Source: Bacteroidota bacterium | GTDB lineage: Bacteria > Bacteroidota > Bacteroidia > B-17B0 > Aurantibacillaceae | Length of the DNA: 64,000 nt | Assembly: GCA_018267825.1 (NCBI GenBank) | Contig: JAFDXR010000013.1 | Location: 16,275-80,274 of the forward strand | Direction of reading: 5' to 3' | Shown: in pieces, positions 1-64,000 of the stretch | Layout of the letters: every line of letters starts with the position of its first letter | Numbering within the stretch: the first letter of the stretch is position 1 | Program-made: the position numbers and the translations under genes | The notes under the pieces: generated by a model | The model's input: only the letters and a program-made list of their open reading frames with translations | Told to the model about the DNA's origin: nothing | Databases searched by the model: none

Positions 1-62
1 ATGCCGAAACGGTTTGTGTGTTCGTAATCGCCGTGTTGCTGGGGGTTTGGTGCAAGCCCTTC

Positions 63-83
63 TTCGAATCCCGCCCTCTCCGC
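63..83 (+). other. tRNA 3'-end-like fragment
   Basis: TTCGAAT followed by CCCGCCCTCTCCGC reads like the T-loop and 3' acceptor strand of a serine-type tRNA. The T-stem partner is not found upstream of the loop, and no convincing anticodon stem folds in 1-62. The 5' end would lie outside the window. It may be a decayed tRNA, the 3' remnant left by element integration, or chance. Low confidence. Confidence 0.25.
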
Positions 84-130
84 TTCGGTGCACATTGGTG
101 CATATTAAAGCAGATTGAAGCACATTAAAG

Positions 131-159
131 GGCTACTCGAGAACCGAGTAGCCTTTTTT
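131..159 (+). terminator. Rho-independent terminator
   Basis: GGCTACTCG and CGAGTAGCC form a perfect 9-bp stem with a 5-base loop, followed by six T. It closes whatever transcript enters from the left edge of the window. Confidence 0.85.
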
Positions 160-172
160 AATTCAGATTCCA

Positions 173-207
173 TTTTGCAGGACAAACTCCCCGTTTTGCA
201 GACAAAC
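173..207. promoter_or_regulatory. 21-bp-spaced direct repeats, candidate LytTR sites
   Basis: TTTTGCAGGACAAAC (173-187) and TTTTGCAGACAAAC (194-207) are near-identical direct repeats whose starts are exactly 21 bp apart, two helical turns. LytTR-type regulators are known to bind two direct repeats at about this spacing. The pair lies about 80-115 bp upstream of the lytS-like gene, so autoregulation by the 1286-1981 product is a reasonable inference. Confidence 0.55.
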
Positions 208-252
208 CATTTCGGATCGCATAAGATAGTTTTACCTTGATCACCAACAATC

Positions 253-260
253 TACTTTTG
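253..260 (+). promoter_or_regulatory. Bacteroidota -7 element
   Basis: TACTTTTG matches the phylum consensus TAnnTTTG, 28 bp before the kinase start. No convincing -33 TTTG is placed at the usual spacing, which would fit a promoter that needs an activator such as the LytTR protein. Confidence 0.4.
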
Positions 261-288
261 ATTCATATTAACCTTTAAATTTAGAATT

Positions 289-1299
289 ATGAAAAAGTAT
301 ATAGTTGTCTTATTGCATTTAAGTTACTGGTTTATGTATTTACTTGTGATCTCGGGACTTTTATTAGTGTTGGATCATACAAAAGTGCACGTAATTTCAC
401 CAGCTTTTTTCGGAGCAGTACTTCCGGCTATTCTTGGATTTTATGCTTTTTATGGGATATTGTTTGAAAAATATCTAGCAAACAGAAAATTATTAAAGTT
501 TTTCTTATTCGTTGCTCTTTTAAGTCTTGTTGCAGGTGCCATTGCCGAAGTAATTGTGCAATCCCTTTTCAAGGTTGACAGAAGTTTCGGAACCATTTTT
601 TTCTCAGGATTATTTCTTTCTTTCATTGCACTCGTTAACGGAATAGTTGGTTTGATTATGAAAGGCTTTATCTCCTGGTACCGAGATATTCAAATTAAAC
701 TTGAATTAACCGAGAAAAACCACGAAATGGAATTAGCATTGATAAAGGCTCAAATTAACCCCCATTTTCTATTCAATACAATCAATAATATTGACACGTT
801 AATTAAAAAGGACACTAGCGCAGCTTCCGATTATTTAAACAAGTTATCGGACATCATGAGATTTACGCTGTACGAATCAAAAAACGGGAAAATTTCGCTT
901 GCAAAGGAAGTCGATTATATCGAGAAATATCTTGAACTCCAAAAAATAAGGACCAGCAATGAAAACTTTGTAAAATATGAAACTCAGGGTGATCTTGACG
1001 CTGAGATTGAACCCATGCTTTTGATCCCGTTCATTGAAAATGCTTTTAAGCATTCAGAGAACAAAAAAGTTCAAGAGGCGATTAAGATTCACATCAAATC
1101 CGACAAGGGCAGGCTTCATTTTGAATGCAAAAATGCTTACTCAAACCAAAAAAACACCCCACAACACAGCGGGCTTGGCAACGAACTAATAAGACGACGA
1201 CTGAAACTTCTATATCCAAATAAACATACCTTTGAAATATCAAATGCAGGAGGATTTTATACTGTAATGTTAGACATAAACTTGAGTGATAATAAATAG
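289..1299 (+). CDS. LytS/YpdA-like sensor histidine kinase
   Basis: 336-residue membrane sensor kinase of the LytS family (His_kinase, PF06580 type). Hydrophobic membrane segments fill residues 1-130. The phospho-acceptor motif with His159 in NPHFLFNTIN follows, then a GHKL ATPase part with PFIENAFKHS (around 250) and GLGNELIRRRL (around 295). It should phosphorylate the LytTR regulator, whose GTG start overlaps its 3' end by 14 bp. There is no periplasmic sensory domain, so the membrane helices are probably the input. The signal is unknown. The gene is markedly AT-rich compared with the kdp region downstream. Confidence 0.93.
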   Translation: MKKYIVVLLHLSYWFMYLLVISGLLLVLDHTKVHVISPAFFGAVLPAILGFYAFYGILFEKYLANRKLLKFFLFVALLSLVAGAIAEVIVQSLFKVDRSFGTIFFSGLFLSFIALVNGIVGLIMKGFISWYRDIQIKLELTEKNHEMELALIKAQINPHFLFNTINNIDTLIKKDTSAASDYLNKLSDIMRFTLYESKNGKISLAKEVDYIEKYLELQKIRTSNENFVKYETQGDLDAEIEPMLLIPFIENAFKHSENKKVQEAIKIHIKSDKGRLHFECKNAYSNQKNTPQHSGLGNELIRRRLKLLYPNKHTFEISNAGGFYTVMLDINLSDNK

Positions 1300-1981
1300 C
1301 ATCATAATAGAAGATGAGCCATTAGCTCAAGAAAGATTGGCCGAGTTCGTAAGTCGAGTTCCTAATATTAAGCTTTTGAAAAAGTTTGATAACGGAATTG
1401 AAGCGGTTTCGTTCTTAAAAGCCAACAACGTTGATTTGATCTTTCTTGATATTAACATGGATGGATTTTCGGGGATACAGCTGCTTGAAAGCACGAAGAT
1501 TAATGGACAGGTCATTTTTACGACTGCTTACGACGAATACGCATTAAAAAGCTACGATCTCAATGTAACTGATTACCTACTGAAGCCCTTTACCTTCGAA
1601 CGATTTATGAAGGCCATTGCTAAGGTTGATGAAAAATTAACACCCAATGCACCTAAAGACGAACGGGATTATCTTTTCGTTAAAACTGAATACAGGCTGG
1701 AAAAGGTAATGTTGGACGACATCTTATTTATCGAAGGGATGCGCGACTACCGGAGGATTCACACCAAAGATCGAAAGATCATGACGCTCCAGACTTTTAA
1801 AGATTTTGAGCAGGAAATATCGAAAACTAAGGTTTGCCGGGTTCATAAATCATATATGGTGGCGATAGATAAAATAACCTCAATTGAACGCGAAAGGATC
1901 AAGGTTAAGGACGTTCTCATACCGATATCAGAGACCTACAAAAAGGACTTTTTGGAGATCATTAATCGCGGCTCTAAATAG
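1286..1981 (+). CDS. LytTR-family response regulator
   Basis: 231-residue cytoplasmic DNA-binding regulator. The receiver domain (about 1-120) has the acidic pair near residues 10-12, phospho-acceptor Asp55 in LIFLDINMDG and the usual Thr/Lys positions (FTTAYD, LLKPF). The LytTR domain (about 130-228) carries the family pattern FVKTEYRLEKVMLDDILFIE. The start is GTG, read inside the kinase stop region, which implies translational coupling with the kinase. It probably binds the 21-bp direct repeats at 173-207. Pair partner: the kinase at 289-1299. Confidence 0.94.
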   Translation: MIINSIIIEDEPLAQERLAEFVSRVPNIKLLKKFDNGIEAVSFLKANNVDLIFLDINMDGFSGIQLLESTKINGQVIFTTAYDEYALKSYDLNVTDYLLKPFTFERFMKAIAKVDEKLTPNAPKDERDYLFVKTEYRLEKVMLDDILFIEGMRDYRRIHTKDRKIMTLQTFKDFEQEISKTKVCRVHKSYMVAIDKITSIERERIKVKDVLIPISETYKKDFLEIINRGSK

Positions 1982-2159
1982 CGGTGTAAACTGGAGCTAT
2001 TGTTCGAGCTTTTCGGAGGCCAAGATTTTCTGAATATCCCTTTTATTTACGTCCAGAAAATCAATGATTTGGAATAAATCCTCTTTGAATTGGTTCGAAA
2101 CTTGTCCCTCTTTTCCCGCTGATGCATTTTGGTGAATGAAATGCAATAAAAAAGAGATG

Positions 2160-2194
2160 AAAAGCAATTTAGACCAATCTAAATTGCTTTTTTT
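2160..2194 (+). terminator. Strong terminator with 14-bp stem
   Basis: AAAAGCAATTTAGA, loop CCAA, then the perfect complement TCTAAATTGCTTTT followed by more T. It lies 180 bp after the LytTR gene. Because the stem is flanked by A on one side and T on the other, it can work in both directions. Confidence 0.85.
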
Positions 2195-2291
2195 GTTCAT
2201 AAGACTCGAATTAATTCAGTGTAATGTTCGGAACTAATAAAATATCGTGGGAACAGCTGTTGTTTATGCAAAGCCAAAAGAAAATGAGTTT

Positions 2292-2627
2292 TTATATTAA
2301 GTCTGCTTTTGCCCTGGCAATTTTTCCATTTTTGAAAGTGAAGTCGAACACACCCCCCGTTTGCCCGCCAGGAAAATCACCCGTAAAATCAACTTCAATG
2401 TGTACTTCGTTGTCGTTAATGATATCCATCTTTACAATTCGTGTCTGTGTCTTGTAGCCAATGAAATATGTATCAAAATATTTCTTAATACCCGAATGCC
2501 CTTTAAAAACCTGTCCAACCGAAGGATCGTTAAGAACCGCGTCTTTGTGCCATTTGTCCAAATAGCTTTTTGTATCGTAAGCGTTGCTTACCGCAAGAAA
2601 ATCTTTAATAAATGCTTTTATATCCAT
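2292..2627 (-). CDS. SnoaL/NTF2-like fold protein
   Basis: 111-residue protein of the nuclear transport factor 2 / SnoaL-like superfamily: alpha helices first (MDIKAFIKDFLAVSNAYD), then a curved sheet ending in GGVFDFTFKNGKIARAKADLI. Such small cone-shaped domains bind or isomerise small hydrophobic molecules; the exact reaction cannot be told. It is the last gene of the SDR-AraC operon, starting only 2 bp after the AraC stop, so it is probably the accessory enzyme of a short detoxification or secondary-metabolism module. Confidence 0.8.
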   Translation of the reverse strand: MDIKAFIKDFLAVSNAYDTKSYLDKWHKDAVLNDPSVGQVFKGHSGIKKYFDTYFIGYKTQTRIVKMDIINDNEVHIEVDFTGDFPGGQTGGVFDFTFKNGKIARAKADLI

Positions 2628-2629
2628 TT

Positions 2630-3550
2630 CTAATTAAATGAGTTTTTAAATTCAGTTGGTGTTAAATTGGTTTTTTTCTTAAACAACTTGCTGAATGATT
2701 GTGATTGTTCAAAACCTAATACATAAGCGATTTCTGACACAGATAAATTACTGGATGTCAAATATTCTTTTGCTTTTTCAATCAGCTTATTGTGTATATG
2801 CTGTTGTGCATTCTGTCCTGTTAATGAACGCAACATGTCGCTTAAATAACGCGGCGAAACATTTAATTGACCAGCTAAATATTCAACTTCCGGTAGCCCT
2901 TTATTCAAAGACTTTTCCTGAAAATAGCTATTCAAAACCTGTTCCATTCGTGTAAGCAAATCATTGGTTACCATTTTACGTGTAATAAATTGGCGTTTGT
3001 AAAAACGATTACTGTAATTGAGCAAAACCTCAATGTATGACACAACAAGGTCCTGACTAAAATCGTCCATATTGTTGTTGAGTTCATCTTTTATGTTTTC
3101 AAAAACCGAAAAAATGGTTTCTTTTTCCTTATCGGATAAAAACAACGCTTCATTAGCGGAATACGAAAAAAAACCGAAGGTCTTTATTTTAGTCCCAAGT
3201 GGATAATTGTAGATAAAATCCGGGTGAAAGAGTAACGTAAAACCTGAATAATCTTTATCATCTTCGGCACTTTGTATAACTTGATTAGGCGAAATAAAAG
3301 ACAAACCTCCTTCGTCAAAATCGTAGTAGTTTTGTCCGTATTTTATTTTCCCCGTTAAACTTTTCTTGTATGAAATTTTGTAGAAGTTAAGTAATAATGC
3401 TTTCGGTAACTCATTGGAAGGTGTTTTAATGTCGGCATAGTTTACCAAACTAACCAATGGATGCAATGGTTTGGGAAAGCCCAGGGCCTTGTGCAACTCC
3501 GAAATTGAATTGAATTTTTGGGGTACGTAGTTCGTATTATTCATCTTCAC
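2630..3550 (-). CDS. AraC-family transcriptional regulator
   Basis: 306 residues. The N-terminal two thirds (about 1-200) is a ligand or effector domain of the phylum-typical kind found beside SDR genes. The C-terminal AraC double helix-turn-helix covers about 205-306, with LAGQLNVSPRYLSDML as helix-turn-helix 1 and VSEIAYVLGFEQSQSFSKLFKK as the conserved second helix pair. It lies between an SDR oxidoreductase (15 bp upstream) and the NTF2-like protein (2 bp downstream), all on the minus strand. It probably controls its own operon through the repeats at 4426-4460. Confidence 0.93.
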   Translation of the reverse strand: MKMNNTNYVPQKFNSISELHKALGFPKPLHPLVSLVNYADIKTPSNELPKALLLNFYKISYKKSLTGKIKYGQNYYDFDEGGLSFISPNQVIQSAEDDKDYSGFTLLFHPDFIYNYPLGTKIKTFGFFSYSANEALFLSDKEKETIFSVFENIKDELNNNMDDFSQDLVVSYIEVLLNYSNRFYKRQFITRKMVTNDLLTRMEQVLNSYFQEKSLNKGLPEVEYLAGQLNVSPRYLSDMLRSLTGQNAQQHIHNKLIEKAKEYLTSSNLSVSEIAYVLGFEQSQSFSKLFKKKTNLTPTEFKNSFN

Positions 3551-3565
3551 AAATTTAACAAATGC

Positions 3566-4372
3566 TTAGCAGACAAACATTTCCTGCACCTTTTTGTATT
3601 GTGCTTCTGCTCCGTTTTTTTCCCGTTCGGTGTAAATTGAAATTGCGTCTTCTCCTGCTATATAGCGCAACTGCTCTTTGTTGTCGTTTGCCGCATCGTA
3701 AATCACACTTGCAATGCTTTCTGCCGATGAAAACTGGCTTACCCTTTCTTCGCTGTAACCCTTGCTTACTATATCAACTAATTGGTTGTAATCCTTGCTT
3801 TGTCCACCGTCCATTGAACGTCCTGCAAAGTCTGTTTTTATTCCTCCCGGTGCAACTATTTTTACTTTTACTCCGAAGTGTGCAAGCTCATAAGCCAAAC
3901 TTTCAGAAAAACCGTCGAGAGCAAATTTAGTAGCTGCGTAAATCGAACAAGTCGGATAACCTATCAACCCGAACATTGAAGTGATATTGATAAACATTCC
4001 CTTTTTCTTTTCACGAAAACAGGGAGTAAACTCTTTTGTTACTCTTATGGTGCCTAACAAATTCGTGTTGATCTGTCGGATTATTTGTTCATCTGTGAGT
4101 GCTTCCAAAGCACCAATTAACCCATAACCTGCATTATTTAAAACAATGTCTACCGAAAACTGCCGGAGAACCTCTTTAACCGCGCTTTCAATTTGTTCTT
4201 TTTTGGTTATGTCTAATTTTAAAACGGTGACATTTTCAAGTTTTGTAAGTTCCATTTCATTTTCCGGATTTCTCATGGTAGCGATAACTTTCCAACCTCT
4301 TGACTGAAACAGTTTGGCAGTTGCTTTTCCTAAACCTGTCGAAGCTCCTGTAATAAAAATTGTCTTTTGCAT
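3566..4372 (-). CDS. Short-chain dehydrogenase/reductase
   Basis: 268-residue classical SDR. The Rossmann nucleotide-binding motif is TGASTGLGK (residues 8-16), followed by the NNAGYG motif (around 90), a catalytic Ser and the YAATK active site. The length and the C-terminal extension match the group of SDRs that Bacteroidota carry next to AraC regulators. It should use NAD(P)H to oxidise or reduce a hydroxyl or carbonyl; the substrate is unknown. It is the first gene of a three-gene minus-strand operon. The upstream 128 bp contains the candidate AraC operator. Confidence 0.93.
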   Translation of the reverse strand: MQKTIFITGASTGLGKATAKLFQSRGWKVIATMRNPENEMELTKLENVTVLKLDITKKEQIESAVKEVLRQFSVDIVLNNAGYGLIGALEALTDEQIIRQINTNLLGTIRVTKEFTPCFREKKKGMFINITSMFGLIGYPTCSIYAATKFALDGFSESLAYELAHFGVKVKIVAPGGIKTDFAGRSMDGGQSKDYNQLVDIVSKGYSEERVSQFSSAESIASVIYDAANDNKEQLRYIAGEDAISIYTEREKNGAEAQYKKVQEMFVC

Positions 4373-4425
4373 AATTTGATGTTTTAATCTGACAATGCAA
4401 AAGTCCGTGGAAGTTTAAATCCCAC

Positions 4426-4460
4426 TGTTGCCAAAGTGAGTTAAATTGTTGCCAAAATGA
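4426..4460. promoter_or_regulatory. 21-bp-spaced direct repeats, candidate AraC operator
   Basis: TGTTGCCAAAGTGA (4426-4439) and TGTTGCCAAAATGA (4447-4460) are 14-bp direct repeats differing at one base, with starts 21 bp apart. They sit 54-88 bp upstream of the SDR start codon. AraC-family dimers commonly recognise direct repeats with about this phasing, so this is the likely binding site of the adjacent regulator. Confidence 0.6.
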
Positions 4461-4500
4461 AGGGAAAATACCAGCAGCAATACCAGGTTACACTTGCTCA

Positions 4501-5157
4501 TTATTCCTGTGTATCACCCGCTTTCTTCTTCTTTAGCTGAAAAGCTATACTTAAAGCCAATAAACGATTATAAGACGCTTTAGAAACCAAAGGAACAGCG
4601 TCTCTCACCGGCAATAAAGAGTGGCTAAGCCTTAATCCGATTGCCCACTTATCATTTAATTTGCAGCCAATACCAACGTTGAATGAGAGTTCGTTTCTGA
4701 CAAATGGATATGTAAATACCAGGTCAGGCGATACATTACCATATAAATGTTCAGCACAATTAATCAGGTATCCCAACCCCGGGCCAAATTCAAAATAAAT
4801 ATTCTTTCTATGGTATTGAAAAAGGAGAGGAACTTCAAAATAATGGAGGTTGACAAAATGTGGACTCTTTCCGGCATACGCACCGATTCCTTTATCCAAA
4901 AGTAAAAGTTCTGTTTGAGCCGTCCATTTTTTGTTCATTTTTAGCTGAAACCAGAATCCTCCTAAAAGGGATTGGTTAGGACGACTCTGAGTAAGATCTC
5001 CCGCGAGGGTATGACGTGAACATCCAAGCTTAACCCCAGCGCGATAGGTTGACTTGTAGTTATGCTGAGCACACAGCCAAACACAATTAAAAATGGCTAT
5101 TATCGCAAGATTTTTTCTCAATGTATTAACAACGTTATTTTCTTTAAAAAATTGCAT
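4501..5157 (-). CDS. Outer-membrane beta-barrel protein
   Basis: About 218 residues if started at the Met before QFFKENN. Downstream of it lies a signal-peptide-like stretch (NLAIIAIFNCVWLCAQ), followed by alternating hydrophobic strands typical of small porin-type barrels: FWFQLKMNKKWTAQTELLLLDKG, FEVPLLFQYH, IYFEFGPGLGY, VGIGCKLNDKWAIGLRLSHS. The frame stays open upstream to 5310, but that part does not look like a signal peptide. The start is uncertain; a TTG a few codons further in is possible. It probably resides in the outer membrane. No close neighbour shares its strand, so it may be transcribed alone. Confidence 0.7.
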   Translation of the reverse strand: MQFFKENNVVNTLRKNLAIIAIFNCVWLCAQHNYKSTYRAGVKLGCSRHTLAGDLTQSRPNQSLLGGFWFQLKMNKKWTAQTELLLLDKGIGAYAGKSPHFVNLHYFEVPLLFQYHRKNIYFEFGPGLGYLINCAEHLYGNVSPDLVFTYPFVRNELSFNVGIGCKLNDKWAIGLRLSHSLLPVRDAVPLVSKASYNRLLALSIAFQLKKKKAGDTQE

Positions 5158-5265
5158 TCCTTGCAAGCCGTGGATTTGGTGTGGACAAATGGCTTTTCCT
5201 GAGCGGATGATTCCCACCGTCTTTAAGGGGCCATGGTTTGAAACAGATAACATTCTTTGCGCACA

Positions 5266-5296
5266 AACCCGATAACTTATAACGCTATCGGGTTTT
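5266..5296 (+). terminator. Hairpin with T tract
   Basis: AACCCGATA and TATCGGGTT form a 9-bp stem around an 11-base loop, followed by TT. It looks like a terminator, but no recognised plus-strand gene precedes it. The 5158-5265 stretch may hold gene remains. Confidence 0.6.
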
Positions 5297-5338
5297 ATTC
5301 CCATTGACACCTTAGAAATTTTACGTACCTTTTAACTT

Positions 5339-5956
5339 ATGAAGAAAAGGCTGATTTGCTTTTATTTTTTGCTTACCGTATTGGTATCCTCCTGTGCTAT
5401 TCATTCCGATTTTCCATTTATTTGTTTTAGGAAAGAATGCGTTCAATCTCAGTTCAAAAAAAGCCCAAAGCGGAGTGGTGGAAAAAGAGGATTAAAACAG
5501 AAGGTGAATACACTGGCCGTGAAAATGAAACAAAAACAAGTCAAGCGAAAGTCAAAAAAACCGGATCCGCCGGATCGCGACTATATCGGTTTTAGTGGAT
5601 TTGAAGGGTCCACCGAAAGCAGCCAGGATTCCATTGTCAGGGACACCGCTGACGTAGCGGATTATATCAAAATGATTATATATTACAAAGCAGAAAAACC
5701 GGAAAAAAACATAGAGAAGGATAGTGTATATATCAAAGTTTCACGTTCACCCCAGGCAAAAGAAGATAAAGCCCTCATTAATTATTATCTGGAAAAACAT
5801 CCGGCTCAAACCATTAAGCAGGTACAGCTTATTATTAATGCAGAAAAAGAAGAAGATTCGTCGGTCAACAGTAGATCGGGGCTTATGAAAGCCAGGCGTC
5901 TGGAAAACTACATGATCAATGGTGGGGTGAAAGAGGAGATTATCACAATCAAGTAG
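5339..5956 (+). CDS. Lipoprotein with degenerate OmpA-like C-terminus
   Basis: 205 residues. A lipoprotein signal (MKKRLICFYFLLTVLVSSC) places the lipidated Cys at residue 19. A basic, low-complexity linker rich in Lys and Arg follows (about 45-80), then an acidic patch. The last 55 residues resemble the OmpA peptidoglycan-binding fold: a strand (TIKQVQLIINA), then LMKARRLENYMINGGVKEEI in place of the usual LS..RA..V..YL...GI. The conserved Asp of the GHTD motif is missing, so peptidoglycan binding is doubtful. Function unknown; probably an envelope-anchored protein. Confidence 0.65.
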   Translation: MKKRLICFYFLLTVLVSSCAIHSDFPFICFRKECVQSQFKKSPKRSGGKRGLKQKVNTLAVKMKQKQVKRKSKKPDPPDRDYIGFSGFEGSTESSQDSIVRDTADVADYIKMIIYYKAEKPEKNIEKDSVYIKVSRSPQAKEDKALINYYLEKHPAQTIKQVQLIINAEKEEDSSVNSRSGLMKARRLENYMINGGVKEEIITIK

Positions 5957-6019
5957 CCACATTCAGTCTTCCAATATGTGCGAAATCAGACTTAATTCCG
6001 GTGGTTCAGCTGTTTTAAA

Positions 6020-6059
6020 ATGCGGTCCTGTCAGGGCCCGAGTCCCGTCCGGACCGCAT
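6020..6059 (-). terminator. GC-rich hairpin, minus-strand terminator
   Basis: ATGCGGTCC and GGACCGCAT form a 9-bp stem around a long GC-rich loop. On the minus strand the stem is followed by TTTT. It lies 110 bp downstream of the carbonic anhydrase stop and probably ends that operon. Confidence 0.6.
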
Positions 6060-6170
6060 CATACATTAAATAAGTTCTGTTTTTATGGGATTTTGATTTT
6101 ATGAAATCTCTGAATTAATCCAATTCTCACCGCATTAAAAAGCCCTGTATATACAGTTTTTTTCGGACGA

Positions 6171-6821
6171 TTATTTGACTTGCTGCGTGGTTCCGAGGTC
6201 ATAGATCTCCTGGATACCTCTCAGTTTTTTAAGAAAGTTAATCCGCAGGTCGATGAGTTTCCCCGATTGTATATCGAATACCCAGCCGTGTACAGTAGGA
6301 TATCCGCGTTCCAGGTAATGTTTCTGGACAACCGCCATTTTTATAATATTGATGCATTGCTCCTCCACATTCACTTCTACCAGTTTCCGGTAACGTTCTT
6401 CATCGTTGGTGATCGAAGCCAGTGTGCTTTTATGCAAGCGGTAAACATCGCGGATGTTTCTTAGCCACGGATTCAGAATCCCCAAATCCTGTGGCTGCAT
6501 CGCTGCTTTTATGCCACCGCAATTGTAATGTCCGCACACCACAATATGCTTTACATTCAGGTAAGCCACAGCATACTCAACCACTGCCGCCGAACTGTTA
6601 TCGTTGTTCGGAACGAGGTTGGCAATATTACGGTGAACAAACATTTGTCCGGGTTTAACGCCCGTCATTTCTTCTATGGTGACACGGCTGTCGCTACACC
6701 CTATATAGAGAATTTCGGGGCTTTGGCCCTGGGCAAGGTCTTCAAAAAAATGAGCATCTTCTGCTTTCCTGGCGTTTACCCACTTTTTATTATTTTCAAA
6801 TACTTCTTTATAAAGTTCCAT
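6171..6821 (-). CDS. Beta-class carbonic anhydrase
   Basis: 216-residue zinc enzyme interconverting CO2 and bicarbonate in the cytoplasm. All ligands of the beta class are visible: Cys42, Asp44 and Arg46 in CSDSR, His98 and Cys101 in CGHYNCGG. The length and the C-terminal IDLRINFL fit the bacterial Can/CynT group. It is the last gene of a minus-strand set with two small membrane proteins upstream (45-bp gap), which suggests these peptides assist carbonate or pH handling at the membrane; that link is inference. Confidence 0.95.
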   Translation of the reverse strand: MELYKEVFENNKKWVNARKAEDAHFFEDLAQGQSPEILYIGCSDSRVTIEEMTGVKPGQMFVHRNIANLVPNNDNSSAAVVEYAVAYLNVKHIVVCGHYNCGGIKAAMQPQDLGILNPWLRNIRDVYRLHKSTLASITNDEERYRKLVEVNVEEQCINIIKMAVVQKHYLERGYPTVHGWVFDIQSGKLIDLRINFLKKLRGIQEIYDLGTTQQVK

Positions 6822-6866
6822 ATTCTTTAGTGAGTTTATCTTAAGCTAAATGACTTCAATCAGAAT

Positions 6867-7073
6867 CTAATCATTGGCAGATCCGGACAGCTGGATGGTC
6901 TTAATTATTAATACAACCACGACACCTGTTGATAATATTTTCAGGGCGCCATTCATCAGCTCTCCGGGCGTCTTTTGAATAGCAGCATCAACACCGTCGG
7001 ACGGGAAAACAGCGCCTACAATAAAAAGAATGACCACAATAAACAGAGGGGAGTAATCGGCTTTTTGTTTCAT
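6867..7073 (-). CDS. Small membrane protein upstream of carbonic anhydrase
   Basis: 68 residues from the ATG at 7073: MKQKADYSPLFIVVILFIVGAVFP, a polar loop (SDGVDAAIQKTPGELMNG), then a second helix (ALKILSTGVVVVLIIKTIQLSG). Two transmembrane helices with a short loop are predicted. The start is fixed by an ATGA overlap with the stop of the 63-residue protein upstream. The family is not recognised. It is transcribed with the beta-carbonic anhydrase. Confidence 0.65.
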   Translation of the reverse strand: MKQKADYSPLFIVVILFIVGAVFPSDGVDAAIQKTPGELMNGALKILSTGVVVVLIIKTIQLSGSAND

Positions 7074-7261
7074 TTTACCCTGGCTCTGAATAATTTGCGA
7101 ATAGCGAATGGAGCCGTTACGAGAAAACACAGAAAAGTTTCTGCATAAAAAAGTAAGACGAGGGCAAAAAGCGCATATCCACCGGTTTCAAGATATCTAT
7201 ATCCGGAAAACAAACACGCAAAGCCCAAAAACAGCAGTAATAACGGGGGAATCAGCTTCAT
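7070..7261 (-). CDS. Small membrane protein, 63 residues
   Basis: Two hydrophobic helices (PPLLLLFLGFACLFSGYRYL and YALFALVLLFYAETFLCFL) are followed by a basic tail (RKLFRARVK), so an inner-membrane hairpin with a cytoplasmic C-terminus is likely. The stop codon overlaps the next start as ATGA. It is the first gene of the operon leading to the carbonic anhydrase. Not recognised as a named family. Confidence 0.6.
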   Translation of the reverse strand: MKLIPPLLLLFLGFACLFSGYRYLETGGYALFALVLLFYAETFLCFLVTAPFAIRKLFRARVK

Positions 7262-7537
7262 TACTTTTTCAATTAGTTTTCTACCTACAAAGTAAGTGCA
7301 TGTTATTCATATATTTTCATTTATATTTATTATAAATTCCATAAATATATTTTATGTATTAAATGATTGTCATGCATCTCCTGTATTTAGTTTCAAAACC
7401 ACATAAGTGACCTCGTGAGCAGGAACAACCAGTCAAAACAACTGTGGTATCAATGCCTATAAACTGCTCCCTGAAAAAATTAAAAAGATTGTTCCCCCTC
7501 GGCGTGTTTTCCGTGATCAGCTTATAGAAAAATTTGC
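7262..7537. other. Intergenic region with possible gene remnant
   Basis: AT-rich DNA without a full gene. A plus-strand reading frame from 7419 to the TAG at 7539-7541 ends in peptide text that looks like a protein C-terminus (NAYKLLPEKIKKIVPPRR, then VFRDQLIEKFA) but has no start codon and no upstream domain. It may be a decayed gene end over which the arsR promoter now lies, or chance. Confidence 0.25.
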
Positions 7538-7579
7538 GTAGCTAAATAACTACACATATATTTGTAGTCAAATAACTAC
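7533..7579 (+). promoter_or_regulatory. arsR promoter with two operator copies
   Basis: A good Bacteroidota promoter: TTTG (7533-7536), a 20-bp spacer and TATATTTG (7557-7564). Two near-identical 16-bp imperfect palindromes, GTAGCTAAATAACTAC (7538-7553) and GTAGTCAAATAACTAC (7564-7579), overlap the spacer and the -7/+1 region, 26 bp apart. This is the arrangement expected for an autorepressing ArsR protein. Confidence 0.75.
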
Positions 7580-7582
7580 ATA

Positions 7583-7906
7583 ATGAATTTAAGACGAGAT
7601 GTATTCCAGGCCATAGCCGATCCTTCGCGAAGGGCCATTCTGCTATTGGTAGCCTCACAGGCCATGACGGCCGGGGCCATTGCTTCCAATTTCGACACAG
7701 CCAGACCCACTGTTTCCAAACACCTCCAGATACTTACCGAATGTGAACTCCTCCGGCAAGAACAGAGCGGTCGTGAAGTCTATTATCATCTCAATGCCAA
7801 GAAAATGAAAGAAGTAGCCGACTTTATCGAACCATTCCGTAAAATGTGGGATGATCGCTTTAACAAACTGGAAGCGATCATGAAAAATTATAAACCAAAA
7901 AAATAA
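7583..7906 (+). CDS. ArsR-family winged-helix repressor
   Basis: 107 residues. The winged helix covers about 5-85: [15 protein letters not shown] at the start, recognition helix in [18 protein letters not shown], wing in [13 protein letters not shown]. There is no CxC or DxH metal-site motif, and the C-terminal [17 protein letters not shown] is that of the ArsR subgroup paired with AHSA1/SRPBCC genes. It begins 4 bp after the second operator palindrome and heads a five-gene operon, so it is expected to repress the operon until an unknown signal arrives. Confidence 0.93.
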
Positions 7907-7912
7907 ACCATC

Positions 7913-8377
7913 ATGGAACTCAAAACAAAAATACATGCCGAGGAGGGCAAACAGGAATTAGTGATTACCCGGGAATTTGACCTGCCATTGGAATTACTTT
8001 TCAAAGCCTATGTAGAGCCCGAAATTGTTGAGCAATGGATGGGTACCAAAGTACTGAAACTCGAAAACAAAAAGCATGGCAGCTACCAGTTTGAAACAAC
8101 CGATCCGAAAGGAAATAAGCACGGTTTCAACGGAACCATTCATGAGTTTACGCCAAACCAAAACATCACACGGACCTTTGAAATGGAAAACACACCATTT
8201 CCGGTTCAACTCGAATTTCTGGAGTTTGAAGAACTAAGCGAAAATACAAGTAAGCTGCGCATGCATGTGATCTACAAATCTGTGGCCCATCGTGATCAAA
8301 TACTACAACTCCCCTTTGCACAAGGCATCAATATAGCACATAACCGTTTACAGAACTTCTTTAACACATCAAAATAA
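7913..8377 (+). CDS. SRPBCC / AHSA1-domain protein
   Basis: 154 residues with the START-like helix-grip fold used to bind hydrophobic ligands. The family signature is near the start (ITREFDLPLELLFKAYVEPEIVEQWMG), followed by the beta-strands TFEMENTPFPVQLEFLEF and a long C-terminal helix. It starts 6 bp after arsR. Such ArsR-linked AHSA1 proteins are common in soil and water bacteria, but their ligands are unknown. Confidence 0.9.
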   Translation: MELKTKIHAEEGKQELVITREFDLPLELLFKAYVEPEIVEQWMGTKVLKLENKKHGSYQFETTDPKGNKHGFNGTIHEFTPNQNITRTFEMENTPFPVQLEFLEFEELSENTSKLRMHVIYKSVAHRDQILQLPFAQGINIAHNRLQNFFNTSK

Positions 8378-8383
8378 CAGTCC

Positions 8384-8767
8384 ATGACGAAACGAAATAA
8401 AATTATATACTGGATTGCCACAGCCTGGCTTGCCCTTGGTATGTTATCAAGCGGCATTGTGCAATTGCTGCATATACAAAAAGAAACCGACATGATGGCT
8501 CACCTCGGCTATCCCCTTTATTTTCTGAGTATCCTCGGCATCTGGAAGCTGCTGGGAGTTGTGAGCCTACTCATTCCAAAAGTTCCCTTACTGAAAGAAT
8601 GGGCCTACGCAGGATTTTTCTTCACGGTTACGGGCGCCTTGTTTTCACATGCTGTATGCCACGACGAAGCCAAAGAATTTTTCGGGCCTACCCTCCTGCT
8701 CCTACTGACTGTAGTATCCTGGTATTTCCGACCTGTAGCCAGGAAAACCGTTTCGGTGAATCAATAA
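8384..8767 (+). CDS. DoxX-like membrane protein
   Basis: 127 residues with four predicted transmembrane helices: IIYWIATAWLALGMLSSGIV, LYFLSILGIWKLLGVVSLL, WAYAGFFFTVTGALFSHAV and LLLLLTVVSWYF. The pattern HLGYPLYFLSILGIWKLLG is diagnostic of the DoxX-like family. It lies 6 bp after the AHSA1 gene in the ArsR operon. DoxX-like proteins are linked to redox and thiol stress in some bacteria; here only membrane location can be stated firmly. Confidence 0.9.
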   Translation: MTKRNKIIYWIATAWLALGMLSSGIVQLLHIQKETDMMAHLGYPLYFLSILGIWKLLGVVSLLIPKVPLLKEWAYAGFFFTVTGALFSHAVCHDEAKEFFGPTLLLLLTVVSWYFRPVARKTVSVNQ

Positions 8768-8807
8768 TCCTTCCTAACTTTATATCAACACATCCATCTA
8801 TCAAACC

Positions 8808-9386
8808 ATGAATCCAAAAGTCGATTTCTTTTTCAATAAGGCTTCCAAATGGAAAGCAGAACTGGAAAAACTAAGAACCATCGTTCTCGATTGTCACTTA
8901 GCAGAAGAACTGAAATGGGGCGTACCCTGCTACACATTCAATAAAAAAAATGTGGTGCTGATCCATGCGTTTAAAGATTACTGTGCGCTTCTCTTTCATA
9001 AAGGGGTTTTGTTGAAAGACCCGAAAGGCATCCTGATACAACAGACAGAGAATGTACAGGCAGCACGTCAGATCAGGTTTACAAGCCTTCAGGAAATAAA
9101 GAAACTCGAAAAAGTACTGAAGACATATATTTTTGAGGCCGCAGAAGTAGAAGAGTCCGGGTTAAAAGTACCCATGAAAAAAACAACCGAGTTCAATATG
9201 CCGGAAGAATTTCAAAGCAAACTGAATAAAACAACTGCATTGAAAAAAGCCTTTGAAAGCCTCACCCCGGGCCGGCAAAGGGGCTATCTGCTTTATTTTT
9301 CTTCGGCCAAACAGGCCAAAACCCGCGAAGCCCGTATAGAAAAGTATATTCCACAAATCCTCGCCGGAAAAGGGCTGGACGATTAA
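8808..9386 (+). CDS. YdeI-like DUF1801 protein
   Basis: 192 residues. The N-terminal DUF1801 domain (about 12-115) shows AEELKWGVPCYTFNKKNVVL and the typical FKDYCALLFHKGVLL. The C-terminal YdeI/OmpD-associated part shows ALKKAFESLTPGRQRGYLLY and KQAKTREARIEKYIPQIL. Cytoplasmic, function unknown. It is the fourth gene of the ArsR operon, 40 bp after the DoxX-like gene. Confidence 0.88.
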   Translation: MNPKVDFFFNKASKWKAELEKLRTIVLDCHLAEELKWGVPCYTFNKKNVVLIHAFKDYCALLFHKGVLLKDPKGILIQQTENVQAARQIRFTSLQEIKKLEKVLKTYIFEAAEVEESGLKVPMKKTTEFNMPEEFQSKLNKTTALKKAFESLTPGRQRGYLLYFSSAKQAKTREARIEKYIPQILAGKGLDD

Positions 9387-9416
9387 ATCAACACATAACC
9401 ATACACGATCCAAAAC

Positions 9417-9974
9417 ATGAAAAAGACGCTTTCCTCCAAACAAAGTGAAGAATTGCTTCATATTTTACAAACCCGTTTTGAAAAGCACACGAACCGACAC
9501 AAAGGCCTTGACTGGTCGAAGATACAGGCTACACTGAAAACAAAACCGGAAAAGTTGTGGTCGCTTTATGAAATGGAAAATACCGGCGGTGAACCGGATG
9601 TGATTGCTTATGATGAAAAAAGCAGCAAGTACCTGTTCTGTGATTGCTCAGCCGAAAGTCCGCAGGGCCGCCGGAGTGTGTGTTATGACCAAGAGGCGCT
9701 GGAGTCGAGAAAAGAACACAAACCGAAAGACAGCGCCATGAATATGGCTTCTGCCATGGGTATTGAGCTCTTAACCGCAGAACAATACCGCGAACTGCAA
9801 ACTCTTGGAAACTTCGATACCAAAACCTCGAGCTGGATCGTAACACCCGCTGAAATCCGTAAACTGGGAGGCGCCCTCTTTTGCGACCGGCGTTACAATA
9901 CGGTTTTCACATATCACAATGGTGCCGAATCTTACTATGCCGCCCGCGGATTCCGGGGCCTGTTAAGAGTCTGA
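9417..9974 (+). CDS. DUF4256-domain protein
   Basis: 185-residue soluble protein of the DUF4256 family: KHTNRHKGLDWSKIQATL at the start, MENTGGEPDVIAYDE and FCDCSAESPQGRRSVCYD in the middle, GGALFCDRRYNTVFTYHNGA and SYYAARGFRGLLRV at the end. The Cys and His content hints at metal or redox chemistry, but no activity is known. It ends the ArsR operon; no clear terminator follows before the aldehyde dehydrogenase promoter. Confidence 0.88.
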   Translation: MKKTLSSKQSEELLHILQTRFEKHTNRHKGLDWSKIQATLKTKPEKLWSLYEMENTGGEPDVIAYDEKSSKYLFCDCSAESPQGRRSVCYDQEALESRKEHKPKDSAMNMASAMGIELLTAEQYRELQTLGNFDTKTSSWIVTPAEIRKLGGALFCDRRYNTVFTYHNGAESYYAARGFRGLLRV

Positions 9975-10033
9975 TCATTGAGATACTAATTAAAACGCAT
10001 ACAACAAATTACCCCGGATCATTCTCCTTTTCG

Positions 10034-10041
10034 TATCTTTG
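10034..10041 (+). promoter_or_regulatory. -7 element of aldehyde dehydrogenase
   Basis: TATCTTTG fits TAnnTTTG. It shows that the in-frame TTG at 10039 is promoter DNA, not a start; the ATG at 10057 is the likely start, with a very short leader. No good -33 box is seen. Confidence 0.5.
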
Positions 10042-10056
10042 ACTATAAGCCATGTC

Positions 10057-11433
10057 ATGATCGAAACACCCGAAAATAGCATCCTTCAAAGTATTAACAG
10101 CCAGAGAGCATTTTTTTTGTCTGGCAAAACAAAGGATCTGTCATTCAGAAAAGCACAGCTTCTTAAACTCAGAAAATATATAAGCCAACATGAAGCTGAG
10201 CTCTGCCAGGCCTTGTGGAATGACCTGAGGAAATCGCCGGAAGAAGCATACATGACTGAGATTGGGCTGGTTAAAAGTGAAGTGAATCTTCACCTGAAAC
10301 ACCTCAAAACGTGGGCCGGCCCACAGGAAGTAGCCACCCCCGTTGCTTTGCTTCCGTCTTCCAGCAAAATATACGTTGAACCCCTGGGGGTATCACTCAT
10401 CATTGCTCCATGGAATTATCCGTTTCAATTGCTAATCAACCCATTGATCGGAGCTATGTCTTCAGGCTGTTGCTGCATCCTGAAACCATCACCGGATGCG
10501 CCAGCCACCGCGGCATTTGCAGACAAGATGATCCGTGCGTTATTCGACCCCGAATATATAACCGTGATCCAGGGGGGAACTGAAACGAATACTTCTCTGC
10601 TCAAACAGCAGTTTGATGTTATTTTTTTCACGGGAAGTACACGTGTCGGAAAAATAGTTATGAAGGCTGCCTCAGAACACCTAACCCCTGTTGTTCTTGA
10701 ACTGGGCGGCAAGAGCCCATGCATTGTCGATAAAGACGCAAACCTGGATATTGCAGCACGCCGCATTACCTGGGGAAAATTCCTTAATGCCGGCCAAACA
10801 TGTATTGCCCCGGATTATCTCTATGTGCATAAATCCGTCAAAGAACAACTCATTCAGAAAATTTCAGAACAAATTCATCGCATGTTTGGAGAAGATGTTG
10901 CAGAAAGCCCATTCTATGCCCGCATCGTGAATGAAAATGCCATCAAAAGACTCTCAGTATTCATGCAGGATGGTAAAATCCGTGAAGGCGGAACTTATGA
11001 TCTTGAATCGCGCTACATGGCTCCCACGATCATGGATGAAATCACAACTGAATCGGCCATTATGCAAGAAGAGATTTTTGGGCCCTTGCTTCCTGTGTTG
11101 AGCTTCGAACAACTGGATGAAGTCATTGCCTATATAAATCGGCAGGCCAAACCTCTGGCATTGTATTACTTTGGCAGACCCGCAACCGGCGACTATGTTC
11201 TTTCGAAAACATCATCGGGTGGCGCCTGCATAAATGATACACTGCTTCATATCGGTAATCATCATATGCCTTTTGGTGGTGTGGGCTACAGTGGCACCGG
11301 TGCTTATCATGGCAAAGACAGCTTCCTCGCTTTCAGTCACCGCAAATCTGTTGTAACAAGCTCACGCCACTTTGATCTGCCGCTGAAATATGCCCCTTAT
11401 AAGTATTTTAAGTGGGTGCGCCATTTTTTGTAG
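10057..11433 (+). CDS. Aldehyde dehydrogenase, class 3-like
   Basis: 458 residues from ATG 10057. NAD(P)-dependent oxidation of an aldehyde to the acid. Conserved landmarks are APWNYPFQL (cofactor site), FTGSTRVGK, the catalytic Glu in VLELGGKSP, the nucleophilic Cys in NAGQTCIAPDY and EEIFGPLLPV. The total length and the C-terminal HHMPFGGVGYSGTGAYHGK with no extra oligomerisation arm match the ALDH3 family (fatty or aromatic aldehydes). It stands alone between the ArsR operon and the potassium module. A membrane-seeking C-terminus (YKYFKWVRHFL) is present. Confidence 0.93.
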   Translation: MIETPENSILQSINSQRAFFLSGKTKDLSFRKAQLLKLRKYISQHEAELCQALWNDLRKSPEEAYMTEIGLVKSEVNLHLKHLKTWAGPQEVATPVALLPSSSKIYVEPLGVSLIIAPWNYPFQLLINPLIGAMSSGCCCILKPSPDAPATAAFADKMIRALFDPEYITVIQGGTETNTSLLKQQFDVIFFTGSTRVGKIVMKAASEHLTPVVLELGGKSPCIVDKDANLDIAARRITWGKFLNAGQTCIAPDYLYVHKSVKEQLIQKISEQIHRMFGEDVAESPFYARIVNENAIKRLSVFMQDGKIREGGTYDLESRYMAPTIMDEITTESAIMQEEIFGPLLPVLSFEQLDEVIAYINRQAKPLALYYFGRPATGDYVLSKTSSGGACINDTLLHIGNHHMPFGGVGYSGTGAYHGKDSFLAFSHRKSVVTSSRHFDLPLKYAPYKYFKWVRHFL

Positions 11434-11455
11434 CATTCCCGCTATTCTACAAATG

Positions 11456-11608
11456 CTGATTCTGGTACGCTTCAAAAATCATTTTGAAACACTCACCAAC
11501 ACCTGCAACAATTGCCATCGGGCAACAAGCCATGGCTTCAATGTGATCAAAATACCAAACTCTCCGCCTTTCAGCAACCAGGAGTTTAAAGTAAGCGAAC
11601 CAAACTAA
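11456..11608 (+). pseudogene. C-terminal remnant of a c-type haem protein
   Basis: About 50 codons open to the TAA at 11606-11608, reading FKNHFETLTNTCNNCHRATS, then HGFNVIKIPNSPPFSNQEFK. The CxxCH haem motif and the proline-rich SPPFSNQ tail look like the end of a small periplasmic cytochrome-like protein of Bacteroidota. The upstream part in this frame is aldehyde dehydrogenase sequence in another phase, so no start or signal peptide exists. It is probably a truncated gene. Confidence 0.5.
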
Positions 11609-11837
11609 GTCAATGGCTATTTGCACGCTATGAAGAACAAGGAAGGCACAGTAGTAAAACGCCGACCATTTTTAACCACTATTTCAATCTGAAAAGTATG
11701 GTTATGAAAAAAAATAACGATGTCACCGGAAAATGAAAACGGTAAAATGATCTGAAGAAACCAGGAGTAAAATAACCATATTCTTTCAAGACGTCCTGCC
11801 AATGCCTCAACTATGTTTTTCCTTTCGGTTTAATTCA
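11609..11837. other. Intergenic region, nothing recognised
   Basis: About 230 bp of AT-rich DNA between the haem-protein remnant and the promoter of the response regulator. No repeat, structured RNA or convincing small gene is visible. Confidence 0.5.
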
Positions 11838-11845
11838 TACATTTG
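11838..11845 (+). promoter_or_regulatory. -7 element of NtrC-like regulator
   Basis: TACATTTG matches TAnnTTTG and lies 14 bp before the start codon. No strong -33 box is seen. Confidence 0.45.
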
Positions 11846-11859
11846 ATGCACTATTTTCC

Positions 11860-13212
11860 ATGAACTCCAAAGCCCATATCCTGATCATTGACGATGAAGA
11901 CAAACTCCGTCAACTATTTTCCAGGATCATTGAATTGGAAGGTTATTGTGTGTCACAGGCCTCTACACTGAAGCAGGGCTTAAAAATCCTGGGGCAAAAT
12001 CCGGATATTGACATCGTTCTCACCGACGTAAAACTGCCGGATGGCAATGGCATTGAACATATAGAAGAAATAAAAAAACTGAATCCTCTGGGCGAGGTCA
12101 TGGTCATGACTGCCTTTGGCTCCATTCACGATGGTGTGAGAGCGATGAAGCTGGGAGCCTTCGATTACTTCACCAAAGGTGATGACAATGACCAGATCAT
12201 TCCGGCCCTGAACAGGGCTGCCGAGAAAGTGCGTTTGCAAAAACGCATCCAGGAATTGGAAACCCGCCTGGAAACCCGACATGGTTTTGATAACATCATT
12301 GGTGAGTCTGCGATCATCAAAGACACCATTGCCCTGGCAAAAAAAGTAGCACCAACGGATTCGACCGTTCTGCTTGAAGGTGCTACCGGTGTCGGAAAAG
12401 AATTGTTTGCTCAGGCTATCCATTTTTCAAGTCCCCGTAAAAACAATGCTTTTGTGGCTGTTAATTGCAGCTCTTTTGCCAAAGACATTCTCGAGAGCGA
12501 ACTATTCGGACATAAAAAAGGGGCTTTCACAGGAGCCATTACCGATAAAAAAGGCTTGTTTGAAGAAGCTCATGAAGGCACAATCTTCCTGGACGAGATG
12601 GGCGAAATGAACCTTGATCTCCAGGCGAAATTACTCCGTGTTCTGGAGACACAGAGCTTCATCAAAGTTGGTGATACCAAATCCACACGGGTTAATGTGC
12701 GTGTTATTGCAGCCACCAACCGCGATCTTAAAAAAGAATCGGAGCAGGGAAACTTCAGGCTGGATCTGTATTACAGACTTTCCATTTTCAAAATAAATAT
12801 TCCATCGCTCCGTGAGCGTAAAGAAGATATTGAAGCCCTCGCCCATCATTTCATTGGTATCTATGCCAACAAATTAAAAAAACGTATTTCTGCGATTGAT
12901 AAAGACTTCCTGAAAGTGCTGAAAAAAAATGACTGGAAAGGGAATATCCGCGAACTCAAAAACTGTATCGAGAGGGCTGTTATACTGGCCGACAACGACA
13001 GACTCTCTACCGACCTGCTTGCCCACGACATCTTAAATTGCGAGGCTCCCGACCCCGACGATTCTTTAACAAGCCTCGCAGCCATGGAAAAACATCACAT
13101 CCAAAAAATACTCCGGCTCGCCAAAGGAAATAAAACCAAAGCTGCAGAACTCCTGGGCATTGGGCTTACCACACTCTACCGCAAAATGGAAGAGTATGGC
13201 ATCGAAAAATAA
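11860..13212 (+). CDS. NtrC-family sigma-54-dependent response regulator
   Basis: 450 residues. The receiver (1-120) has DDED and phospho-acceptor Asp56 in VLTDVKLPDG. The AAA+ domain (145-385) has Walker A GATGVGKE (174-181), the sigma-54-contacting GAFTGA loop (221-226) and Walker B TIFLDEMGE (241-249). A Fis-type helix-turn-helix is at the C-terminus (NKTKAAELLGIGLTTLYRKM). It activates sigma-54 promoters by ATP hydrolysis. Its position directly before the kdp genes and the absence of any KdpE suggest it is the output regulator of the potassium module, fed by the kinase at 23006-24706. That pairing is inference. Confidence 0.93.
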   Translation: MNSKAHILIIDDEDKLRQLFSRIIELEGYCVSQASTLKQGLKILGQNPDIDIVLTDVKLPDGNGIEHIEEIKKLNPLGEVMVMTAFGSIHDGVRAMKLGAFDYFTKGDDNDQIIPALNRAAEKVRLQKRIQELETRLETRHGFDNIIGESAIIKDTIALAKKVAPTDSTVLLEGATGVGKELFAQAIHFSSPRKNNAFVAVNCSSFAKDILESELFGHKKGAFTGAITDKKGLFEEAHEGTIFLDEMGEMNLDLQAKLLRVLETQSFIKVGDTKSTRVNVRVIAATNRDLKKESEQGNFRLDLYYRLSIFKINIPSLRERKEDIEALAHHFIGIYANKLKKRISAIDKDFLKVLKKNDWKGNIRELKNCIERAVILADNDRLSTDLLAHDILNCEAPDPDDSLTSLAAMEKHHIQKILRLAKGNKTKAAELLGIGLTTLYRKMEEYGIEK

Positions 13213-13227
13213 CACCCTTTCATTTTG

Positions 13228-13257
13228 AAAAACCCTTCCAAAACGGAAGGGTTTTTT
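13228..13257 (+). terminator. Terminator after NtrC-like gene
   Basis: AACCCTTCC and GGAAGGGTT form a 9-bp stem with a short loop, followed by TTTT. It separates the regulator from the kdp operon, so the operon needs its own promoter. Confidence 0.85.
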
Positions 13258-13311
13258 ATGATACCTGAATTTTCGACATTTATTATAAATAAATAAAAAT
13301 CAACACCTTAC

Positions 13312-13380
13312 AGGCATTTACAAGCTATTAAATACCTGCGGAATAATATTTGGCATGCGCGTGTAGATATTACAATGCCT
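13312..13380. promoter_or_regulatory. Repeated AGGCATT motifs upstream of kdp operon
   Basis: AGGCATT (13312-13318) is mirrored by AATGCCT (13374-13380), and a further GGCAT lies at 13352-13356. The block lies 107-175 bp upstream of the first operon gene, where enhancer sites of an NtrC-like activator would be expected. No exact -24/-12 promoter (GG, 10 bases, GC) could be found by eye in this region. Confidence 0.3.
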
Positions 13381-13486
13381 TTCATGCAAAATCTAAAATC
13401 ACCCCACCTCGTCCATGGTTTTTTCATTCTGCTGATCTTTTTCAGTCTGCTGATTAAACTCATAACCCGGTCCTAAAAATAATACA

Positions 13487-13909
13487 ATGAACGCAACAGT
13501 TGAACTTTTGAAACTAAAAATCGAACTGACACTGCAACAGGAAACCCATTGTCTCCGGGAGCATGAGGTCACAGATTTGTTAAGCAATGAATTGCCGGTT
13601 ATCAACGAAAGTCTTGAGAAAGCCGACAACCCGCATAACATCTACACCGTGATGCAAAGTTTTGCCGATTTCACAAAACAATTCATCAAGCAGGGAAACC
13701 TGAAAGAAACCATGCATTGCTTTACGCTGGCCGACACCATGCTGAAACATGGTAATGCAACTGTACGCAATGCCATTGAAAATGGTTACCTCTACTCCAT
13801 CTCGGGGGTTATTGAGATGGCCGGTCAGTCACAACAGCTCATTAAAAACATGCTGAGCGATACATTAAGAAAAGAATATAACCGCCAGGTGTGCGCATCC
13901 GGCCTCTGA
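13487..13909 (+). CDS. DUF7674-type protein at head of kdp operon
   Basis: 140-residue, mostly helical cytoplasmic protein: ETHCLREHEVTDLLSNELPV, VMQSFADFTKQFIKQGNLKE, MHCFTLADTMLKHGNATVRN, SGVIEMAGQSQQLIKNMLSD. The pattern matches the DUF7674 family, which has no known activity. It sits directly before the small membrane peptides and kdpA, so a role in potassium homeostasis is suggested by position only. Confidence 0.75.
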   Translation: MNATVELLKLKIELTLQQETHCLREHEVTDLLSNELPVINESLEKADNPHNIYTVMQSFADFTKQFIKQGNLKETMHCFTLADTMLKHGNATVRNAIENGYLYSISGVIEMAGQSQQLIKNMLSDTLRKEYNRQVCASGL

Positions 13910-13919
13910 TCAATACATC

Positions 13920-14012
13920 ATGGAAACATTACTCTCTACAACACTCATTGCTGCAGGATTAACCTGCTTCTGGCTCTTTGCCAAGAGTATCGACTTTTTT
14001 GAAAATATATAA
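13920..14012 (+). CDS. 30-residue single-helix membrane peptide
   Basis: ATG at 13920 to TAA at 14010-14012. The peptide begins METLLSTTLIAAGLTCFWLF and ends AKSIDFFENI: one transmembrane helix and a short polar tail. It lies 10 bp after the DUF7674 gene and 11 bp before kdpF. The size and place suggest a second KdpF-like stabilising peptide or a regulatory microprotein. Not recognised as a named family. Confidence 0.6.
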   Translation: METLLSTTLIAAGLTCFWLFAKSIDFFENI

Positions 14013-14023
14013 CACTTACGACC

Positions 14024-14101
14024 ATGACAGCACTTCTGATTTTAGCCATCGTTGTTTTTGGGTACCTCGTTTATGTACTGCTTAAACCAGAAAAATTTTA
14101 G
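14024..14101 (+). CDS. kdpF: Potassium-transporting ATPase KdpF subunit
   Basis: 25-residue single-helix peptide. It opens MTALLILAIVVFGYLVYVLL and ends KPEKF, matching the KdpF pattern of a helix with GYL.Y.L followed by a short charged end. KdpF sits at the KdpA interface and stabilises the KdpFABC complex in the inner membrane. It lies 3 bp upstream of the kdpA start, the standard order, so the identification is firm despite the size. Confidence 0.9.
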   Translation: MTALLILAIVVFGYLVYVLLKPEKF

Positions 14102-14104
14102 ACT

Positions 14105-15805
14105 ATGAACACAGAATTAATCGGGGTTATTGCCACCTTTCTTATCACGGTTGCCTTAGCCATCCCCTTCGGGAAATATATAGCGCGGGTTTTTAAGGGT
14201 GAAAAAACGCTCCTGGATTTCCTGGCTCCACTCGAAACCCGTATTCTTAAACTTTGTGGTATCGATCCGGGTCGTCAAATGAACTGGAAACAGCATCTGT
14301 TGGCCCTGCTTGCCATAAACATGCTATGGTTTGTATACGCCTTCATCATGCTGCTAACACAGGGCAGCCTGTTTCTGAACCCGGATGGCAATCCATCCAT
14401 GAGCCCGGATCTGAGTTTCAATACAGCCATCAGTTTTATGGTGAATTGCAATCTTCAGCATTACTCCGGCGAAACAGGTTTAACCTACCTGACACAACTC
14501 GCGGTAATTACGTTTCTGCAGTTTGTTTCAGCGGCTACCGGTATTGCCGCACTCATTGTTGTTTTCAATGCCATGCGTGAAAAAGCGACCGAAGGTCTCG
14601 GAAATTTTTTCGACATCTTTTTGAAATCACTTACCCGGATCCTGTTGCCTGTAAGTTTTATCCTTGCTATAATCCTCGTGTTCAACGGAACACCAGCAGG
14701 CTTCGAGGGTAAAGACACCATCACAACCCTTCAGGGAGATACAGTGCAGGTATCGCGTGGCCCGGCTGCAGGTATGATTGCCATCAAACACCTCGGAACA
14801 AACGGTGGAGGTTGGTTTGGAGCCAACTCGGCACACCCGCTCGAAAATCCGAATTACCTGACCAATATGGTGGAGATGATCGCCCAGGTTTTAATCCCGA
14901 TAGCACTCATTTTCGCGATGGGGTTTTACCTGAACCGCAAAAAAATGGCTTATGTTATTTTCGGGGTGATGACACTTGGAATGTTAACCCTGCTTATTCC
15001 AACGCTGATTGCTGAGTCAAACGGTAACCCGGCAATTGCTCACATGGGTATCAGCCAGGCCACCGGAAGCATGGAAGGAAAAGAAGTGCGTTTCGGTCCA
15101 AAAGCCTCGGCCTACTGGAGTATTGTTACCACTGTTATATCAACGGGCTCGGTCAATTCCATGCACGACAGTTCTATGCCGGTATCAGGCACCATGCAAT
15201 TGCTGGGCATGATGACCAATGCATTTTATGGAGGCTGTGGTGTAGGTATCCTGAACTACTACATCTTCATCATCATAGCTGTGTTTATTTCAGGACTTAT
15301 GGTGGGCCGCACGCCCGAATTCCTGGGCCGGAAAATTGAAGCACGTGAAATGAAAATTGCCACACTCATTGCCCTGCTCCATCCCTTTCTGATCCTGGTA
15401 GGAACAGCCATCTCCTCCTTTGTTTATACAAAGGATCCTTCTGTCGGATGGCTCAATAACCCCGGTTATCACGGATTTTCGGAGATGCTCTATGAGTACA
15501 CATCCAGTGCGGCTAACAACGGCAGCGGATTTGAAGGCCTGGGTGATAATAACTGGTTCTGGAATATCACAACCGGGTTCGTACTGATCCTTGGCCGCTT
15601 TCTGCCGATCATCGGCCCGGTTGCCATTGCAGGTATCCTGGCCAATAAAAAATACGTTCCGGAATCTGCCGGCACTTTACGAACCGATACCGGCACATTC
15701 GGGATCATGACCTATGCAGTTATCATGATCATTGCCGCCCTGGCCTTTTTCCCGGCACTGGTGCTTGGGCCATTGGCCGAATATTTCAACTTATATCATG
15801 TTTAA
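14105..15805 (+). CDS. kdpA: Potassium-transporting ATPase subunit KdpA
   Basis: 566-residue channel-like subunit of the KdpFABC high-affinity K+ pump, with ten predicted membrane helices. The four selectivity-filter repeats are recognisable: FMVNCNLQHYSGE, LGTNGGGWFGANSAHP, GSVNSMHDSSMPVSG and AANNGSGFEGLG. It is in the usual order after kdpF and 12 bp before kdpB. Length is standard (about 560). Confidence 0.98.
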   Translation: MNTELIGVIATFLITVALAIPFGKYIARVFKGEKTLLDFLAPLETRILKLCGIDPGRQMNWKQHLLALLAINMLWFVYAFIMLLTQGSLFLNPDGNPSMSPDLSFNTAISFMVNCNLQHYSGETGLTYLTQLAVITFLQFVSAATGIAALIVVFNAMREKATEGLGNFFDIFLKSLTRILLPVSFILAIILVFNGTPAGFEGKDTITTLQGDTVQVSRGPAAGMIAIKHLGTNGGGWFGANSAHPLENPNYLTNMVEMIAQVLIPIALIFAMGFYLNRKKMAYVIFGVMTLGMLTLLIPTLIAESNGNPAIAHMGISQATGSMEGKEVRFGPKASAYWSIVTTVISTGSVNSMHDSSMPVSGTMQLLGMMTNAFYGGCGVGILNYYIFIIIAVFISGLMVGRTPEFLGRKIEAREMKIATLIALLHPFLILVGTAISSFVYTKDPSVGWLNNPGYHGFSEMLYEYTSSAANNGSGFEGLGDNNWFWNITTGFVLILGRFLPIIGPVAIAGILANKKYVPESAGTLRTDTGTFGIMTYAVIMIIAALAFFPALVLGPLAEYFNLYHV

Positions 15806-15817
15806 TGTTTTTCTGCT

Positions 15818-17869
15818 ATGAATGCTATGTCCAATAAATCACTCTTTCAAAAAGAGTTAGTTTCAGAAGCTCTGAAACAATCGTTCATCAAACTGAACCC
15901 TCAGCGGATGATTAAAAATCCGGTGATGTTTACCGTGGAGATCGGTACCTTCGTGATGCTCATTGTCACAGTTTATATTCTTATCAATCACGATGCGTCA
16001 CAGGGTAGTTTTGCTTACAATCTCTGCATCCTGTTTATTTTATTGCTTACACTGCTCTTTGCCAATTTTGCCGAAGCCATTGCCGAAGCCCGTGGTAAAG
16101 CACAGGCAGAATCACTTCGGAAAACACGCGAAGAAACACCGGCCAAACTTATTCAACCGGTAGGTGAATTGTATCTGAATGAAATTAAAACCGTATCATC
16201 ATCTGAACTCCGTAAAGGCGATGTGTTTTTATGTGTAGCCGGCGATACCATACCTACCGACGGTGAAATTATTGAGGGCCTTGCAACCATCGACGAGTCG
16301 GCCATTACAGGCGAAAGCGCCCCGGTGATCCGTGAAGCAGGTGGCGATAAAAGTTCTGTAACCGGTGGCACCAAAGTGCTCAGCGATAAAATAAAAGTAA
16401 AAGTCACCACAGAGCCCGGCGAGTCATTTCTCGACAAAATGATTGCACTGGTTGAAGGGGCCAGTCGCCAGAAAACACCCAACGAAATTGCACTGACAAT
16501 TCTCCTGGCCGGTTTCACCCTGGTATTCATTATTGTATGTGTTACCCTGAAACCATTTGCTGATTATGCCAATACACCGATTACCATTGCGGCACTTATA
16601 TCTCTCTTTGTGTGTCTTATCCCCACAACCATCGGCGGATTACTTTCAGCTATTGGTATTGCCGGTATGGACAGAGCCCTGCGCGCCAATGTGATCACAA
16701 AATCCGGAAAAGCAGTAGAAACTGCCGGCGACATTGATGTATTGCTACTCGATAAAACCGGAACCATTACGATTGGCAACCGTAAAGCAACCGGATTTTT
16801 CCCGGTACAGGATCTCGGAGAGGCACAATTTATAAAAGCCTGCGTGCTTAGTTCCCTGGCCGATGAAACACCGGAAGGTAAATCCATCATTGAGCTGGCA
16901 GGAAACGCAGCTTCCAATTTAAGCGTTGAGAACCCATTATACATCAAGTTTACAGCCGAGACACGCTGCAGTGGTATTGACTATGATGGTGGAAAAACCC
17001 GCATCCGCAAAGGTGCTTTTGATGCCATCCGCAACATCACTGAAAAAGCCGGGCATGAATTTCCACTCCCGATAAAACTGAAAGTAAAAGAAATTGCCGA
17101 AAATGGCGGAACACCGCTGGTGGTATCGCAAAACGAAAAAGTGATCGGCGTTATCGAACTCCAGGATATTATTAAACCGGGGATCAAAGAACGTTTTGAT
17201 CGTCTTCGTAAAATGGGTGTCAAAACCGTGATGGTAACCGGCGACAATCCACTCACGGCCAAATTCATTGCAGAGAAAGCCGGTGTCGATGATTTTATTG
17301 CCGAGGCAAAACCGGAAGATAAAATGAACTATATCAAAAAAGAACAACAGCTCGGTAAACTCGTAGCGATGATGGGAGACGGCACAAACGATGCTCCTGC
17401 CCTGGCACAGGCCGACGTTGGTGTAGCGATGAACAGTGGAACACAGGCTGCCAAGGAAGCCGGCAATATGGTTGATCTGGATAACGATCCCACCAAACTG
17501 ATTGAAATTGTTGAGATCGGTAAACAATTACTGATCACGCGCGGCACGCTCACCACTTTTTCTATTGCCAATGATGTGGCTAAATATTTTGCCATAGTCC
17601 CTGCCCTGTTTATTGCGTCTATTCCGGCACTGCAGGGCCTTAACATCATGCGCCTGAAAAGCCCTGAAAGTGCGATTCTTTCAGCCGTTATTTTCAATGC
17701 CATCATCATTCCAATCCTGATTCCCCTGGCGCTGCGGGGTGTGGAGTACAAACCCATCGGGGCCAGTGCCCTGCTGCGCCGCAACCTCCTGATCTATGGC
17801 CTGGGTGGTGTGATCGTCCCTTTTATCGGTATCAAACTGATTGATATGCTCGTTGGTCTCTTTTTCTAA
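15818..17869 (+). CDS. kdpB: Potassium-transporting ATPase subunit KdpB
   Basis: 683-residue P-type ATPase (class IA) that powers KdpA. The actuator motif is AITGES, the phosphorylated Asp is in [10 protein letters not shown], the hinge is [20 protein letters not shown] and the P-domain motif is [20 protein letters not shown]. Seven membrane helices are predicted. A second ATG three codons in ([10 protein letters not shown]) is an equally possible start. It sits between kdpA and kdpC. Confidence 0.98.
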
Positions 17870-17888
17870 AATCAAAAACATACGCAAC

Positions 17889-18449
17889 ATGAAAACCTAT
17901 TTATTACCTTCATTAAAACTCACAGGCATACTTATCCTGATCTGCTCTGTGATTTACCCGCTGCTGGTGTATCTTGTATCACTTGCAACACCGGGGCATG
18001 GCAATGGAAATAAACTCATGGAAAACGGAGTGGTTATTGGTTATGAAAACATCGGCCAGAAATTCACCGATGAACGCTATTTCCAGGGCCGCCCTTCGGC
18101 TGTAGATTATAATGCAGCAGGTTCAGCCGGCTCCAACAAAGGTCCGTCAAATGCTGAATACCTGGCTGGCGTAAAGGCACGTATAGATACATTCCTGATT
18201 CACAACCCGGGCATTCAGGCTGCGGATATACCTGCCGATCTCGTAACAGCCAGTGGCAGTGGTCTGGATCCCAATATATCTGTACAGGCAGCCAGGGTAC
18301 AAATTGCAAGGATTGCGAAGCTACGAGGCAAAAGTGAAAAAGAACTGAATGCACTCGTTGACCGGATGATCGAACATCCCTTACTGGGTCTGTTCGGTCC
18401 TGAAAAAATAAATGTTCTTAAACTCAACATAGCATTGACTAAAATTTAA
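17889..18449 (+). CDS. kdpC: Potassium-transporting ATPase subunit KdpC
   Basis: 186 residues from the ATG at 17889; upstream in-frame codons overlap kdpB and are not family-like. One N-terminal membrane helix (LKLTGILILICSVIYPLLVYLV) precedes an outward-facing domain. The signatures are FQGRPSAVDYNAAGSAGSN and SGSGLDPNISVQAARVQI. KdpC assists K+ binding and complex assembly. Length is normal. Confidence 0.97.
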   Translation: MKTYLLPSLKLTGILILICSVIYPLLVYLVSLATPGHGNGNKLMENGVVIGYENIGQKFTDERYFQGRPSAVDYNAAGSAGSNKGPSNAEYLAGVKARIDTFLIHNPGIQAADIPADLVTASGSGLDPNISVQAARVQIARIAKLRGKSEKELNALVDRMIEHPLLGLFGPEKINVLKLNIALTKI

Positions 18450-18477
18450 TCCCAAGTACAACATCAAAAAAAACAAC

Positions 18478-19854
18478 ATGAAAAAACTATTACTCAGCAT
18501 GGCTATTTTATCTACAGGATATATTGGCATGGCACAGGAAGACACAACAACGGTTCCCAACCGGCAAAAAGGCGAACCACTGGAAGGCATGGATTTTACA
18601 TGGCTCAACGGTGGCGACAGAAGATCAACGCCTACCCTTGCCGGAAAATACTTTACGCCAACGGTGATGGTAGATGCCAACTACACACACTCATTCAATG
18701 ATCCGATCGACAATACAGTCGTGGGTTCTACCGCATTGGCGCGTAATAATGAGATGCAGGTATCTGCGGCTCATCTTGGCGGCGACTTTTATTATAAAGG
18801 AGCCCGTGCACACATCGTCACACAATTCGGAACACGCTCAACCGTTATTCCGCGTAACGACTACAGCCCCTACAAAGGCCAGTACCAGCTTGCCGATGTA
18901 TACCGCTATCTCGCAGAAGCAAACGCGGGCTACCATTTCAATGTACTGCATGGTATTAACGTAGATGCCGGTATGTTTATGTCGTATATTGGGCTCAACT
19001 CCTATTACCAGGTTGAGAACTGGGAGTATCAGGCTTCGTTCACATCCGACAATACACCGTGGTTCTTCAATGGAATCCGGTTCCAGATTTTTGCTACAAA
19101 AAAACTAAAGATCGAACCATGGATCATCAATGGCTGGCAGAGCTATGGCATGTTCAACAAACAACCGGGCATTGGCGGCAATATCACGTGGTGTCCGAAC
19201 GAAAATGTAAAAATGCTCACCAACGATTATTACGGAGCCGATGCGGCAGGTATTCCTTCCCGCAAGCGTTTTCACTCCGATAACAGTTTACTCGTTCGCT
19301 ATTTCAACCGCCCGAAATCGAGAGGTATCAGTAAAATGGCTTTTTCTTTAACCGCTGATCTTGGTTTTGAAAAAGGCGGCGGAGTAAATGGTTTCCGCGA
19401 TGGAGATTCTGTTCAGGGTCCTGCACAATACTTCGGCAGTGTGATGTTTTACAACCGCGTATGGTTTGCTAAAAATAAATTTGCCTGGACTTTCGGAGGC
19501 GGTTATATGAGCAATCCTGGCCGTTACCTGGTATTGTACCCAACCGGCCAGGCCAGCCCTTTGCCAAATCCGAATAACCCCACAACAACTGCAGGTAGCT
19601 TTCCATACAGTGCTAACCCTGGCGATAAATTCGAAGGCTTCGATTACTCCACCAACATCGACTGGATGCCAAATGAACACATCCTTTTCCGACTCGAATA
19701 TGTACACCGTCAATCGAGTGTACCATATTTTGCCGGACATGGTGGTGTAACATCTCCTTCGGGATATACAACCACATCATTGCCTGCAGACTGGAAACCG
19801 GACCTGGTGAAAGCAGAAGACCGTGTGATTTTTGCCGTACTGTTCAGATTATAA
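18478..19854 (+). CDS. Kdp-linked outer-membrane porin-like protein
   Basis: 458 residues with a signal peptide (LLLSMAILSTGYIGMAQ) and about 16 beta-strand-like stretches ending in an aromatic residue (VIFAVLFRL, with the Phe-x-Leu end seen in outer-membrane barrels). It resembles the BBP2 / OMP beta-barrel family that Bacteroidota place after kdpC. It is 28 bp downstream of kdpC and likely co-transcribed. It probably lets K+ or small solutes across the outer membrane under potassium limitation (inference from context). Confidence 0.85.
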   Translation: MKKLLLSMAILSTGYIGMAQEDTTTVPNRQKGEPLEGMDFTWLNGGDRRSTPTLAGKYFTPTVMVDANYTHSFNDPIDNTVVGSTALARNNEMQVSAAHLGGDFYYKGARAHIVTQFGTRSTVIPRNDYSPYKGQYQLADVYRYLAEANAGYHFNVLHGINVDAGMFMSYIGLNSYYQVENWEYQASFTSDNTPWFFNGIRFQIFATKKLKIEPWIINGWQSYGMFNKQPGIGGNITWCPNENVKMLTNDYYGADAAGIPSRKRFHSDNSLLVRYFNRPKSRGISKMAFSLTADLGFEKGGGVNGFRDGDSVQGPAQYFGSVMFYNRVWFAKNKFAWTFGGGYMSNPGRYLVLYPTGQASPLPNPNNPTTTAGSFPYSANPGDKFEGFDYSTNIDWMPNEHILFRLEYVHRQSSVPYFAGHGGVTSPSGYTTTSLPADWKPDLVKAEDRVIFAVLFRL

Positions 19855-19872
19855 ACCTACACCTTAAATAAG

Positions 19873-19880
19873 TACCTTTG
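19873..19880 (+). promoter_or_regulatory. Candidate -7 element before kup
   Basis: TACCTTTG matches TAnnTTTG, 58 bp before the kup start. If used, the transcript would begin just before the hairpin at 19897-19918, placing that hairpin in the kup leader. The -33 box is not evident. Confidence 0.35.
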
Positions 19881-19896
19881 ATCAGATATAATTGCG

Positions 19897-19921
19897 ACCC
19901 GGCCTTTACAGGCCGGGTTTG
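19897..19921 (+). terminator. Hairpin between porin gene and kup
   Basis: ACCCGGCCT and AGGCCGGGT form a perfect 9-bp GC-rich stem with loop TTAC, followed by only three T. It is a terminator or attenuator that would reduce read-through from kdp into kup. Confidence 0.75.
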
Positions 19922-19938
19922 CAAAGACTGATAAAATT

Positions 19939-21870
19939 ATGAGTACAATCGATTTAAAGAAATTAAGCTTTGCAGGATTCCTGGTATCTATCGGGATCGT
20001 ATTTGGCGATATAGGCACTTCACCATTGTATACCTATACCGCCATCATTGGTGAACAAAAAATAACGGAGCTTATAGCCCTGGGGGGCGTGTCTGCAATT
20101 TTCTGGACTTTGTTTTTCCAAACCACCGTCAAATATGTTTTTATAACACTCCGGGCCGACAACAAAGGTGAAGGCGGGATCTTCTCTTTGTATACCCTCA
20201 TCCGCAAATACCGACGCTGGCTTTTATTCCCGGCCATTGCAGGCGGTAGTTTTTTGCTGGCCGATAGTATCATCACACCCCCTATCTCTGTATCCTCAGC
20301 CATCGAAGGATTAAAACCAAGCGTACCTGATCTGCCAGTGATCCCGATCGTAATCTCTATTCTTATATTGTTATTCACCATTCAACGCAAAGGGACTTCT
20401 TTTATCGGTAAACTATTCGGGCCTGTCATGCTGATCTGGTTTACCATGATCGGTGTACTTGGTGTAGGTGAGCTCCTTGGAAATTTTTCTGTCTTCAAAG
20501 CATTGAATCCCTACTATGCCTATAAGCTCCTCTCTGAACATCCTGGTGGATTCTGGTTACTGGGAGGTGTTTTCCTTTGTACAACGGGCGCCGAAGCCTT
20601 GTATTCGGATCTCGGACACTGCGGACGAAAAAACATCCAGATCAGTTGGTTGTATGTAAAAATATGTCTCATACTTTGTTACTTCGGACAGGCCGCATGG
20701 CTCCTTCATCACCAGGGCGAAAACCTCACCAACGTGAGCCCTTTCTTCGGACTTGTACCACATTGGTTTTTGTACCCGGCTATTATTATTGCTGCCATGG
20801 CCACGATCATTGCCAGCCAGGCACTCATCAGCGGGTCCTTTACATTGGTTGCCGAAGCCATACGCTTAAACCTCTGGCCAAAATTAAGAGTGGTGTTTCC
20901 TTCGGATGTAAAAGGCCAGCTCTACATTCCGTCCATCAACTGGTTTCTCATGCTTGGATGTATCGCCGTTGTGCTTTATTTCCGCGAATCCAAAAACATG
21001 GAAGCTGCATTCGGTCTCTCCGTAACACTCACCATGCTCATGACCACAATCCTGCTGAGTTTCTACCTCTACACCAAAAAAGTAAACAAACTCTCCATCT
21101 TCGCTTTGCTTCTTATTTTCTTAAGCATAGAGGGTGCGTTTCTGGTTGCCAACCTCAAAAAATTCATGCATGGCGGCTGGGTTACCTTACTTCTGGGCCT
21201 TCTTATTTTCAGCATCATGTATATCTGGTACAGGGCCGGGGAAATCAGGAAGAAGCTACAGAATTTTGTACCGCTCGAGCCCTATATTCCGGTGCTGAAA
21301 GAATTAAGTATTGATGAACAGGTTCCCAAATATGCCACCAACCTGGTGTACCTGACTTCCTCCGGAAACAGCAGCCAGATCGAAGAAAGAAGCATCTACT
21401 CTATTTTATACAAACAACCGAAAAGAGCCGACATCTATTGGTTTGTACACATCGACGTTGTGGATGAGCCATATAAAATGTCCTATAAAACGGAAATTAT
21501 CGCTCCCGATGATATTGTATGGGTAACATTTAAACTTGGATTCCGGATTGCACCTCGGATCAATCTCTTATTCAGAAAAGTAGTCGAAGAGATGGTAAAG
21601 AATAAAGAGGTGAATATCAATAGCCGCTATTGCTCCCTTGGCAAACATAATCTCACCGGGGATTTCAGGTTTGTAGTCATGCAGCGGTTTTTATCGTTTG
21701 AAAATGAATTATCTCTGACAGACAATTTTATTCTGAAAGCTTATTTTATGCTCAAGAAAATAAGTCTGCCCGATGAAAAAGAATATGGACTGGATTACAG
21801 CAATGTAACAGTAGAAAAGTCACCATTGATTTTAAGTTCTCCCAAAAACATAAATCTGGTGCGTGAGTAA
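19939..21870 (+). CDS. kup: Kup-family potassium uptake protein
   Basis: 643-residue K+/H+ symporter of the KUP/HAK/KT family. The N-terminal signature GDIGTSPLYTYTAI and KGEGGIFSLYTLIRKY are present; about twelve membrane helices run to residue 430, followed by a cytoplasmic C-terminal domain (430-643). It provides constitutive, medium-affinity K+ uptake. Here it is embedded between the kdp structural genes and the KdpD-like gene (2-bp gap to the latter), which suggests joint control of both uptake systems. Confidence 0.96.
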   Translation: MSTIDLKKLSFAGFLVSIGIVFGDIGTSPLYTYTAIIGEQKITELIALGGVSAIFWTLFFQTTVKYVFITLRADNKGEGGIFSLYTLIRKYRRWLLFPAIAGGSFLLADSIITPPISVSSAIEGLKPSVPDLPVIPIVISILILLFTIQRKGTSFIGKLFGPVMLIWFTMIGVLGVGELLGNFSVFKALNPYYAYKLLSEHPGGFWLLGGVFLCTTGAEALYSDLGHCGRKNIQISWLYVKICLILCYFGQAAWLLHHQGENLTNVSPFFGLVPHWFLYPAIIIAAMATIIASQALISGSFTLVAEAIRLNLWPKLRVVFPSDVKGQLYIPSINWFLMLGCIAVVLYFRESKNMEAAFGLSVTLTMLMTTILLSFYLYTKKVNKLSIFALLLIFLSIEGAFLVANLKKFMHGGWVTLLLGLLIFSIMYIWYRAGEIRKKLQNFVPLEPYIPVLKELSIDEQVPKYATNLVYLTSSGNSSQIEERSIYSILYKQPKRADIYWFVHIDVVDEPYKMSYKTEIIAPDDIVWVTFKLGFRIAPRINLLFRKVVEEMVKNKEVNINSRYCSLGKHNLTGDFRFVVMQRFLSFENELSLTDNFILKAYFMLKKISLPDEKEYGLDYSNVTVEKSPLILSSPKNINLVRE

Positions 21871-21872
21871 CC

Positions 21873-23006
21873 ATGTCGGAACAGGAAGAAAAAGAGAAAA
21901 ATGTTGAATATTTTCTGGACCTGATCAAAAGATCGAAACGGGGGAAATTCAAAGTTTACATTGGCATGAGTGCCGGTGTGGGTAAGACTTTCCGGATGCT
22001 CCAGGAAGCCCACAGCCTGCTCAAAAACAACATTCATGTGCTCATCGGGTTCATTGAAACCCACAACAGGCAGGAAACACAGGCTCTTCTCGAAGGCCTT
22101 CCAGTAGTTCCGAGACGCCAGGTTTTCTATAAAGGAAAGTCGCTCGAAGAAATGGATATGCAGGCCATTATACAGGCACGACCTGACGTGGTGATTGTGG
22201 ATGAGCTGGCCCATACAAACATTCCCGGATCCAAAAACGAAAAACGCTGGCAGGATGTGGTGGAGTTGCTGGAAAACGGCATTAATGTGATCAGTGCAGT
22301 GAACATTCAGCATATCGAAAGCCTGAATAAAGACATCCAGGATATTACCGGTATCGACATCCGCGAACGCGTTCCGGACAATGTATTGCGCATGGCCGAC
22401 GAAGTGGTGAACATTGATCTCACCGCCGATGAGCTCATTGCAAGACTGAAGGAAGGAAAAATTTATGATTCGGCAAAAGTAGAAACCGCACTGAAGAATT
22501 TCTTTCAATCTGAAAAGATCCTTCAGCTTCGTGAACTCGCTCTGAAAGAAGTGGCATCACAGGTGGAGCGGAAGATCGAATCGGAAGTACACACAACCTC
22601 CAGGCTAAAGCCGGAGCGCTTCCTGGCCTGTATCAGTTCGAACGATGAGTCGGCACGGAAAGTGATCCGGAAAACCGCGCGACTTGCCTCCTATTATAAT
22701 TCCCAATGGAAAGTAGTATATATACAAACGCCCACTGAAAGCAACGATAAAATCCCCCTGGCGGCGCAGAGGCATCTCATCAATAATTTTAAACTGGCCA
22801 CAGAGCTGGGTGCAGAAGTTATCCGCCGGGAAAATAAACAGATTGCCAAAACCATTTTTGATATTGCTGTTGAGCAAAAAGCAACAACCATTTGCATTGG
22901 TAAACCCCATTTCAGCCTGATCAAATCCATTTTAAGTAACACCATCATCGACCAGCTGCTGATCCGGTTGGCAGGTAGCGATATTGATTTAATTATATTA
23001 TCCTGA
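21873..23006 (+). CDS. KdpD N-terminal half with universal-stress domain
   Basis: 377 residues. The KdpD sensor domain covers about 20-225, with Walker A GMSAGVGKT (31-39), GFIETHNRQET and DELAHTNIPGSKNEKRW. A universal stress protein-like domain (about 245-377, starting FLACISSNDESARKVIRK) follows. The DUF4118 membrane part and the histidine kinase of full-length KdpD (about 890 residues) are absent. The kinase is supplied by the next gene, whose ATG overlaps this stop as TGATG. It probably senses K+ or nucleotide signals in the cytoplasm. Confidence 0.93.
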   Translation: MSEQEEKEKNVEYFLDLIKRSKRGKFKVYIGMSAGVGKTFRMLQEAHSLLKNNIHVLIGFIETHNRQETQALLEGLPVVPRRQVFYKGKSLEEMDMQAIIQARPDVVIVDELAHTNIPGSKNEKRWQDVVELLENGINVISAVNIQHIESLNKDIQDITGIDIRERVPDNVLRMADEVVNIDLTADELIARLKEGKIYDSAKVETALKNFFQSEKILQLRELALKEVASQVERKIESEVHTTSRLKPERFLACISSNDESARKVIRKTARLASYYNSQWKVVYIQTPTESNDKIPLAAQRHLINNFKLATELGAEVIRRENKQIAKTIFDIAVEQKATTICIGKPHFSLIKSILSNTIIDQLLIRLAGSDIDLIILS

Positions 23007-24706
23007 TGCCATTCAATATAAAAACAAAATTGAGTCTGGGACTTGGCTTTTTATTTGCCGTGATTATCCTCATTGGCAGTGTCGGAGCTGTTTATATTCA
23101 CAAAATTGCCAATGAATCGAAAGTGATTCTAAAAGACAATTACGAATCCATTCAATACAGTAAGGCCATGCTGCAAAGCCTGGATGATCTGGAAAACGAT
23201 ACTATTTCTTTTATCCGCACTTTCGAAAAAAATTTAGCCGCACAGGAAAAAAACATAACTGAAATCGGCGAAAGCGATTATACAAAGGCATTGCGAAACG
23301 ATTTCGAAAAACTAAAGGCCGGGCATTTCTCCAAAGTCGGGATTCAGCTCATCCGGGAAAGACTTTATACAATTACGGATATCAACATGGAGGCCATTCT
23401 CCGCAAAAATAACCAGGCACAGAAAACAGCAGATCGTGTTCTCACCTATATTGGTATCATCGGTGGCATTTGCTTCCTGGTTGTTTTCACGTTTATCATT
23501 AATTTCCCGGGGTATATTGCCAATCCGATCAAGCTCCTCACAGAAAGTATCAAACAAATCGCCGGAAAAAATTACCACCAACGCTTGAATTTCAAATCGG
23601 ATGACGAATTCGGAGAGCTCGCCCTCGCATTCAATGCCATGGCCGAAAAGCTGGAGCATTACGACAATAGCAGCCTGGCGAAAATCATGTTCGAAAAAAA
23701 ACGCATCGAAACCATCATCAACAACATAAAGGATGCGATTATCGGATTGAGTGAAAACAGGATCATCCTTTTCGCAAACAAGCAGGCTGTAAACCTGCTA
23801 AATATGCAGGAGCAGGAACTCATCGGGCAGTATGCTCCGGATGTGGCAGTATCAAACGACCTGATGCGACTCCTTATCAGCGACAATACAGATGGCAAAC
23901 CTGTGAAAATCGTTTCTGAGGGCAAGGAAAATTATTTCAATAAGGAAGCCATTGCCATGATCTCCGATGAAAAACCGATCGGTGAAGTGATCCTGCTGCG
24001 CAATATTACACAGTTCCAGGAACTCGACCTGGCCAAAACCAATTTCATTGCCACTATCTCTCATGAGCTCAAAACGCCCATTGCTTCTATTAAACTGAGT
24101 TCTGCATTGCTGGAAGACAATAGGGTTGGTGGATTGAACGAAGAGCAAAAACAACTGGTGAAAAATATCAAGGAAGAATCAGACCGTCTGCTCAAAATAT
24201 CGGGTGAGGTGCTGAATATGGCGCAGGTAGAAACCGGTAAAATTCAACTCAGCTTCCAGAAGGTAAATGTCGAAGCCATTGTGAATTACGCTGTAGATGC
24301 CGTAAAACTGCAGGCTACACAAAAAGACATCCGGATCATCCAAAAGATAGATGAGCATTTACCACCTGTGTATGCCGATCCTGAAAAAACAGCATGGGTG
24401 ATGGTAAACCTACTCAGTAACGCCATCCGTTATTCACCTGAAAAAGATGATGTCATAATCCATGTTACAAAAATAAACCGGATGATTCAATTCTCCGTAA
24501 GCGATCATGGCCTGGGTATAGAGGCGCAGTACCAGGGAAAAATTTTCGATAAGTTCTTTCATATCCCGGGCAATCCCAAACACGGAACCGGTCTGGGTCT
24601 CGCCATTGCCAGGGAATTTATCACCGCTCAAAATGGCATCATCAGCCTGAAAAGCAATCCGGAAACAGGAACGACATTTACGTTTCAGCTGCCGGCCGGA
24701 GCATAA
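23006..24706 (+). CDS. HAMP-domain sensor histidine kinase
   Basis: 566 residues. A membrane helix (about 9-31), an extracytoplasmic helical domain (32-145), a second helix (about 148-168), HAMP (about 170-222), a PAS-like region (about 232-335), HisKA with His353 in FIATISHELKTPI, and a HATPase domain with NLLSNAIRYSP, DHGLGI and HGTGLGLAIA. It is translationally coupled to the split KdpD protein (1-bp overlap), so it likely replaces the kinase half of KdpD. The partner is probably the NtrC-like regulator at 11860, since no KdpE is present nearby. Confidence 0.95.
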   Translation: MPFNIKTKLSLGLGFLFAVIILIGSVGAVYIHKIANESKVILKDNYESIQYSKAMLQSLDDLENDTISFIRTFEKNLAAQEKNITEIGESDYTKALRNDFEKLKAGHFSKVGIQLIRERLYTITDINMEAILRKNNQAQKTADRVLTYIGIIGGICFLVVFTFIINFPGYIANPIKLLTESIKQIAGKNYHQRLNFKSDDEFGELALAFNAMAEKLEHYDNSSLAKIMFEKKRIETIINNIKDAIIGLSENRIILFANKQAVNLLNMQEQELIGQYAPDVAVSNDLMRLLISDNTDGKPVKIVSEGKENYFNKEAIAMISDEKPIGEVILLRNITQFQELDLAKTNFIATISHELKTPIASIKLSSALLEDNRVGGLNEEQKQLVKNIKEESDRLLKISGEVLNMAQVETGKIQLSFQKVNVEAIVNYAVDAVKLQATQKDIRIIQKIDEHLPPVYADPEKTAWVMVNLLSNAIRYSPEKDDVIIHVTKINRMIQFSVSDHGLGIEAQYQGKIFDKFFHIPGNPKHGTGLGLAIAREFITAQNGIISLKSNPETGTTFTFQLPAGA

Positions 24707-24754
24707 ATACATATTCACTTAACGCTCGCTCTTGCATGAGCTGCTGCCTGGAGT

Positions 24755-24786
24755 TTTGTTACGAAAAGTAAAAACACGTATCTTTG
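24755..24786 (+). promoter_or_regulatory. Bacteroidota promoter, both boxes
   Basis: TTTG (24755-24758), a 20-bp spacer and TATCTTTG (24779-24786) fit the phylum consensus well. It drives the lipoprotein gene at 24843 with a leader of about 50 bases. Confidence 0.7.
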
Positions 24787-24842
24787 ACTCCGCTCAAAGA
24801 TTTAACTTTGTCGTAGAAAGCCTTATTCTAAAAAGGAAATTC

Positions 24843-25352
24843 ATGAAATACATCAGCATACTTTTACTATCGGTTATTGGCTTTTCAGCCTGCCGCTCCA
24901 ATCAGAATGAAAATACAACTGCGCAGCCCATTACCCTTACAGATGTTCAGCCCGGGCCCATACGGCACGACTCACTGAGTGCAGAGCAAATTAAAAAGAT
25001 AACGGAAATTCAGCAGACATTTTACGAAGTGCTTCCGATCAGTGTGGAGCAAACCATCATTGATTTTAAAAGGGATGATAACCCGGATAAAGAAATTGAA
25101 GTGTGGCAGAATATGGCAAGCGCCTACTCGCAATACCTGGCAGGTCTGAAAAAAGCACCGGACCTCGAAACCAAAAAAGAGATTTTCGATTTGCTCCTCT
25201 CCCGCTCTATGGTTACCAGTGAGGAAGCCCTCAAAAACACAAAACGCTCCAAACTCAGTGATGACGAGGCACGGAAAATTCTGTCGTTATACACAGCCGA
25301 GCCCGATCCTGTTACTGTTGTTAAGAATTACGATCCGCAGCCGGCAAAATAA
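24843..25352 (+). CDS. Hypothetical lipoprotein
   Basis: 169 residues from the ATG at 24843. The lipoprotein signal MKYISILLLSVIGFSAC puts the lipidated Cys at 17. The rest is helical and charged: DSLSAEQIKKITEIQQTFYE, then EVWQNMASAYSQYLAGLKKA, then RSKLSDDEARKILSLYT. No family is recognised. It has its own promoter and converges on the desaturase gene with 6 bp between stops and no terminator. Confidence 0.75.
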   Translation: MKYISILLLSVIGFSACRSNQNENTTAQPITLTDVQPGPIRHDSLSAEQIKKITEIQQTFYEVLPISVEQTIIDFKRDDNPDKEIEVWQNMASAYSQYLAGLKKAPDLETKKEIFDLLLSRSMVTSEEALKNTKRSKLSDDEARKILSLYTAEPDPVTVVKNYDPQPAK

Positions 25353-25358
25353 TTTTTC

Positions 25359-26483
25359 TTAGCCGATCTCCACATCCCTAAGTCCGAAACGTCTCAGGGT
25401 ACTGATGTGTGAACGCAAAGCCACACCAAAGGTTTTATTTTCGAGATAAGGAATCCCGAATTCGGTAGCCGTCAGTTTCACAATGGGCGCCAGGTTGGGG
25501 TAATGTACATGGCAGATCGTTGGAAACAAATGGTGTTCCACCTGGAAATTTAAGCCACCAACATACCACGAAATCCATTTATTCTTTCTCGAAAAATTCA
25601 CCGTCGTATTGAGTTGATGGATCGCCCAATTGTTCTCGATCAGCCCCGTTTCATCAGGTACCGGGTGGCTCGTTCCTTCGACGGTATGCGCCAGTTGAAA
25701 GATTACCGTAAGAACAAGTCCTGCAATAAAATGCATTAATAAAAAACCACCGATGCATACACCTGCAGGTATACCAGGTACAAACACCGGTATGAAAATA
25801 AATATTGAAAAGTAAACAAGCTTACTCAGAATGATCTTCAACAGGATACGCCTGTTCTGTTGTTTTGTAGATGTATTGACACCTTCTTTGGTATAGGTCG
25901 AGAACTGCACAAAATCCTTCAATAAGGCCCAGTAAAGGGTCAGAATACCATAAAACAGAAACGCATAAACCACCTGGAAGCGGTGGTACCACTTTACATT
26001 CGTATGAGGAGAAAACCGCATGACGAGTTTATCATCGATATCGTCGTCCAGGTGAACAATATTGGTATACGTATGATGCAGGATATTGTGTTGCAGTTTC
26101 CAGTTAAATACCGAGCCGCCGAGGAGATTCAAGGTATGTCCCAGCCAGTAATTCACACGACTGCTTTTCGAATAAGCCCCGTGGTTGGCATCATGCATCA
26201 CACTCATACCAATACCTGCCAGTGCAAATCCCATGATCGTCCATAAGCCTGTACTGATACCGGTCGAAGGTTTAAACAAAAGCATGTATGCAAATGGAAC
26301 ACTATAGGCACTCAATAAGATGATTGTTTTCAGCACCATCTGTCGGTTGTGAAATTTTGAGATTTTATGCTCCTTGAAATAAGCATCCACACGTTGTCGG
26401 AGTGTGGCATAAAACAGGTTTCGATCCCTGTCTTTGTCAATGAATTTTATCTGCATACGTTGTTTGCGTGATTTAAAAAGCAT
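25359..26483 (-). CDS. Membrane fatty-acid desaturase
   Basis: 374 residues (a second Met ten codons in, MQIKFIDKDR, is an alternative start). The three histidine boxes of acyl-lipid desaturases are present: HDANHG, HNILHH and QVEHH, the last being of the front-end desaturase type but without a fused cytochrome b5 domain. Four membrane helices are predicted. It introduces double bonds into membrane fatty acids, using O2 and di-iron. It lies beside the cold-shock protein and helicase genes, consistent with membrane-fluidity adaptation. Confidence 0.93.
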   Translation of the reverse strand: MLFKSRKQRMQIKFIDKDRDRNLFYATLRQRVDAYFKEHKISKFHNRQMVLKTIILLSAYSVPFAYMLLFKPSTGISTGLWTIMGFALAGIGMSVMHDANHGAYSKSSRVNYWLGHTLNLLGGSVFNWKLQHNILHHTYTNIVHLDDDIDDKLVMRFSPHTNVKWYHRFQVVYAFLFYGILTLYWALLKDFVQFSTYTKEGVNTSTKQQNRRILLKIILSKLVYFSIFIFIPVFVPGIPAGVCIGGFLLMHFIAGLVLTVIFQLAHTVEGTSHPVPDETGLIENNWAIHQLNTTVNFSRKNKWISWYVGGLNFQVEHHLFPTICHVHYPNLAPIVKLTATEFGIPYLENKTFGVALRSHISTLRRFGLRDVEIG

Positions 26484-26502
26484 GAGAAACAGTCATCGCC
26501 TG

Positions 26503-27366
26503 TTACCCAAGATAAGCCTTCAGGTTTTTATTTCTTGAGGTTTGTTTCAGTTTACGAACAGCCTTCTCTTTGATCTGACGAACCCTTTCGCGTGTCAGAT
26601 TATAGCGTTCTCCGATTTCGGTAAGTGACAAAGCCGAACTAATGCCAATACCATAGCAAAGCATCAGCACATCTTTCTCACGTTCTGTAAGGGTTTTCAG
26701 AACTCTTTCAATTTCGATACGAAGCGATATGTACATCAGGTCATCGTCGGGTTTATCATTTTCGGGATCCGATACAAGTTCGAGAATTGTTGTATCATCA
26801 TTTCCCTGGAGAGGCGCATCTGTAGACACATGCCAGCCCGACGACTGCTGTGTCAGATTCACTTCTTCTTCAGACATTCCAAGTAAATCCGCAATTTCAT
26901 AATTGCTTGCGCTGCGCCCCAGTGTTTGTTCCAGGCTGCTCTGCGCCTTACGGATTTTATTGAGTGCGCCTATTTTGTTCAGTGGTAACCGTATCACGCG
27001 CGATTGCTCGGCGATAGCCTGCATAATCGATTGGCGGATCCACCACACGGCATAGGAAATAAATTTAAAGCCCCGTGTTTCATCAAAACGGCCGGCTGCT
27101 TTTATAAGTCCTACATTCCCTTCATTAATAAGATCGGGCAGGCTCATACCCTGGTTCTGGTATTGTTTGGCAACAGAAACCACAAACCGCAGATTGGCAT
27201 TGGTGAGTTTTTCAAGCGCACGCTGATCTCCGTCACGGATCTTCTGCACCAGGATAATTTCTTCTTCTGCGGATATCATCGGTAACTTGGATATATCCTG
27301 CAGGTACTTGTCTAACGACGCGGCATCCCGGTTTGTAATTGATTTATTAATTTTCAGTTGCCGCAT
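26503..27366 (-). CDS. rpoD: Primary sigma factor RpoD (sigma-70)
   Basis: 287 residues, the short form typical of Bacteroidota (no long region 1.1 or non-conserved insert). Region 1.2 starts at DAASLDKYLQDISKLPMISA. Region 2 has NLRFVVSVAKQYQNQGMSLP and DETRGFKFISYAVWWIRQSI, region 3 is EQSRVIRLPLNKIGALNKIR onward, and region 4 has LTEIGERYNLTRERVRQIKE. Directs core RNA polymerase to TAnnTTTG promoters. It lies between the desaturase and the cold-shock gene, separated from the latter by a terminator. Confidence 0.97.
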   Translation of the reverse strand: MRQLKINKSITNRDAASLDKYLQDISKLPMISAEEEIILVQKIRDGDQRALEKLTNANLRFVVSVAKQYQNQGMSLPDLINEGNVGLIKAAGRFDETRGFKFISYAVWWIRQSIMQAIAEQSRVIRLPLNKIGALNKIRKAQSSLEQTLGRSASNYEIADLLGMSEEEVNLTQQSSGWHVSTDAPLQGNDDTTILELVSDPENDKPDDDLMYISLRIEIERVLKTLTEREKDVLMLCYGIGISSALSLTEIGERYNLTRERVRQIKEKAVRKLKQTSRNKNLKAYLG

Positions 27367-27384
27367 GTTGTGTCTTATTTAAAT

Positions 27385-27416
27385 AAAAAAAGCAAACTTT
27401 TGAGGGTTTGCTTTTT
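27385..27416 (-). terminator. Terminator between csp and rpoD
   Basis: AAAAAGCAAAC and GTTTGCTTTTT form an 11-bp stem; on the minus strand it follows the cold-shock stop and is trailed by a T-rich tract. It also reads as a terminator on the plus strand. Confidence 0.85.
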
Positions 27417-27427
27417 CTTTCTGATTA

Positions 27428-27619
27428 TTAGTCCGCCAGGCTAACGTTAATTGCGTTCAAGCCTTTTTTGCCTTGCTGTATTTCAAACATAACTTCATCA
27501 TTTTCGCGGATTTCATCTTTTAATCCACTTACGTGAACAAAAATTTCTTCTCCATTTTCCTCTTTAATAAAACCAAAACCTTTGGTCTCGTTAAAGAACT
27601 TTACTGTTCCTTTTTTCAT
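27428..27619 (-). CDS. Cold-shock domain protein
   Basis: 63 residues from the Met of MKKGTVKFFN (the frame opens seven codons earlier, at 27640). RNP1 is KGFGFIK and RNP2 is IFVHVSGL, so it is a single-stranded nucleic-acid chaperone of the CspA fold. The standard family length supports the shorter start. It follows the DEAD-box helicase by about 40 bp on the same strand, a functional pair for resolving RNA structure at low temperature. Confidence 0.93.
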   Translation of the reverse strand: MKKGTVKFFNETKGFGFIKEENGEEIFVHVSGLKDEIRENDEVMFEIQQGKKGLNAINVSLAD

Positions 27620-27658
27620 TGTTGTTTTTGTTTTGCCCATACATGGTATGAGCGGTTA

Positions 27659-28810
27659 TTATTTATTTGATTTATCGACCTGGCTGAACGGATGAGATGA
27701 AACCACCTCAATGTTTTTCCTGATCAATTTGTTTATGTCCTTTAAGTAAGGCAATTCATCCCGGGTACACAGCGACAAAGCTGTTCCCTGCGATCCGGCA
27801 CGGCCTGTACGGCCAATATGGTGCACATAGGTTTCTGCCTGTTCCGGGATTTCGAAATTGATAACATGCGATAGTTTATCAACATCGATTCCACGCGATG
27901 CAATATCGGTAGCCACCAGAATGCGGATACTGCGGTTTTTAAACCCTTTCAGAGCGCGCTCGCGTGCACCCTGCGATTTATTACCATGAATAGCTTCTGC
28001 TATGATGCCACTGCTGTTAAGTTCTTTGGCCACACGGTCGGCACCACGCTTGGTTCTCGTAAACACAAGCGCATGTTCAATTTTACCGTCTTTTAAAATG
28101 TATTTCAATAATGCACGTTTGTTTTCTCCCGATACATAATATACACTCTGCTTGATAAGCTCAGATGCTGATGACACCGGATCCACAGATACTTTCACGG
28201 GTTCCTTCAACAGGGTATTTGCCAGTTTCATGATATCGGGCGATGCCGTAGCTGAAAAAAACAAAGTTTGTTTGCGTGCCGGAAGTTTGGCAATAACGCG
28301 TTTAATATCGTTGATAAAGCCCATATCCAGCATACGATCTGCCTCATCGAGCACAAAAAACCGAATGTGGTTCAGGTCTACAAATCCCTGTTGCATCAGG
28401 TCAAGTAAACGGCCCGGTGTAGCAATCAGGATATCCACCCCACGGCGCAGGTCCTTTACCTGGTGATGTTGCGATACGCCACCAAATACAGTGGTATGCG
28501 ATAATGGCAGACCTCCTGTATATGAGTTCACACTGGCACTGATCTGTAAAGCCAGTTCGCGGGTTGGAGCAAGAATAAGCGCACCGATCTTACGGGCAGA
28601 GCCTGAAGGTTTTGCTGCACTTAAAATTTGTAATACAGGCAGGGCAAACGCGGCTGTTTTACCGGTACCTGTCTGGGCGCAACCGAAAATATCCTTACCC
28701 TCTAAAATGGGCGGGATAGCCTGTTGCTGAATGGGTGTTGCCTGGGCATAACCCAACTTATCTAAAGCCGACACAAGCGGCTTTATGATTTTTAATTCTG
28801 AAAATGTCAT
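27659..28810 (-). CDS. rhlE: DEAD-box RNA helicase, RhlE-like
   Basis: 383 residues. Q motif (YAQATPIQQQAIPPIL), motif I AQTGTGKT, motif II DEAD in FFVLDEADRMLDMGF, motif III SAT, motif V ATDIASRGIDVD and motif VI HHIGRTGRAG are all present. There is almost no C-terminal tail, as in short RhlE forms. Unwinds RNA in ribosome assembly or mRNA decay. It is followed by the cold-shock gene. The 360 bp upstream may include a long untranslated leader. Confidence 0.93.
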   Translation of the reverse strand: MTFSELKIIKPLVSALDKLGYAQATPIQQQAIPPILEGKDIFGCAQTGTGKTAAFALPVLQILSAAKPSGSARKIGALILAPTRELALQISASVNSYTGGLPLSHTTVFGGVSQHHQVKDLRRGVDILIATPGRLLDLMQQGFVDLNHIRFFVLDEADRMLDMGFINDIKRVIAKLPARKQTLFFSATASPDIMKLANTLLKEPVKVSVDPVSSASELIKQSVYYVSGENKRALLKYILKDGKIEHALVFTRTKRGADRVAKELNSSGIIAEAIHGNKSQGARERALKGFKNRSIRILVATDIASRGIDVDKLSHVINFEIPEQAETYVHHIGRTGRAGSQGTALSLCTRDELPYLKDINKLIRKNIEVVSSHPFSQVDKSNK

Positions 28811-29170
28811 TTATTATTTTAATTATACTTATTCGGGGTCAGCACGATGCCGACCGGTTCAGTCTAAAAAAGAAAAGTGTAAATTGACCGAATTGTATAA
28901 TGGAGAACTACAAATTGATTGGATACAATCTTCTAATGAAGAACTCAAAGGTACATCAAATATCCGGATAAACCTAATTTCCGGAAAGAGGCATTGACAT
29001 GAACGCGTTTATCTTACATATCACAATCATTGCCGGAACCTGCAAAACCGGGATTTTACAGGCATAAAATGATGAATACTGATCGAATTCATGGCAGGAT
29101 ATTCTGTTTTATTTTATTTTTGGCACAATCAATCGATCTCCATCTGTAAAATTTTCTGAATTCGAAACGA
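28811..29170. other. Intergenic region, possible helicase leader
   Basis: No convincing gene. On the minus strand a small hairpin (GGTCGGC, loop ATCGT, GCTGACC; 28837-28855, one G-T pair) lies 27 bp before the helicase start. Long structured leaders are usual for cold-induced genes, so this could be regulatory, but nothing more can be shown. The plus-strand half carries the promoter region of the TPR gene, with no clear -7 element. Confidence 0.35.
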
Positions 29171-29983
29171 ATGAAACCAATTGTATTTACGATTCTCATC
29201 TGTCTGCTTTCCTTGTTTTCAAAGGCTCAGAGCCTGCGCGAAGAATACAATCAATGCGCTGTCGAAAAATTTGATCAACACGATTATGCAGGCGCCATCG
29301 AATATTTTTCACGCATCATTGAACTCAATCCCAATGATTCCATGGCTTATCTCGATCGGGGTATTGTAAAAATGGAAAGTCACGAATTTGAGGGTGCAGC
29401 AGCAGATTTCAGCCAGGCTGTACGGGTTGATTCCACCAATGCCGACAATTTTTTTCTGCGTGCACTGGCCCGCCAGGAACTGAAAGATTACGACGGCGCA
29501 TTAAGCGATTTCAAAAGAACTGTTCAGATCGAAGATGGCAATGCCGATGCCCATTATTTCACCGGCATCATAAAAGCCATGCGCACCGATTATAAAACGG
29601 CCATTGCAGAATATGATAAAGCCATTGAATTTACACCAACACATGCCAAAGCGTACAGCAACAGAGCCTGGGCCAAAGCACAATTGCATGACCTTAACGC
29701 TGCCCTGGCTGACTGCAATAAAGCCATCAGCCTCGACTCCACTTATGTAAATTCCTATATTTTCAGAGCATATATCCTTACAGAACTCCATCGCACCGGG
29801 GAAGCCATTAAGGACTATACACGCGCCATACAGCTGGATGCAACAAACAACGGTAATTATTTGAAACGGGCCCGACTCTATCACAAACTAAGTGATAAAG
29901 CAAATACCTGCAGCGATTACAAAACCTACAAATCGCTGGGAGGAACAGAGGTGGTAAAAGAGTTCGAACAACTGTGCCTATAG
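29171..29983 (+). CDS. Secreted TPR-repeat protein
   Basis: 270 residues with a signal peptide (IVFTILICLLSLFSKAQS). Almost all of the rest is about six 34-residue tetratricopeptide repeats, e.g. AIEYFSRIIELNPNDSMAYL, AVRVDSTNADNFFLRALARQ and AIAEYDKAIEFTPTHAKAYS. It probably forms a periplasmic protein-binding superhelix. Partner unknown; flanking genes give no hint. Confidence 0.9.
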   Translation: MKPIVFTILICLLSLFSKAQSLREEYNQCAVEKFDQHDYAGAIEYFSRIIELNPNDSMAYLDRGIVKMESHEFEGAAADFSQAVRVDSTNADNFFLRALARQELKDYDGALSDFKRTVQIEDGNADAHYFTGIIKAMRTDYKTAIAEYDKAIEFTPTHAKAYSNRAWAKAQLHDLNAALADCNKAISLDSTYVNSYIFRAYILTELHRTGEAIKDYTRAIQLDATNNGNYLKRARLYHKLSDKANTCSDYKTYKSLGGTEVVKEFEQLCL

Positions 29984-30071
29984 CCATGCTTTTACCGGTT
30001 ATATGCATTTACGGTTCTACCTGCTACTCGCTCGTATGAAGATGCTACAGAATCAAAACATTTATTTCCAT

Positions 30072-30079
30072 TATATTTG
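30072..30079 (+). promoter_or_regulatory. -7 element close to MFS start
   Basis: TATATTTG fits TAnnTTTG and ends only 5 bp before the ATG, predicting a leaderless or nearly leaderless mRNA. Confidence 0.5.
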
Positions 30080-30084
30080 AACGC

Positions 30085-31299
30085 ATGCCTCGCGTTAAAA
30101 ACCCGCTTGTCTTTATCTTTATTACGGTGCTGATCGATTGTATCGGGATCCGGATTATTTATCCCGTTGCGGCTACCATTGTGGCTGAAGTGAGTCATGT
30201 CAGTGTCAATGAAGCCATAACCTATAGCGGCTGGATCATGGCATGTTATGCCGCCATGCAATTCATCTTCTCTCCCTTGTTGGGCAGCCTCAGCGATCGT
30301 TATGGCCGAAGGCCTGTACTATTGTTATCCTTATTTGGGCTTGTCATCAATTACATTTTCCTGGCATTGGCCAATACACTCCCCCTGCTCTTCATGGGCC
30401 GCATCATTACGGGGATTTGCGGTGCAAGCCTGTCTACGAGCTATGCCTATGTAGCTGATATTTCTGTGCCTGAAAAACGTGCACAGAATTTCGGGATCAT
30501 CGGGGCGGCCATTGGCCTTGGTTTTATTATCGGGCCATTCATCGGGGGCATGTTCAGTGAGCTTGGCACGCGCGCGCCTTTTATTGCAGCAGCCTGTCTT
30601 TCATTTCTGAACTGGCTTTACGGCTTCTTTATTTTACCGGAATCCCTGAAGCCCGAAAACAGGAGAGCTTTTGATATCAGGCGGGCCAATCCTTTCGGGG
30701 CATTTATGCAATTGAAAAACAACCGGCGTATTCGTACACTCATGCTGGTGCTGTTTCTTATTTTCATGGCCGGGCAGGTTATGCCGAGCATCTGGCCGTT
30801 TTATACCAAATACCTTTATCACTGGAGCGATCTCGAAATTGGCTATTCACTGGCCTTTGTAGGACTTATGGTAGCACTTGTCAAGGGCGGACTTATTCAG
30901 TGGTCGCAACAGAAATTCGGTTCGGTAAAATCTGTATACCTGGGCTTATTGTTTCATTTCACAGGTTTGCTACTGTTTGCATGGGCCGATCAGGCCTGGA
31001 TGGCATATGCTTTCACGCTTGTATATTGCCTTGGTGGCATTGCGCCACCATCACTGCAGGGCATTATTTCCGGTCGTGTGCCTGACAATGAGCAAGGCGA
31101 ACTGCAGGGAATCATCACATCCCTGATGAGTATTTCGAATATTGTATCGCCACTTATCATGTCGCACCTTTTCGCTTTCTTTACAAGTGAGACCAGTACC
31201 GTTCATTTTCCGGGTGCAGCCTTTGCTCTGGCTGCTCTGGCTGTTTTCGCAGCTTTTATGTTATGTTTATGGAAGCTGAAAAAAGTGGTTCCTGCATAA
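30085..31299 (+). CDS. MFS drug-efflux transporter, TetA-like
   Basis: 404 residues with twelve membrane helices. The DHA1 motif A is LGSLSDRYGRRPVLLLSL after helix 2, and motif C is in GAAIGLGFIIGPFIGG (helix 5). FGIIGAAIG and SVPEKRAQNFG are close to the Tet/TCR efflux group. A proton antiporter exporting a drug-like compound; tetracycline resistance cannot be inferred from sequence alone. Single gene with its own promoter. Confidence 0.92.
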   Translation: MPRVKNPLVFIFITVLIDCIGIRIIYPVAATIVAEVSHVSVNEAITYSGWIMACYAAMQFIFSPLLGSLSDRYGRRPVLLLSLFGLVINYIFLALANTLPLLFMGRIITGICGASLSTSYAYVADISVPEKRAQNFGIIGAAIGLGFIIGPFIGGMFSELGTRAPFIAAACLSFLNWLYGFFILPESLKPENRRAFDIRRANPFGAFMQLKNNRRIRTLMLVLFLIFMAGQVMPSIWPFYTKYLYHWSDLEIGYSLAFVGLMVALVKGGLIQWSQQKFGSVKSVYLGLLFHFTGLLLFAWADQAWMAYAFTLVYCLGGIAPPSLQGIISGRVPDNEQGELQGIITSLMSISNIVSPLIMSHLFAFFTSETSTVHFPGAAFALAALAVFAAFMLCLWKLKKVVPA

Positions 31300-31430
31300 A
31301 AATCAGATCACGGAAATCCGGGTCATCCCCGCACACACCCTCCGCAAACCATTGGCTGACAGGGGCTTTACAACTGATTTTTCTCATAACAAATGACTTG
31401 AACACTCAGTTTTTCTTCAGTTTTATTAGC

Positions 31431-31438
31431 TAGATTTG
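31431..31438 (+). promoter_or_regulatory. -7 element of DUF2271 gene
   Basis: TAGATTTG matches TAnnTTTG, 25 bp before the start codon. The -33 box is poor. Confidence 0.45.
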
Positions 31439-31463
31439 TGTCTGTAAAATCAACCCTCTACCT

Positions 31464-32297
31464 ATGAAAAAACGTATACTTAGTCTTGCGACTGCAGTTG
31501 TGGCACTTTGTTTTTCAGCAAAGCTGACCGGACAAACCGCTGGCGTATTAACCTTTACATTCACGGAAGTCGTTAAATCATCGACTTATAACGGAAACCA
31601 ACAACACGTATTGGCAGCCTGGATACAGGATAACGCCGGTGCATTTATTAAAACCAAACTGCGTTATGTAGGTGGTGGAACAAATGACCACTTACCAACA
31701 TGGGCTGCTAACTGTGGCTGTACTTCATCAACGAATGCTACCGGTTCTGCCTGTAACAAAACAGATGCTACCACAGGTGCTACACTAAGCTCTTTTGCTG
31801 CCCGCACATTTACATGGGATGCTAAAAACGTAAGCGGAACATCGAACGGTACCGTTGTAACAGATGGTACTTATAAAGTAGCTCTTCAGTCAACCTGGAA
31901 CCATGGTACTTCAGGTACGGCTACAACCACCTATACATTTACAAAAGGCCCTACTACCTATACACGTACAGTAGCCAGTGATCCTAATTTTGGCAATATC
32001 CTTATTCAGTGGATTCCAACCATTACTACAGGTGTAAATGAAGTGACTGCTGCAGGCAGCCCTGTATTTAATGTGTATCCAAACCCAACCAGCGGCATTT
32101 TCAATGTAGAATACGAAAAAGCCAATACCATTAAGGTGCTTAACACACTTGGCAGCGTGATTTACGAAGAAAAAGTAAACGAAAGCACTGCGAGCACCAA
32201 GACAATTGATTTATCGGGCTTTGCTGAAGGCATATACTTTATCAATGTCTCCAACGACAAAGGCTCTGTTAACCGAAGGATTATTCTAAGCAGATAA
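31464..32297 (+). CDS. DUF2271 protein with T9SS sorting domain
   Basis: 277 residues. Signal peptide (about 1-24), then a DUF2271 domain (about 25-195) with the family-typical DATTGATLSSF, FTWDAKNVSG, TVVTDGTYKVALQSTWNHG and paired Cys (ANCGC, SACN). The C-terminal T9SS type A sorting domain (about 205-277) reads FNVYPNPTSGIFNVEYEKAN and ends in a basic RRIILSR. The D-x-x-T-G-A-T motif resembles the site where ApbE attaches FMN in NqrC. The ApbE gene converges on it directly, so it is probably a flavinylated, cell-surface or secreted redox protein. Confidence 0.88.
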   Translation: MKKRILSLATAVVALCFSAKLTGQTAGVLTFTFTEVVKSSTYNGNQQHVLAAWIQDNAGAFIKTKLRYVGGGTNDHLPTWAANCGCTSSTNATGSACNKTDATTGATLSSFAARTFTWDAKNVSGTSNGTVVTDGTYKVALQSTWNHGTSGTATTTYTFTKGPTTYTRTVASDPNFGNILIQWIPTITTGVNEVTAAGSPVFNVYPNPTSGIFNVEYEKANTIKVLNTLGSVIYEEKVNESTASTKTIDLSGFAEGIYFINVSNDKGSVNRRIILSR

Positions 32298-32320
32298 TAC
32301 AAAAACACACTTACACACAC

Positions 32321-32352
32321 AAAAAAAGCATCCTCCCGGGGATGCTTTTTTA
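32321..32352. terminator. Bidirectional terminator
   Basis: AAAAAAGCATCC and GGATGCTTTTTT form a 12-bp stem with loop TCCCGG-like bases, symmetrical for both strands. It ends both the DUF2271 gene and the convergent apbE gene. Confidence 0.9.
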
Positions 32353-32369
32353 TTTTATGATAATATCTA

Positions 32370-33374
32370 TTACTCTCCTGCTTCCGAAACTATACTCTCA
32401 AGGCCAGGCGTCTGATACACCTGGTAATTACCCTTATCGTCGGAATAAATAAGATAGGCCTGCAATTCCGGATGTTGTTTCAGAAACTCTTTTGCTTTCT
32501 CGAGTCCCATCACCAGTACACCGGTGGCATTGGCATCGGAAGAGATGCATTCTTTGGCAAAAATAGAAGCACTGAGCAGGTTGTTCATCGTCGGATAACC
32601 TGTTTTCGGATCAATATGATGAGCATACTTCACACCATCCACCACGGTGAAACGCCTGTAGTTACCGGATGTAGCAATGGCCAGGTTTTCGAGTTTTACA
32701 ATTGCTTTCAGATCATTTTGTGATTCCTTATTATCAATGGGCTTTTCGATGCCTACAGTCCAGTTATCACCATTTGGTTTTTTTCCGTGCGCATATACCT
32801 CCCCACCTATTTCAACCAGGTAGGACCCGATGCCTTTTGAATTCAGAAATTCAGAAACGACATCTACCGAATAGCCCTGTGCAAAAGCATTAAAATCAAG
32901 TGCTACACGCGGATCTTTTTTTATGATCTTATTGCCTTTCAGTTTAATCAGGTCAAAACCTACAAATTTCAGGATGCTGTCGATCCGGCTCTTTTCTATT
33001 TTTTGTTTTTTTCCCGGGCCAAAACCCCAGGCATTCACCAATGGGTAAACTGTGGGATCAAACGCACCGTTTGTGTTTTTCCAGACTTCTTTTGCCTTAT
33101 TAAAACAGGCGATAAAGTATTTATCGACCACCACATTTTTCTCGTTTGCATTGATACGCGAAATAATCGATGTGGGAACATAAGTAGAAACAGACTGATC
33201 AAAATCCTGCAATATCTTTTCTATATCAGGCTGGAAGTCGCGGTTCTGATCATCAAAATAGGTAATATGATAACTGGAACCCTGTGCCAATCCTTCAATA
33301 AAAACCGGTTCCTGGGCAAAGATGGCAACAGTTGGGACAAGCAGGCATAAGGCTATGGAAAATCGCTTTTTCAT
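32370..33374 (-). CDS. apbE: ApbE-family FAD:protein FMN transferase
   Basis: 334 residues with a signal peptide (FSIALCLLVPTVAIFAQ), so it acts in the periplasm. The ApbE fold is marked by SSYHITYFDDQ, FDPTVYPLVNAWGFG, ALDFNAFAQGYSVDVVSEFL, VEIGGEVYAHGKKPNG, HHIDPKTGYP and the Mg-binding region CISSDANATGVLVMG. It transfers FMN from FAD to a Thr or Ser of a target protein. The convergent DUF2271 protein is the obvious candidate substrate. Confidence 0.95.
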   Translation of the reverse strand: MKKRFSIALCLLVPTVAIFAQEPVFIEGLAQGSSYHITYFDDQNRDFQPDIEKILQDFDQSVSTYVPTSIISRINANEKNVVVDKYFIACFNKAKEVWKNTNGAFDPTVYPLVNAWGFGPGKKQKIEKSRIDSILKFVGFDLIKLKGNKIIKKDPRVALDFNAFAQGYSVDVVSEFLNSKGIGSYLVEIGGEVYAHGKKPNGDNWTVGIEKPIDNKESQNDLKAIVKLENLAIATSGNYRRFTVVDGVKYAHHIDPKTGYPTMNNLLSASIFAKECISSDANATGVLVMGLEKAKEFLKQHPELQAYLIYSDDKGNYQVYQTPGLESIVSEAGE

Positions 33375-33867
33375 AATTCAGGTAGCATTTATAATGTGAA
33401 TGAATCGCCCTAAAGGTATTACTTTCTGTGCGAATAAATCTGAACCCTTGTGCCAGTACATTTTCTACACGCATTTCCAAAATATATAATTGCGAAAAGA
33501 CCTCGGGTTTACTGATACCTGGCTATTCTCCACGCTGATCTCAGGTATGCCCTTTTCTTCATCTTCGCGGATACTGAACGATACACCGAATGTTCCGCGC
33601 ATCAGACATTGGTGGCAATGACCTAACCATATCGAGAGGCTGGCAGTCCGAAATAGACCATCCTATTCAGATTGAGCTGAACTGCTTCAACTATGTAATA
33701 AACTCCGACAGCTCGGCCTTTAAAACCGAAATATCATCTGTGCCTGGTAGCAACTTAAAACCACATAAAGCCGGGATAATTCACTGAAACAAGGCACCAA
33801 GAAACACATAAGACACAGAAATCCAAATACTTGAACCAAAAACTGAAGCTTCGTAAAGATTTTCAGT
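33375..33867. other. Intergenic region with possible gene debris
   Basis: About 490 bp without a recognised gene. A 45-codon minus-strand frame (33602-33465) starts MRGTFGVSFSIREDEEKG and a plus-strand frame (33590-33787) reads SEIDHPIQIELNCFNYVIN. Both look somewhat protein-like but overlap and match no family known to me. The right end contains the siaC-like promoter. Confidence 0.3.
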
Positions 33868-33875
33868 TATATTTG
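33868..33875 (+). promoter_or_regulatory. -7 element abutting siaC-like start
   Basis: TATATTTG fits TAnnTTTG and ends 4 bp before the GTG start, predicting a leaderless transcript. Confidence 0.5.
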
Positions 33876-33879
33876 TACT

Positions 33880-34272
33880 GTGGAAAAACAAGTTGACATT
33901 ATCGATCAAACCAATACGACTCCCTACGTTGAGTTTGATTACAATATGGGGACTTTAAAGATATCCGGAAAAATTATTTCTGAAAACCCGGTTGAATTCT
34001 TTGATCGCTTAGATAGTATGCTCGAAAAATATATTCAGCAAAGTAAACCGTCTTTTGTTGCCAATATTCACCTCGATTACTTCAACTCCGTAAGCTCAAA
34101 AGGTTTCCTGAAATTTTTGCGCAAAATTATTTCATCCCGCGAAAGTATTGACCGCGTCGATATTAACTGGTTCTATCAGAAAGACGATATCGAATTGAAA
34201 GAAGCCGGTGAAGATTATTCCTTCATCCTGCAGTATCCTTTCAATATTCTGGAGTTTTCCGAAAAAAATTAA
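33880..34272 (+). CDS. SiaC-family (DUF1987) regulatory phosphoprotein
   Basis: 130 residues, GTG start. The DUF1987 pattern is clear: TPYVEFDYNMGTLKISGKII, then ENPVEFFDRLDSMLEKYI, and LDYFNSVSSKGFLKFLRKI, which contains the Ser/Thr region phosphorylated in SiaC of Pseudomonas. SiaC normally works with the kinase SiaB and phosphatase SiaA to steer diguanylate cyclases and aggregation. No siaA or siaB lies beside it, so it is an orphan here. It overlaps the end of mqnD by 4 bp, convergently. Confidence 0.88.
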   Translation: MEKQVDIIDQTNTTPYVEFDYNMGTLKISGKIISENPVEFFDRLDSMLEKYIQQSKPSFVANIHLDYFNSVSSKGFLKFLRKIISSRESIDRVDINWFYQKDDIELKEAGEDYSFILQYPFNILEFSEKN

Positions 34273-35096
34273 ACGAATAAATCCTGGTTATACGATTTTA
34301 TGAGGCCTTTCTCACAGGCCTTATCAAACATCGTCAGCACTGCTTTTCGGCCCGTATCGCCAAGATCAACTGAAAAAGCATTGACATATAACTCAATGTG
34401 TTTTTTCATCACGGTTTCATCCATTTCCTGTGCATGCTCACGCACATAAGGCATGGAACTTTCAGGATGTGCAAATGCATATTCCACACTTTTTCTGATG
34501 AGGCTATCAATGGTTTTCTGAAGTGTTCTGTCGAGGTTGCGGCGAATCACAATACCTCCCAGCGGGATCGGTGCATGTATAACACCATCCCAGAATTCCC
34601 CGAGGTCCCGGATTTTTTTAAGGCCCTTGGATTCGTATGTAAAACGGTTTTCATGAATCAGTAAACCAGCATCCACTTTACCACTCAGAACAGCGCCTTC
34701 GATATCACTGAAAAGCATTTCCACTTTATGGGTAGCTTCCGGATAAGCCAGCGACAACAGGAAATTAGCTGTTGTATTTTTTCCGGGAATGGCAATGGTT
34801 TTATGCCTGAGCTCTGCAGCGTCGAAATCGTCCGATCGCACCAGCAATGGCCCACAGTTAAAGCCCAGAGCACTGCCACTGTTCAGCAATGCATAAGTAT
34901 CCGTGAGGTAAGCCAGTGCATGATAACTCAGCTTGGTTATATCCAGTTCTCCCGCAAATGCCCTTCGATTCAGGGCTTCCACGTCTTCCATTACAGGTTC
35001 AAAATCGATTCCCTGGGTGTCTATTTTTTTATGGACAAGTGCATCGAAGATGAAGCAATCGTTGGGGCATGGAGAAAAACCTAAAGTAAATTTCAT
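34269..35096 (-). CDS. mqnD: 1,4-dihydroxy-6-naphthoate synthase MqnD
   Basis: 275 residues, periplasmic-binding-protein-like fold used as an enzyme. Markers: LGFSPCPNDCFIFDAL, DITKLSYHALAYLTD, SGSALGFNCGPLLV, KVDAGLLIHENRFTYE and PIPLGGIVIRR. It converts cyclic dehypoxanthinyl futalosine to 1,4-dihydroxy-6-naphthoate in the futalosine pathway to menaquinone. It is 12 bp downstream of mqnB on the same strand, which confirms the pathway. Confidence 0.95.
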   Translation of the reverse strand: MKFTLGFSPCPNDCFIFDALVHKKIDTQGIDFEPVMEDVEALNRRAFAGELDITKLSYHALAYLTDTYALLNSGSALGFNCGPLLVRSDDFDAAELRHKTIAIPGKNTTANFLLSLAYPEATHKVEMLFSDIEGAVLSGKVDAGLLIHENRFTYESKGLKKIRDLGEFWDGVIHAPIPLGGIVIRRNLDRTLQKTIDSLIRKSVEYAFAHPESSMPYVREHAQEMDETVMKKHIELYVNAFSVDLGDTGRKAVLTMFDKACEKGLIKSYNQDLFV

Positions 35097-35108
35097 GATA
35101 CAGGATGC

Positions 35109-35771
35109 TTATTCTATTTCTTTCAGAATGGTTAAAAGGGATTCGTTCAACCTGGCTATAGCCGTCGGAATATCCCATGAATCGCGGTTCCGGCGTTCCA
35201 CCATATTGCTCACAGCTTTAATCTGCAGTCCGGGTATATTGTAGCGCGATACAGCCATCAAAAATGCTGCGCCCTCCATTGTTTCCACATCGGGATGCAG
35301 GCGGTCTACAATCTCTGCAATGCTCTCATCACGACCATGAACCGTATTTACCGTAATACCCTTTACCCTCGGCAGTGTTTTCAGAAAAGGTGTTTCATAA
35401 GGCAGGGCATGATATACCGAGGTGCCAAGGTTCAGTTGTTCCAATGTCAGGAACGAACGACCATCTTCGGCGCCGAGTTCGGAAAACATATCAGTAGTTA
35501 CATGCACCACGGAGCCACTGGGTAGCGACGTACTGAAGCTCCCGCAGATCCCGGGGTTGATGGCTATGTCAAATGAGCTGCCGGCAACCTGCCCCATGGC
35601 AAAAGCCATATTCACCATGCCTACACCGGTAATGAGCACATCCACACGATGGTGCATAAATCCGTATTGTATATGAGCCGGATTTTTATCATTCACAACT
35701 TTAAAATGCTTCAAGAGGGGGGCAATTTCAAATGCTGTGGCAGACGCCATAAGGAGATGAGACATATGCAA
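35109..35771 (-). CDS. mqnB: Futalosine hydrolase MqnB
   Basis: 220 residues of the nucleoside phosphorylase/hydrolase fold: VDVLITGVGMVNMAFAMGQV, INPGICGSFSTSLPSGSVVH, VETMEGAAFLMAVSRYNIPG (nucleoside-binding Met-Glu) and IKAVSNMVERRNRDSWDIPT. It cleaves the futalosine base to give dehypoxanthinyl futalosine. The third codon is also ATG (35765) and could be the start. Operon mqnB-mqnD; the 5' end is divergent from the queD-like gene with about 45 bp between them. Confidence 0.94.
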   Translation of the reverse strand: MHMSHLLMASATAFEIAPLLKHFKVVNDKNPAHIQYGFMHHRVDVLITGVGMVNMAFAMGQVAGSSFDIAINPGICGSFSTSLPSGSVVHVTTDMFSELGAEDGRSFLTLEQLNLGTSVYHALPYETPFLKTLPRVKGITVNTVHGRDESIAEIVDRLHPDVETMEGAAFLMAVSRYNIPGLQIKAVSNMVERRNRDSWDIPTAIARLNESLLTILKEIE

Positions 35772-35802
35772 AATTACTAAATATACATCACTAAATTAAT
35801 TG

Positions 35803-35810
35803 TAACTTTG
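35803..35810 (+). promoter_or_regulatory. -7 element abutting queD-like start
   Basis: TAACTTTG fits TAnnTTTG and ends 5 bp before the ATG at 35816. The in-frame GTG at 35810 would begin inside the element, so the ATG is preferred and the mRNA is probably nearly leaderless. Confidence 0.5.
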
Positions 35811-35815
35811 TGACC

Positions 35816-36229
35816 ATGATTTATATAACCCGCAAAGAACATTTTAACGCCGCCCACAAGCTTTTTAATCCGGCCTGGGATGAAGCCAGAAATGCGGAAA
35901 TATTCGGAAAATGTGCCAATAAAAACTGGCATGGTCATAATTATGATCTTTATGTGACTGTAAAAGGAAAAATAAACCCCGACACCGGATTTGTGGTGAA
36001 CCTGAAAGACCTCAGCGAAATTATTAAACGGGACGTCATAGAACTCCTGGATCATAAAAACCTGAATGTAGATGTACCGAACATGCCCCTGATGCCATCA
36101 ACCGAAAATGTTGCTATTTTTATATGGAATATCCTGGCTCCAAAAATACAATCCATGGGCGCCACATTACACGGCATTAAACTCTATGAAACTGCCAATA
36201 ATTATGTGGAGTACTTTGGTGAACATTAA
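35816..36229 (+). CDS. queD: 6-pyruvoyl-tetrahydropterin / 6-carboxytetrahydropterin synthase
   Basis: 137 residues. The T-fold zinc site is made of FNAAHKLF and HGHNYD, and the catalytic Cys is in GKCANKNWHGHNY. VVNLKDLSEIIK, LDHKNLNVD and PTSTEN-like MPSTENVAIFIW complete the family pattern. It acts on 7,8-dihydroneopterin triphosphate made by FolE, whose gene follows 17 bp later. Whether the product feeds queuosine or a tetrahydropterin cannot be decided without other que genes. Confidence 0.93.
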   Translation: MIYITRKEHFNAAHKLFNPAWDEARNAEIFGKCANKNWHGHNYDLYVTVKGKINPDTGFVVNLKDLSEIIKRDVIELLDHKNLNVDVPNMPLMPSTENVAIFIWNILAPKIQSMGATLHGIKLYETANNYVEYFGEH

Positions 36230-36246
36230 CCTAAAGACTTTTTTAT

Positions 36247-36873
36247 ATGCTAAACGAAGAATTTGAACACGAAGAGCATGGCTATACAAAAATTGATCGC
36301 TACAACGACAAGCTGATCGATTCAATCTCCTCGATGTATAAAAATATACTGGATGATGTAGGCGAAGACACCTCGCGCGACGGCATTATCAAGACCCCGG
36401 TACGTGCAGCCAAAGCCATGCAGTTTCTTACCCATGGCTACGATCTCAATCCGGGTGAGATTCTTCGTTCGGCTATGTTTAAAGAAGATTACAGCCAGAT
36501 GGTTATAGTAAAGGATATTGAAGTATACAGCCTTTGTGAACATCATTTACTTCCTTTTTTCGGAAAAGCACATGTGGCCTATATTCCAAACGGACATATC
36601 GTAGGACTCAGTAAATTACCACGTGTGGTGGATGCTTTTTCGCGCCGCCTGCAGGTACAGGAGCGCTTAACCAATGAAATCAGGGATTGTATACACGAAA
36701 CCCTGAAACCTCTTGGTGTGGCTGTTGTTCTGGAATGCAGCCACCTCTGTATGCAAATGCGCGGTATTCAGAAGCAAAACAGTGTTACAACAACGTCTGC
36801 ATTCACGGGAGAATTTCTGAAAGATCCGACACGAAAAGAGTTTATCAGTCTGATTGGCACAAAACTCCATTAA
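36247..36873 (+). CDS. folE: GTP cyclohydrolase I
   Basis: 208 residues. Zinc ligands are in [20 protein letters not shown] and the later Cys in [40 protein letters not shown] is also diagnostic. It converts GTP to 7,8-dihydroneopterin triphosphate, the first step to folate, queuosine and biopterin. Co-transcribed with the queD-like gene upstream. Confidence 0.97.
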
Positions 36874-36887
36874 ACACTACACCGCGT

Positions 36888-37331
36888 TTAGTCGCGTTCC
36901 ATGTGATAGAGGTGCATTCCGGGGCCCCAGTAGTCTTCTTTGGTGAAGAGTAATCTGAATTTATACTTCTCGAAAAATTTCCAGGTATGCTGTGTCGTAC
37001 GGATGATGACGGTCTTTCCGGGAAAAAGTTCATGGCATTTTTTCAGGCGATGCTCCAGCAGGAACTTACCGAAACCTTTTTTGTGAAAATGAGCATGCAC
37101 CATACCCCAACACATGCTCACCGTCTGGTTTTCGTTTAAAACAATACCACCACATCCGATAATCTCGTCGTTATAAAAAATAACATCGTAATGCTCCGTG
37201 AGGTGCGGATCATCCAGAAATTTATGAAACTCAGGTAATTCCTGATCAAGGAAATAGTCAGGCTGGTTGCTTTTGAACACACGGGTTAAAGCATCCCTGA
37301 AAGCAGGCTCGTATGATTCAATTCTGATCAA
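36888..37331 (-). CDS. GNAT-family N-acetyltransferase
   Basis: 147 residues. GNAT core: IIGCGGIVLNENQTVSMCWG (strands 2-4), acetyl-CoA loop VHAHFHKKGFGKFLLEHRL (Q/R-x-x-G-x-G/A variant KKGFGK), then TVIIRTTQHTWKFFEKYKFR. The substrate is unknown. Its start overlaps the end of gatC by 14 bp, so it is translated from the plsC-gatC mRNA. Confidence 0.85.
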   Translation of the reverse strand: MIRIESYEPAFRDALTRVFKSNQPDYFLDQELPEFHKFLDDPHLTEHYDVIFYNDEIIGCGGIVLNENQTVSMCWGMVHAHFHKKGFGKFLLEHRLKKCHELFPGKTVIIRTTQHTWKFFEKYKFRLLFTKEDYWGPGMHLYHMERD

Positions 37332-37617
37332 TAACTTTCGGCACCTTAAAGTAATCGCTGTCTTTTTTAGGGGCGTTTTTCAGGGCGTCATGATGACTGA
37401 TGGTTTGTTCAGGCTCATCTTCCCGAAGTACATTACGTTCATCGGTCATATAGATAAGGGGTTCTACCTGATCGGTATCAAGCTTGTTCAATGTATCTAC
37501 AAACTGAAGCATCCGGTTCATGTCGTTCATGATCTCGGCTTTTGCTTCATCATTAAACTCCAGGCGTGCCAGGTGCGCTACCTCATCTACGGTTTTGATA
37601 TCAATTTTTTGAGCCAT
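37318..37617 (-). CDS. gatC: Asp/Glu-tRNA amidotransferase subunit GatC
   Basis: 99 residues. Family marks: VDEVAHLARLEFNDEAKAEI, MLQFVDTLNKLDTDQVEPL and NVLREDEPEQTISHHDALKN, then APKKDSDYFKVPKVID. Small stabilising subunit of GatCAB, which amidates misacylated Glu-tRNA(Gln) and Asp-tRNA(Asn). gatA and gatB are elsewhere. It overlaps plsC by 17 bp and the GNAT gene by 14 bp. Confidence 0.95.
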   Translation of the reverse strand: MAQKIDIKTVDEVAHLARLEFNDEAKAEIMNDMNRMLQFVDTLNKLDTDQVEPLIYMTDERNVLREDEPEQTISHHDALKNAPKKDSDYFKVPKVIDQN

Positions 37618-38353
37618 TGTACTCTTCTAATGTTTTTTGAATGATCCGGTGAACTTTCTCCCGCAAATCTACTAAATTTTCCTCTGTCATTCCCTTGGTT
37701 GGTATCGGATCGTGAATAATAATGGTGGCAATGCCCGGCCTCCCGAAACTTTTAAAAAAACCACCGTTCTGCAGCAATTTCCAGTTATTAACGTTCACTA
37801 CCGGAACTACCGGCACCTGCTTTTCAATGGCAAGCTTAAAAGCCCCGTTTTTAAAAGGTCTCAGATGCCCATTGTTTGAAATCGTACCTTCCGGGTAAAT
37901 AACCATACTCTGCCCTTTGTCGAGGGCTACACCGGCTGCCGTAAACGCTTTATGAGAATCCATGCGGCTGGAGCGGTTTACCGGAATATCCATTTTCCTG
38001 AAAAATATGCCGAATAAGGGCACTCTTAATAACTCGGCTTTCCCCATATAAAGCGCCAAATGCTTAATATACAGGGCGCTCAAACAAATATCAAGGTACG
38101 AGGTATGGTTGGGAGCAATAATACAGGTTTTGGGAAGTGTGTATTTTTTATGACTGTAACGAATATCCGGAATAATACCCGAACCATAAGCAATAATAAA
38201 AGCCCATACTTTTTTAAGTGTAAAAGCGGCTTCCAGTTTCTGAAAGGTAAGAGCCAACCAGAAAAAAGGATAAAGCAACAGAAAGGAAATTACAAATACC
38301 AGGACAAACCATAGCTTCCAGAACGGCATTAATATCAGGCGAATGATTTCCAT
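37601..38353 (-). CDS. 1-acyl-glycerol-3-phosphate acyltransferase (PlsC-like)
   Basis: 250 residues. Two N-terminal membrane helices (about 10-36), then the acyltransferase motifs NHTSYLDI (catalytic His and Asp), FFRKMDIPVNR, VIYPEGTIS and PVVPVVNVN. It acylates lysophosphatidic acid at the inner membrane in phospholipid synthesis. First gene of a plsC-gatC-GNAT operon. Confidence 0.93.
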   Translation of the reverse strand: MEIIRLILMPFWKLWFVLVFVISFLLLYPFFWLALTFQKLEAAFTLKKVWAFIIAYGSGIIPDIRYSHKKYTLPKTCIIAPNHTSYLDICLSALYIKHLALYMGKAELLRVPLFGIFFRKMDIPVNRSSRMDSHKAFTAAGVALDKGQSMVIYPEGTISNNGHLRPFKNGAFKLAIEKQVPVVPVVNVNNWKLLQNGGFFKSFGRPGIATIIIHDPIPTKGMTEENLVDLREKVHRIIQKTLEEYNGSKN

Positions 38354-38410
38354 CAGTCAAAGATACTTATCCCATTTGAGAATGTGAAACATTGGGAGCC
38401 TACAGAAAAT

Positions 38411-38442
38411 AAAACGTCCCGGAAGCACCTGCTACCGGGACG
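38411..38442 (-). terminator. Terminator of the giant PKD gene
   Basis: On the minus strand CGTCCCGG, a 12-base loop, CCGGGACG and then TTTTATTTT follow the stop of the PKD gene by about 22 bp. Confidence 0.85.
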
Positions 38443-38464
38443 CTCAGCATATCTGTAATAATTA

Positions 38465-41400
38465 TTAATTACCCCGGAGTACGGTTACATGTCCAACATA
38501 ATCGTGTTTCTTACCAAACACGTCAAACAACTTCACTTTCCATACATACACATCCTGTTGTACAGGGTTCTGTTTACCCTGAACCCGCCCATCCCAAGGC
38601 TTATTGATATCATCGGTGTAGTAAATCATCATACCCCAACGATCGAAGATCCACATTTCGTATTTGGAAATACCGATCCCTTTTCCGATAAAGCCATCGT
38701 TGATACCATCATTATTACCCGGTGTAAAGCAGTTCGGAATGTAGAACACAAACTCAGGTCCTATTTCCACAAGCACATGCGCCGTATCGGTACAACCATA
38801 CTGGTTCATGACAAGGAGCGTACTTCCGTAGGTATTGGCGCTTACATCGCTGTACGTGTGTGATGGGTTCAGGTTCGTAGAGTCCGTAGGAGAACCGTCT
38901 CCGAATGTCCACCACCATTTCGTAAAGTCATGCGAGTTATTAATAAAGTATTCGAGTGGCTCAACAACGTTCCCCGGATTCGGGTTCACCGTATAATCCG
39001 CTACAGGTTTAGGGTATACTGTAATGAAATTATTTTTGGTGAGTGAATCGGTACAGGAGCTATCCGATACGGCAACCAGTGTAACATTGTAATACGCCAG
39101 GGCACTGCTGCTGCTGTTGGTATAACAATGCGATTGTTGCGAATTGCTGTTGGCTGTTAAGCTTGTGCCATCGCCGAATCTCCAGATCCAGGTCACAACC
39201 TGTGCAGGAGCCGGTATAGCCGGTGTGTTGTCGGTAAAGACCACACAGTGCGGCAGCGGACAACCTGCCGGTTTATCGACTGTAAACTGCGGATGTGGCA
39301 CATAGTTCACATAAATCTGGCGGGTAATGGTGTCGCGACAACTGCCCTGTGCAGGGTCTGTAATGCTGATGAGGGATATGGTTTGAGTACCCTGGCTATT
39401 GAATGTGAACGATGGATTCTGACCGTTACCTTCAATGGTATTGATACTGCTGTTGAAATCCCACAGCCACTGGGTTACGTTTCCACTACCCGGCAGCATA
39501 CTTCCGTTGAATGTTGTAGGACTTCCGAAACAGGTTTTGGCTGATGAGAAGGTGACATGAGGTTTTTCATAAACAGTCACCTGCTGTGTCAGGTTTTTCA
39601 CACAACCTTTATTCGAGGTCAGGGTGAGTGTCACATTATAGGAACCAGCCAGTCCATAGGTATGGTTGGTTGTGGTACCGGTACCGGTTACACCGTCTCC
39701 ATAGCCCCATGCATACAGTGTATTGGTTCCCACCGGAATGCTGGATGCGGTAGCATCGTAGTTCATTGGCTGGGCGTTGATACACACGTTTGTGAAACTG
39801 AAGGCAGGTACCGGAAGCGGATTTACCCAGATATTTTGTGTGGTAAACGTTTTACAACTCAGGCCTGCGGCCGGTGTAGTGGATACAGTATAGGATACAC
39901 TGGTATTGCCATAAGCCGGGAATACGTGGTTCGGGTTAGAAACGCCACTGGCATCAGCAACACCATCGCCGTTATAATCCCAGATATAGCCTGTGAGTGC
40001 ATTACCATTACCATTGCTGGCATCCACCAGGTGAGTCGGGCTGTTGAAGCAAGCACTATCTGCAGTGAAACCAGGAGTCGGTAAGGAGAATACTGTCACT
40101 GTTTTTGTGAGTGAATCTGCACAGCCATGGCTTGTATTTACAACCAGTTTCACCGTGTAGTTTGTATTGGCTGTGGCGTTGGCAACAGTTGTATACGTAT
40201 AAGGTGGATTCTGTGAGGCGGCGGTTCCACCATCACCAAATGTCCAGTTCCACGACGAAAGGTTACCTGTATTGGCTTGTGCATTGGTAAGTGTCTGATC
40301 ACTGAATGTGGTTACAGTTCCGAAACATACATTGGTTGGTGAGAAGTTCACACTGGCATGCCCCCATACATCTACAGGCACGATCACCGTATCTTTACAG
40401 CCGTTGGCTGAAGTTACGACGAGCGCAGTACTGAACGTACCAGAGCTACCAAATGTAAAGGATGGATTTTGTGTAGTGTTATCGATCGTTCCATCATGCG
40501 TGTAATCCCAGGCCCAGGCTGTTACAGAAGTTGTACCGGCTGTAGGGGTCGACTGATCGGTAAATGTGGTAGCAATACCCTTACATACCGCCGATGCAAC
40601 AAAGGCTGCTGTAGGCTGAGGGTTGATGTTTACCGTATTGGTAACCGTAACACTACAGGAGTGATTGGTTGTGGCGGTTAATGTAATTGTTTTCACACCA
40701 CTTGTCGCATAGGTCAATGGCGTTGGATTCTGCGTACTGTTGGATGGAGCTGTACCTCCACCGAAGTTCCAGTTCCAGGTCTGAATATTATCAGGAGCAA
40801 CCACCGAGGAGGTATTATTTAATACCACGTTATTATTTACACAGGCATCTACCGGGGTAAACGTTACTGTAGGCATCGGATTCACCGTTATAATAACCGT
40901 TGTGGAGTCGCTGCACCCATTGGCTGATGTGGCTTTGAGCTCAACCGTATAATTACCGGTATTGGTATACGTATACGATGGCGACTGCGTGGTATTATCG
41001 ACAACGGTATTGTTATCATAATCCCAGGCCCAGGTCAATGCACTGGCCGGCGAAATAGTGGTTGTATTACTAAAGCTCGTTGCCGTTCCGAAACAGACGG
41101 GTGATGTAGTGAAGGAGACCGTAGGTTTTGGATAAATGGTGATGGGCTGCGTGATGGAGTCTTTACAAAGACTTGGCGTTGTTACAACCAATTTCACATT
41201 ATAGGTAGCGCCGCTTGTATAGGTATGAGCTGTAGTTGCTCCCATACCGTTCGCTGAACCGTCACCAAAGGTCCAGGATTGCGTAAGCCCGGCAGTTGGT
41301 GTGGATGTGCTGTTAAAGTTAGCGATTGTTCCGACACATACGTTTGTGGTGGTAAATGCAGCAGTAGGCTTCACACTCACGTTAAACGTTTTGGTAATAC

Positions 41401-42787
41401 TATCGGAACAGCCCCCGTTGCTTACTTTTAATTCAACCGTTTTTGTTCCGGCCGAAGCATAAGTATGGTTGTCGTTTTGATTGGTCCCGAATGTTGTGCC
41501 GTCACCCCAGTCCCATGTATAGGTCTGAATATTGGCACCACCATTGGTACTGGAGTTATCAGACACCAATACTGAATAGTTGGCTGCACATGGCACCACG
41601 GTATAATTGAAATTGGCTGTGGGTTTCTGGGTAATTGTAAAATTGGAGTATAATACCGGAGAATTACAGGAAGACCCCGCCATACCAAGAGTTACAGAAT
41701 AGCTCCCCGTGACCGTGGGATTTATACATTGAGCCGTCTGCCCCGTCACACCGGGCCCTACCCATGAATAGGATGTAAATCCAGGTGGTGCGCATAATTG
41801 ATTATTGGTAACACCCTGGCAGAAATAGCTATTGTTTTGGCCTACCGGAATCGGAGTACCATTGAGACTTAAGGTCATAGGCTGACAAGAGCAATCAACA
41901 TAAGCCCAACCGGCATGCCCCCCCTGGGCACAATCGCTCGCTGTAAATTCAATTTTAACACATTGTCCGATATATGGCGTTAAATCGAATGAACGGGTGG
42001 CCCAATTCTTCCATTTATATGCGCCAGAGGTCTGAAAAGACGGGTCACCACCTGAAGAACAAGAACCACCTGTAGGCACAACATTGTATGCCGCGCAAGG
42101 TATTGGATTATTGCTGCAATCCGTAAATGCAATATTGAAATAAGGCTGATCTGTACAAGTATGCCCTGCATCTTCGAGTACTACAGCATACTTATATATA
42201 AATACTGAATTGGCTGCTGTAACTGTAAAAGTCTGACTCGCACGCACAACATAGCCACCCGTGGTTGCCCCATCACCTATGAGAAGAGAATAATTACCCC
42301 CACCGGCTGGTACGGTTGCCAGGGCCGGAACAGACGGGTCAGTACCTGGCCCGATAACAGTAAAACGTGTACTGGCCGATGGACAACAACCTGCCATCGT
42401 GGATGAATTCGTATTTGTTCCCTCTGTAATTGTCCAACCAGAGGTATTGCCGGTTTCAAAATCAACATTCGTACAGCCTGACTGAATCGTTGGATTGGTG
42501 TTTATATAATTTCTGGAAACGAGATTATACTTGTAATTGATATACTTTCGCTTAGCATACGAAATCTGCATGGTTTGTTCCCATTTTGGGGCACCAGACC
42601 AAGCCGCCTGCTGACGGGCAGCTATTTCATTAAAGCCCCGGATCGAATCTTCATCAAAAATTAACTGAACTGACTTCAGCTTACGTTCGATAAGCTCCTG
42701 TTCAGACAATCCGGCATGGTCATGCTGAGCGTGTATAAAAGAAAAACTAAGTAGCAGTAGTGGAACTAATAGTTTTATTTTCTTCAT
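38465..42787 (-). CDS. Giant PKD-repeat surface protein, T9SS type B sorting domain
   Basis: 1440 residues. Signal peptide (LLVPLLLLSFSFIHAQ), a helical stretch (about 25-90), then a jelly-roll domain (about 110-300; CTNVDFETGNTSGWTI, GWAYVDCSCQ). About eleven tandem PKD domains follow from roughly residue 390 to 1340, each starting with a (K/N)PTxxFT-like strand and containing a WxFGDG or WDYNxD motif. The C-terminus (about 1345-1440) is the gliding-motility-associated / T9SS type B domain: FYIPNCFTPGNNDGINDGF, MWIFDRWGMMIY, then VYVWKVKLFDVFGKKHDYVG. It is exported by T9SS and should act as a cell-surface or secreted adhesin-like protein. Standalone gene. Confidence 0.95.
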   Translation of the reverse strand: MKKIKLLVPLLLLSFSFIHAQHDHAGLSEQELIERKLKSVQLIFDEDSIRGFNEIAARQQAAWSGAPKWEQTMQISYAKRKYINYKYNLVSRNYINTNPTIQSGCTNVDFETGNTSGWTITEGTNTNSSTMAGCCPSASTRFTVIGPGTDPSVPALATVPAGGGNYSLLIGDGATTGGYVVRASQTFTVTAANSVFIYKYAVVLEDAGHTCTDQPYFNIAFTDCSNNPIPCAAYNVVPTGGSCSSGGDPSFQTSGAYKWKNWATRSFDLTPYIGQCVKIEFTASDCAQGGHAGWAYVDCSCQPMTLSLNGTPIPVGQNNSYFCQGVTNNQLCAPPGFTSYSWVGPGVTGQTAQCINPTVTGSYSVTLGMAGSSCNSPVLYSNFTITQKPTANFNYTVVPCAANYSVLVSDNSSTNGGANIQTYTWDWGDGTTFGTNQNDNHTYASAGTKTVELKVSNGGCSDSITKTFNVSVKPTAAFTTTNVCVGTIANFNSTSTPTAGLTQSWTFGDGSANGMGATTAHTYTSGATYNVKLVVTTPSLCKDSITQPITIYPKPTVSFTTSPVCFGTATSFSNTTTISPASALTWAWDYDNNTVVDNTTQSPSYTYTNTGNYTVELKATSANGCSDSTTVIITVNPMPTVTFTPVDACVNNNVVLNNTSSVVAPDNIQTWNWNFGGGTAPSNSTQNPTPLTYATSGVKTITLTATTNHSCSVTVTNTVNINPQPTAAFVASAVCKGIATTFTDQSTPTAGTTSVTAWAWDYTHDGTIDNTTQNPSFTFGSSGTFSTALVVTSANGCKDTVIVPVDVWGHASVNFSPTNVCFGTVTTFSDQTLTNAQANTGNLSSWNWTFGDGGTAASQNPPYTYTTVANATANTNYTVKLVVNTSHGCADSLTKTVTVFSLPTPGFTADSACFNSPTHLVDASNGNGNALTGYIWDYNGDGVADASGVSNPNHVFPAYGNTSVSYTVSTTPAAGLSCKTFTTQNIWVNPLPVPAFSFTNVCINAQPMNYDATASSIPVGTNTLYAWGYGDGVTGTGTTTNHTYGLAGSYNVTLTLTSNKGCVKNLTQQVTVYEKPHVTFSSAKTCFGSPTTFNGSMLPGSGNVTQWLWDFNSSINTIEGNGQNPSFTFNSQGTQTISLISITDPAQGSCRDTITRQIYVNYVPHPQFTVDKPAGCPLPHCVVFTDNTPAIPAPAQVVTWIWRFGDGTSLTANSNSQQSHCYTNSSSSALAYYNVTLVAVSDSSCTDSLTKNNFITVYPKPVADYTVNPNPGNVVEPLEYFINNSHDFTKWWWTFGDGSPTDSTNLNPSHTYSDVSANTYGSTLLVMNQYGCTDTAHVLVEIGPEFVFYIPNCFTPGNNDGINDGFIGKGIGISKYEMWIFDRWGMMIYYTDDINKPWDGRVQGKQNPVQQDVYVWKVKLFDVFGKKHDYVGHVTVLRGN

Positions 42788-42886
42788 TGAGTAGTGGTTT
42801 TAGCTTTACAATAATATATAAATTATTTGCAAAAATCAAACTACCAGTTAAAAAAAAAGCTCTCTTAAATAATTGATAAAGAAGTT

Positions 42887-43837
42887 TTACTCAAACGAAA
42901 GCCAGTTTATACCTTTCTGAAGATTCTGAAGGGTTTTTTCCTCTGCAGAGCCCGTCATTATTGGGAAATTATAGACCCATGATGCGAGTGCAGGAAGGCT
43001 TACCAGGATAGATTCGATACGTCCGTTTGTCTCCAGTCCAAATTTTGTGCCCTTATCATACACCAGGTTAAACTCCACGTAACGCCCGCGCCGCAGGAGT
43101 TGCCACTGTTTGTTCTCTTCGGTGTAAGCTTCATTTTTATGCCGCCTGATGAGTTCAGTATAGAGTGGTGCGAAGGCAGTACCGACATCTTTCCAGAACG
43201 CCAGGTTCTGTTCGAAGCTCATAGCCTCGCTTTCAGAGAGTCGGTCGAAAAATATTCCGCCGATACCACGCGTTTCATTCCGGTGTTTAATAAAGAAATA
43301 ATCATCGGCCCATGTTTTAAATTTCGAATAGTAGTCGCTGTGATGCTTGTCGCACAAGGATTTCAGGGTTTGATGAAAAAATTTCGCATCGTTTGTATCC
43401 ACATAATGCGGTGTAAGATCAATGCCTCCGCCGAGCCATTTTACTTCGCGTCCATCCGGCAAAACAGTTTCAAAATACCGGATATTCATGTGAATAATAG
43501 GAACCATGGGACTTTGCGGATGCAATACAATAGATACACCGGTTGCATAAAACGTGGATTGATGTTTACCAGGAGTGCCAGCCCCTACAATATTGCTATG
43601 TTGCTGTTCCTTTAAAAGAAACTCCGGTGTTTCACCACTCACAGCAGAAAACATGACACCACCTTTCTCGAGTACGGCACCTTTTTCAATAACACGGGAA
43701 CGCCCGCCACCGCCTTCTGCACGGGTCCACTGTTCTTCCCGGAACGCTGATTTACCATCAGCTGCTTCGAGTGATGCGCATATACTATCCTGCAGTTGTT
43801 TCAACCACTCCGTGATGTGTTCTTTTGATGTGTTCAT
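42887..43837 (-). CDS. hemF: Oxygen-dependent coproporphyrinogen III oxidase
   Basis: 316 residues of the HemF family. Signatures: GGRSRVIEKGAVLEKGGVMF, HPQSPMVPIIHMNIRYFE, WLGGGIDLTPHYVD, RNETRGIGGIFFDRL, RGRYVEFNLVYDKGTKFGLE and ESILVSLPALASWVY. Decarboxylates coproporphyrinogen III to protoporphyrinogen IX using O2, which means haem synthesis here is at least partly aerobic. Same strand as the LysM protein upstream, 24 bp apart. Confidence 0.97.
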   Translation of the reverse strand: MNTSKEHITEWLKQLQDSICASLEAADGKSAFREEQWTRAEGGGGRSRVIEKGAVLEKGGVMFSAVSGETPEFLLKEQQHSNIVGAGTPGKHQSTFYATGVSIVLHPQSPMVPIIHMNIRYFETVLPDGREVKWLGGGIDLTPHYVDTNDAKFFHQTLKSLCDKHHSDYYSKFKTWADDYFFIKHRNETRGIGGIFFDRLSESEAMSFEQNLAFWKDVGTAFAPLYTELIRRHKNEAYTEENKQWQLLRRGRYVEFNLVYDKGTKFGLETNGRIESILVSLPALASWVYNFPIMTGSAEEKTLQNLQKGINWLSFE

Positions 43838-43861
43838 ACTGTAAGGTTCTGTTGAGGCAGA

Positions 43862-45532
43862 TTATTCATAATTCTTCCAACCCGTTTGAAGCAAACGGTA
43901 CTGATCATACTTATATATAAATACTGCTTTGTTTTCAAAACCGGTGGATGCATCCGGGTGATAGAAATTAAATGTGGAAGATACGCCCGTGTATTTATAT
44001 TTATCGAGTTGCAGGAAGAGGGCTGGCCCCTGCTCCTTCAGGTTTTTCAGGTAATACATGCCTATATCAAATCCATCGAAGTAATATTCACTCGGGTCTG
44101 TATTCATGTATGACTGATACGCTTTTACAATACCAAGTGTTGTGGAGTCATTATAATTAATACAACTCTGTGTTGCAAAATGAAATTGCAGTTTATTAAG
44201 GTATTCCTGATCCAGGTTATCGATTTCAGAAACCGTATTGAAGCCTGTCAGTAAAATATCTTTCTTATCGGAAAACACGTATAGCTGTGTAATAAAGTCG
44301 GCAAGTAGAACCTGGTTATTGGAAAGGTAAACCACCACATTCTTTTTCCCGGGCACAAACCCCGATTTCACACCGCCCAGTCCTTTCACTTCTGTAACAG
44401 AATCTTTCACTGTTTTACCGCGGGCCATCATACGATGATTATATTCTTTTTTAAAAGCTTTGAGGTATTGCAGGTCTTTTGCCGAACCGGTATTCACAAG
44501 CATCACATTGTTCCCATCGGCCAGCGAATCGGCTGTATAATCCGCGATTCCTTCAATAAGTGTAAAAAGCGACGGTGTTACTTTCGATACATAAGGATTT
44601 CCGAATAATATTTTACTTTGCTGGGTTAAAGGCGATACAATGGGAATGGATAATGCTTTGGCGCGTTGCGAAACGATTTTAAATGAAGATGCATACAAGG
44701 GCCCGATGATCATATCGAGCGATTTGAAGTCTTCCGACTTACAAATCGTTTCCATGCGTGATGAATCGCGGTCGTCGGTATCAAACAGTTTCAGATTAAG
44801 CTCATAATCTTTTGCACTCAATGAATCCACGGCTTTTTTGAAGCCCAGGTAAAAATCAGCTGCCAGGCTTTGGATAGCAGGGAAAGGAACATGTCCTTTG
44901 GCATACTCATCGACATTGATGAGTTCTGTTTCATTGAGTTTAAATGGCAGAAAAAGCCCGATGTTGTAACTGTTCTTTTTTGCCTTTACAAGTTTCAGCG
45001 TATCCGCGGCCCTCACCGTATCTTTCACAGTACTTATCACCGGGCGTGTATTCTTGTGTGGCTTCTCTGCCACAGCAATGAGCTGTCCTTCACGAATGGA
45101 TGCCGTAAGCCCGGGATTGAGCTCCATGAGTTGCTTTTCGCTTTTATTGTATTTTTTCTGAATGGCATAAAGGGTTTCGCCTTTGGCCACTTTATGACAG
45201 ATATAACGCGAAGTATCAATGCCGGTGGCGGTTGCAGGAGTTGTCACCGCTACGGCTCCCGGAACCGGTATTTTTAATTCCTGCCCGGGTTTCAGGCCAT
45301 CTATGGCTTCGTCATTATCTGCGAGAATATGGTTTACATCCACACCATACAGTTTCGAAATGGCATAAAGACTCTGCCCCTTCTCTACTTTGTGGATGTA
45401 GTATTTTTTACCATTGATGGTTTTAATCTCACTTGATTTCTTTTCCTGAGCCGAAACATTTACTGACCACAGACACATGACCAGGAACAGGCATGCTACA
45501 TATAATCGTGATGTGAAGGTTCGCGGTTTCAT
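43862..45532 (-). CDS. LysM protein with periplasmic-binding (type 1) domain
   Basis: 556 residues. Signal peptide (about 1-28), a first LysM (about 43-90: YYIHKVEKGQSLYAISKLYG) and a second LysM (about 110-155: RYICHKVAKGETLYAIQKKY). A Leu/Ile/Val-binding-protein-like fold (about 185-556) follows: YNIGLFLPFKLNE, FYLGFKKAVDSLSAKDYELN, DMIIGPLYASSFKIVSQRAK and IPIVSPLTQQSKI. LysM parts hold peptidoglycan; the second half may bind a ligand or a protein as in LpoA-type regulators. Common beside guaA in the phylum. Periplasmic. Confidence 0.9.
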   Translation of the reverse strand: MKPRTFTSRLYVACLFLVMCLWSVNVSAQEKKSSEIKTINGKKYYIHKVEKGQSLYAISKLYGVDVNHILADNDEAIDGLKPGQELKIPVPGAVAVTTPATATGIDTSRYICHKVAKGETLYAIQKKYNKSEKQLMELNPGLTASIREGQLIAVAEKPHKNTRPVISTVKDTVRAADTLKLVKAKKNSYNIGLFLPFKLNETELINVDEYAKGHVPFPAIQSLAADFYLGFKKAVDSLSAKDYELNLKLFDTDDRDSSRMETICKSEDFKSLDMIIGPLYASSFKIVSQRAKALSIPIVSPLTQQSKILFGNPYVSKVTPSLFTLIEGIADYTADSLADGNNVMLVNTGSAKDLQYLKAFKKEYNHRMMARGKTVKDSVTEVKGLGGVKSGFVPGKKNVVVYLSNNQVLLADFITQLYVFSDKKDILLTGFNTVSEIDNLDQEYLNKLQFHFATQSCINYNDSTTLGIVKAYQSYMNTDPSEYYFDGFDIGMYYLKNLKEQGPALFLQLDKYKYTGVSSTFNFYHPDASTGFENKAVFIYKYDQYRLLQTGWKNYE

Positions 45533-45673
45533 ATATTCTTTGTTTTATCTAAAAAAGTCTATGCTTTGTTTCTCTGTATTTCTGCTGCTGCTTCTCCGGT
45601 TCAAATACCCCGCCACAATCAGTATCGTACAGATACAAATTATCTTAAAAAGCAGTAAGCCGGAAATATAGTC
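45533..45673. other. Gap after guaA with in-frame open stretch
   Basis: Directly after the guaA stop and in the same frame, 42 codons stay open on the minus strand to the TAA at 45547-45545. They encode a hydrophobic helix (GLLLFKIICICTILIVAGYL) and a polar tail (RRSSSRNTEKQSIDFFR), but no ATG, GTG or TTG precedes the helix. It is either chance, a gene with a rare start, or a read-through extension. Confidence 0.25.
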
Positions 45674-47203
45674 TTATTCCCATTCAATGGTTGCCGGCGG
45701 TTTGGAGCTGATATCATATACAACCCTGTTTACACCTTTCACCTTATTGATAATGTCGTTTGAAACTTTCGCGAGGAATTCGTACGGCAGATGACACCAA
45801 TCGGCGGTCATACCATCGGTTGAAGAAACCGCACGCAGGGCCACTACATTTTCATAGGTACGCTCATCGCCCATAACACCAACACTCTGTATAGGCAGGA
45901 AAATAGCACCAGCCTGCCATACGCTGTCGTATAGTTTTGCTTCTTTAAGTCCTTCAATAAAAATGCTGTCTACTTCCTGAAGTATTTTTACTTTATGCTC
46001 GGTAATATCGCCGAGGATACGAATGGCCAGGCCCGGTCCGGGGAATGGATGGCGCCCCAGCAAAGCAGGATCAATACCCAGGGCTTTACCTACACGGCGC
46101 ACTTCATCTTTAAACAGGCTGCGAAGTGGCTCTACTACTTTCAGTTTCATATAATCCGGTAAACCGCCCACATTGTGATGCGATTTAATCGTAGCCGAAG
46201 GTCCTTTTACCGACACACTTTCGATCACATCCGGGTAAATCGTTCCCTGGCCCAACCATTTGGCATCTTTATCCAGTTTGGATTCTACGTCAAACACATC
46301 GATAAACGTTTTGCCGATGGCTTTACGTTTCTGTTCCGGGTCGGTAAGTCCTGCCAGTGAATCATAGAAACGCTGACGGGCGTTAACCCCCTTCACATTG
46401 AGTCCCATGTGTTTATAGGAATCGAGTACGTTTTCAAATTCGTTTTTACGCAGCAGACCGTTATCCACAAATATGCAATGCAGATTGGCGCCAATAGCCT
46501 TATGAAGCAACACGGCCGCTACGGTACTGTCTACACCACCCGATAAACCAAGAATCACCTTATCATCGCCCAGTTTCTGTTTCAGTTCGGCAATGGTGGT
46601 ATCAATAAACGATTCGGATGTCCAGTCGCCCTTACAACCGCATATACCGTGCACAAAGTTATTGAGGAGCTGCGTGCCTTCAGTGCTGTGATATACTTCC
46701 GGGTGAAACTGGATACCATACGTAGTTTCACCTTTGATGGCGAAACCGGCCACTTTTACATCGTGAGTACTTGCTACAATCTCGTAGTTATCGGGCACTT
46801 TCAGAATGGTGTCGGCATGGCTCATCCAAACCTGCGAGGAATGGCTGATATTTTTAAAAAGCGGGTTCTGGTCGTTTACAAAATTGAGGTTGGCACGACC
46901 ATATTCGCGGCTGCTGGAGCGTCCTACTTCGCCACCAAAAAAGTGCGACAGGTATTGCGCGCCGTAACACACACCCAATAAAGGCAGTTTGCCCTTGATC
47001 TGCGACAGATCCGGTTTAGGCGGGTTTTCTTCACGAACGCTGTGCGGGCTTCCGGAAAGAATAACCCCTTTAATGTGTTCGGTAATCGGTGGAATATGGT
47101 TATACGGATGGATTTCGCAATAAACGTTCAGTTCTCTGACCCGACGGGCAATGAGTTGCGTGTATTGGGAACCAAAATCAAGGATAAGGATTTGCTCTTG
47201 CAT
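45674..47203 (-). CDS. guaA: GMP synthase (glutamine-hydrolysing)
   Basis: 509 residues. N-terminal class I glutaminase: [20 protein letters not shown] with the nucleophilic Cys, triad His in [14 protein letters not shown]-pyrophosphatase P-loop [16 protein letters not shown], then the dimerisation domain, ending in the universal [16 protein letters not shown]. Converts XMP to GMP. The start has no operon partner upstream; the next gene on this strand is the LysM protein. Confidence 0.98.
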
Positions 47204-47294
47204 AGGTGGTGCAAAGATAAAAATAGTTTAGAGTCTATCGTTACCTGTTGGGAGTTTTTAAATAAGTCCTTTTTAGGGTAAAAATGAACAAAAA

Positions 47295-48422
47295 TCAGGC
47301 TTCCGGGCCAAGTAAGGCCTTCAATACCTGTTTTTCCTTATCCCAGTTATTTTCGGCAGCAGCCAGGCGGGTATTCTGCTTCATCTGCGCGTATCCCGGC
47401 GATTCGAGGACAGAGCGGATCACAGCAGCAATATGAGAAGGTTCATGGGAGTCAATGAACACACCGATCCGGTAATGTTCCACCAGCTTTTCGATTTCGG
47501 GCAGGCGGCTTGCCAGGACTGGAATGCCTGCATGGATATAATCAAAAATCTTGTTGGGCAGACTGAAATGGTAGTTCAGGTTGGTATCTTTATCAATGGT
47601 TACGCCCAGGTCGGCATTCATGGTGTATTGTTTCAGGCCGGCAGCGTTTTGTTTCGGTACAAACATAACTTTCCCGGCGATCTGCGGAGCAGTGGCATCC
47701 TGTTTCAATTGCCCTATCACATCACCACTTCCAACAATAAGCAAGAGGTAATGATCCGGCAAAAAAGCCATGGCCTGCACCAATTCTTCAGCTCCACGCT
47801 GCACATTAATACCGGCTCCCTGCAGAATAATAATTTTCTTCTGATCCGGCAGATTCAGGTCAGTCCTCGTTTTGAGTTCAGGTAAAACTATCGTGTTCGG
47901 AATATTGCGCAACACGGCAAAAGGCCTTCCATAGCGTTCTTTGAAATAGGCTGCAATACTTTCATTAACGGTCAGGCAGGTATCCAGCTTAGGAACGATA
48001 GACCGTTCGAGCCTTTCCCAGATTCTTTTTTTGGAAGGATTAGCCTGAAGTTCCGGCACTTCACAGAAGATCTCGTGACTGTCGTAAATCAGGCGGATTC
48101 CTTTCCAGCGCGCTACCGTGTAGTTGGGCCAGAGGGTATCCAGATCGTTGGCCACCAGCAGATCGGCCTGCCTGAACAGAAGCAGAAAAAATAAGCGCAG
48201 GTTAAACCATGCATAAAATGCCGGACCACTCTCAAAAAACATACGCATCCGTTTACACCGGTAGGATCGCGGAGCGAGTGGCTGCGAGTCTCTTTTGGTA
48301 CGTCCGATGAGCAAAACCTCATAACCACATTCCTGCAGCAAAAGACAGGTTCTGTTCACACGCTGATCCGTTACAAGATCATTGATAACAGAAACTATTG
48401 CTATTTTTTTCGGGTTGGGCAT
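47295..48422 (-). CDS. Family 4 glycosyltransferase
   Basis: 375 residues, GT-B fold. N-terminal Rossmann domain with VINDLVTDQRVNRTCLLLQE, ADLLVANDLDTLWPNY and IRLIYDSHEIFCEVPEL. C-terminal nucleotide-sugar site with IILQGAGINVQRGAEELVQA, MNADLGVTIDK, NKIFDYIHAGIPVLASRLPE. It transfers a sugar from a nucleotide donor, probably in surface-glycan assembly. Last gene of the nine-gene operon, 26 bp after asnB. Confidence 0.92.
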   Translation of the reverse strand: MPNPKKIAIVSVINDLVTDQRVNRTCLLLQECGYEVLLIGRTKRDSQPLAPRSYRCKRMRMFFESGPAFYAWFNLRLFFLLLFRQADLLVANDLDTLWPNYTVARWKGIRLIYDSHEIFCEVPELQANPSKKRIWERLERSIVPKLDTCLTVNESIAAYFKERYGRPFAVLRNIPNTIVLPELKTRTDLNLPDQKKIIILQGAGINVQRGAEELVQAMAFLPDHYLLLIVGSGDVIGQLKQDATAPQIAGKVMFVPKQNAAGLKQYTMNADLGVTIDKDTNLNYHFSLPNKIFDYIHAGIPVLASRLPEIEKLVEHYRIGVFIDSHEPSHIAAVIRSVLESPGYAQMKQNTRLAAAENNWDKEKQVLKALLGPEA

Positions 48423-48448
48423 GGGTGTATGACACGAAGATACGAATG

Positions 48449-50362
48449 TCAGATTGCTTTAAAAACACGCTTCCAGATGGCCAGTGAATACAGGCGCATC
48501 ACAAAATATGGACGTGAACGCACAATGGTTTTGTATCCCTTTTTAAATTTATCGATCCGGATCATTTCCAGTTCAGCAGAGAGAGCCTCCAATACCTGCG
48601 TCTCACCTTCGAGCAACCATTTCACCTGTGGTGTTTCAAAGCCTGTTTTATCGCGCCGCTGGTATACTTCTTTCGGCAAAAAATCCCTGACGGCCTCGCG
48701 CAGCAGGTATTTCAGGGTGCCATCCTTTATTTTTGCAGAAGACGGAATCGAAAACAGGTAATTCACCAGTTCATGATCATCGGCAAACGGCACACGGCTC
48801 TCAATACTGAATGTCATGCTGCAACGGTCTTCGCACTTCAGGTAGGACTTGAGACGGCCGCCTGCATAGTCGTGCAGAAGCTGTTCATTGAGTGATGAAA
48901 ATATAGGTTCAGGTGTGGCTGCCGGCAGCGCTGCATCCGACTTGAAATAACCGGAGTAATCGATGCTGGTATTCAGAAATTCCCTGGCATATTGTTTCAG
49001 CAATGCTTTGGATGAACCCGGTAATGTCTTTTTTGCCGTGAGCATTTGTTTGCGGGCCTCCAGGTATTTTCCGTCACGGATCAGTTCTTTCCAGTAGCTC
49101 AGGTAATGGTGTGTGTAGCCGCTGAATATTTCGTCGGCACCCTGCCCGTCGAGCAATACCTTAATACCCGACTGCCCGGCCAGTTTCATAACCCTGTACT
49201 GCGAATAGGTGCTTGTACTCCACAACGGGATATCCTGGTAATACACCAGGTTTTCCATGTCACTGAAAAACTCTGTTGCCGCAGGGCTTACCTGGTGCCA
49301 GCGACCATTTACCCGGGCGGCAACAGCCGAAGCAAAACGGCTTTCATCGAATGACTCGGAATCAAACACACTTGTAAACAATTGCATGGAGCGCCCCGGT
49401 TGCAAATACTTAACGATGCCGGCAATTGCAGAACTATCAATACCTCCGCTTAAACAGGAGCCCACTTCCACATCGCTGCGCAGGCGAAGTTCAACAGATT
49501 TCATCACAAGCTCGCGGATATTCTGTATGATTTCATGCTCATCTGTATCCTGCGTATGGGTTATTGTCTGTGCGAAATATTTTTTGGTTTCCAGGGTATG
49601 TTCCTTCTTGTTGTAGAGGAGATAATGCCCCGGCTCCAGTTCTTTGATGCCATTGAATAATGAATCCGGCCGATGCTCGATGCGTGCATTGATCAGAAAT
49701 TCCATTTCCTGCGTTGCATCCGGCTGAAACGGCAAAACACCTGCCTTCAGAAAAGCCTTATGTTCACTGGCAAAAGCAAAGATCTCTTTCGAGTGATGGT
49801 AGTAAAACGGCTTCACCCCTACCCTGTCGCGGGCACAAAACACAAGCCCTGTATTTGTATCATACAATGCAAAAGCCCACATACCGTTAAACTGGCTTAA
49901 ACACTCAATACCCCAATGCTGGTAGGCATGAATAATCACTTCGGTGTCGGTATTGGTAGCGAAGCGATAGCCCTGCAATTCGAGATAACGGCGGATTTCA
50001 ATGTAATTATAAATCTCACCATTGTAGGTAATCCATATTTTTGCATCCTGGTCGCACATAGGCTGATGCCCGGCTTCCGTAAGATCGATAATGGATAAGC
50101 GGCGGTGTGCGAAAATAAGTTCTGCCGTTTCATTTCCGTTTCTGATATCCTGTTTTGGATTAAATCGGAATGTACCACTGTTTATATTCACCGCCGGTGT
50201 GTGATCAGAATGCAGGGGCACAGCCATGCCGTTTTTCACAGACACAAAGCCTTCGCCATCCGGGCCACGGTGTTGCAGGGCCCTGCTCATTTTGAAAACA
50301 GGTGAATCAGGACCTACAGGCCCGTTTCCGGAATGATAAATTATACCAGCGATGCCGCACAT
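48449..50362 (-). CDS. asnB: Asparagine-synthase-type glutamine amidotransferase
   Basis: 637 residues. Class II glutaminase with nucleophilic Cys2 (MCGIAGII), RGPDGEG, AHRRLSIIDL and NGEIYNY; synthetase domain with PP-loop SCLSGGIDSSAIAGIV and LLDGQGADEIFSGY. It makes an amide from a carboxylate with ATP and glutamine. In polysaccharide loci such enzymes often amidate uronic acids or amino-acid substituents rather than free aspartate; the operon context favours this. It lies 3 bp after the first deacetylase-like gene. Confidence 0.92.
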   Translation of the reverse strand: MCGIAGIIYHSGNGPVGPDSPVFKMSRALQHRGPDGEGFVSVKNGMAVPLHSDHTPAVNINSGTFRFNPKQDIRNGNETAELIFAHRRLSIIDLTEAGHQPMCDQDAKIWITYNGEIYNYIEIRRYLELQGYRFATNTDTEVIIHAYQHWGIECLSQFNGMWAFALYDTNTGLVFCARDRVGVKPFYYHHSKEIFAFASEHKAFLKAGVLPFQPDATQEMEFLINARIEHRPDSLFNGIKELEPGHYLLYNKKEHTLETKKYFAQTITHTQDTDEHEIIQNIRELVMKSVELRLRSDVEVGSCLSGGIDSSAIAGIVKYLQPGRSMQLFTSVFDSESFDESRFASAVAARVNGRWHQVSPAATEFFSDMENLVYYQDIPLWSTSTYSQYRVMKLAGQSGIKVLLDGQGADEIFSGYTHHYLSYWKELIRDGKYLEARKQMLTAKKTLPGSSKALLKQYAREFLNTSIDYSGYFKSDAALPAATPEPIFSSLNEQLLHDYAGGRLKSYLKCEDRCSMTFSIESRVPFADDHELVNYLFSIPSSAKIKDGTLKYLLREAVRDFLPKEVYQRRDKTGFETPQVKWLLEGETQVLEALSAELEMIRIDKFKKGYKTIVRSRPYFVMRLYSLAIWKRVFKAI

Positions 50363-50365
50363 AGA

Positions 50366-51658
50366 TCAGGAACGTATATAATGATGCAATGTTTCATATT
50401 GTTTTTTCCAGCCCGGGAAATGCAGTTCTGAAAAGCTCCGGTCGTGCCATACACTCACCAGGGTGCCATTCACTTTTTTTACTTCGTCAGCCAGTTCCTG
50501 CATCCGACTCAGCGCCTGTGCGGTCGGGAGTTTAAGGTAATCGTAGTACACTGAATCCATCATGCAAAAAGGCACCATTTCGAGTTCTGTAGCTTCGTTT
50601 TTCTGCAAATCAAAATAAAAGAAAGGCGTGCAGGTGCCCGCTCTGAAGCCATCATGAGATGCAAAGCCCATGGTGTAATCTTTTCGGATACCAATGGCTA
50701 TAAGCAATGCCGGTGTCCGGCGAATATCGAAGTGTAGGTAATGTTGCCTGCTGTGGCTCACAGACTGCCCGGCGAGCTGTTCCAGGTTTTTCTTCTCTTC
50801 ATGCAGGGTATGGCCCTGATCTGAAAAATAAGAAGGATGCAATCCGATGGTTGCTTTGCCTTTCACCGTGTCGATCATCGTTTTGAAAAGCGGATGATGG
50901 CATGGGAGAGCTCTGTCGAATTCAGTTTGACAATGAATGGTCAGAAAGAAGTAAATCAGTGGAATATGTTGCTGGCGGCTCCATTCAACCTGATACGTAT
51001 AATCCGCAAATGGATCGGGTTGTTTGCCTGCTCTCACGGCCCGGCGTTGTTTGATCTGCGCCCGGTTTCCTTTGATCAGGTCTCTAACGGATGCACCAAG
51101 CATGCGCCAACCCGGCTTCCCGAGGTAGGCATAATTGTTATCCACATCGATGGTAGAAATGTATTGAAACGAGCGCGCTCTGAATTCCAGGGATGGGAAA
51201 AGTTTACACAGAGCTTCTTTCAGTTCCATGCACCATAAATCCACAAGGGGTTTGTGCAACTGTTTATGCTTGTATAAAATACTCTGCTGCGCCTCAAAAC
51301 GATTGTGTTTATCGGGCGTAAAAGAAAGCCACTCTTCGTAACGCGAGATCATGTAGAACACTGCCGAAAACACATCGTATCCTAATGCTCCCTGTGTCGG
51401 AAATAACCGCATGATATCCCATTCTGTTACTTCCGGACGAATCTCATCCAGGGTTTGCCTGTTCAGAAGCCCGTGCGGTGCTATATGCAGACACCCGGGT
51501 AATGCATGTTCATCATAGCATAATTTAGGGCCGGCATGTGATCCGAAGGTTGCCCGATTGCCTGTAAGCTCATAGTCCGTGATGCAAACCCGTGTAAATA
51601 TAAACTCACACACGTAAGATAAACGATTGCTAATACCAGGTGAATAAATAAGTAGCAT
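50366..51658 (-). CDS. Polysaccharide-deacetylase-like protein, paralogue 1
   Basis: 430 residues. N-terminal domain of about 150 residues with YDVFSAVFYMISRYEEWLSF, then a deacetylase-like barrel: metal-site region YISTIDVDNNYAY, HPSYFSDQGH (IGLHPS), SHSRQHYLHFD, DYTMGFASHDGFRAGTCTPF and VSVWHD near the end. Same architecture and many identical motifs as the gene at 55843-57159, so the operon carries two copies. Possibly a sugar N- or O-deacetylase; no signal peptide, so it probably acts in the cytoplasm. Confidence 0.82.
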   Translation of the reverse strand: MLLIYSPGISNRLSYVCEFIFTRVCITDYELTGNRATFGSHAGPKLCYDEHALPGCLHIAPHGLLNRQTLDEIRPEVTEWDIMRLFPTQGALGYDVFSAVFYMISRYEEWLSFTPDKHNRFEAQQSILYKHKQLHKPLVDLWCMELKEALCKLFPSLEFRARSFQYISTIDVDNNYAYLGKPGWRMLGASVRDLIKGNRAQIKQRRAVRAGKQPDPFADYTYQVEWSRQQHIPLIYFFLTIHCQTEFDRALPCHHPLFKTMIDTVKGKATIGLHPSYFSDQGHTLHEEKKNLEQLAGQSVSHSRQHYLHFDIRRTPALLIAIGIRKDYTMGFASHDGFRAGTCTPFFYFDLQKNEATELEMVPFCMMDSVYYDYLKLPTAQALSRMQELADEVKKVNGTLVSVWHDRSFSELHFPGWKKQYETLHHYIRS

Positions 51659-51659
51659 A

Positions 51660-52406
51660 CTATTTTCCGAGCACAGACCGGGCTATTGATCTGAAAAACA
51701 CGTTCCAGCTAAAATACGTCATTTTTGCGGCTTTATTACGTTCCAGGTCATTTTTCATGATAGCCGCCGATGCATGCAGATCCAGTACAAAACAAGGCAC
51801 AGCATTAACCGTGAACTCCGTGATAATGCCTGCCCCACGAAATTCGTCCAGTAAAGGATTCACCTGGTTTACATAGCCCGGTTTTTTGGAGAAAATATGA
51901 AATGTAGCAGGCCCGGTTTTACCCTGCTCCACATATTGAATGGTGTATGATTTTTGCCGGCGATAGCCAACAGCCGACATTTCCTCGGCATAGTGTGCAA
52001 AGGTGAGTGATTGTTGCAGATCCACATCGATGCCCAGCAGAAGAGCATGGTGTTGATACATCCAGTGAAACGGTGAATCAATTCCGAAAGAACTTTTGTT
52101 TTCGAGGGCCAGGATCTCTGCCTGTCCTTTTCCCCAGACAGCAAACGAATGCATCGGATTTTTGGTCCGGCGGAAACCCTCATTCCGGAGGGCTTCTGCC
52201 GAAAGGGTTCCGGTGATTGGTGCAGTATGCTCCGGATCAAATGCATCGCCGTTGCGGAGCGTGTAATTAAACGTAGGGATGAGGATAGTTCCTTCCGGTC
52301 CCAGTTTTTGTTTCAGGGCATTGAGAAATGCCTGCGGATCGAATGTTTCCTTATGTTTGCGGGCCTGGTAGGCGAGCTTACGAATATCGGAGCTCAGGTA
52401 AACCAC
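51660..52406 (-). CDS. AAC(3)-family N-acyltransferase, odd N-terminus
   Basis: 248 residues from GTG at 52406. The family core is ILIPTFNYTLRNGDAFDPEH, MHSFAVWGKGQ (catalytic His) and SPFHWMYQHHALLLGIDVDL. It acylates amino groups; in glycan loci the target is usually an amino sugar. Family-like residues (EHTPLKPGD) continue in frame upstream of the GTG, across a run of nine T, without any start codon. Either the gene lost its start or a non-standard one is used. Gap to the GNAT gene is 69 bp, large for this operon. Confidence 0.82.
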   Translation of the reverse strand: MVYLSSDIRKLAYQARKHKETFDPQAFLNALKQKLGPEGTILIPTFNYTLRNGDAFDPEHTAPITGTLSAEALRNEGFRRTKNPMHSFAVWGKGQAEILALENKSSFGIDSPFHWMYQHHALLLGIDVDLQQSLTFAHYAEEMSAVGYRRQKSYTIQYVEQGKTGPATFHIFSKKPGYVNQVNPLLDEFRGAGIITEFTVNAVPCFVLDLHASAAIMKNDLERNKAAKMTYFSWNVFFRSIARSVLGK

Positions 52407-52475
52407 ATCACCCGGTTTAAGGGGTGTATGCTCAAAAAAAAAGAGATATGAGTGATAATCTGCCAGAATGTGCTT

Positions 52476-52955
52476 TTATAAAATTTTACGAAACTGTTCG
52501 AGTTCTGTATGGTAGCCCAGTTTTTTCCAGAAGAGCGCGGCATTTGTATTTCCGCGGATCACCTGGAGTTCTATGGAATGAACTTGTTTCTGATCAAACC
52601 AGTTTTCCAGTGTTTCTACGAGCCTGCGTGCAATGCCCATGCCCGTGTGAGCCTGTGGCACATATACATGTTGCACCACACCTACTTTATTTTCGCCCAA
52701 GTATGAGGGCAGAAGTTTAATGGAGCCATGAGCAAAACCAATGATATGCTCTTCCATAACAGCTACAGGGAGGCAGGCCAAACGATCGAGCGAAGGCAGC
52801 ACCGACTGCATCCATATTATTTCACCATTGGGAATGAGGGGCAGGTCAATACCAAGCTCATGAAAATACATGTAATAGTCGGCAAACAGGCGTGTGACTT
52901 CAGCCACATGCAAAGCATTATTTTTATCGAGTGTTTTTATTTGAATATTACCCAT
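52476..52955 (-). CDS. GNAT-family N-acetyltransferase
   Basis: 159 residues from the ATG at 52955, which overlaps the carrier-protein stop by 8 bp (ATGGGTAA). GNAT core: CLPVAVMEEHIIGFAHGSIK, GVVQHVYVPQAHTGMGIARR (acetyl-CoA loop), VHSIELQVIRGNTNAALFWKK. Longer frames upstream overlap the carrier gene and are not family-like. The operon position suggests it modifies an amino group of the glycan precursor or of the carrier-bound moiety. Confidence 0.85.
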   Translation of the reverse strand: MGNIQIKTLDKNNALHVAEVTRLFADYYMYFHELGIDLPLIPNGEIIWMQSVLPSLDRLACLPVAVMEEHIIGFAHGSIKLLPSYLGENKVGVVQHVYVPQAHTGMGIARRLVETLENWFDQKQVHSIELQVIRGNTNAALFWKKLGYHTELEQFRKIL

Positions 52956-53205
52956 GTTGCCGGTAAATAATATCGCATAATTTGCCAGGTGTGGCAATAT
53001 CTTTGGGGGCAATCGTTTCCAAGTCAATTTCAACGCCGGTTTTTTCTTCCATGGCTACAATAAGATCGATGAATGCCATGGAATCGTAAAGTCCGGAACG
53101 CATCAGATCTAATCCGGCATGCACGTCCGTTGCAGGAAAACCGAGAAGTGCCGCGCGTTGCTTTACTTCCGAAAGAATAATCTGCTCAATATCGCTGCGT
53201 GTCAT
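52948..53205 (-). CDS. Acyl/peptidyl carrier protein
   Basis: 85 residues, four-helix carrier domain. The phosphopantetheine attachment Ser42 is in RSGLYDSMAFIDLIVAMEEK (DSM instead of the common DSL), and the C-terminal helices are IDLETIAPKDIATPGKLCDI. It overlaps the adenylation gene by 4 bp. It should carry the residue activated by that enzyme, in the manner of DltC with DltA. Confidence 0.9.
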   Translation of the reverse strand: MTRSDIEQIILSEVKQRAALLGFPATDVHAGLDLMRSGLYDSMAFIDLIVAMEEKTGVEIDLETIAPKDIATPGKLCDIIYRQHG

Positions 53206-54662
53206 TTTATACTCTCTAATATCGCGCTTTTATCTGTTTTACCATTGCTGTTCAATGGAAATTTCTCAACAAAACGAATACTTTCAGGCACCATATAAAC
53301 AGGCAGGTGTTCACGCAGATACATCAGAAGGCCGGAACGAAGAGCGTCGTCGTGCTTTCCTTCAACAACGAGGATGAGTTGCTTTACCTGTTCCTGCTCT
53401 TTATCGGCGAGACATACAGTTCTTACCGTATCCGAAAAAGCCATGGCTGCAGATTCTATTTCTTTCAATTCGATTCTGAATCCGCGATACTTCACCTGTT
53501 CATCTGTCCTGCCTTTATAAATGAGTCCTTCAGGTCCTTCGGCAACCAAATCCCCTGTTTTATACCATACTTTGCCGGCTATGGTTTCAAACTTATCGGC
53601 CCCCGGCAGATCATAATAGCTGCTGATCACCTGTTTGCCGCTTAACCATAACTCACCTTCCGGCGATATATGGTATTCATTTCCCGGGAATACCTGACCA
53701 ATCTCCACAACGCCTTCACGCCCCGTATGACGCTCCGGGATATAGGAGCTGATAGCAATTGTTGCTTCCGTAGGTCCATAAAGATTAATGATCCGCGCCT
53801 GTGGAGCAGCATTAAATGCTTCGTTCACCAGCGTATATGGCAATGCTTCGCCGCAGAACATCATGGTTTTAAGCCCAGCCAGGTTCCCGGCTTTCAGTTG
53901 TTTCAGCTTTCGCATGATCTCCAGCATAGATGGCACCGAAAACCAGGATGTAATCCTGTAATCGCGGATATACCTGGCGGGCGACATCAGTTCCATATCA
54001 TCGGGCACACACAATGCAGCCCCTTTACTCCAGGTTACAAACAGATCGTGAACACTCAGATCAAACGTGAGGTCAAATGTATGTGAGCAGCGATCATTGG
54101 CTCCCAGCTCCAGGAAGTGATACATATGATCCATGTAGCTGCAGGCCTGCGCATGACTGATACCAACACCTTTGGGCGAGCCCGTGGATCCTGACGTAAA
54201 TAATACATAAGCCAGGTCAGAATGTGCCTTTGGAGCCGGGACATCATTCAGATAAGCATACACAATTTCTCCCTGGTGTACCTGTGTTTTAAGTAAACCC
54301 CGGCTGGCTACCGTTTCCAGAAAGGTGGCAAACGATTTATCGGAGCGGCTCCCGACAATGACAGGTGTCGATGAAGCTTTCAGAACAGAGAGGTTTCGCT
54401 GTGCCGGAAATTTTGGATTAAGCGGACAATAAGCATTGCCGGATCTCAGGATACCGAGAAGCGAATAATATACAGCATATAGTTTCGATCCGTAAAGCGC
54501 AATGGCTCTGTTCTTAAATCCCTGTGTATCGATATAACGGCGCACCGTATCTGAATCCTGCCAGAGTGTGTTGTAGCTGTATTCTGTATTTCCCAGCGCA
54601 ATAGCTGTATGTTCCGGAAAACGTTCAACAGTATCTTCAACATATGTTTGCAGCTTCATCAT
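53202..54662 (-). CDS. Stand-alone adenylation enzyme (DltA-like)
   Basis: 486 residues, ANL superfamily. P-loop LFTSGSTGSPKGVGISHAQA, core NLYGPTEATIAISSYIPE, hinge WYKTGDLVAEGPEGLIYKG and RTDEQVKYRGFRIELKEIES, catalytic Lys in FPLNSNGKTDKSAI. The short length and adjacency to a carrier protein fit amino-acid or acyl activation and loading, like D-alanine:carrier ligase. No condensation domain is nearby. The specificity cannot be read with confidence. Confidence 0.9.
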   Translation of the reverse strand: MMKLQTYVEDTVERFPEHTAIALGNTEYSYNTLWQDSDTVRRYIDTQGFKNRAIALYGSKLYAVYYSLLGILRSGNAYCPLNPKFPAQRNLSVLKASSTPVIVGSRSDKSFATFLETVASRGLLKTQVHQGEIVYAYLNDVPAPKAHSDLAYVLFTSGSTGSPKGVGISHAQACSYMDHMYHFLELGANDRCSHTFDLTFDLSVHDLFVTWSKGAALCVPDDMELMSPARYIRDYRITSWFSVPSMLEIMRKLKQLKAGNLAGLKTMMFCGEALPYTLVNEAFNAAPQARIINLYGPTEATIAISSYIPERHTGREGVVEIGQVFPGNEYHISPEGELWLSGKQVISSYYDLPGADKFETIAGKVWYKTGDLVAEGPEGLIYKGRTDEQVKYRGFRIELKEIESAAMAFSDTVRTVCLADKEQEQVKQLILVVEGKHDDALRSGLLMYLREHLPVYMVPESIRFVEKFPLNSNGKTDKSAILESIK

Positions 54663-55846
54663 AATCCGAGTTCAAGCATCAGGGCATCGAGCAGGTATTT
54701 GGTAGCCCAGTTCGGAAAAGCAAAAGGTTCGTATTTACCCCACACCGGAAATGATCCCTGCAATGCACCTTCAGACTGCACACCCATACGGCGGGTAAAG
54801 CCCTGGATGTGGATCAATTGATTATTCATTTTGTCTGCTGCTTCGCGGTATTTCTTTTCATGTGTGTGCTTGTATAATTTACTCCAGATAATACTCATCT
54901 GGGCGCATCCGGTACAGATCATGTATTGCGAGCCATGCCAGTTTTTGTCGTAACGTCCGTTCAATGCCTTGTGCTCCTGAAACATGTTCAACACAACATC
55001 CGCACTGTTTGTTGCAGAGGTTATGAACACATCGTTTTTCAGCATCAGACCCGCATCAAGCATGCCGTCAATCGTATAAGCAATAGTATGTAGTATGGGT
55101 TTGTGATTATACTGCAGGGTATTATCGGCATTGGCAAACCAGTAATTTTTTTGCTGCTGCGTATCTATGATCCAGTAAATATTTTTCTCAGCCGCGATTC
55201 TGTATTTTTCATCCCCCGTAACCAGGTAGAGTTGAACAAGCGGGGCAGCTACATAGCTGTCGTAAGTACGCTTTGCCTGCATGGAGGCCATGGTCTGCCA
55301 TGAACCATCCATTTCCTGGATGGAACAAAGCCAATTACCCGCCCGGATACAGGCATCAAGATAGTCCTGCTTTTTGGTGAGCTCAAAGGCCTTCATGAGT
55401 CCACGCATCACCTGCCCTGTATTGAAGACCACTTCCGGTTTACCGGCATCTACATAGCCTGCCTGCCATCCCCCACTCTCTTTCTGAATGGAAACCAGCC
55501 AATCGGCACAGTCCAGCAATGGCTGAAGATCGCCACGGAGGTAAGCCTGACTATAAGCAAATAAGGAATCGATAATGTAACCTGATGTTTCGGGATACGA
55601 GGACGTGTGCCCGTCGACTATATAATAAGTGCTGAAGCCCTTATCTTTCTGAAACTGTTGATTGTTCAGAAGCCAATGTGCAGCGCGGTCCATGGCCGCT
55701 TTTTTTTCGGTGACACCATAACTGGCATTTTTATAGGCTCCGGAAATATAGGAAGTTATATTCCGCCACAACAGGGCGCGTTCTTTCCTGGCAAAACAGG
55801 TAATAAAACTATAACGTAAGTAGCGCCCGAGGGATTTTAGTATCAC
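54659..55846 (-). CDS. Alpha/alpha-toroid protein (squalene-cyclase-like repeats)
   Basis: 395 residues. Repeated helical hairpins with QW-like motifs (VSIQKESGGWQAGYVD, CSIQEMDGSWQTMASM, LNNQQFQKDKGFSTYY, NTGQVMRGLMKAF) indicate an alpha/alpha6 barrel. It has no clear signal peptide, but the basic N-terminus may bind the membrane. Such toroids include prenyltransferases, glycan lyases and uronyl epimerases or hydrolases. In this operon a glycan-acting enzyme is most likely; the activity is unknown. 4-bp overlaps on both sides. Confidence 0.7.
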   Translation of the reverse strand: MILKSLGRYLRYSFITCFARKERALLWRNITSYISGAYKNASYGVTEKKAAMDRAAHWLLNNQQFQKDKGFSTYYIVDGHTSSYPETSGYIIDSLFAYSQAYLRGDLQPLLDCADWLVSIQKESGGWQAGYVDAGKPEVVFNTGQVMRGLMKAFELTKKQDYLDACIRAGNWLCSIQEMDGSWQTMASMQAKRTYDSYVAAPLVQLYLVTGDEKYRIAAEKNIYWIIDTQQQKNYWFANADNTLQYNHKPILHTIAYTIDGMLDAGLMLKNDVFITSATNSADVVLNMFQEHKALNGRYDKNWHGSQYMICTGCAQMSIIWSKLYKHTHEKKYREAADKMNNQLIHIQGFTRRMGVQSEGALQGSFPVWGKYEPFAFPNWATKYLLDALMLELGL

Positions 55847-57159
55847 AGCGCTAATTTAACAATATCTTCGTAAACACGGAACCAGCCTTGCCATTCGGGA
55901 GCTGTACCCATGGTATCGTTATGAAAAATAGTGATGAGTTCGCCCTGGTATTTTTTCACGATCTCGATAATCGGGCGGGCTTTTTCGGCTGCATCGTCAA
56001 TAACAGCCTTATGGTTGAAGCGCAGTGTGGTTTCGCTGAGGGCAAAGGGATGAATGCGAAGGCCGGTTTCGAGTTCCTCGTCCAGGTCGTACCAATAAAA
56101 CGGATGACAAATACTGGCTCTGAATCCGTTATGTTGCGAATAGCCCATGGAGTAATCGTCGGTAATGCCTAATTCCAGAAGTATGCGGTACGTGTCGGGG
56201 AATTTCAGCATGGAAAAATGCTGACGCGAACTGCTGATCTCGCGATGTGTGATCCGCGACAACCTGCTGATCTCGATCTTCACCTGGTTTTCATTGCCGG
56301 TAGAGCCAAACGAGGGATGAATGCCGATGCGGGCATAATCTGCCAGGTGCTTGATGAGTTTCTGAAAATTGAGATTATTGGAGGGATGATTTTTATCATT
56401 TACGCCGTAATCGCCCAACAGAAAAAAATACATCACCTGTATCTTATATTTTTTCTGGATTTCCAGCTGATAATCGTAAGAATCAAATGGGTCTGCTTCT
56501 TTATTAAGGAGTACAGCGGTGCGCTGCAAAAAATCTTTTTTATCAAGCCGTACAATATCTCTGAAATACCCGCCAAATGAGCGCATCACGCCTTTTTGCT
56601 TATACCTGTAAGCATTATCAATATCGATAGTAGACACATACCTGTACTCCGGGTATTTCACGCGCAGTGCAGGATACATGGCACGAAGCTGTTTCTCAAA
56701 TTCAGCTACCCAGATGTTGACCAATGGTTTTTCCAGGAAATCGTATTGGTATGCCAGGCTGCTTTCGGCTTCGAAACGGTTAAATTTATCGGGCTTAAAC
56801 GGCAGATACTCTTCATAGCGGCTTACGAGGTAAAACGCAGCGCCGAATACATCGAAAGGTAACTGGCCGCTATAGGTTTTGAAAAAGTAGCGGATATAAT
56901 TCTGGTGATTATGCAACTGGATGGTCTGCTCCTTGATTCCCGGTTCAAAAAGCAAACCGGTAGCCTGGATATGAAACGGTGAATCTACTTCCTGGTGCGT
57001 ATACGAAATCTTGACGCCATCGTAAGCCGTATACTCCATGGTATCGGTAATAATCGTAAACGATAGTCCCAATAAGTCCTTGAAGATCATATTAAAAATA
57101 TACCGCACACGTGGGGTCGATTTGTGTGTATAGATGAGAATATGATCGGTGGCTTGCAC
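55843..57159 (-). CDS. Polysaccharide-deacetylase-like protein, paralogue 2
   Basis: 438 residues, GTG start; first gene of the nine-gene operon. Same layout as the 50366 gene: FDVFGAAFYLVSRYEEYLPF, YRYVSTIDIDNAYRYKQKG, VMYFFLLGDYGVNDKNHPSN, ARIGIHPSFGSTGNENQVKI, SSSRQHFSMLKFPDTYRILL, DYSMGYSQHNGFRASICHPF and ITIFHNDTMG. The metal-type Asp/His set is kept. Intracellular by prediction. The two paralogues probably act on different units of the same glycan, or form a heteromer. Confidence 0.82.
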   Translation of the reverse strand: MQATDHILIYTHKSTPRVRYIFNMIFKDLLGLSFTIITDTMEYTAYDGVKISYTHQEVDSPFHIQATGLLFEPGIKEQTIQLHNHQNYIRYFFKTYSGQLPFDVFGAAFYLVSRYEEYLPFKPDKFNRFEAESSLAYQYDFLEKPLVNIWVAEFEKQLRAMYPALRVKYPEYRYVSTIDIDNAYRYKQKGVMRSFGGYFRDIVRLDKKDFLQRTAVLLNKEADPFDSYDYQLEIQKKYKIQVMYFFLLGDYGVNDKNHPSNNLNFQKLIKHLADYARIGIHPSFGSTGNENQVKIEISRLSRITHREISSSRQHFSMLKFPDTYRILLELGITDDYSMGYSQHNGFRASICHPFYWYDLDEELETGLRIHPFALSETTLRFNHKAVIDDAAEKARPIIEIVKKYQGELITIFHNDTMGTAPEWQGWFRVYEDIVKLAL

Positions 57160-57240
57160 GATTTAAATATACCGCATAAGCAAAGGAAGTGAACAAACTG
57201 ATGGACGATTGTGTAAACGAATTTTCAACAGCTATGATAC

Positions 57241-57942
57241 TTATTTTTTAAACACAATCCAGTTGCTCTGTCTGCCCGTTTGAGAAAGGTCCTTTCCGAT
57301 CGTGAGAATTTTACGGGTTTTGGGATCCCTGTACCAGCCTTCGTCCCAGGCACCCATATCGGTATAGATGAGATTAACAACACCCAGTTTTACGAGGTCT
57401 TCTGAAAACACGGCCAGTGTTATGGCTTCGGTGCTTTCAACAACAGCCACCGAATTATCTTTCATGAGGGCAATACCGCGACGCTGAAATAATTTCTGGT
57501 CCTTAAAAGAAGCGGCCTTCCCATTCTGTATGCATTGTATCTGCTGAAAAAAGGAAGCTTTGGTTGCTTCGATGATTTTAAAGAGACTATCGGAAAATAA
57601 TTTTCCCTTTTGTGACTGAAACATCCGGCAGCCTTTATGATCGATCATAAATACACCACCCAAACCGGTATTTATTTTCCCGCGATTTCCTATTTTTCCA
57701 TCAACGGCATAAATGCCATCTACCTGGAAGTTCTGAAGGTTTGTGAAAGCCGCCGGAATACAAAGCACTACCTGTGTATCGACTTTGGAAGGACGGTTTG
57801 TCTGGAACTGGATATGACAGTTATTCTTCCGGAAGAATGTATAGTGTGTGCCACTCTCCCCTGTCTTAGGCTCCACACCTATATTCTGAGCCTTCGCTGA
57901 AATACATCCGCAAACGATCAGAATATAGAGTAAGCGTATCAT
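57241..57942 (-). CDS. Phosphodiester-glycosidase-like exported protein
   Basis: 233 residues with a signal peptide (LLYILIVCGCISAKAQ). The middle and end resemble the NAGPA phosphodiester glycosidase fold: IPAAFTNLQNFQVDGIYAVD, INTGLGGVFMIDHKGCRMF, RRGIALMKDNSVAVVES, then LGVVNLIYTDMGAWDEGWYR where the family has LNLDGGGS. The usual glycine-rich active-site text is replaced by DMGAWDEGW, so catalysis is unsure. It follows the phosphohexomutase gene by 6 bp. Confidence 0.6.
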   Translation of the reverse strand: MIRLLYILIVCGCISAKAQNIGVEPKTGESGTHYTFFRKNNCHIQFQTNRPSKVDTQVVLCIPAAFTNLQNFQVDGIYAVDGKIGNRGKINTGLGGVFMIDHKGCRMFQSQKGKLFSDSLFKIIEATKASFFQQIQCIQNGKAASFKDQKLFQRRGIALMKDNSVAVVESTEAITLAVFSEDLVKLGVVNLIYTDMGAWDEGWYRDPKTRKILTIGKDLSQTGRQSNWIVFKK

Positions 57943-57948
57943 CCTCGT

Positions 57949-59355
57949 TTATTTGAACAGCGTGTCCTGGGCCGCTTTTAAAATTTTGAAGGCATTCTCT
58001 TTGGTATCGCTCTCTGCATAAAGGCGCAGCACCGGTTCTGTACCACTGGCGCGGATCATGAGCCATGTATTTTCGTCGAAGAAAAATTTGTAACCATCCA
58101 TGTCTTCCATGCGAATCACATTGTACGGACCGAAGGATTTATACATATTCTTTTTGCAGTTCTCTACAATGGTGTTTTTCAAACCATCTTCAATATGCAC
58201 ATCATTGCGTTCGAACCAGAAGGTTCCGGTAATGGCGTACACTTCCTCGATCAACTGCGTGAGCGATTTACCGGATTTGGCCATAAACTCCCAGATGGTA
58301 AGCCCCATCCAGATGCCATCCCTTTCAGGGATATGTCCTTTGATGGCAATACCACCGCTTTCTTCACCGCCCACGAGCACATCTTCCTGGAGCATGATAG
58401 AGCAGATGTATTTGAAACCGATTTTAACAATATCCAGTGGCAGACCGTAGTGCGCGCACATGTTCTTGATTTTTACGGTAGTTGAAAACGCGGTACACAC
58501 CTTTGCTTTTTCGCCTTTGTATTTGGCAAGGTAATGTACCAGCAGCAGGATGATGTGGTGCGAATCTACAAAATCGCCTTTGCTGTCGTAAAGCCCGATG
58601 CGGTCTGCATCACCATCGGTGCATAAGCCACAATCGATGTCGCCGCGCGATTTGATCAGGTTCGAAAACTCCTGCAGGTTTTTATGAATCGGCTCCGGTG
58701 CCTGCCCTTTGAAACTTGGATTATAATCGTTGTGCAGGTGTACAATATCCGGGAATAAACGGGTCATAACCCGCTGTCCGGCGCCATACATGCTATCGTA
58801 GGCCAGGCGGAGGTTTGATTTTTTAATAGCTGCCAGGTCGAAGTTTTCTTCTACACGTTTAATGTAAAGATCTTCCAGTGGTGCAATCTCTCTTTTTCCC
58901 GATTTCAAAGCATCTTCGAGGCTTACAGCATCATAATCCACGCTGGCTTTCTCCGGAATAATATCTTCAATTTCCTGTACTTTTTCGGGTGTTAATGGCC
59001 CGCCGTAATGTCCTTTCAGTTTAAACCCATTATAGGATGGCGGATTATGACTGGCCGTGAGAATAATCCCCAGACTGGCTTTGTAATGAACCGTACCTAA
59101 TGATACCATCGGAGTTGAAACAAAACCCTGCGACTGATATACTTTAATTCCATGTGCCAGGAGCACTTTAGTGGCCGTATCGGCAAAGAGTTCACCGGCA
59201 AAGCGGCAATCGTGGCCCACAACAACTGATGGGTCTTTAAAATTTTTTTTCAACCAGATAGCTGTCGCATCCGTAACGCGCGCCACATTATCTACTGTGA
59301 AATCTTTCGCAATGATGGCACGCCATCCGTCTGTTCCAAATTTAATTTTTGTCAT
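57949..59355 (-). CDS. Phosphoglucomutase / phosphomannomutase
   Basis: 468 residues, alpha-D-phosphohexomutase family. Phosphoserine loop GIILTASHNPPSYNGFKLKG, metal loop LCTDGDADRIGLYD, sugar loop GGEESGGIAIKG and phosphate loop RASGTEPVLRLY. Interconverts hexose 1- and 6-phosphates, feeding nucleotide-sugar and glycan synthesis, consistent with the glycan operon just downstream. The length matches the bacterial PMM/PGM group. Confidence 0.94.
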   Translation of the reverse strand: MTKIKFGTDGWRAIIAKDFTVDNVARVTDATAIWLKKNFKDPSVVVGHDCRFAGELFADTATKVLLAHGIKVYQSQGFVSTPMVSLGTVHYKASLGIILTASHNPPSYNGFKLKGHYGGPLTPEKVQEIEDIIPEKASVDYDAVSLEDALKSGKREIAPLEDLYIKRVEENFDLAAIKKSNLRLAYDSMYGAGQRVMTRLFPDIVHLHNDYNPSFKGQAPEPIHKNLQEFSNLIKSRGDIDCGLCTDGDADRIGLYDSKGDFVDSHHIILLLVHYLAKYKGEKAKVCTAFSTTVKIKNMCAHYGLPLDIVKIGFKYICSIMLQEDVLVGGEESGGIAIKGHIPERDGIWMGLTIWEFMAKSGKSLTQLIEEVYAITGTFWFERNDVHIEDGLKNTIVENCKKNMYKSFGPYNVIRMEDMDGYKFFFDENTWLMIRASGTEPVLRLYAESDTKENAFKILKAAQDTLFK

Positions 59356-59406
59356 AAATCCGATAAAATTATAGCCTTTAAATATACTGAATTTCCTTCT
59401 ATACCC

Positions 59407-60462
59407 TCAACGTTTAATGCCTTTTTTACTGAGGGCATCCTGGTAGGCCTGGGCATTTTTCATATGCACTTTATAATCGCTGGTGTATCTTGAATAACCA
59501 CTAAAATCAGGATTCGCACAGAAATAGGTATAGTTATGCTTTTCATAATTCAGGACAGCATCAATAGCCTGATCGCTCACGAGGCAGATCGGCCCCGGCG
59601 GCAAACCTTTGTACTTATAGGTGTTATAAGGTGAATCAATTCCTTTATCGGCATTCAGTACACGCTGAACATCAAAGTTGCCATTGGCAAATACGATGGT
59701 AGGATCAGCCTGCAAACGCATGTCCTGTTTCAGGCGGTTGATATATACACCTGCAATTTTCTGTTGCTCCGATTTAATACCACTCTCATTCTGAACGATA
59801 GATCCGAGTACAATCACATCCGCTACATCATAACCCGTCGCTTTAGCCTTAGCGAGGCGATCTTTCGTCCAGAAAGCATTGAAACTCTCTTTCAGTTTGC
59901 CGAATAGTTCATCAATGCTTGTATTCCAGTTCACCTCAAGGGTCTGGGGACGTACAAGAGCCATGATATTCTCGCTGTTCAGCCCATACAATTCTTCCAG
60001 CTTCGAATTGTCATCCAGGTATTCCTCCAGTTCGCCGGCATCAATTTCGAGCTTGTCGGTTATGTAATTTTCGAACTGTTCGCGCGTACGGATCTGGGAG
60101 TTGAAATAAAGTTTTACCTTTTCCTGTTTGGCATTGATGAGCATTTTTACGAGGGAGCGATTGCTCATATCATCACCGATCCTGTATTTTCCGGGATTTA
60201 CATGCTCAGGAAGGCCCATCTCCTTCGCTGTCCACTCAAAACTCTTGTGATCATCAATAATATTATCGGTGTATAGAGCATCCAGGACATCCTGGTATTG
60301 CGCACCGGTGTGGATATAGATATAGGTATATTTTTTACCCTGTTCGAGATGAACGTTACTTTTGAAAATATTTTTGTAAGCCCAGTAGCCGCCAACAGCG
60401 AGTACAATCAATACGAGCAGGCCCAGAACCCTGAATACAGATTTAGAACTTTTTTTTGCCAT
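59407..60462 (-). CDS. mltG: Endolytic murein transglycosylase MltG
   Basis: 351 residues. One N-terminal membrane helix (VLGLLVLIVLAVGGYWAY), a LysM-like subdomain, then the YceG catalytic part: IVLGSIVQNESGIKSEQQKI (catalytic Glu), VYINRLKQDMRLQADPTIVF, YNTYKYKGLPPGPICLVSDQ and NYTYFCANPDFSGYSRYT. Cuts nascent glycan strands and so sets peptidoglycan chain length. Faces the periplasm. Confidence 0.96.
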   Translation of the reverse strand: MAKKSSKSVFRVLGLLVLIVLAVGGYWAYKNIFKSNVHLEQGKKYTYIYIHTGAQYQDVLDALYTDNIIDDHKSFEWTAKEMGLPEHVNPGKYRIGDDMSNRSLVKMLINAKQEKVKLYFNSQIRTREQFENYITDKLEIDAGELEEYLDDNSKLEELYGLNSENIMALVRPQTLEVNWNTSIDELFGKLKESFNAFWTKDRLAKAKATGYDVADVIVLGSIVQNESGIKSEQQKIAGVYINRLKQDMRLQADPTIVFANGNFDVQRVLNADKGIDSPYNTYKYKGLPPGPICLVSDQAIDAVLNYEKHNYTYFCANPDFSGYSRYTSDYKVHMKNAQAYQDALSKKGIKR

Positions 60463-60479
60463 AGAATATCAACATACCA

Positions 60480-62513
60480 TTATCCCTTTGTGTTCAGTTT
60501 GCCGAGCATCATCCTGGCAGCCTGATTTCCGGGATCTAATTTAATCATGTGGGTTAAAACTTTCGACGCCTCCGCGTATTGCTGTTTAACGATATAAAGG
60601 TCTACACATTTCATGAGCAGCGGCACATAATCGGGATCGAGCTTCAGAGCACGGTTATAGTATTGCTCGCACTCAATGAGTTTATGCTGTGTAAATTTCA
60701 TGTATCCCATATTGGTCAGGGCGCTCACATGTTTCGGGTATTCTTTCAGCAGGGCCAGGTATTCTTTCTCGGCATCCGCCAGACGATTGTTCATCGCATA
60801 GCAGGTAGCCAGTTTGTTTCTGAATTCCATGTAATACGGTGCCAGTTCAACCGCTTTCTGAAACCAGCGGAGTGCGGCAGCAGCATTTCCCGTACCATTG
60901 TATGATTCGCCTATTCTGTATGCTGTCCAGGCATGTGCATTGTCATACGATTTCTTCTGCAGATAATCCTTGTACAGGGCATCTTCGCCAAACTGTCCGG
61001 CGTATTGAATAACTTTTGCATAATCCTGTTTGCAGAATGCCCACTGTACCAACAGGCAAATGGTTTTGTCAAGGTCTTGTTTCTTATCACTGAGTAAGGC
61101 CCTGGCACTATCGAGGTACATGGCCTTCATGTCAAACTTTTCGTATTGGTTCAGGTAAGCCCTGGCTTTGGTAAGCTTATCCGGATTTTTTTCATTTATG
61201 GCATACAATCCAATGAATGTTTTTAATGCCTGTTTTTCCTGCGCGTTTACAGGTTTCCGGATATAATGATCGTGCACCGTAACATGGGGAATATCAATAG
61301 ACCCTGATTTTGGCATGTGGCAACTCACACAGTTCATGAGGTTAGCCTGTGCATGCCCCTGTTTGGCGTGAGATGCGGCTACCACATTTTTATCGCTGCA
61401 ACTCAACGTGGAGGCTCCTCCGGTACTGTGACATTTACGGCAGGCATCGTTAAATACTTCCTTGTTTGTTTCGCGCACACTCACATGCGGGTTGTGGCAG
61501 GTCACGCAGGTCAGGGCTTCCTTATAGGGTTTGAGTGCCGTCGATTTGGATGCTTTTTCATAACTTCTGATAAAGCACTGGCTTTGTTTCAATCGATCGG
61601 CATGCGATGCCATAATAAACTCATCGTCGGCATGCGCATACTTCGGCAAAAACACGGTCATGTAATTGCTCAGTTTCATCCCGGGTTTAAAATCGTAGAA
61701 AGATTTCCCTTCTTTCAGAATGGAATTCCCCTGAAGGTGACAGCGCTGACAAATATCAAACTGCAGATCTACCGGGAGTTTTGCCGGATTCACAATACTG
61801 TAGTCGATATAACGCGAGGTATCGATCTTTGAACCGGTACTACGCTGCGCCACGTGTATACTACCCGGTCCATGGCAACGCTCGCAGTTAATGCCCTGTG
61901 GTACAGCATTGAATTTATTCTCAGAACCCAATACAAAATCAGGGTAAGCATTGTGGCAACTCATACACTCGAGACCGATTTTGCGATTGAAATGCGAGTT
62001 CATTCCATTTTCAAATCCAGGCGGGAGATCCCATTGTTTTTTCTGTGTATAAAATGTCATGGGCATCTGGTTCAGGTAACCGTTTACGCGCTGAATGTGC
62101 GAATTGGTGTGCTGCCCGGAGCCAATAATATAATTAACCGTTTCCGTTCGCGAAAAAACCGTATCCCGTTTGTCGAGTCTGAATTCTGTGATCTGCAGGC
62201 TATCATGACTCCACGACGCACTGTAATGCATATCGGAAAAAGAATCGTAGATCACATGCTGCGAGAAATCGGCAGCTGACTTACTCCGGCTGGCAACATC
62301 GAAAGACCGGCCCATGCCTGTATTGATAAAGGTTTGGTATATATCCTGGTGGCAAAGTGCGCAGGTCTGAATACCTACGTAATGCGCAGAATCTGCATGA
62401 TTGAGATACAGTAATGTATCTTTCACTTCATGATGCTGCGCTGTACCTCCACCCTCCGGGGTATGGCAGGCAAGCATGATAAAAAATATACCTATCAGAA
62501 AAAAATACTTCAT
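60480..62513 (-). CDS. Seven-haem cytochrome lipoprotein with TPR domain
   Basis: 677 residues from the ATG at 62513, fixed by an ATGA overlap with the GNAT stop. Lipoprotein signal MKYFFLIGIFFIMLAC (Cys16). Seven CxxCH motifs: CALCH, CMSCH, CERCH, CQRCH, CVTCH, CRKCH and CVSCH, all in the N-terminal 400 residues, in the arrangement of NrfA/hydroxylamine-oxidoreductase-related multihaem families. The C-terminal 250 residues are TPR repeats (RWFQKAVELAPYYMEFRNKL, YYNRALKLDPDYVPLLMKCV). Anchored in the envelope, probably for electron transfer or as a scaffold. Confidence 0.9.
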   Translation of the reverse strand: MKYFFLIGIFFIMLACHTPEGGGTAQHHEVKDTLLYLNHADSAHYVGIQTCALCHQDIYQTFINTGMGRSFDVASRSKSAADFSQHVIYDSFSDMHYSASWSHDSLQITEFRLDKRDTVFSRTETVNYIIGSGQHTNSHIQRVNGYLNQMPMTFYTQKKQWDLPPGFENGMNSHFNRKIGLECMSCHNAYPDFVLGSENKFNAVPQGINCERCHGPGSIHVAQRSTGSKIDTSRYIDYSIVNPAKLPVDLQFDICQRCHLQGNSILKEGKSFYDFKPGMKLSNYMTVFLPKYAHADDEFIMASHADRLKQSQCFIRSYEKASKSTALKPYKEALTCVTCHNPHVSVRETNKEVFNDACRKCHSTGGASTLSCSDKNVVAASHAKQGHAQANLMNCVSCHMPKSGSIDIPHVTVHDHYIRKPVNAQEKQALKTFIGLYAINEKNPDKLTKARAYLNQYEKFDMKAMYLDSARALLSDKKQDLDKTICLLVQWAFCKQDYAKVIQYAGQFGEDALYKDYLQKKSYDNAHAWTAYRIGESYNGTGNAAAALRWFQKAVELAPYYMEFRNKLATCYAMNNRLADAEKEYLALLKEYPKHVSALTNMGYMKFTQHKLIECEQYYNRALKLDPDYVPLLMKCVDLYIVKQQYAEASKVLTHMIKLDPGNQAARMMLGKLNTKG

Positions 62514-63037
62514 GAAGCCTTTACCAACTGCATCATCCATTCATCTTCAAACTCACCGTCGGCAATGCGGTTCCAGTTTTCTTTAAGGCCGCATTTTTTG
62601 AATCCGTTCTTTTCAAACAGACGGATACTGGGCTCGTTGCTTGTACCGACATTGCAATACAGCTGTTTCAGTAATAGCGTATTGAATGCATATTCTGTAA
62701 TCAACCGGAGTACCTCGGTGGCAAAACCATTGTTACGAAACGTTTCGTCGACCAGGATGCCCACACCAGCCCGCTGGTGAAAAGGTTCGAAATCAAAAAG
62801 ATCTATAGCCCCCACGGCATCATCGGAGCCGTGCTTGCAGGCAATGAGCCGGAGTTGTTTATTGGTATAAATATCGTTGTGCTGATTGGCAAGAAATTGC
62901 TCCAGAACAAATTTACTGAATGGTGCCTGGGTATTGCTCACGCGCCAGATAGAAGTGTCATTCTCCCATTTGTATAACAGGTTAAGATCTTCAGGCTCCA
63001 TGGCCCTCAGGTAAATATGTTTACCACTCAAAAACAT
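62510..63037 (-). CDS. RimJ/RimL-type GNAT acetyltransferase
   Basis: 175 residues. MFLSGKHIYLRAMEPEDLNL at the start, VGAIDLFDFEPFHQRAGVGI, FRNNGFATEVLRLITEYAFN and CNVGTSNEPSIRLFEKNGFK are the classic pattern of the Acetyltransf_3 group. It acetylates an N-terminal or side-chain amine; the target is unknown. Overlaps the multihaem gene (ATGA) and the next gene upstream (TGATG), so it is translationally coupled on both sides. Confidence 0.93.
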   Translation of the reverse strand: MFLSGKHIYLRAMEPEDLNLLYKWENDTSIWRVSNTQAPFSKFVLEQFLANQHNDIYTNKQLRLIACKHGSDDAVGAIDLFDFEPFHQRAGVGILVDETFRNNGFATEVLRLITEYAFNTLLLKQLYCNVGTSNEPSIRLFEKNGFKKCGLKENWNRIADGEFEDEWMMQLVKAS

Positions 63038-63576
63038 CAGTCTTTATAAAAGGCTTCCCGTTCTTTCCGGATCACTTCCTGCAACTGCTTCGAAGAATAT
63101 TCCGGCAAACTAAATTTACCATTTTCCATCGACTTTTCATCGATATTTATAAATATTCGTTGACCCAGATAATCGTTCTCCTCGAGGCGTCGAACCATAT
63201 CAAACAGCAACTCCTCTTCCTGCAGAGGCAGTGCGTAGAACTCCTGGAAAAATAATTTAAGCGGACTGAGGCATGTTGCTTCATAAGGCTTTACCGACTG
63301 AAACTGCTGAACCTGGTGCTGAAAAATATGCAGCTGGTGATCATTGCTGAACACCGGATGCTTTCTGAGTTGCAGAAATACAGTCTCTATTTTTTTCTGC
63401 TGAATTGTTTTCAGAAGCACGTCCAGCTTCACATCCAGCTCATGGCCTTTAATGGTCAGTGAATTATAATTCCCGTCGGCCATAAATCCCACATGCGGCG
63501 GAACCCTGTTTGCATGAAGCAAAACAAGCCATGTGCCTTTCAGCAGGAGGGTCGAAACCGGAACATTATCAGTCAT
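63037..63576 (-). CDS. Conserved protein of unknown function next to dapF
   Basis: 179 residues from the ATG at 63576 (a TTG at 63594 is less likely). Soluble, mixed alpha/beta: VSTLLLKGTWLVLLHANRVP, LDVLLKTIQQKKIETVFLQL, FFQEFYALPLQEEELLFDMV, YSSKQLQEVIRKEREAFYKD. No motif identifies an activity. It lies between dapF (14-bp gap) and the GNAT gene (1-bp overlap), an arrangement that suggests a single transcript. Confidence 0.7.
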   Translation of the reverse strand: MTDNVPVSTLLLKGTWLVLLHANRVPPHVGFMADGNYNSLTIKGHELDVKLDVLLKTIQQKKIETVFLQLRKHPVFSNDHQLHIFQHQVQQFQSVKPYEATCLSPLKLFFQEFYALPLQEEELLFDMVRRLEENDYLGQRIFINIDEKSMENGKFSLPEYSSKQLQEVIRKEREAFYKD

Positions 63577-63590
63577 GGGAGTTGAGAAGA

Positions 63591-64000
63591 TCAATTATCG
63601 GCGATTTCTATTTCGCCTTTAAATACAAAGGTTGCGGGACCTTCGAGCCAGATATTATAAAATGTATTTTCGAGTACTTTATCAAACTTCACATTCAATT
63701 CACCACCCGGTGTTTTTACGCGGCAATTGTTTTTACCGGTAGCAAGGCCCCGTGCAGCAGCCACCAAAGCAGAAGCGGTAACACCGGTACCGCACGACAG
63801 GGTTTCATCTTCAACACCACGTTCGTAGGTTCGTACAAAAAGTACATCATCGAGTTTCTCAATGAAGTTCACATTCGTGCCTGTTTCTTTGAAACGCTCA
63901 TTGTTGCGTATCTTACTTCCTTCCGAAAACACATCGGTATGGGCAACACCTTCCACAAACTTAACGTAATGCGGAGAGCCCGTATCCAGAAAATAAAAAT
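63591..64000 (-). CDS. dapF: Diaminopimelate epimerase, C-terminal part
   Basis: Partial gene: the frame is open through the right edge, so the N-terminal half with the first catalytic Cys is missing. The visible 135 residues show [58 protein letters not shown] (second catalytic Cys in SCGTG) and [14 protein letters not shown]. It interconverts LL- and meso-diaminopimelate for lysine and peptidoglycan, matching mltG nearby. Confidence 0.95.

Follow-up and report, generated by a model that had tools for sequence, protein, structure and literature searches.

How does a stand-alone adenylation enzyme with its carrier protein come to stand in an operon of sugar deacetylases, acyltransferases and a glycosyltransferase, and what would such a set of genes make? 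The question arises from nine genes in a 64,000-nucleotide stretch of a Bacteroidota genome (the window), and it bears on type IX secretion (T9SS): three type IX cargo linkers are described in the literature cited here, how Bacteroidota arrive at differing linker sugars is an open question, and the locus offers a small, testable candidate gene set for this variation. A sequence-only reading of the window had proposed that an amino acid is activated, loaded onto the carrier and transferred to an amino sugar, with amidation as a further step, a chemistry that the gene content supports in outline. The same reading knew of no described pathway with this set, but most of it maps onto the Wbp/Vim linking-sugar pathway (PMC7468200), with VimE represented twice, the AsnB-type enzyme possibly WbpS-like, the GT4 glycosyltransferase in the place of VimF, and candidates for WbpB, WbpD, WbpE and WbpI elsewhere in the genome. 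The novelty is narrower than was noted and lies in the four-gene unit of adenylation enzyme, carrier, GNAT and AAC(3), together with the toroid.

Operon organization

The nine open reading frames are encoded by the minus strand (47295-57159) and follow the order already proposed from sequence (Table 1). Overlaps of 4-8 bp had been ascribed to most junctions but occur in four of the eight, the spacings in transcription order being -4, -4, -4, -8, +69, +1, +3 and +26 bp; the intervals to guaA and to the upstream ORF are 91 and 81 bp, respectively. Given nine genes on the same strand, the short gaps and these flanks, one transcript covering all nine is plausible. The upstream ORF (233 aa) has no Pfam match and is unmatched to the ~230-aa neighbours of DUF7033 genes in Flavobacteriaceae-like genomes.

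Two start codons deserve comment. The GNAT gene begins with the ATG at 52955 rather than at 53033. For AAC(3), the listed GTG (52406) would drop about 21 residues matching the N-terminus of the L096 relative, and the in-frame codons 3' of the GNAT stop offer rare starts only, such as ATT at 52469, which would shorten the GNAT-AAC(3) gap from 69 to 6 bp. Since the L096-matching residues lie in frame upstream and a common start codon is absent, initiation at this ATT is possible.

Table 1. Genes of the operon in order of transcription, with positions in the window.
Product	Length (aa)	Position	Strand	Assignment
Deacetylase 1, VimE-like	438	55843..57159	-	DUF7033 N-terminal part and CE4/NodB-fold catalytic part
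Alpha/alpha-toroid protein	395	54659..55846	-	(alpha/alpha)6 barrel, predicted model
Stand-alone adenylation enzyme	486	53202..54662	-	TIGR01733, DltA NF003417, below cut-off
Phosphopantetheine carrier protein	85	52948..53205	-	PF00550; attachment motif D41-S42
GNAT acyltransferase	159	52476..52955	-	PF00583
AAC(3)-type N-acyltransferase		51660..52469	-	PF02522; listed GTG start 52406
Deacetylase 2, VimE-like	430	50366..51658	-	PF23019, NF053580
AsnB-type glutamine amidotransferase	637	48449..50362	-	TIGR01536, TIGR03108; candidate WbpS-like uronic acid amidase
GT4 glycosyltransferase	375	47295..48422	-	PF13439, PF00534 over cut-off

Counterparts of the Wbp/Vim pathway

Both deacetylases match the VimE profile (NF053580) nearly full length, deacetylase 1 with 134 bits over profile positions 89-427 and deacetylase 2 with 152 bits, scores that lie below the equivalog cut-off of 440 bits; PF23019 (DUF7033) is matched with 111 and 110 bits, respectively. 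The catalytic residues are intact in each (D179, D181, H281, R312 and H314 in deacetylase 1; the D/D/H/R/H set in deacetylase 2). The predicted model of deacetylase 1 (pLDDT 87.5) displays a CE4/NodB fold from about residue 170 onward, with structural matches to 3rxz (Z 16.6), ArnD (16.0) and WbmS (15.1), the last of these from a Bordetella O-antigen locus. The AsnB-type enzyme scores above the TIGR01536 cut-off (466 bits), and in genus g127 its relatives (695-745 bits) lie directly 3' of two VimE-like genes. In genus g129, a close relative of deacetylase 1 adjoins PGM (L113, L115, L147, L148).

Away from the operon, a divergent WbpI-like epimerase gene and WbpB-, WbpD- and WbpE-like genes lie adjacent to one another at C5 of the source genome (G000). 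The best named matches at this locus are WbpE (3nyu, 301 bits), UDP-GlcNAc3NAcA 2-epimerase (8sxv, 245 bits), the dehydrogenase WlbA (3q2i, 232 bits) and, weakly, 3mqg for the hexapeptide acetyltransferase (49 bits). The search for WbpA returned a UDP-glucose-dehydrogenase-like protein on C22 whose substrate is not assignable. Furthermore, the source genome encodes PorU (1283 bits), and its type A T9SS cargo domains (TIGR04183) number at least 150. PorU is present in 79 of 80 relatives, so its co-occurrence among them says little.

A wider sample relates the deacetylase family to PorU. Of 53 sampled Bacteroidota genomes that have a DUF7033 protein and a PorU call, 45 have PorU and eight do not; the catalytic residues of DUF7033 are intact in 41 and one of these, and degenerate in four and seven, respectively (Fisher p 1.6e-5, which is uncorrected for ancestry and overstates the evidence because the degenerate cases cluster in two families). 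In this tally, two genomes with PorU matches of E ~1e-4 to 1e-3 count as 'without' and three with intermediate matches were set aside. DUF7033 proteins are found in PorU-less genomes too, mostly in degenerate form.

The four-gene unit and the toroid

The adenylation enzyme matches the general amino acid adenylation model (TIGR01733) with 270 bits and DltA (NF003417) with 256 bits. Alignment gives its pocket code as DLHFMCLIAK. Seven of the eight orthologues in the first comparison share the pattern DLHFxCLIAK (L156, the exception, carries DLQFMCFISK), as do L099 and L252, which are more distant; the codes of L251 (DPHYFSLVNK) and of unrelated stand-alone adenylation enzymes differ. An Asp at position 235 of the non-ribosomal code argues for an alpha-amino acid, and the pocket code here suggests a small one, with no single amino acid emerging from the comparison of codes. 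Among solved structures, the closest match is the Gly-specific second adenylation domain of LgrA. Close relatives of the enzyme (>500 bits) are confined to 4 of the 295 genomes in the class sample, source genome included.

The carrier scores 28.4 bits against PF00550 (cut-off 20.8), conserves the Asp-Ser attachment motif and lies directly 3' of the adenylation gene in all cassettes checked by six-frame search. GNAT matches PF00583 with 49.6 bits. The AAC(3)-type enzyme matches PF02522 with 100 bits, and T135, H138 and E141 are invariant in the alignment; close relatives occur both with a carrier (L096, L097, L156, L157, L159, L168, L171) and without one (L139, L172, L173), and none of the distant AAC(3) proteins was found with a carrier of the operon's carrier profile.

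The toroid model (pLDDT 74) resembles the GH88 unsaturated glucuronyl hydrolase 3wiw (Z 30.2) and sugar 2-epimerases (Z ~28), although fold alone does not define function. Scanning genome contigs with a toroid profile returned 80 loci, 27 of them with a close toroid and all 27 from Bacteroidota by record title. Each has nearby at least one of the epimerase (16 loci), VimA (15), AAC(3) (14) and the deacetylase (13), and in L159 toroid and adenylation enzyme share a single ORF.

Neighbourhoods in relatives and exchange of N-acylation sets

The usual locus in relatives consists of WbpI-like epimerase, VimE-like and VimA-like genes, flanked by radC-like (recognised by eye), upp-like and HAD-like genes. 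In the family and the wider class, the VimE-like gene often adjoins a WecB/WbpI-like epimerase gene and one for a FemAB-type protein of ~304 aa with a weak match to TIGR03019, a model VimA has been reported to match (PMC7468200). A few genomes add the toroid and the four-gene unit to this locus. In G255 (L096/L184) the order runs epimerase, deacetylase 1, toroid, adenylation enzyme, carrier, GNAT, AAC(3), deacetylase 2 and VimA, the seven genes from deacetylase 1 to deacetylase 2 being arranged as in the operon; in G262 (L095) the first five operon genes recur up to the contig end. This recurrence of order makes the grouping more than chance. Joint occurrence of the nine families, raised by the sequence-only reading, stands for the seven in G255 but not for the full set, of which a search of the phylum sample via DUF7033 returned no further copy; recurrence came to light only among family relatives and in the toroid-based search.

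The adenylation-carrier-GNAT trio is present in 6 of the 27 toroid loci (L155, L156, L159, L168, L171, L184), and GNAT is found among the 27 only where the adenylation enzyme is. A comparable place is held by FkbH, a carrier and a VOC protein in L157, by a ketoreductase after AAC(3) in L161, L175 and L177, and by a formyltransferase in L162. Of the relatives in culture, Thermaurantimonas aggregans carries toroid, AAC and ketoreductase genes and lacks the adenylation unit. The FkbH/carrier, AAC-ketoreductase and formyltransferase sets would all fit N-acylation of an amino sugar, and the locus thereby illustrates the exchange of N-acylation sets inside the VimE/VimA neighbourhood. Moreover, the four-gene unit is portable, as it stands apart from Wbp/Vim loci in L251 and L252. 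Absences in related loci are weak evidence, since most come from metagenome-assembled genomes. Literature searches for glycan loci that combine amino acid decoration with carrier proteins, AAC(3) or FkbH yielded nothing useful.

Proposed pathway and alternatives

We put at about 0.5 the probability that the operon makes a diamino-uronic (uronamide) sugar with a carrier-delivered, probably N-acetylated aminoacyl group, likely for T9SS-linked LPS, and we hold each single step less firmly than the whole. The operon would be a branch of a Wbp/Vim-type nucleotide-sugar pathway in which UDP-2,3-diacetamido-2,3-dideoxy-hexuronic acid comes from Wbp enzymes with genes elsewhere in the genome and an amino group is exposed by either or both of the VimE-like deacetylases. 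The adenylation enzyme would activate a small alpha-amino acid, most likely Gly or Ala, and load it onto the carrier, where GNAT would probably N-acetylate it; the AAC(3)-type enzyme would then move the carrier-bound acyl group onto the freed sugar amine. The AsnB enzyme would convert the carboxylate to a uronamide, and GT4 would add the sugar to a lipid-linked glycan, most likely in the LPS portion where PorU attaches T9SS cargo. The toroid may act on the same sugar; its role, like that of GNAT, is a guess. We infer every reaction, the amino acid and the T9SS-linker use from sequence comparison.

In favour of this pathway we count the VimE matches with the CE4 fold and catalytic residues, the Wbp-like genes on C5, PorU and its cargo, the WbpI/VimE/VimA order in relatives, the L096/L184 operon, the swapped N-acylating sets and the DUF7033-PorU correlation. 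Against it we count the absence of a strong VimA, the VimE and TIGR03108 matches below equivalog cut-offs, the occurrence of DUF7033 in PorU-less genomes, and the unit's separation from Wbp/Vim genes in L251 and L252.

The missing VimA invites the foremost alternative, namely that the adenylation-carrier unit replaced it and supplies Gly or Ala with a free amine for PorU joining, with GNAT or AAC(3) as the transferase. The VimA profile found no strong orthologue in the source genome (best match 64 bits, a FemAB paralogue on C8), where orthologues in relatives score roughly 125-470 bits. In G287, VimA is flanked by the FemAB paralogue on one side and by a deacetylase-like protein on the other; the source genome keeps both flanking genes in synteny (68% identity for the deacetylase-like protein), and precisely the gene between them is missing. 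Linkers described so far bear Ser, Gly or Ala (PMC7468200, PMC11969387), which a pocket for a small alpha-amino acid would suit. However, unit and VimA coexist in L096/L184, L156, L159, L168 and L171, as well as in G321 at separate loci, so the unit is no general substitute; several other relatives have neither a strong VimA nor the unit, and the obligate GNAT suggests that the amine is acylated. Replacement is for these reasons only one reading of the gap, and an unlikely one. If true, it would mean that non-ribosomal-type chemistry feeds a protein sortase in this lineage. The N-acetylaminoacyl product is preferred because the unit accompanies VimA in most of its holders, because its place is taken elsewhere by sets unable to provide an amine, and because GNAT never parts from the adenylation-carrier pair in toroid loci. 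The adenylation enzyme and carrier make a two-gene system in which the activated amino acid could be identified in vitro.

Next in standing, and doubtful, is a sugar that belongs to an O-antigen, a capsule or an exopolysaccharide and takes no part in type IX secretion. Similar enzymes do serve O-antigens (WbpS/WbqG amidation; PMC7468200), and L251 and L252 hold the unit without Wbp/Vim genes; yet the VimE/VimA genes of relatives occupy a conserved chromosomal site, flanked by radC-like genes on one side and upp/HAD-like genes on the other, and not a variable O-antigen cluster, and the catalytic state of VimE-like proteins follows PorU. A Dlt-like system esterifying D-alanine onto a surface polymer is very improbable: the adenylation enzyme and carrier do score against DltA and DltC, but both scores are below cut-off, the pocket code differs from that of the L149 enzyme, the partners are N-acyltransferases and deacetylases, and DltB (MBOAT) and DltD, which belong to the real Dlt set in L149, are absent from the operon. 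Least probable of all is a small secreted natural product of the non-ribosomal type, which the clustering of adenylation, carrier and acyltransferase genes might recall, but whose condensation and thioesterase domains are absent from the nine genes, as the sequence-only reading had it, and whose conserved partners here are sugar-pathway genes.

Comparison with known systems

The operon shares with DltA/DltC a stand-alone adenylation enzyme and a separate carrier, and presumably also the Cys at position 301 of the DltA pocket code; here, in contrast, N-acyltransferases follow the pair, and the scan of the operon and of neighbouring genes found neither DltB nor DltD.

The partial resemblance to XrtA/PEP-CTERM loci that had been noticed from sequence is borne out: AsnB, ligase and deacetylase are common to both, as are FemAB-type proteins in relatives, with TIGR03108 at 357 bits (cut-off 817), TIGR03098 at 156 (cut-off 592) and TIGR04063, an XrtA-type exopolysaccharide family, also below cut-off. 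No exosortase gene is present among the nine or the neighbours scanned, and to our knowledge AAC(3) and the toroid are not part of the XrtA/PEP-CTERM set.

The N-alanyl-deoxyhexose linker of Prevotella intermedia resembles the proposed product in having an amino acid N-linked to a T9SS linker sugar, and differs in its deoxyhexose base. This species is reported to be without WbpB, WbpD, VimA and VimE, and the route that puts alanine on its linker is reported as unknown (PMC11969387).

The Wbp/Vim pathway, by which Porphyromonas gingivalis and Tannerella forsythia make their T9SS linking sugar, is matched in the VimE-type deacetylase, the AsnB-type amidotransferase and the adjoining glycosyltransferase, and by the candidate WbpB, WbpD, WbpE and WbpI, PorU and type A cargo of the source genome. 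In a T. forsythia report, the epimerase BFO_2566 is two locus numbers from vimA (BFO_2568), a spacing that resembles the epimerase-VimE-VimA order in relatives. The locus studied here differs in its missing VimA orthologue, its second VimE-like deacetylase and a WbpI away from the operon, and it adds the toroid, the adenylation enzyme, the carrier, GNAT and AAC(3).

Variants and neighbouring genes

At one compared locus (L157), the place of the operon's adenylation unit is taken by a carrier-containing gene set that may represent a glyceryl-type acyl variant. Among the DUF7033 proteins, the family of the VimE-like deacetylases, catalytic residues have been lost at L037, L038, L040, L041, L042, L043, L044, L047, L052, L062 and L064; these are possibly pseudoenzymes, and 7 of the 11 belong to genomes lacking a clear match to the T9SS sortase PorU.

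In the relative G287, the gene for VimA, the aminoacyltransferase of the Wbp/Vim linking-sugar pathway, adjoins an O-antigen-like glycosyltransferase locus (L149) that contains a Dlt-type set; at the matching locus (L243), the window's genome lacks the Dlt-type set. Pfam gave no match for the 233-aa protein at 57241-57942 of the window.

Features of the window and of compared loci
Feature	Position	Remark
Carrier, FkbH-domain protein, VOC protein, AAC(3)	L157:11216-14390	
Carrier, DltD, MBOAT, adenylation enzyme	L149:6706-10889	Dlt-type set
PKD-repeat protein, 1440 aa	window 38465-42787	Type B T9SS sorting domain
233-aa protein	window 57241-57942	Signal peptide likely; immediately upstream of operon
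Protein with TPR repeats	window 60480-62540	Multihaem cytochrome-like matches

Relatives of the operon's alpha/alpha-toroid protein, with AAC(3)-type genes close by, also occur in records titled Lokiarchaeota (L181, L182, L183 and L185), with a short-chain dehydrogenase-like gene likewise nearby at L183.
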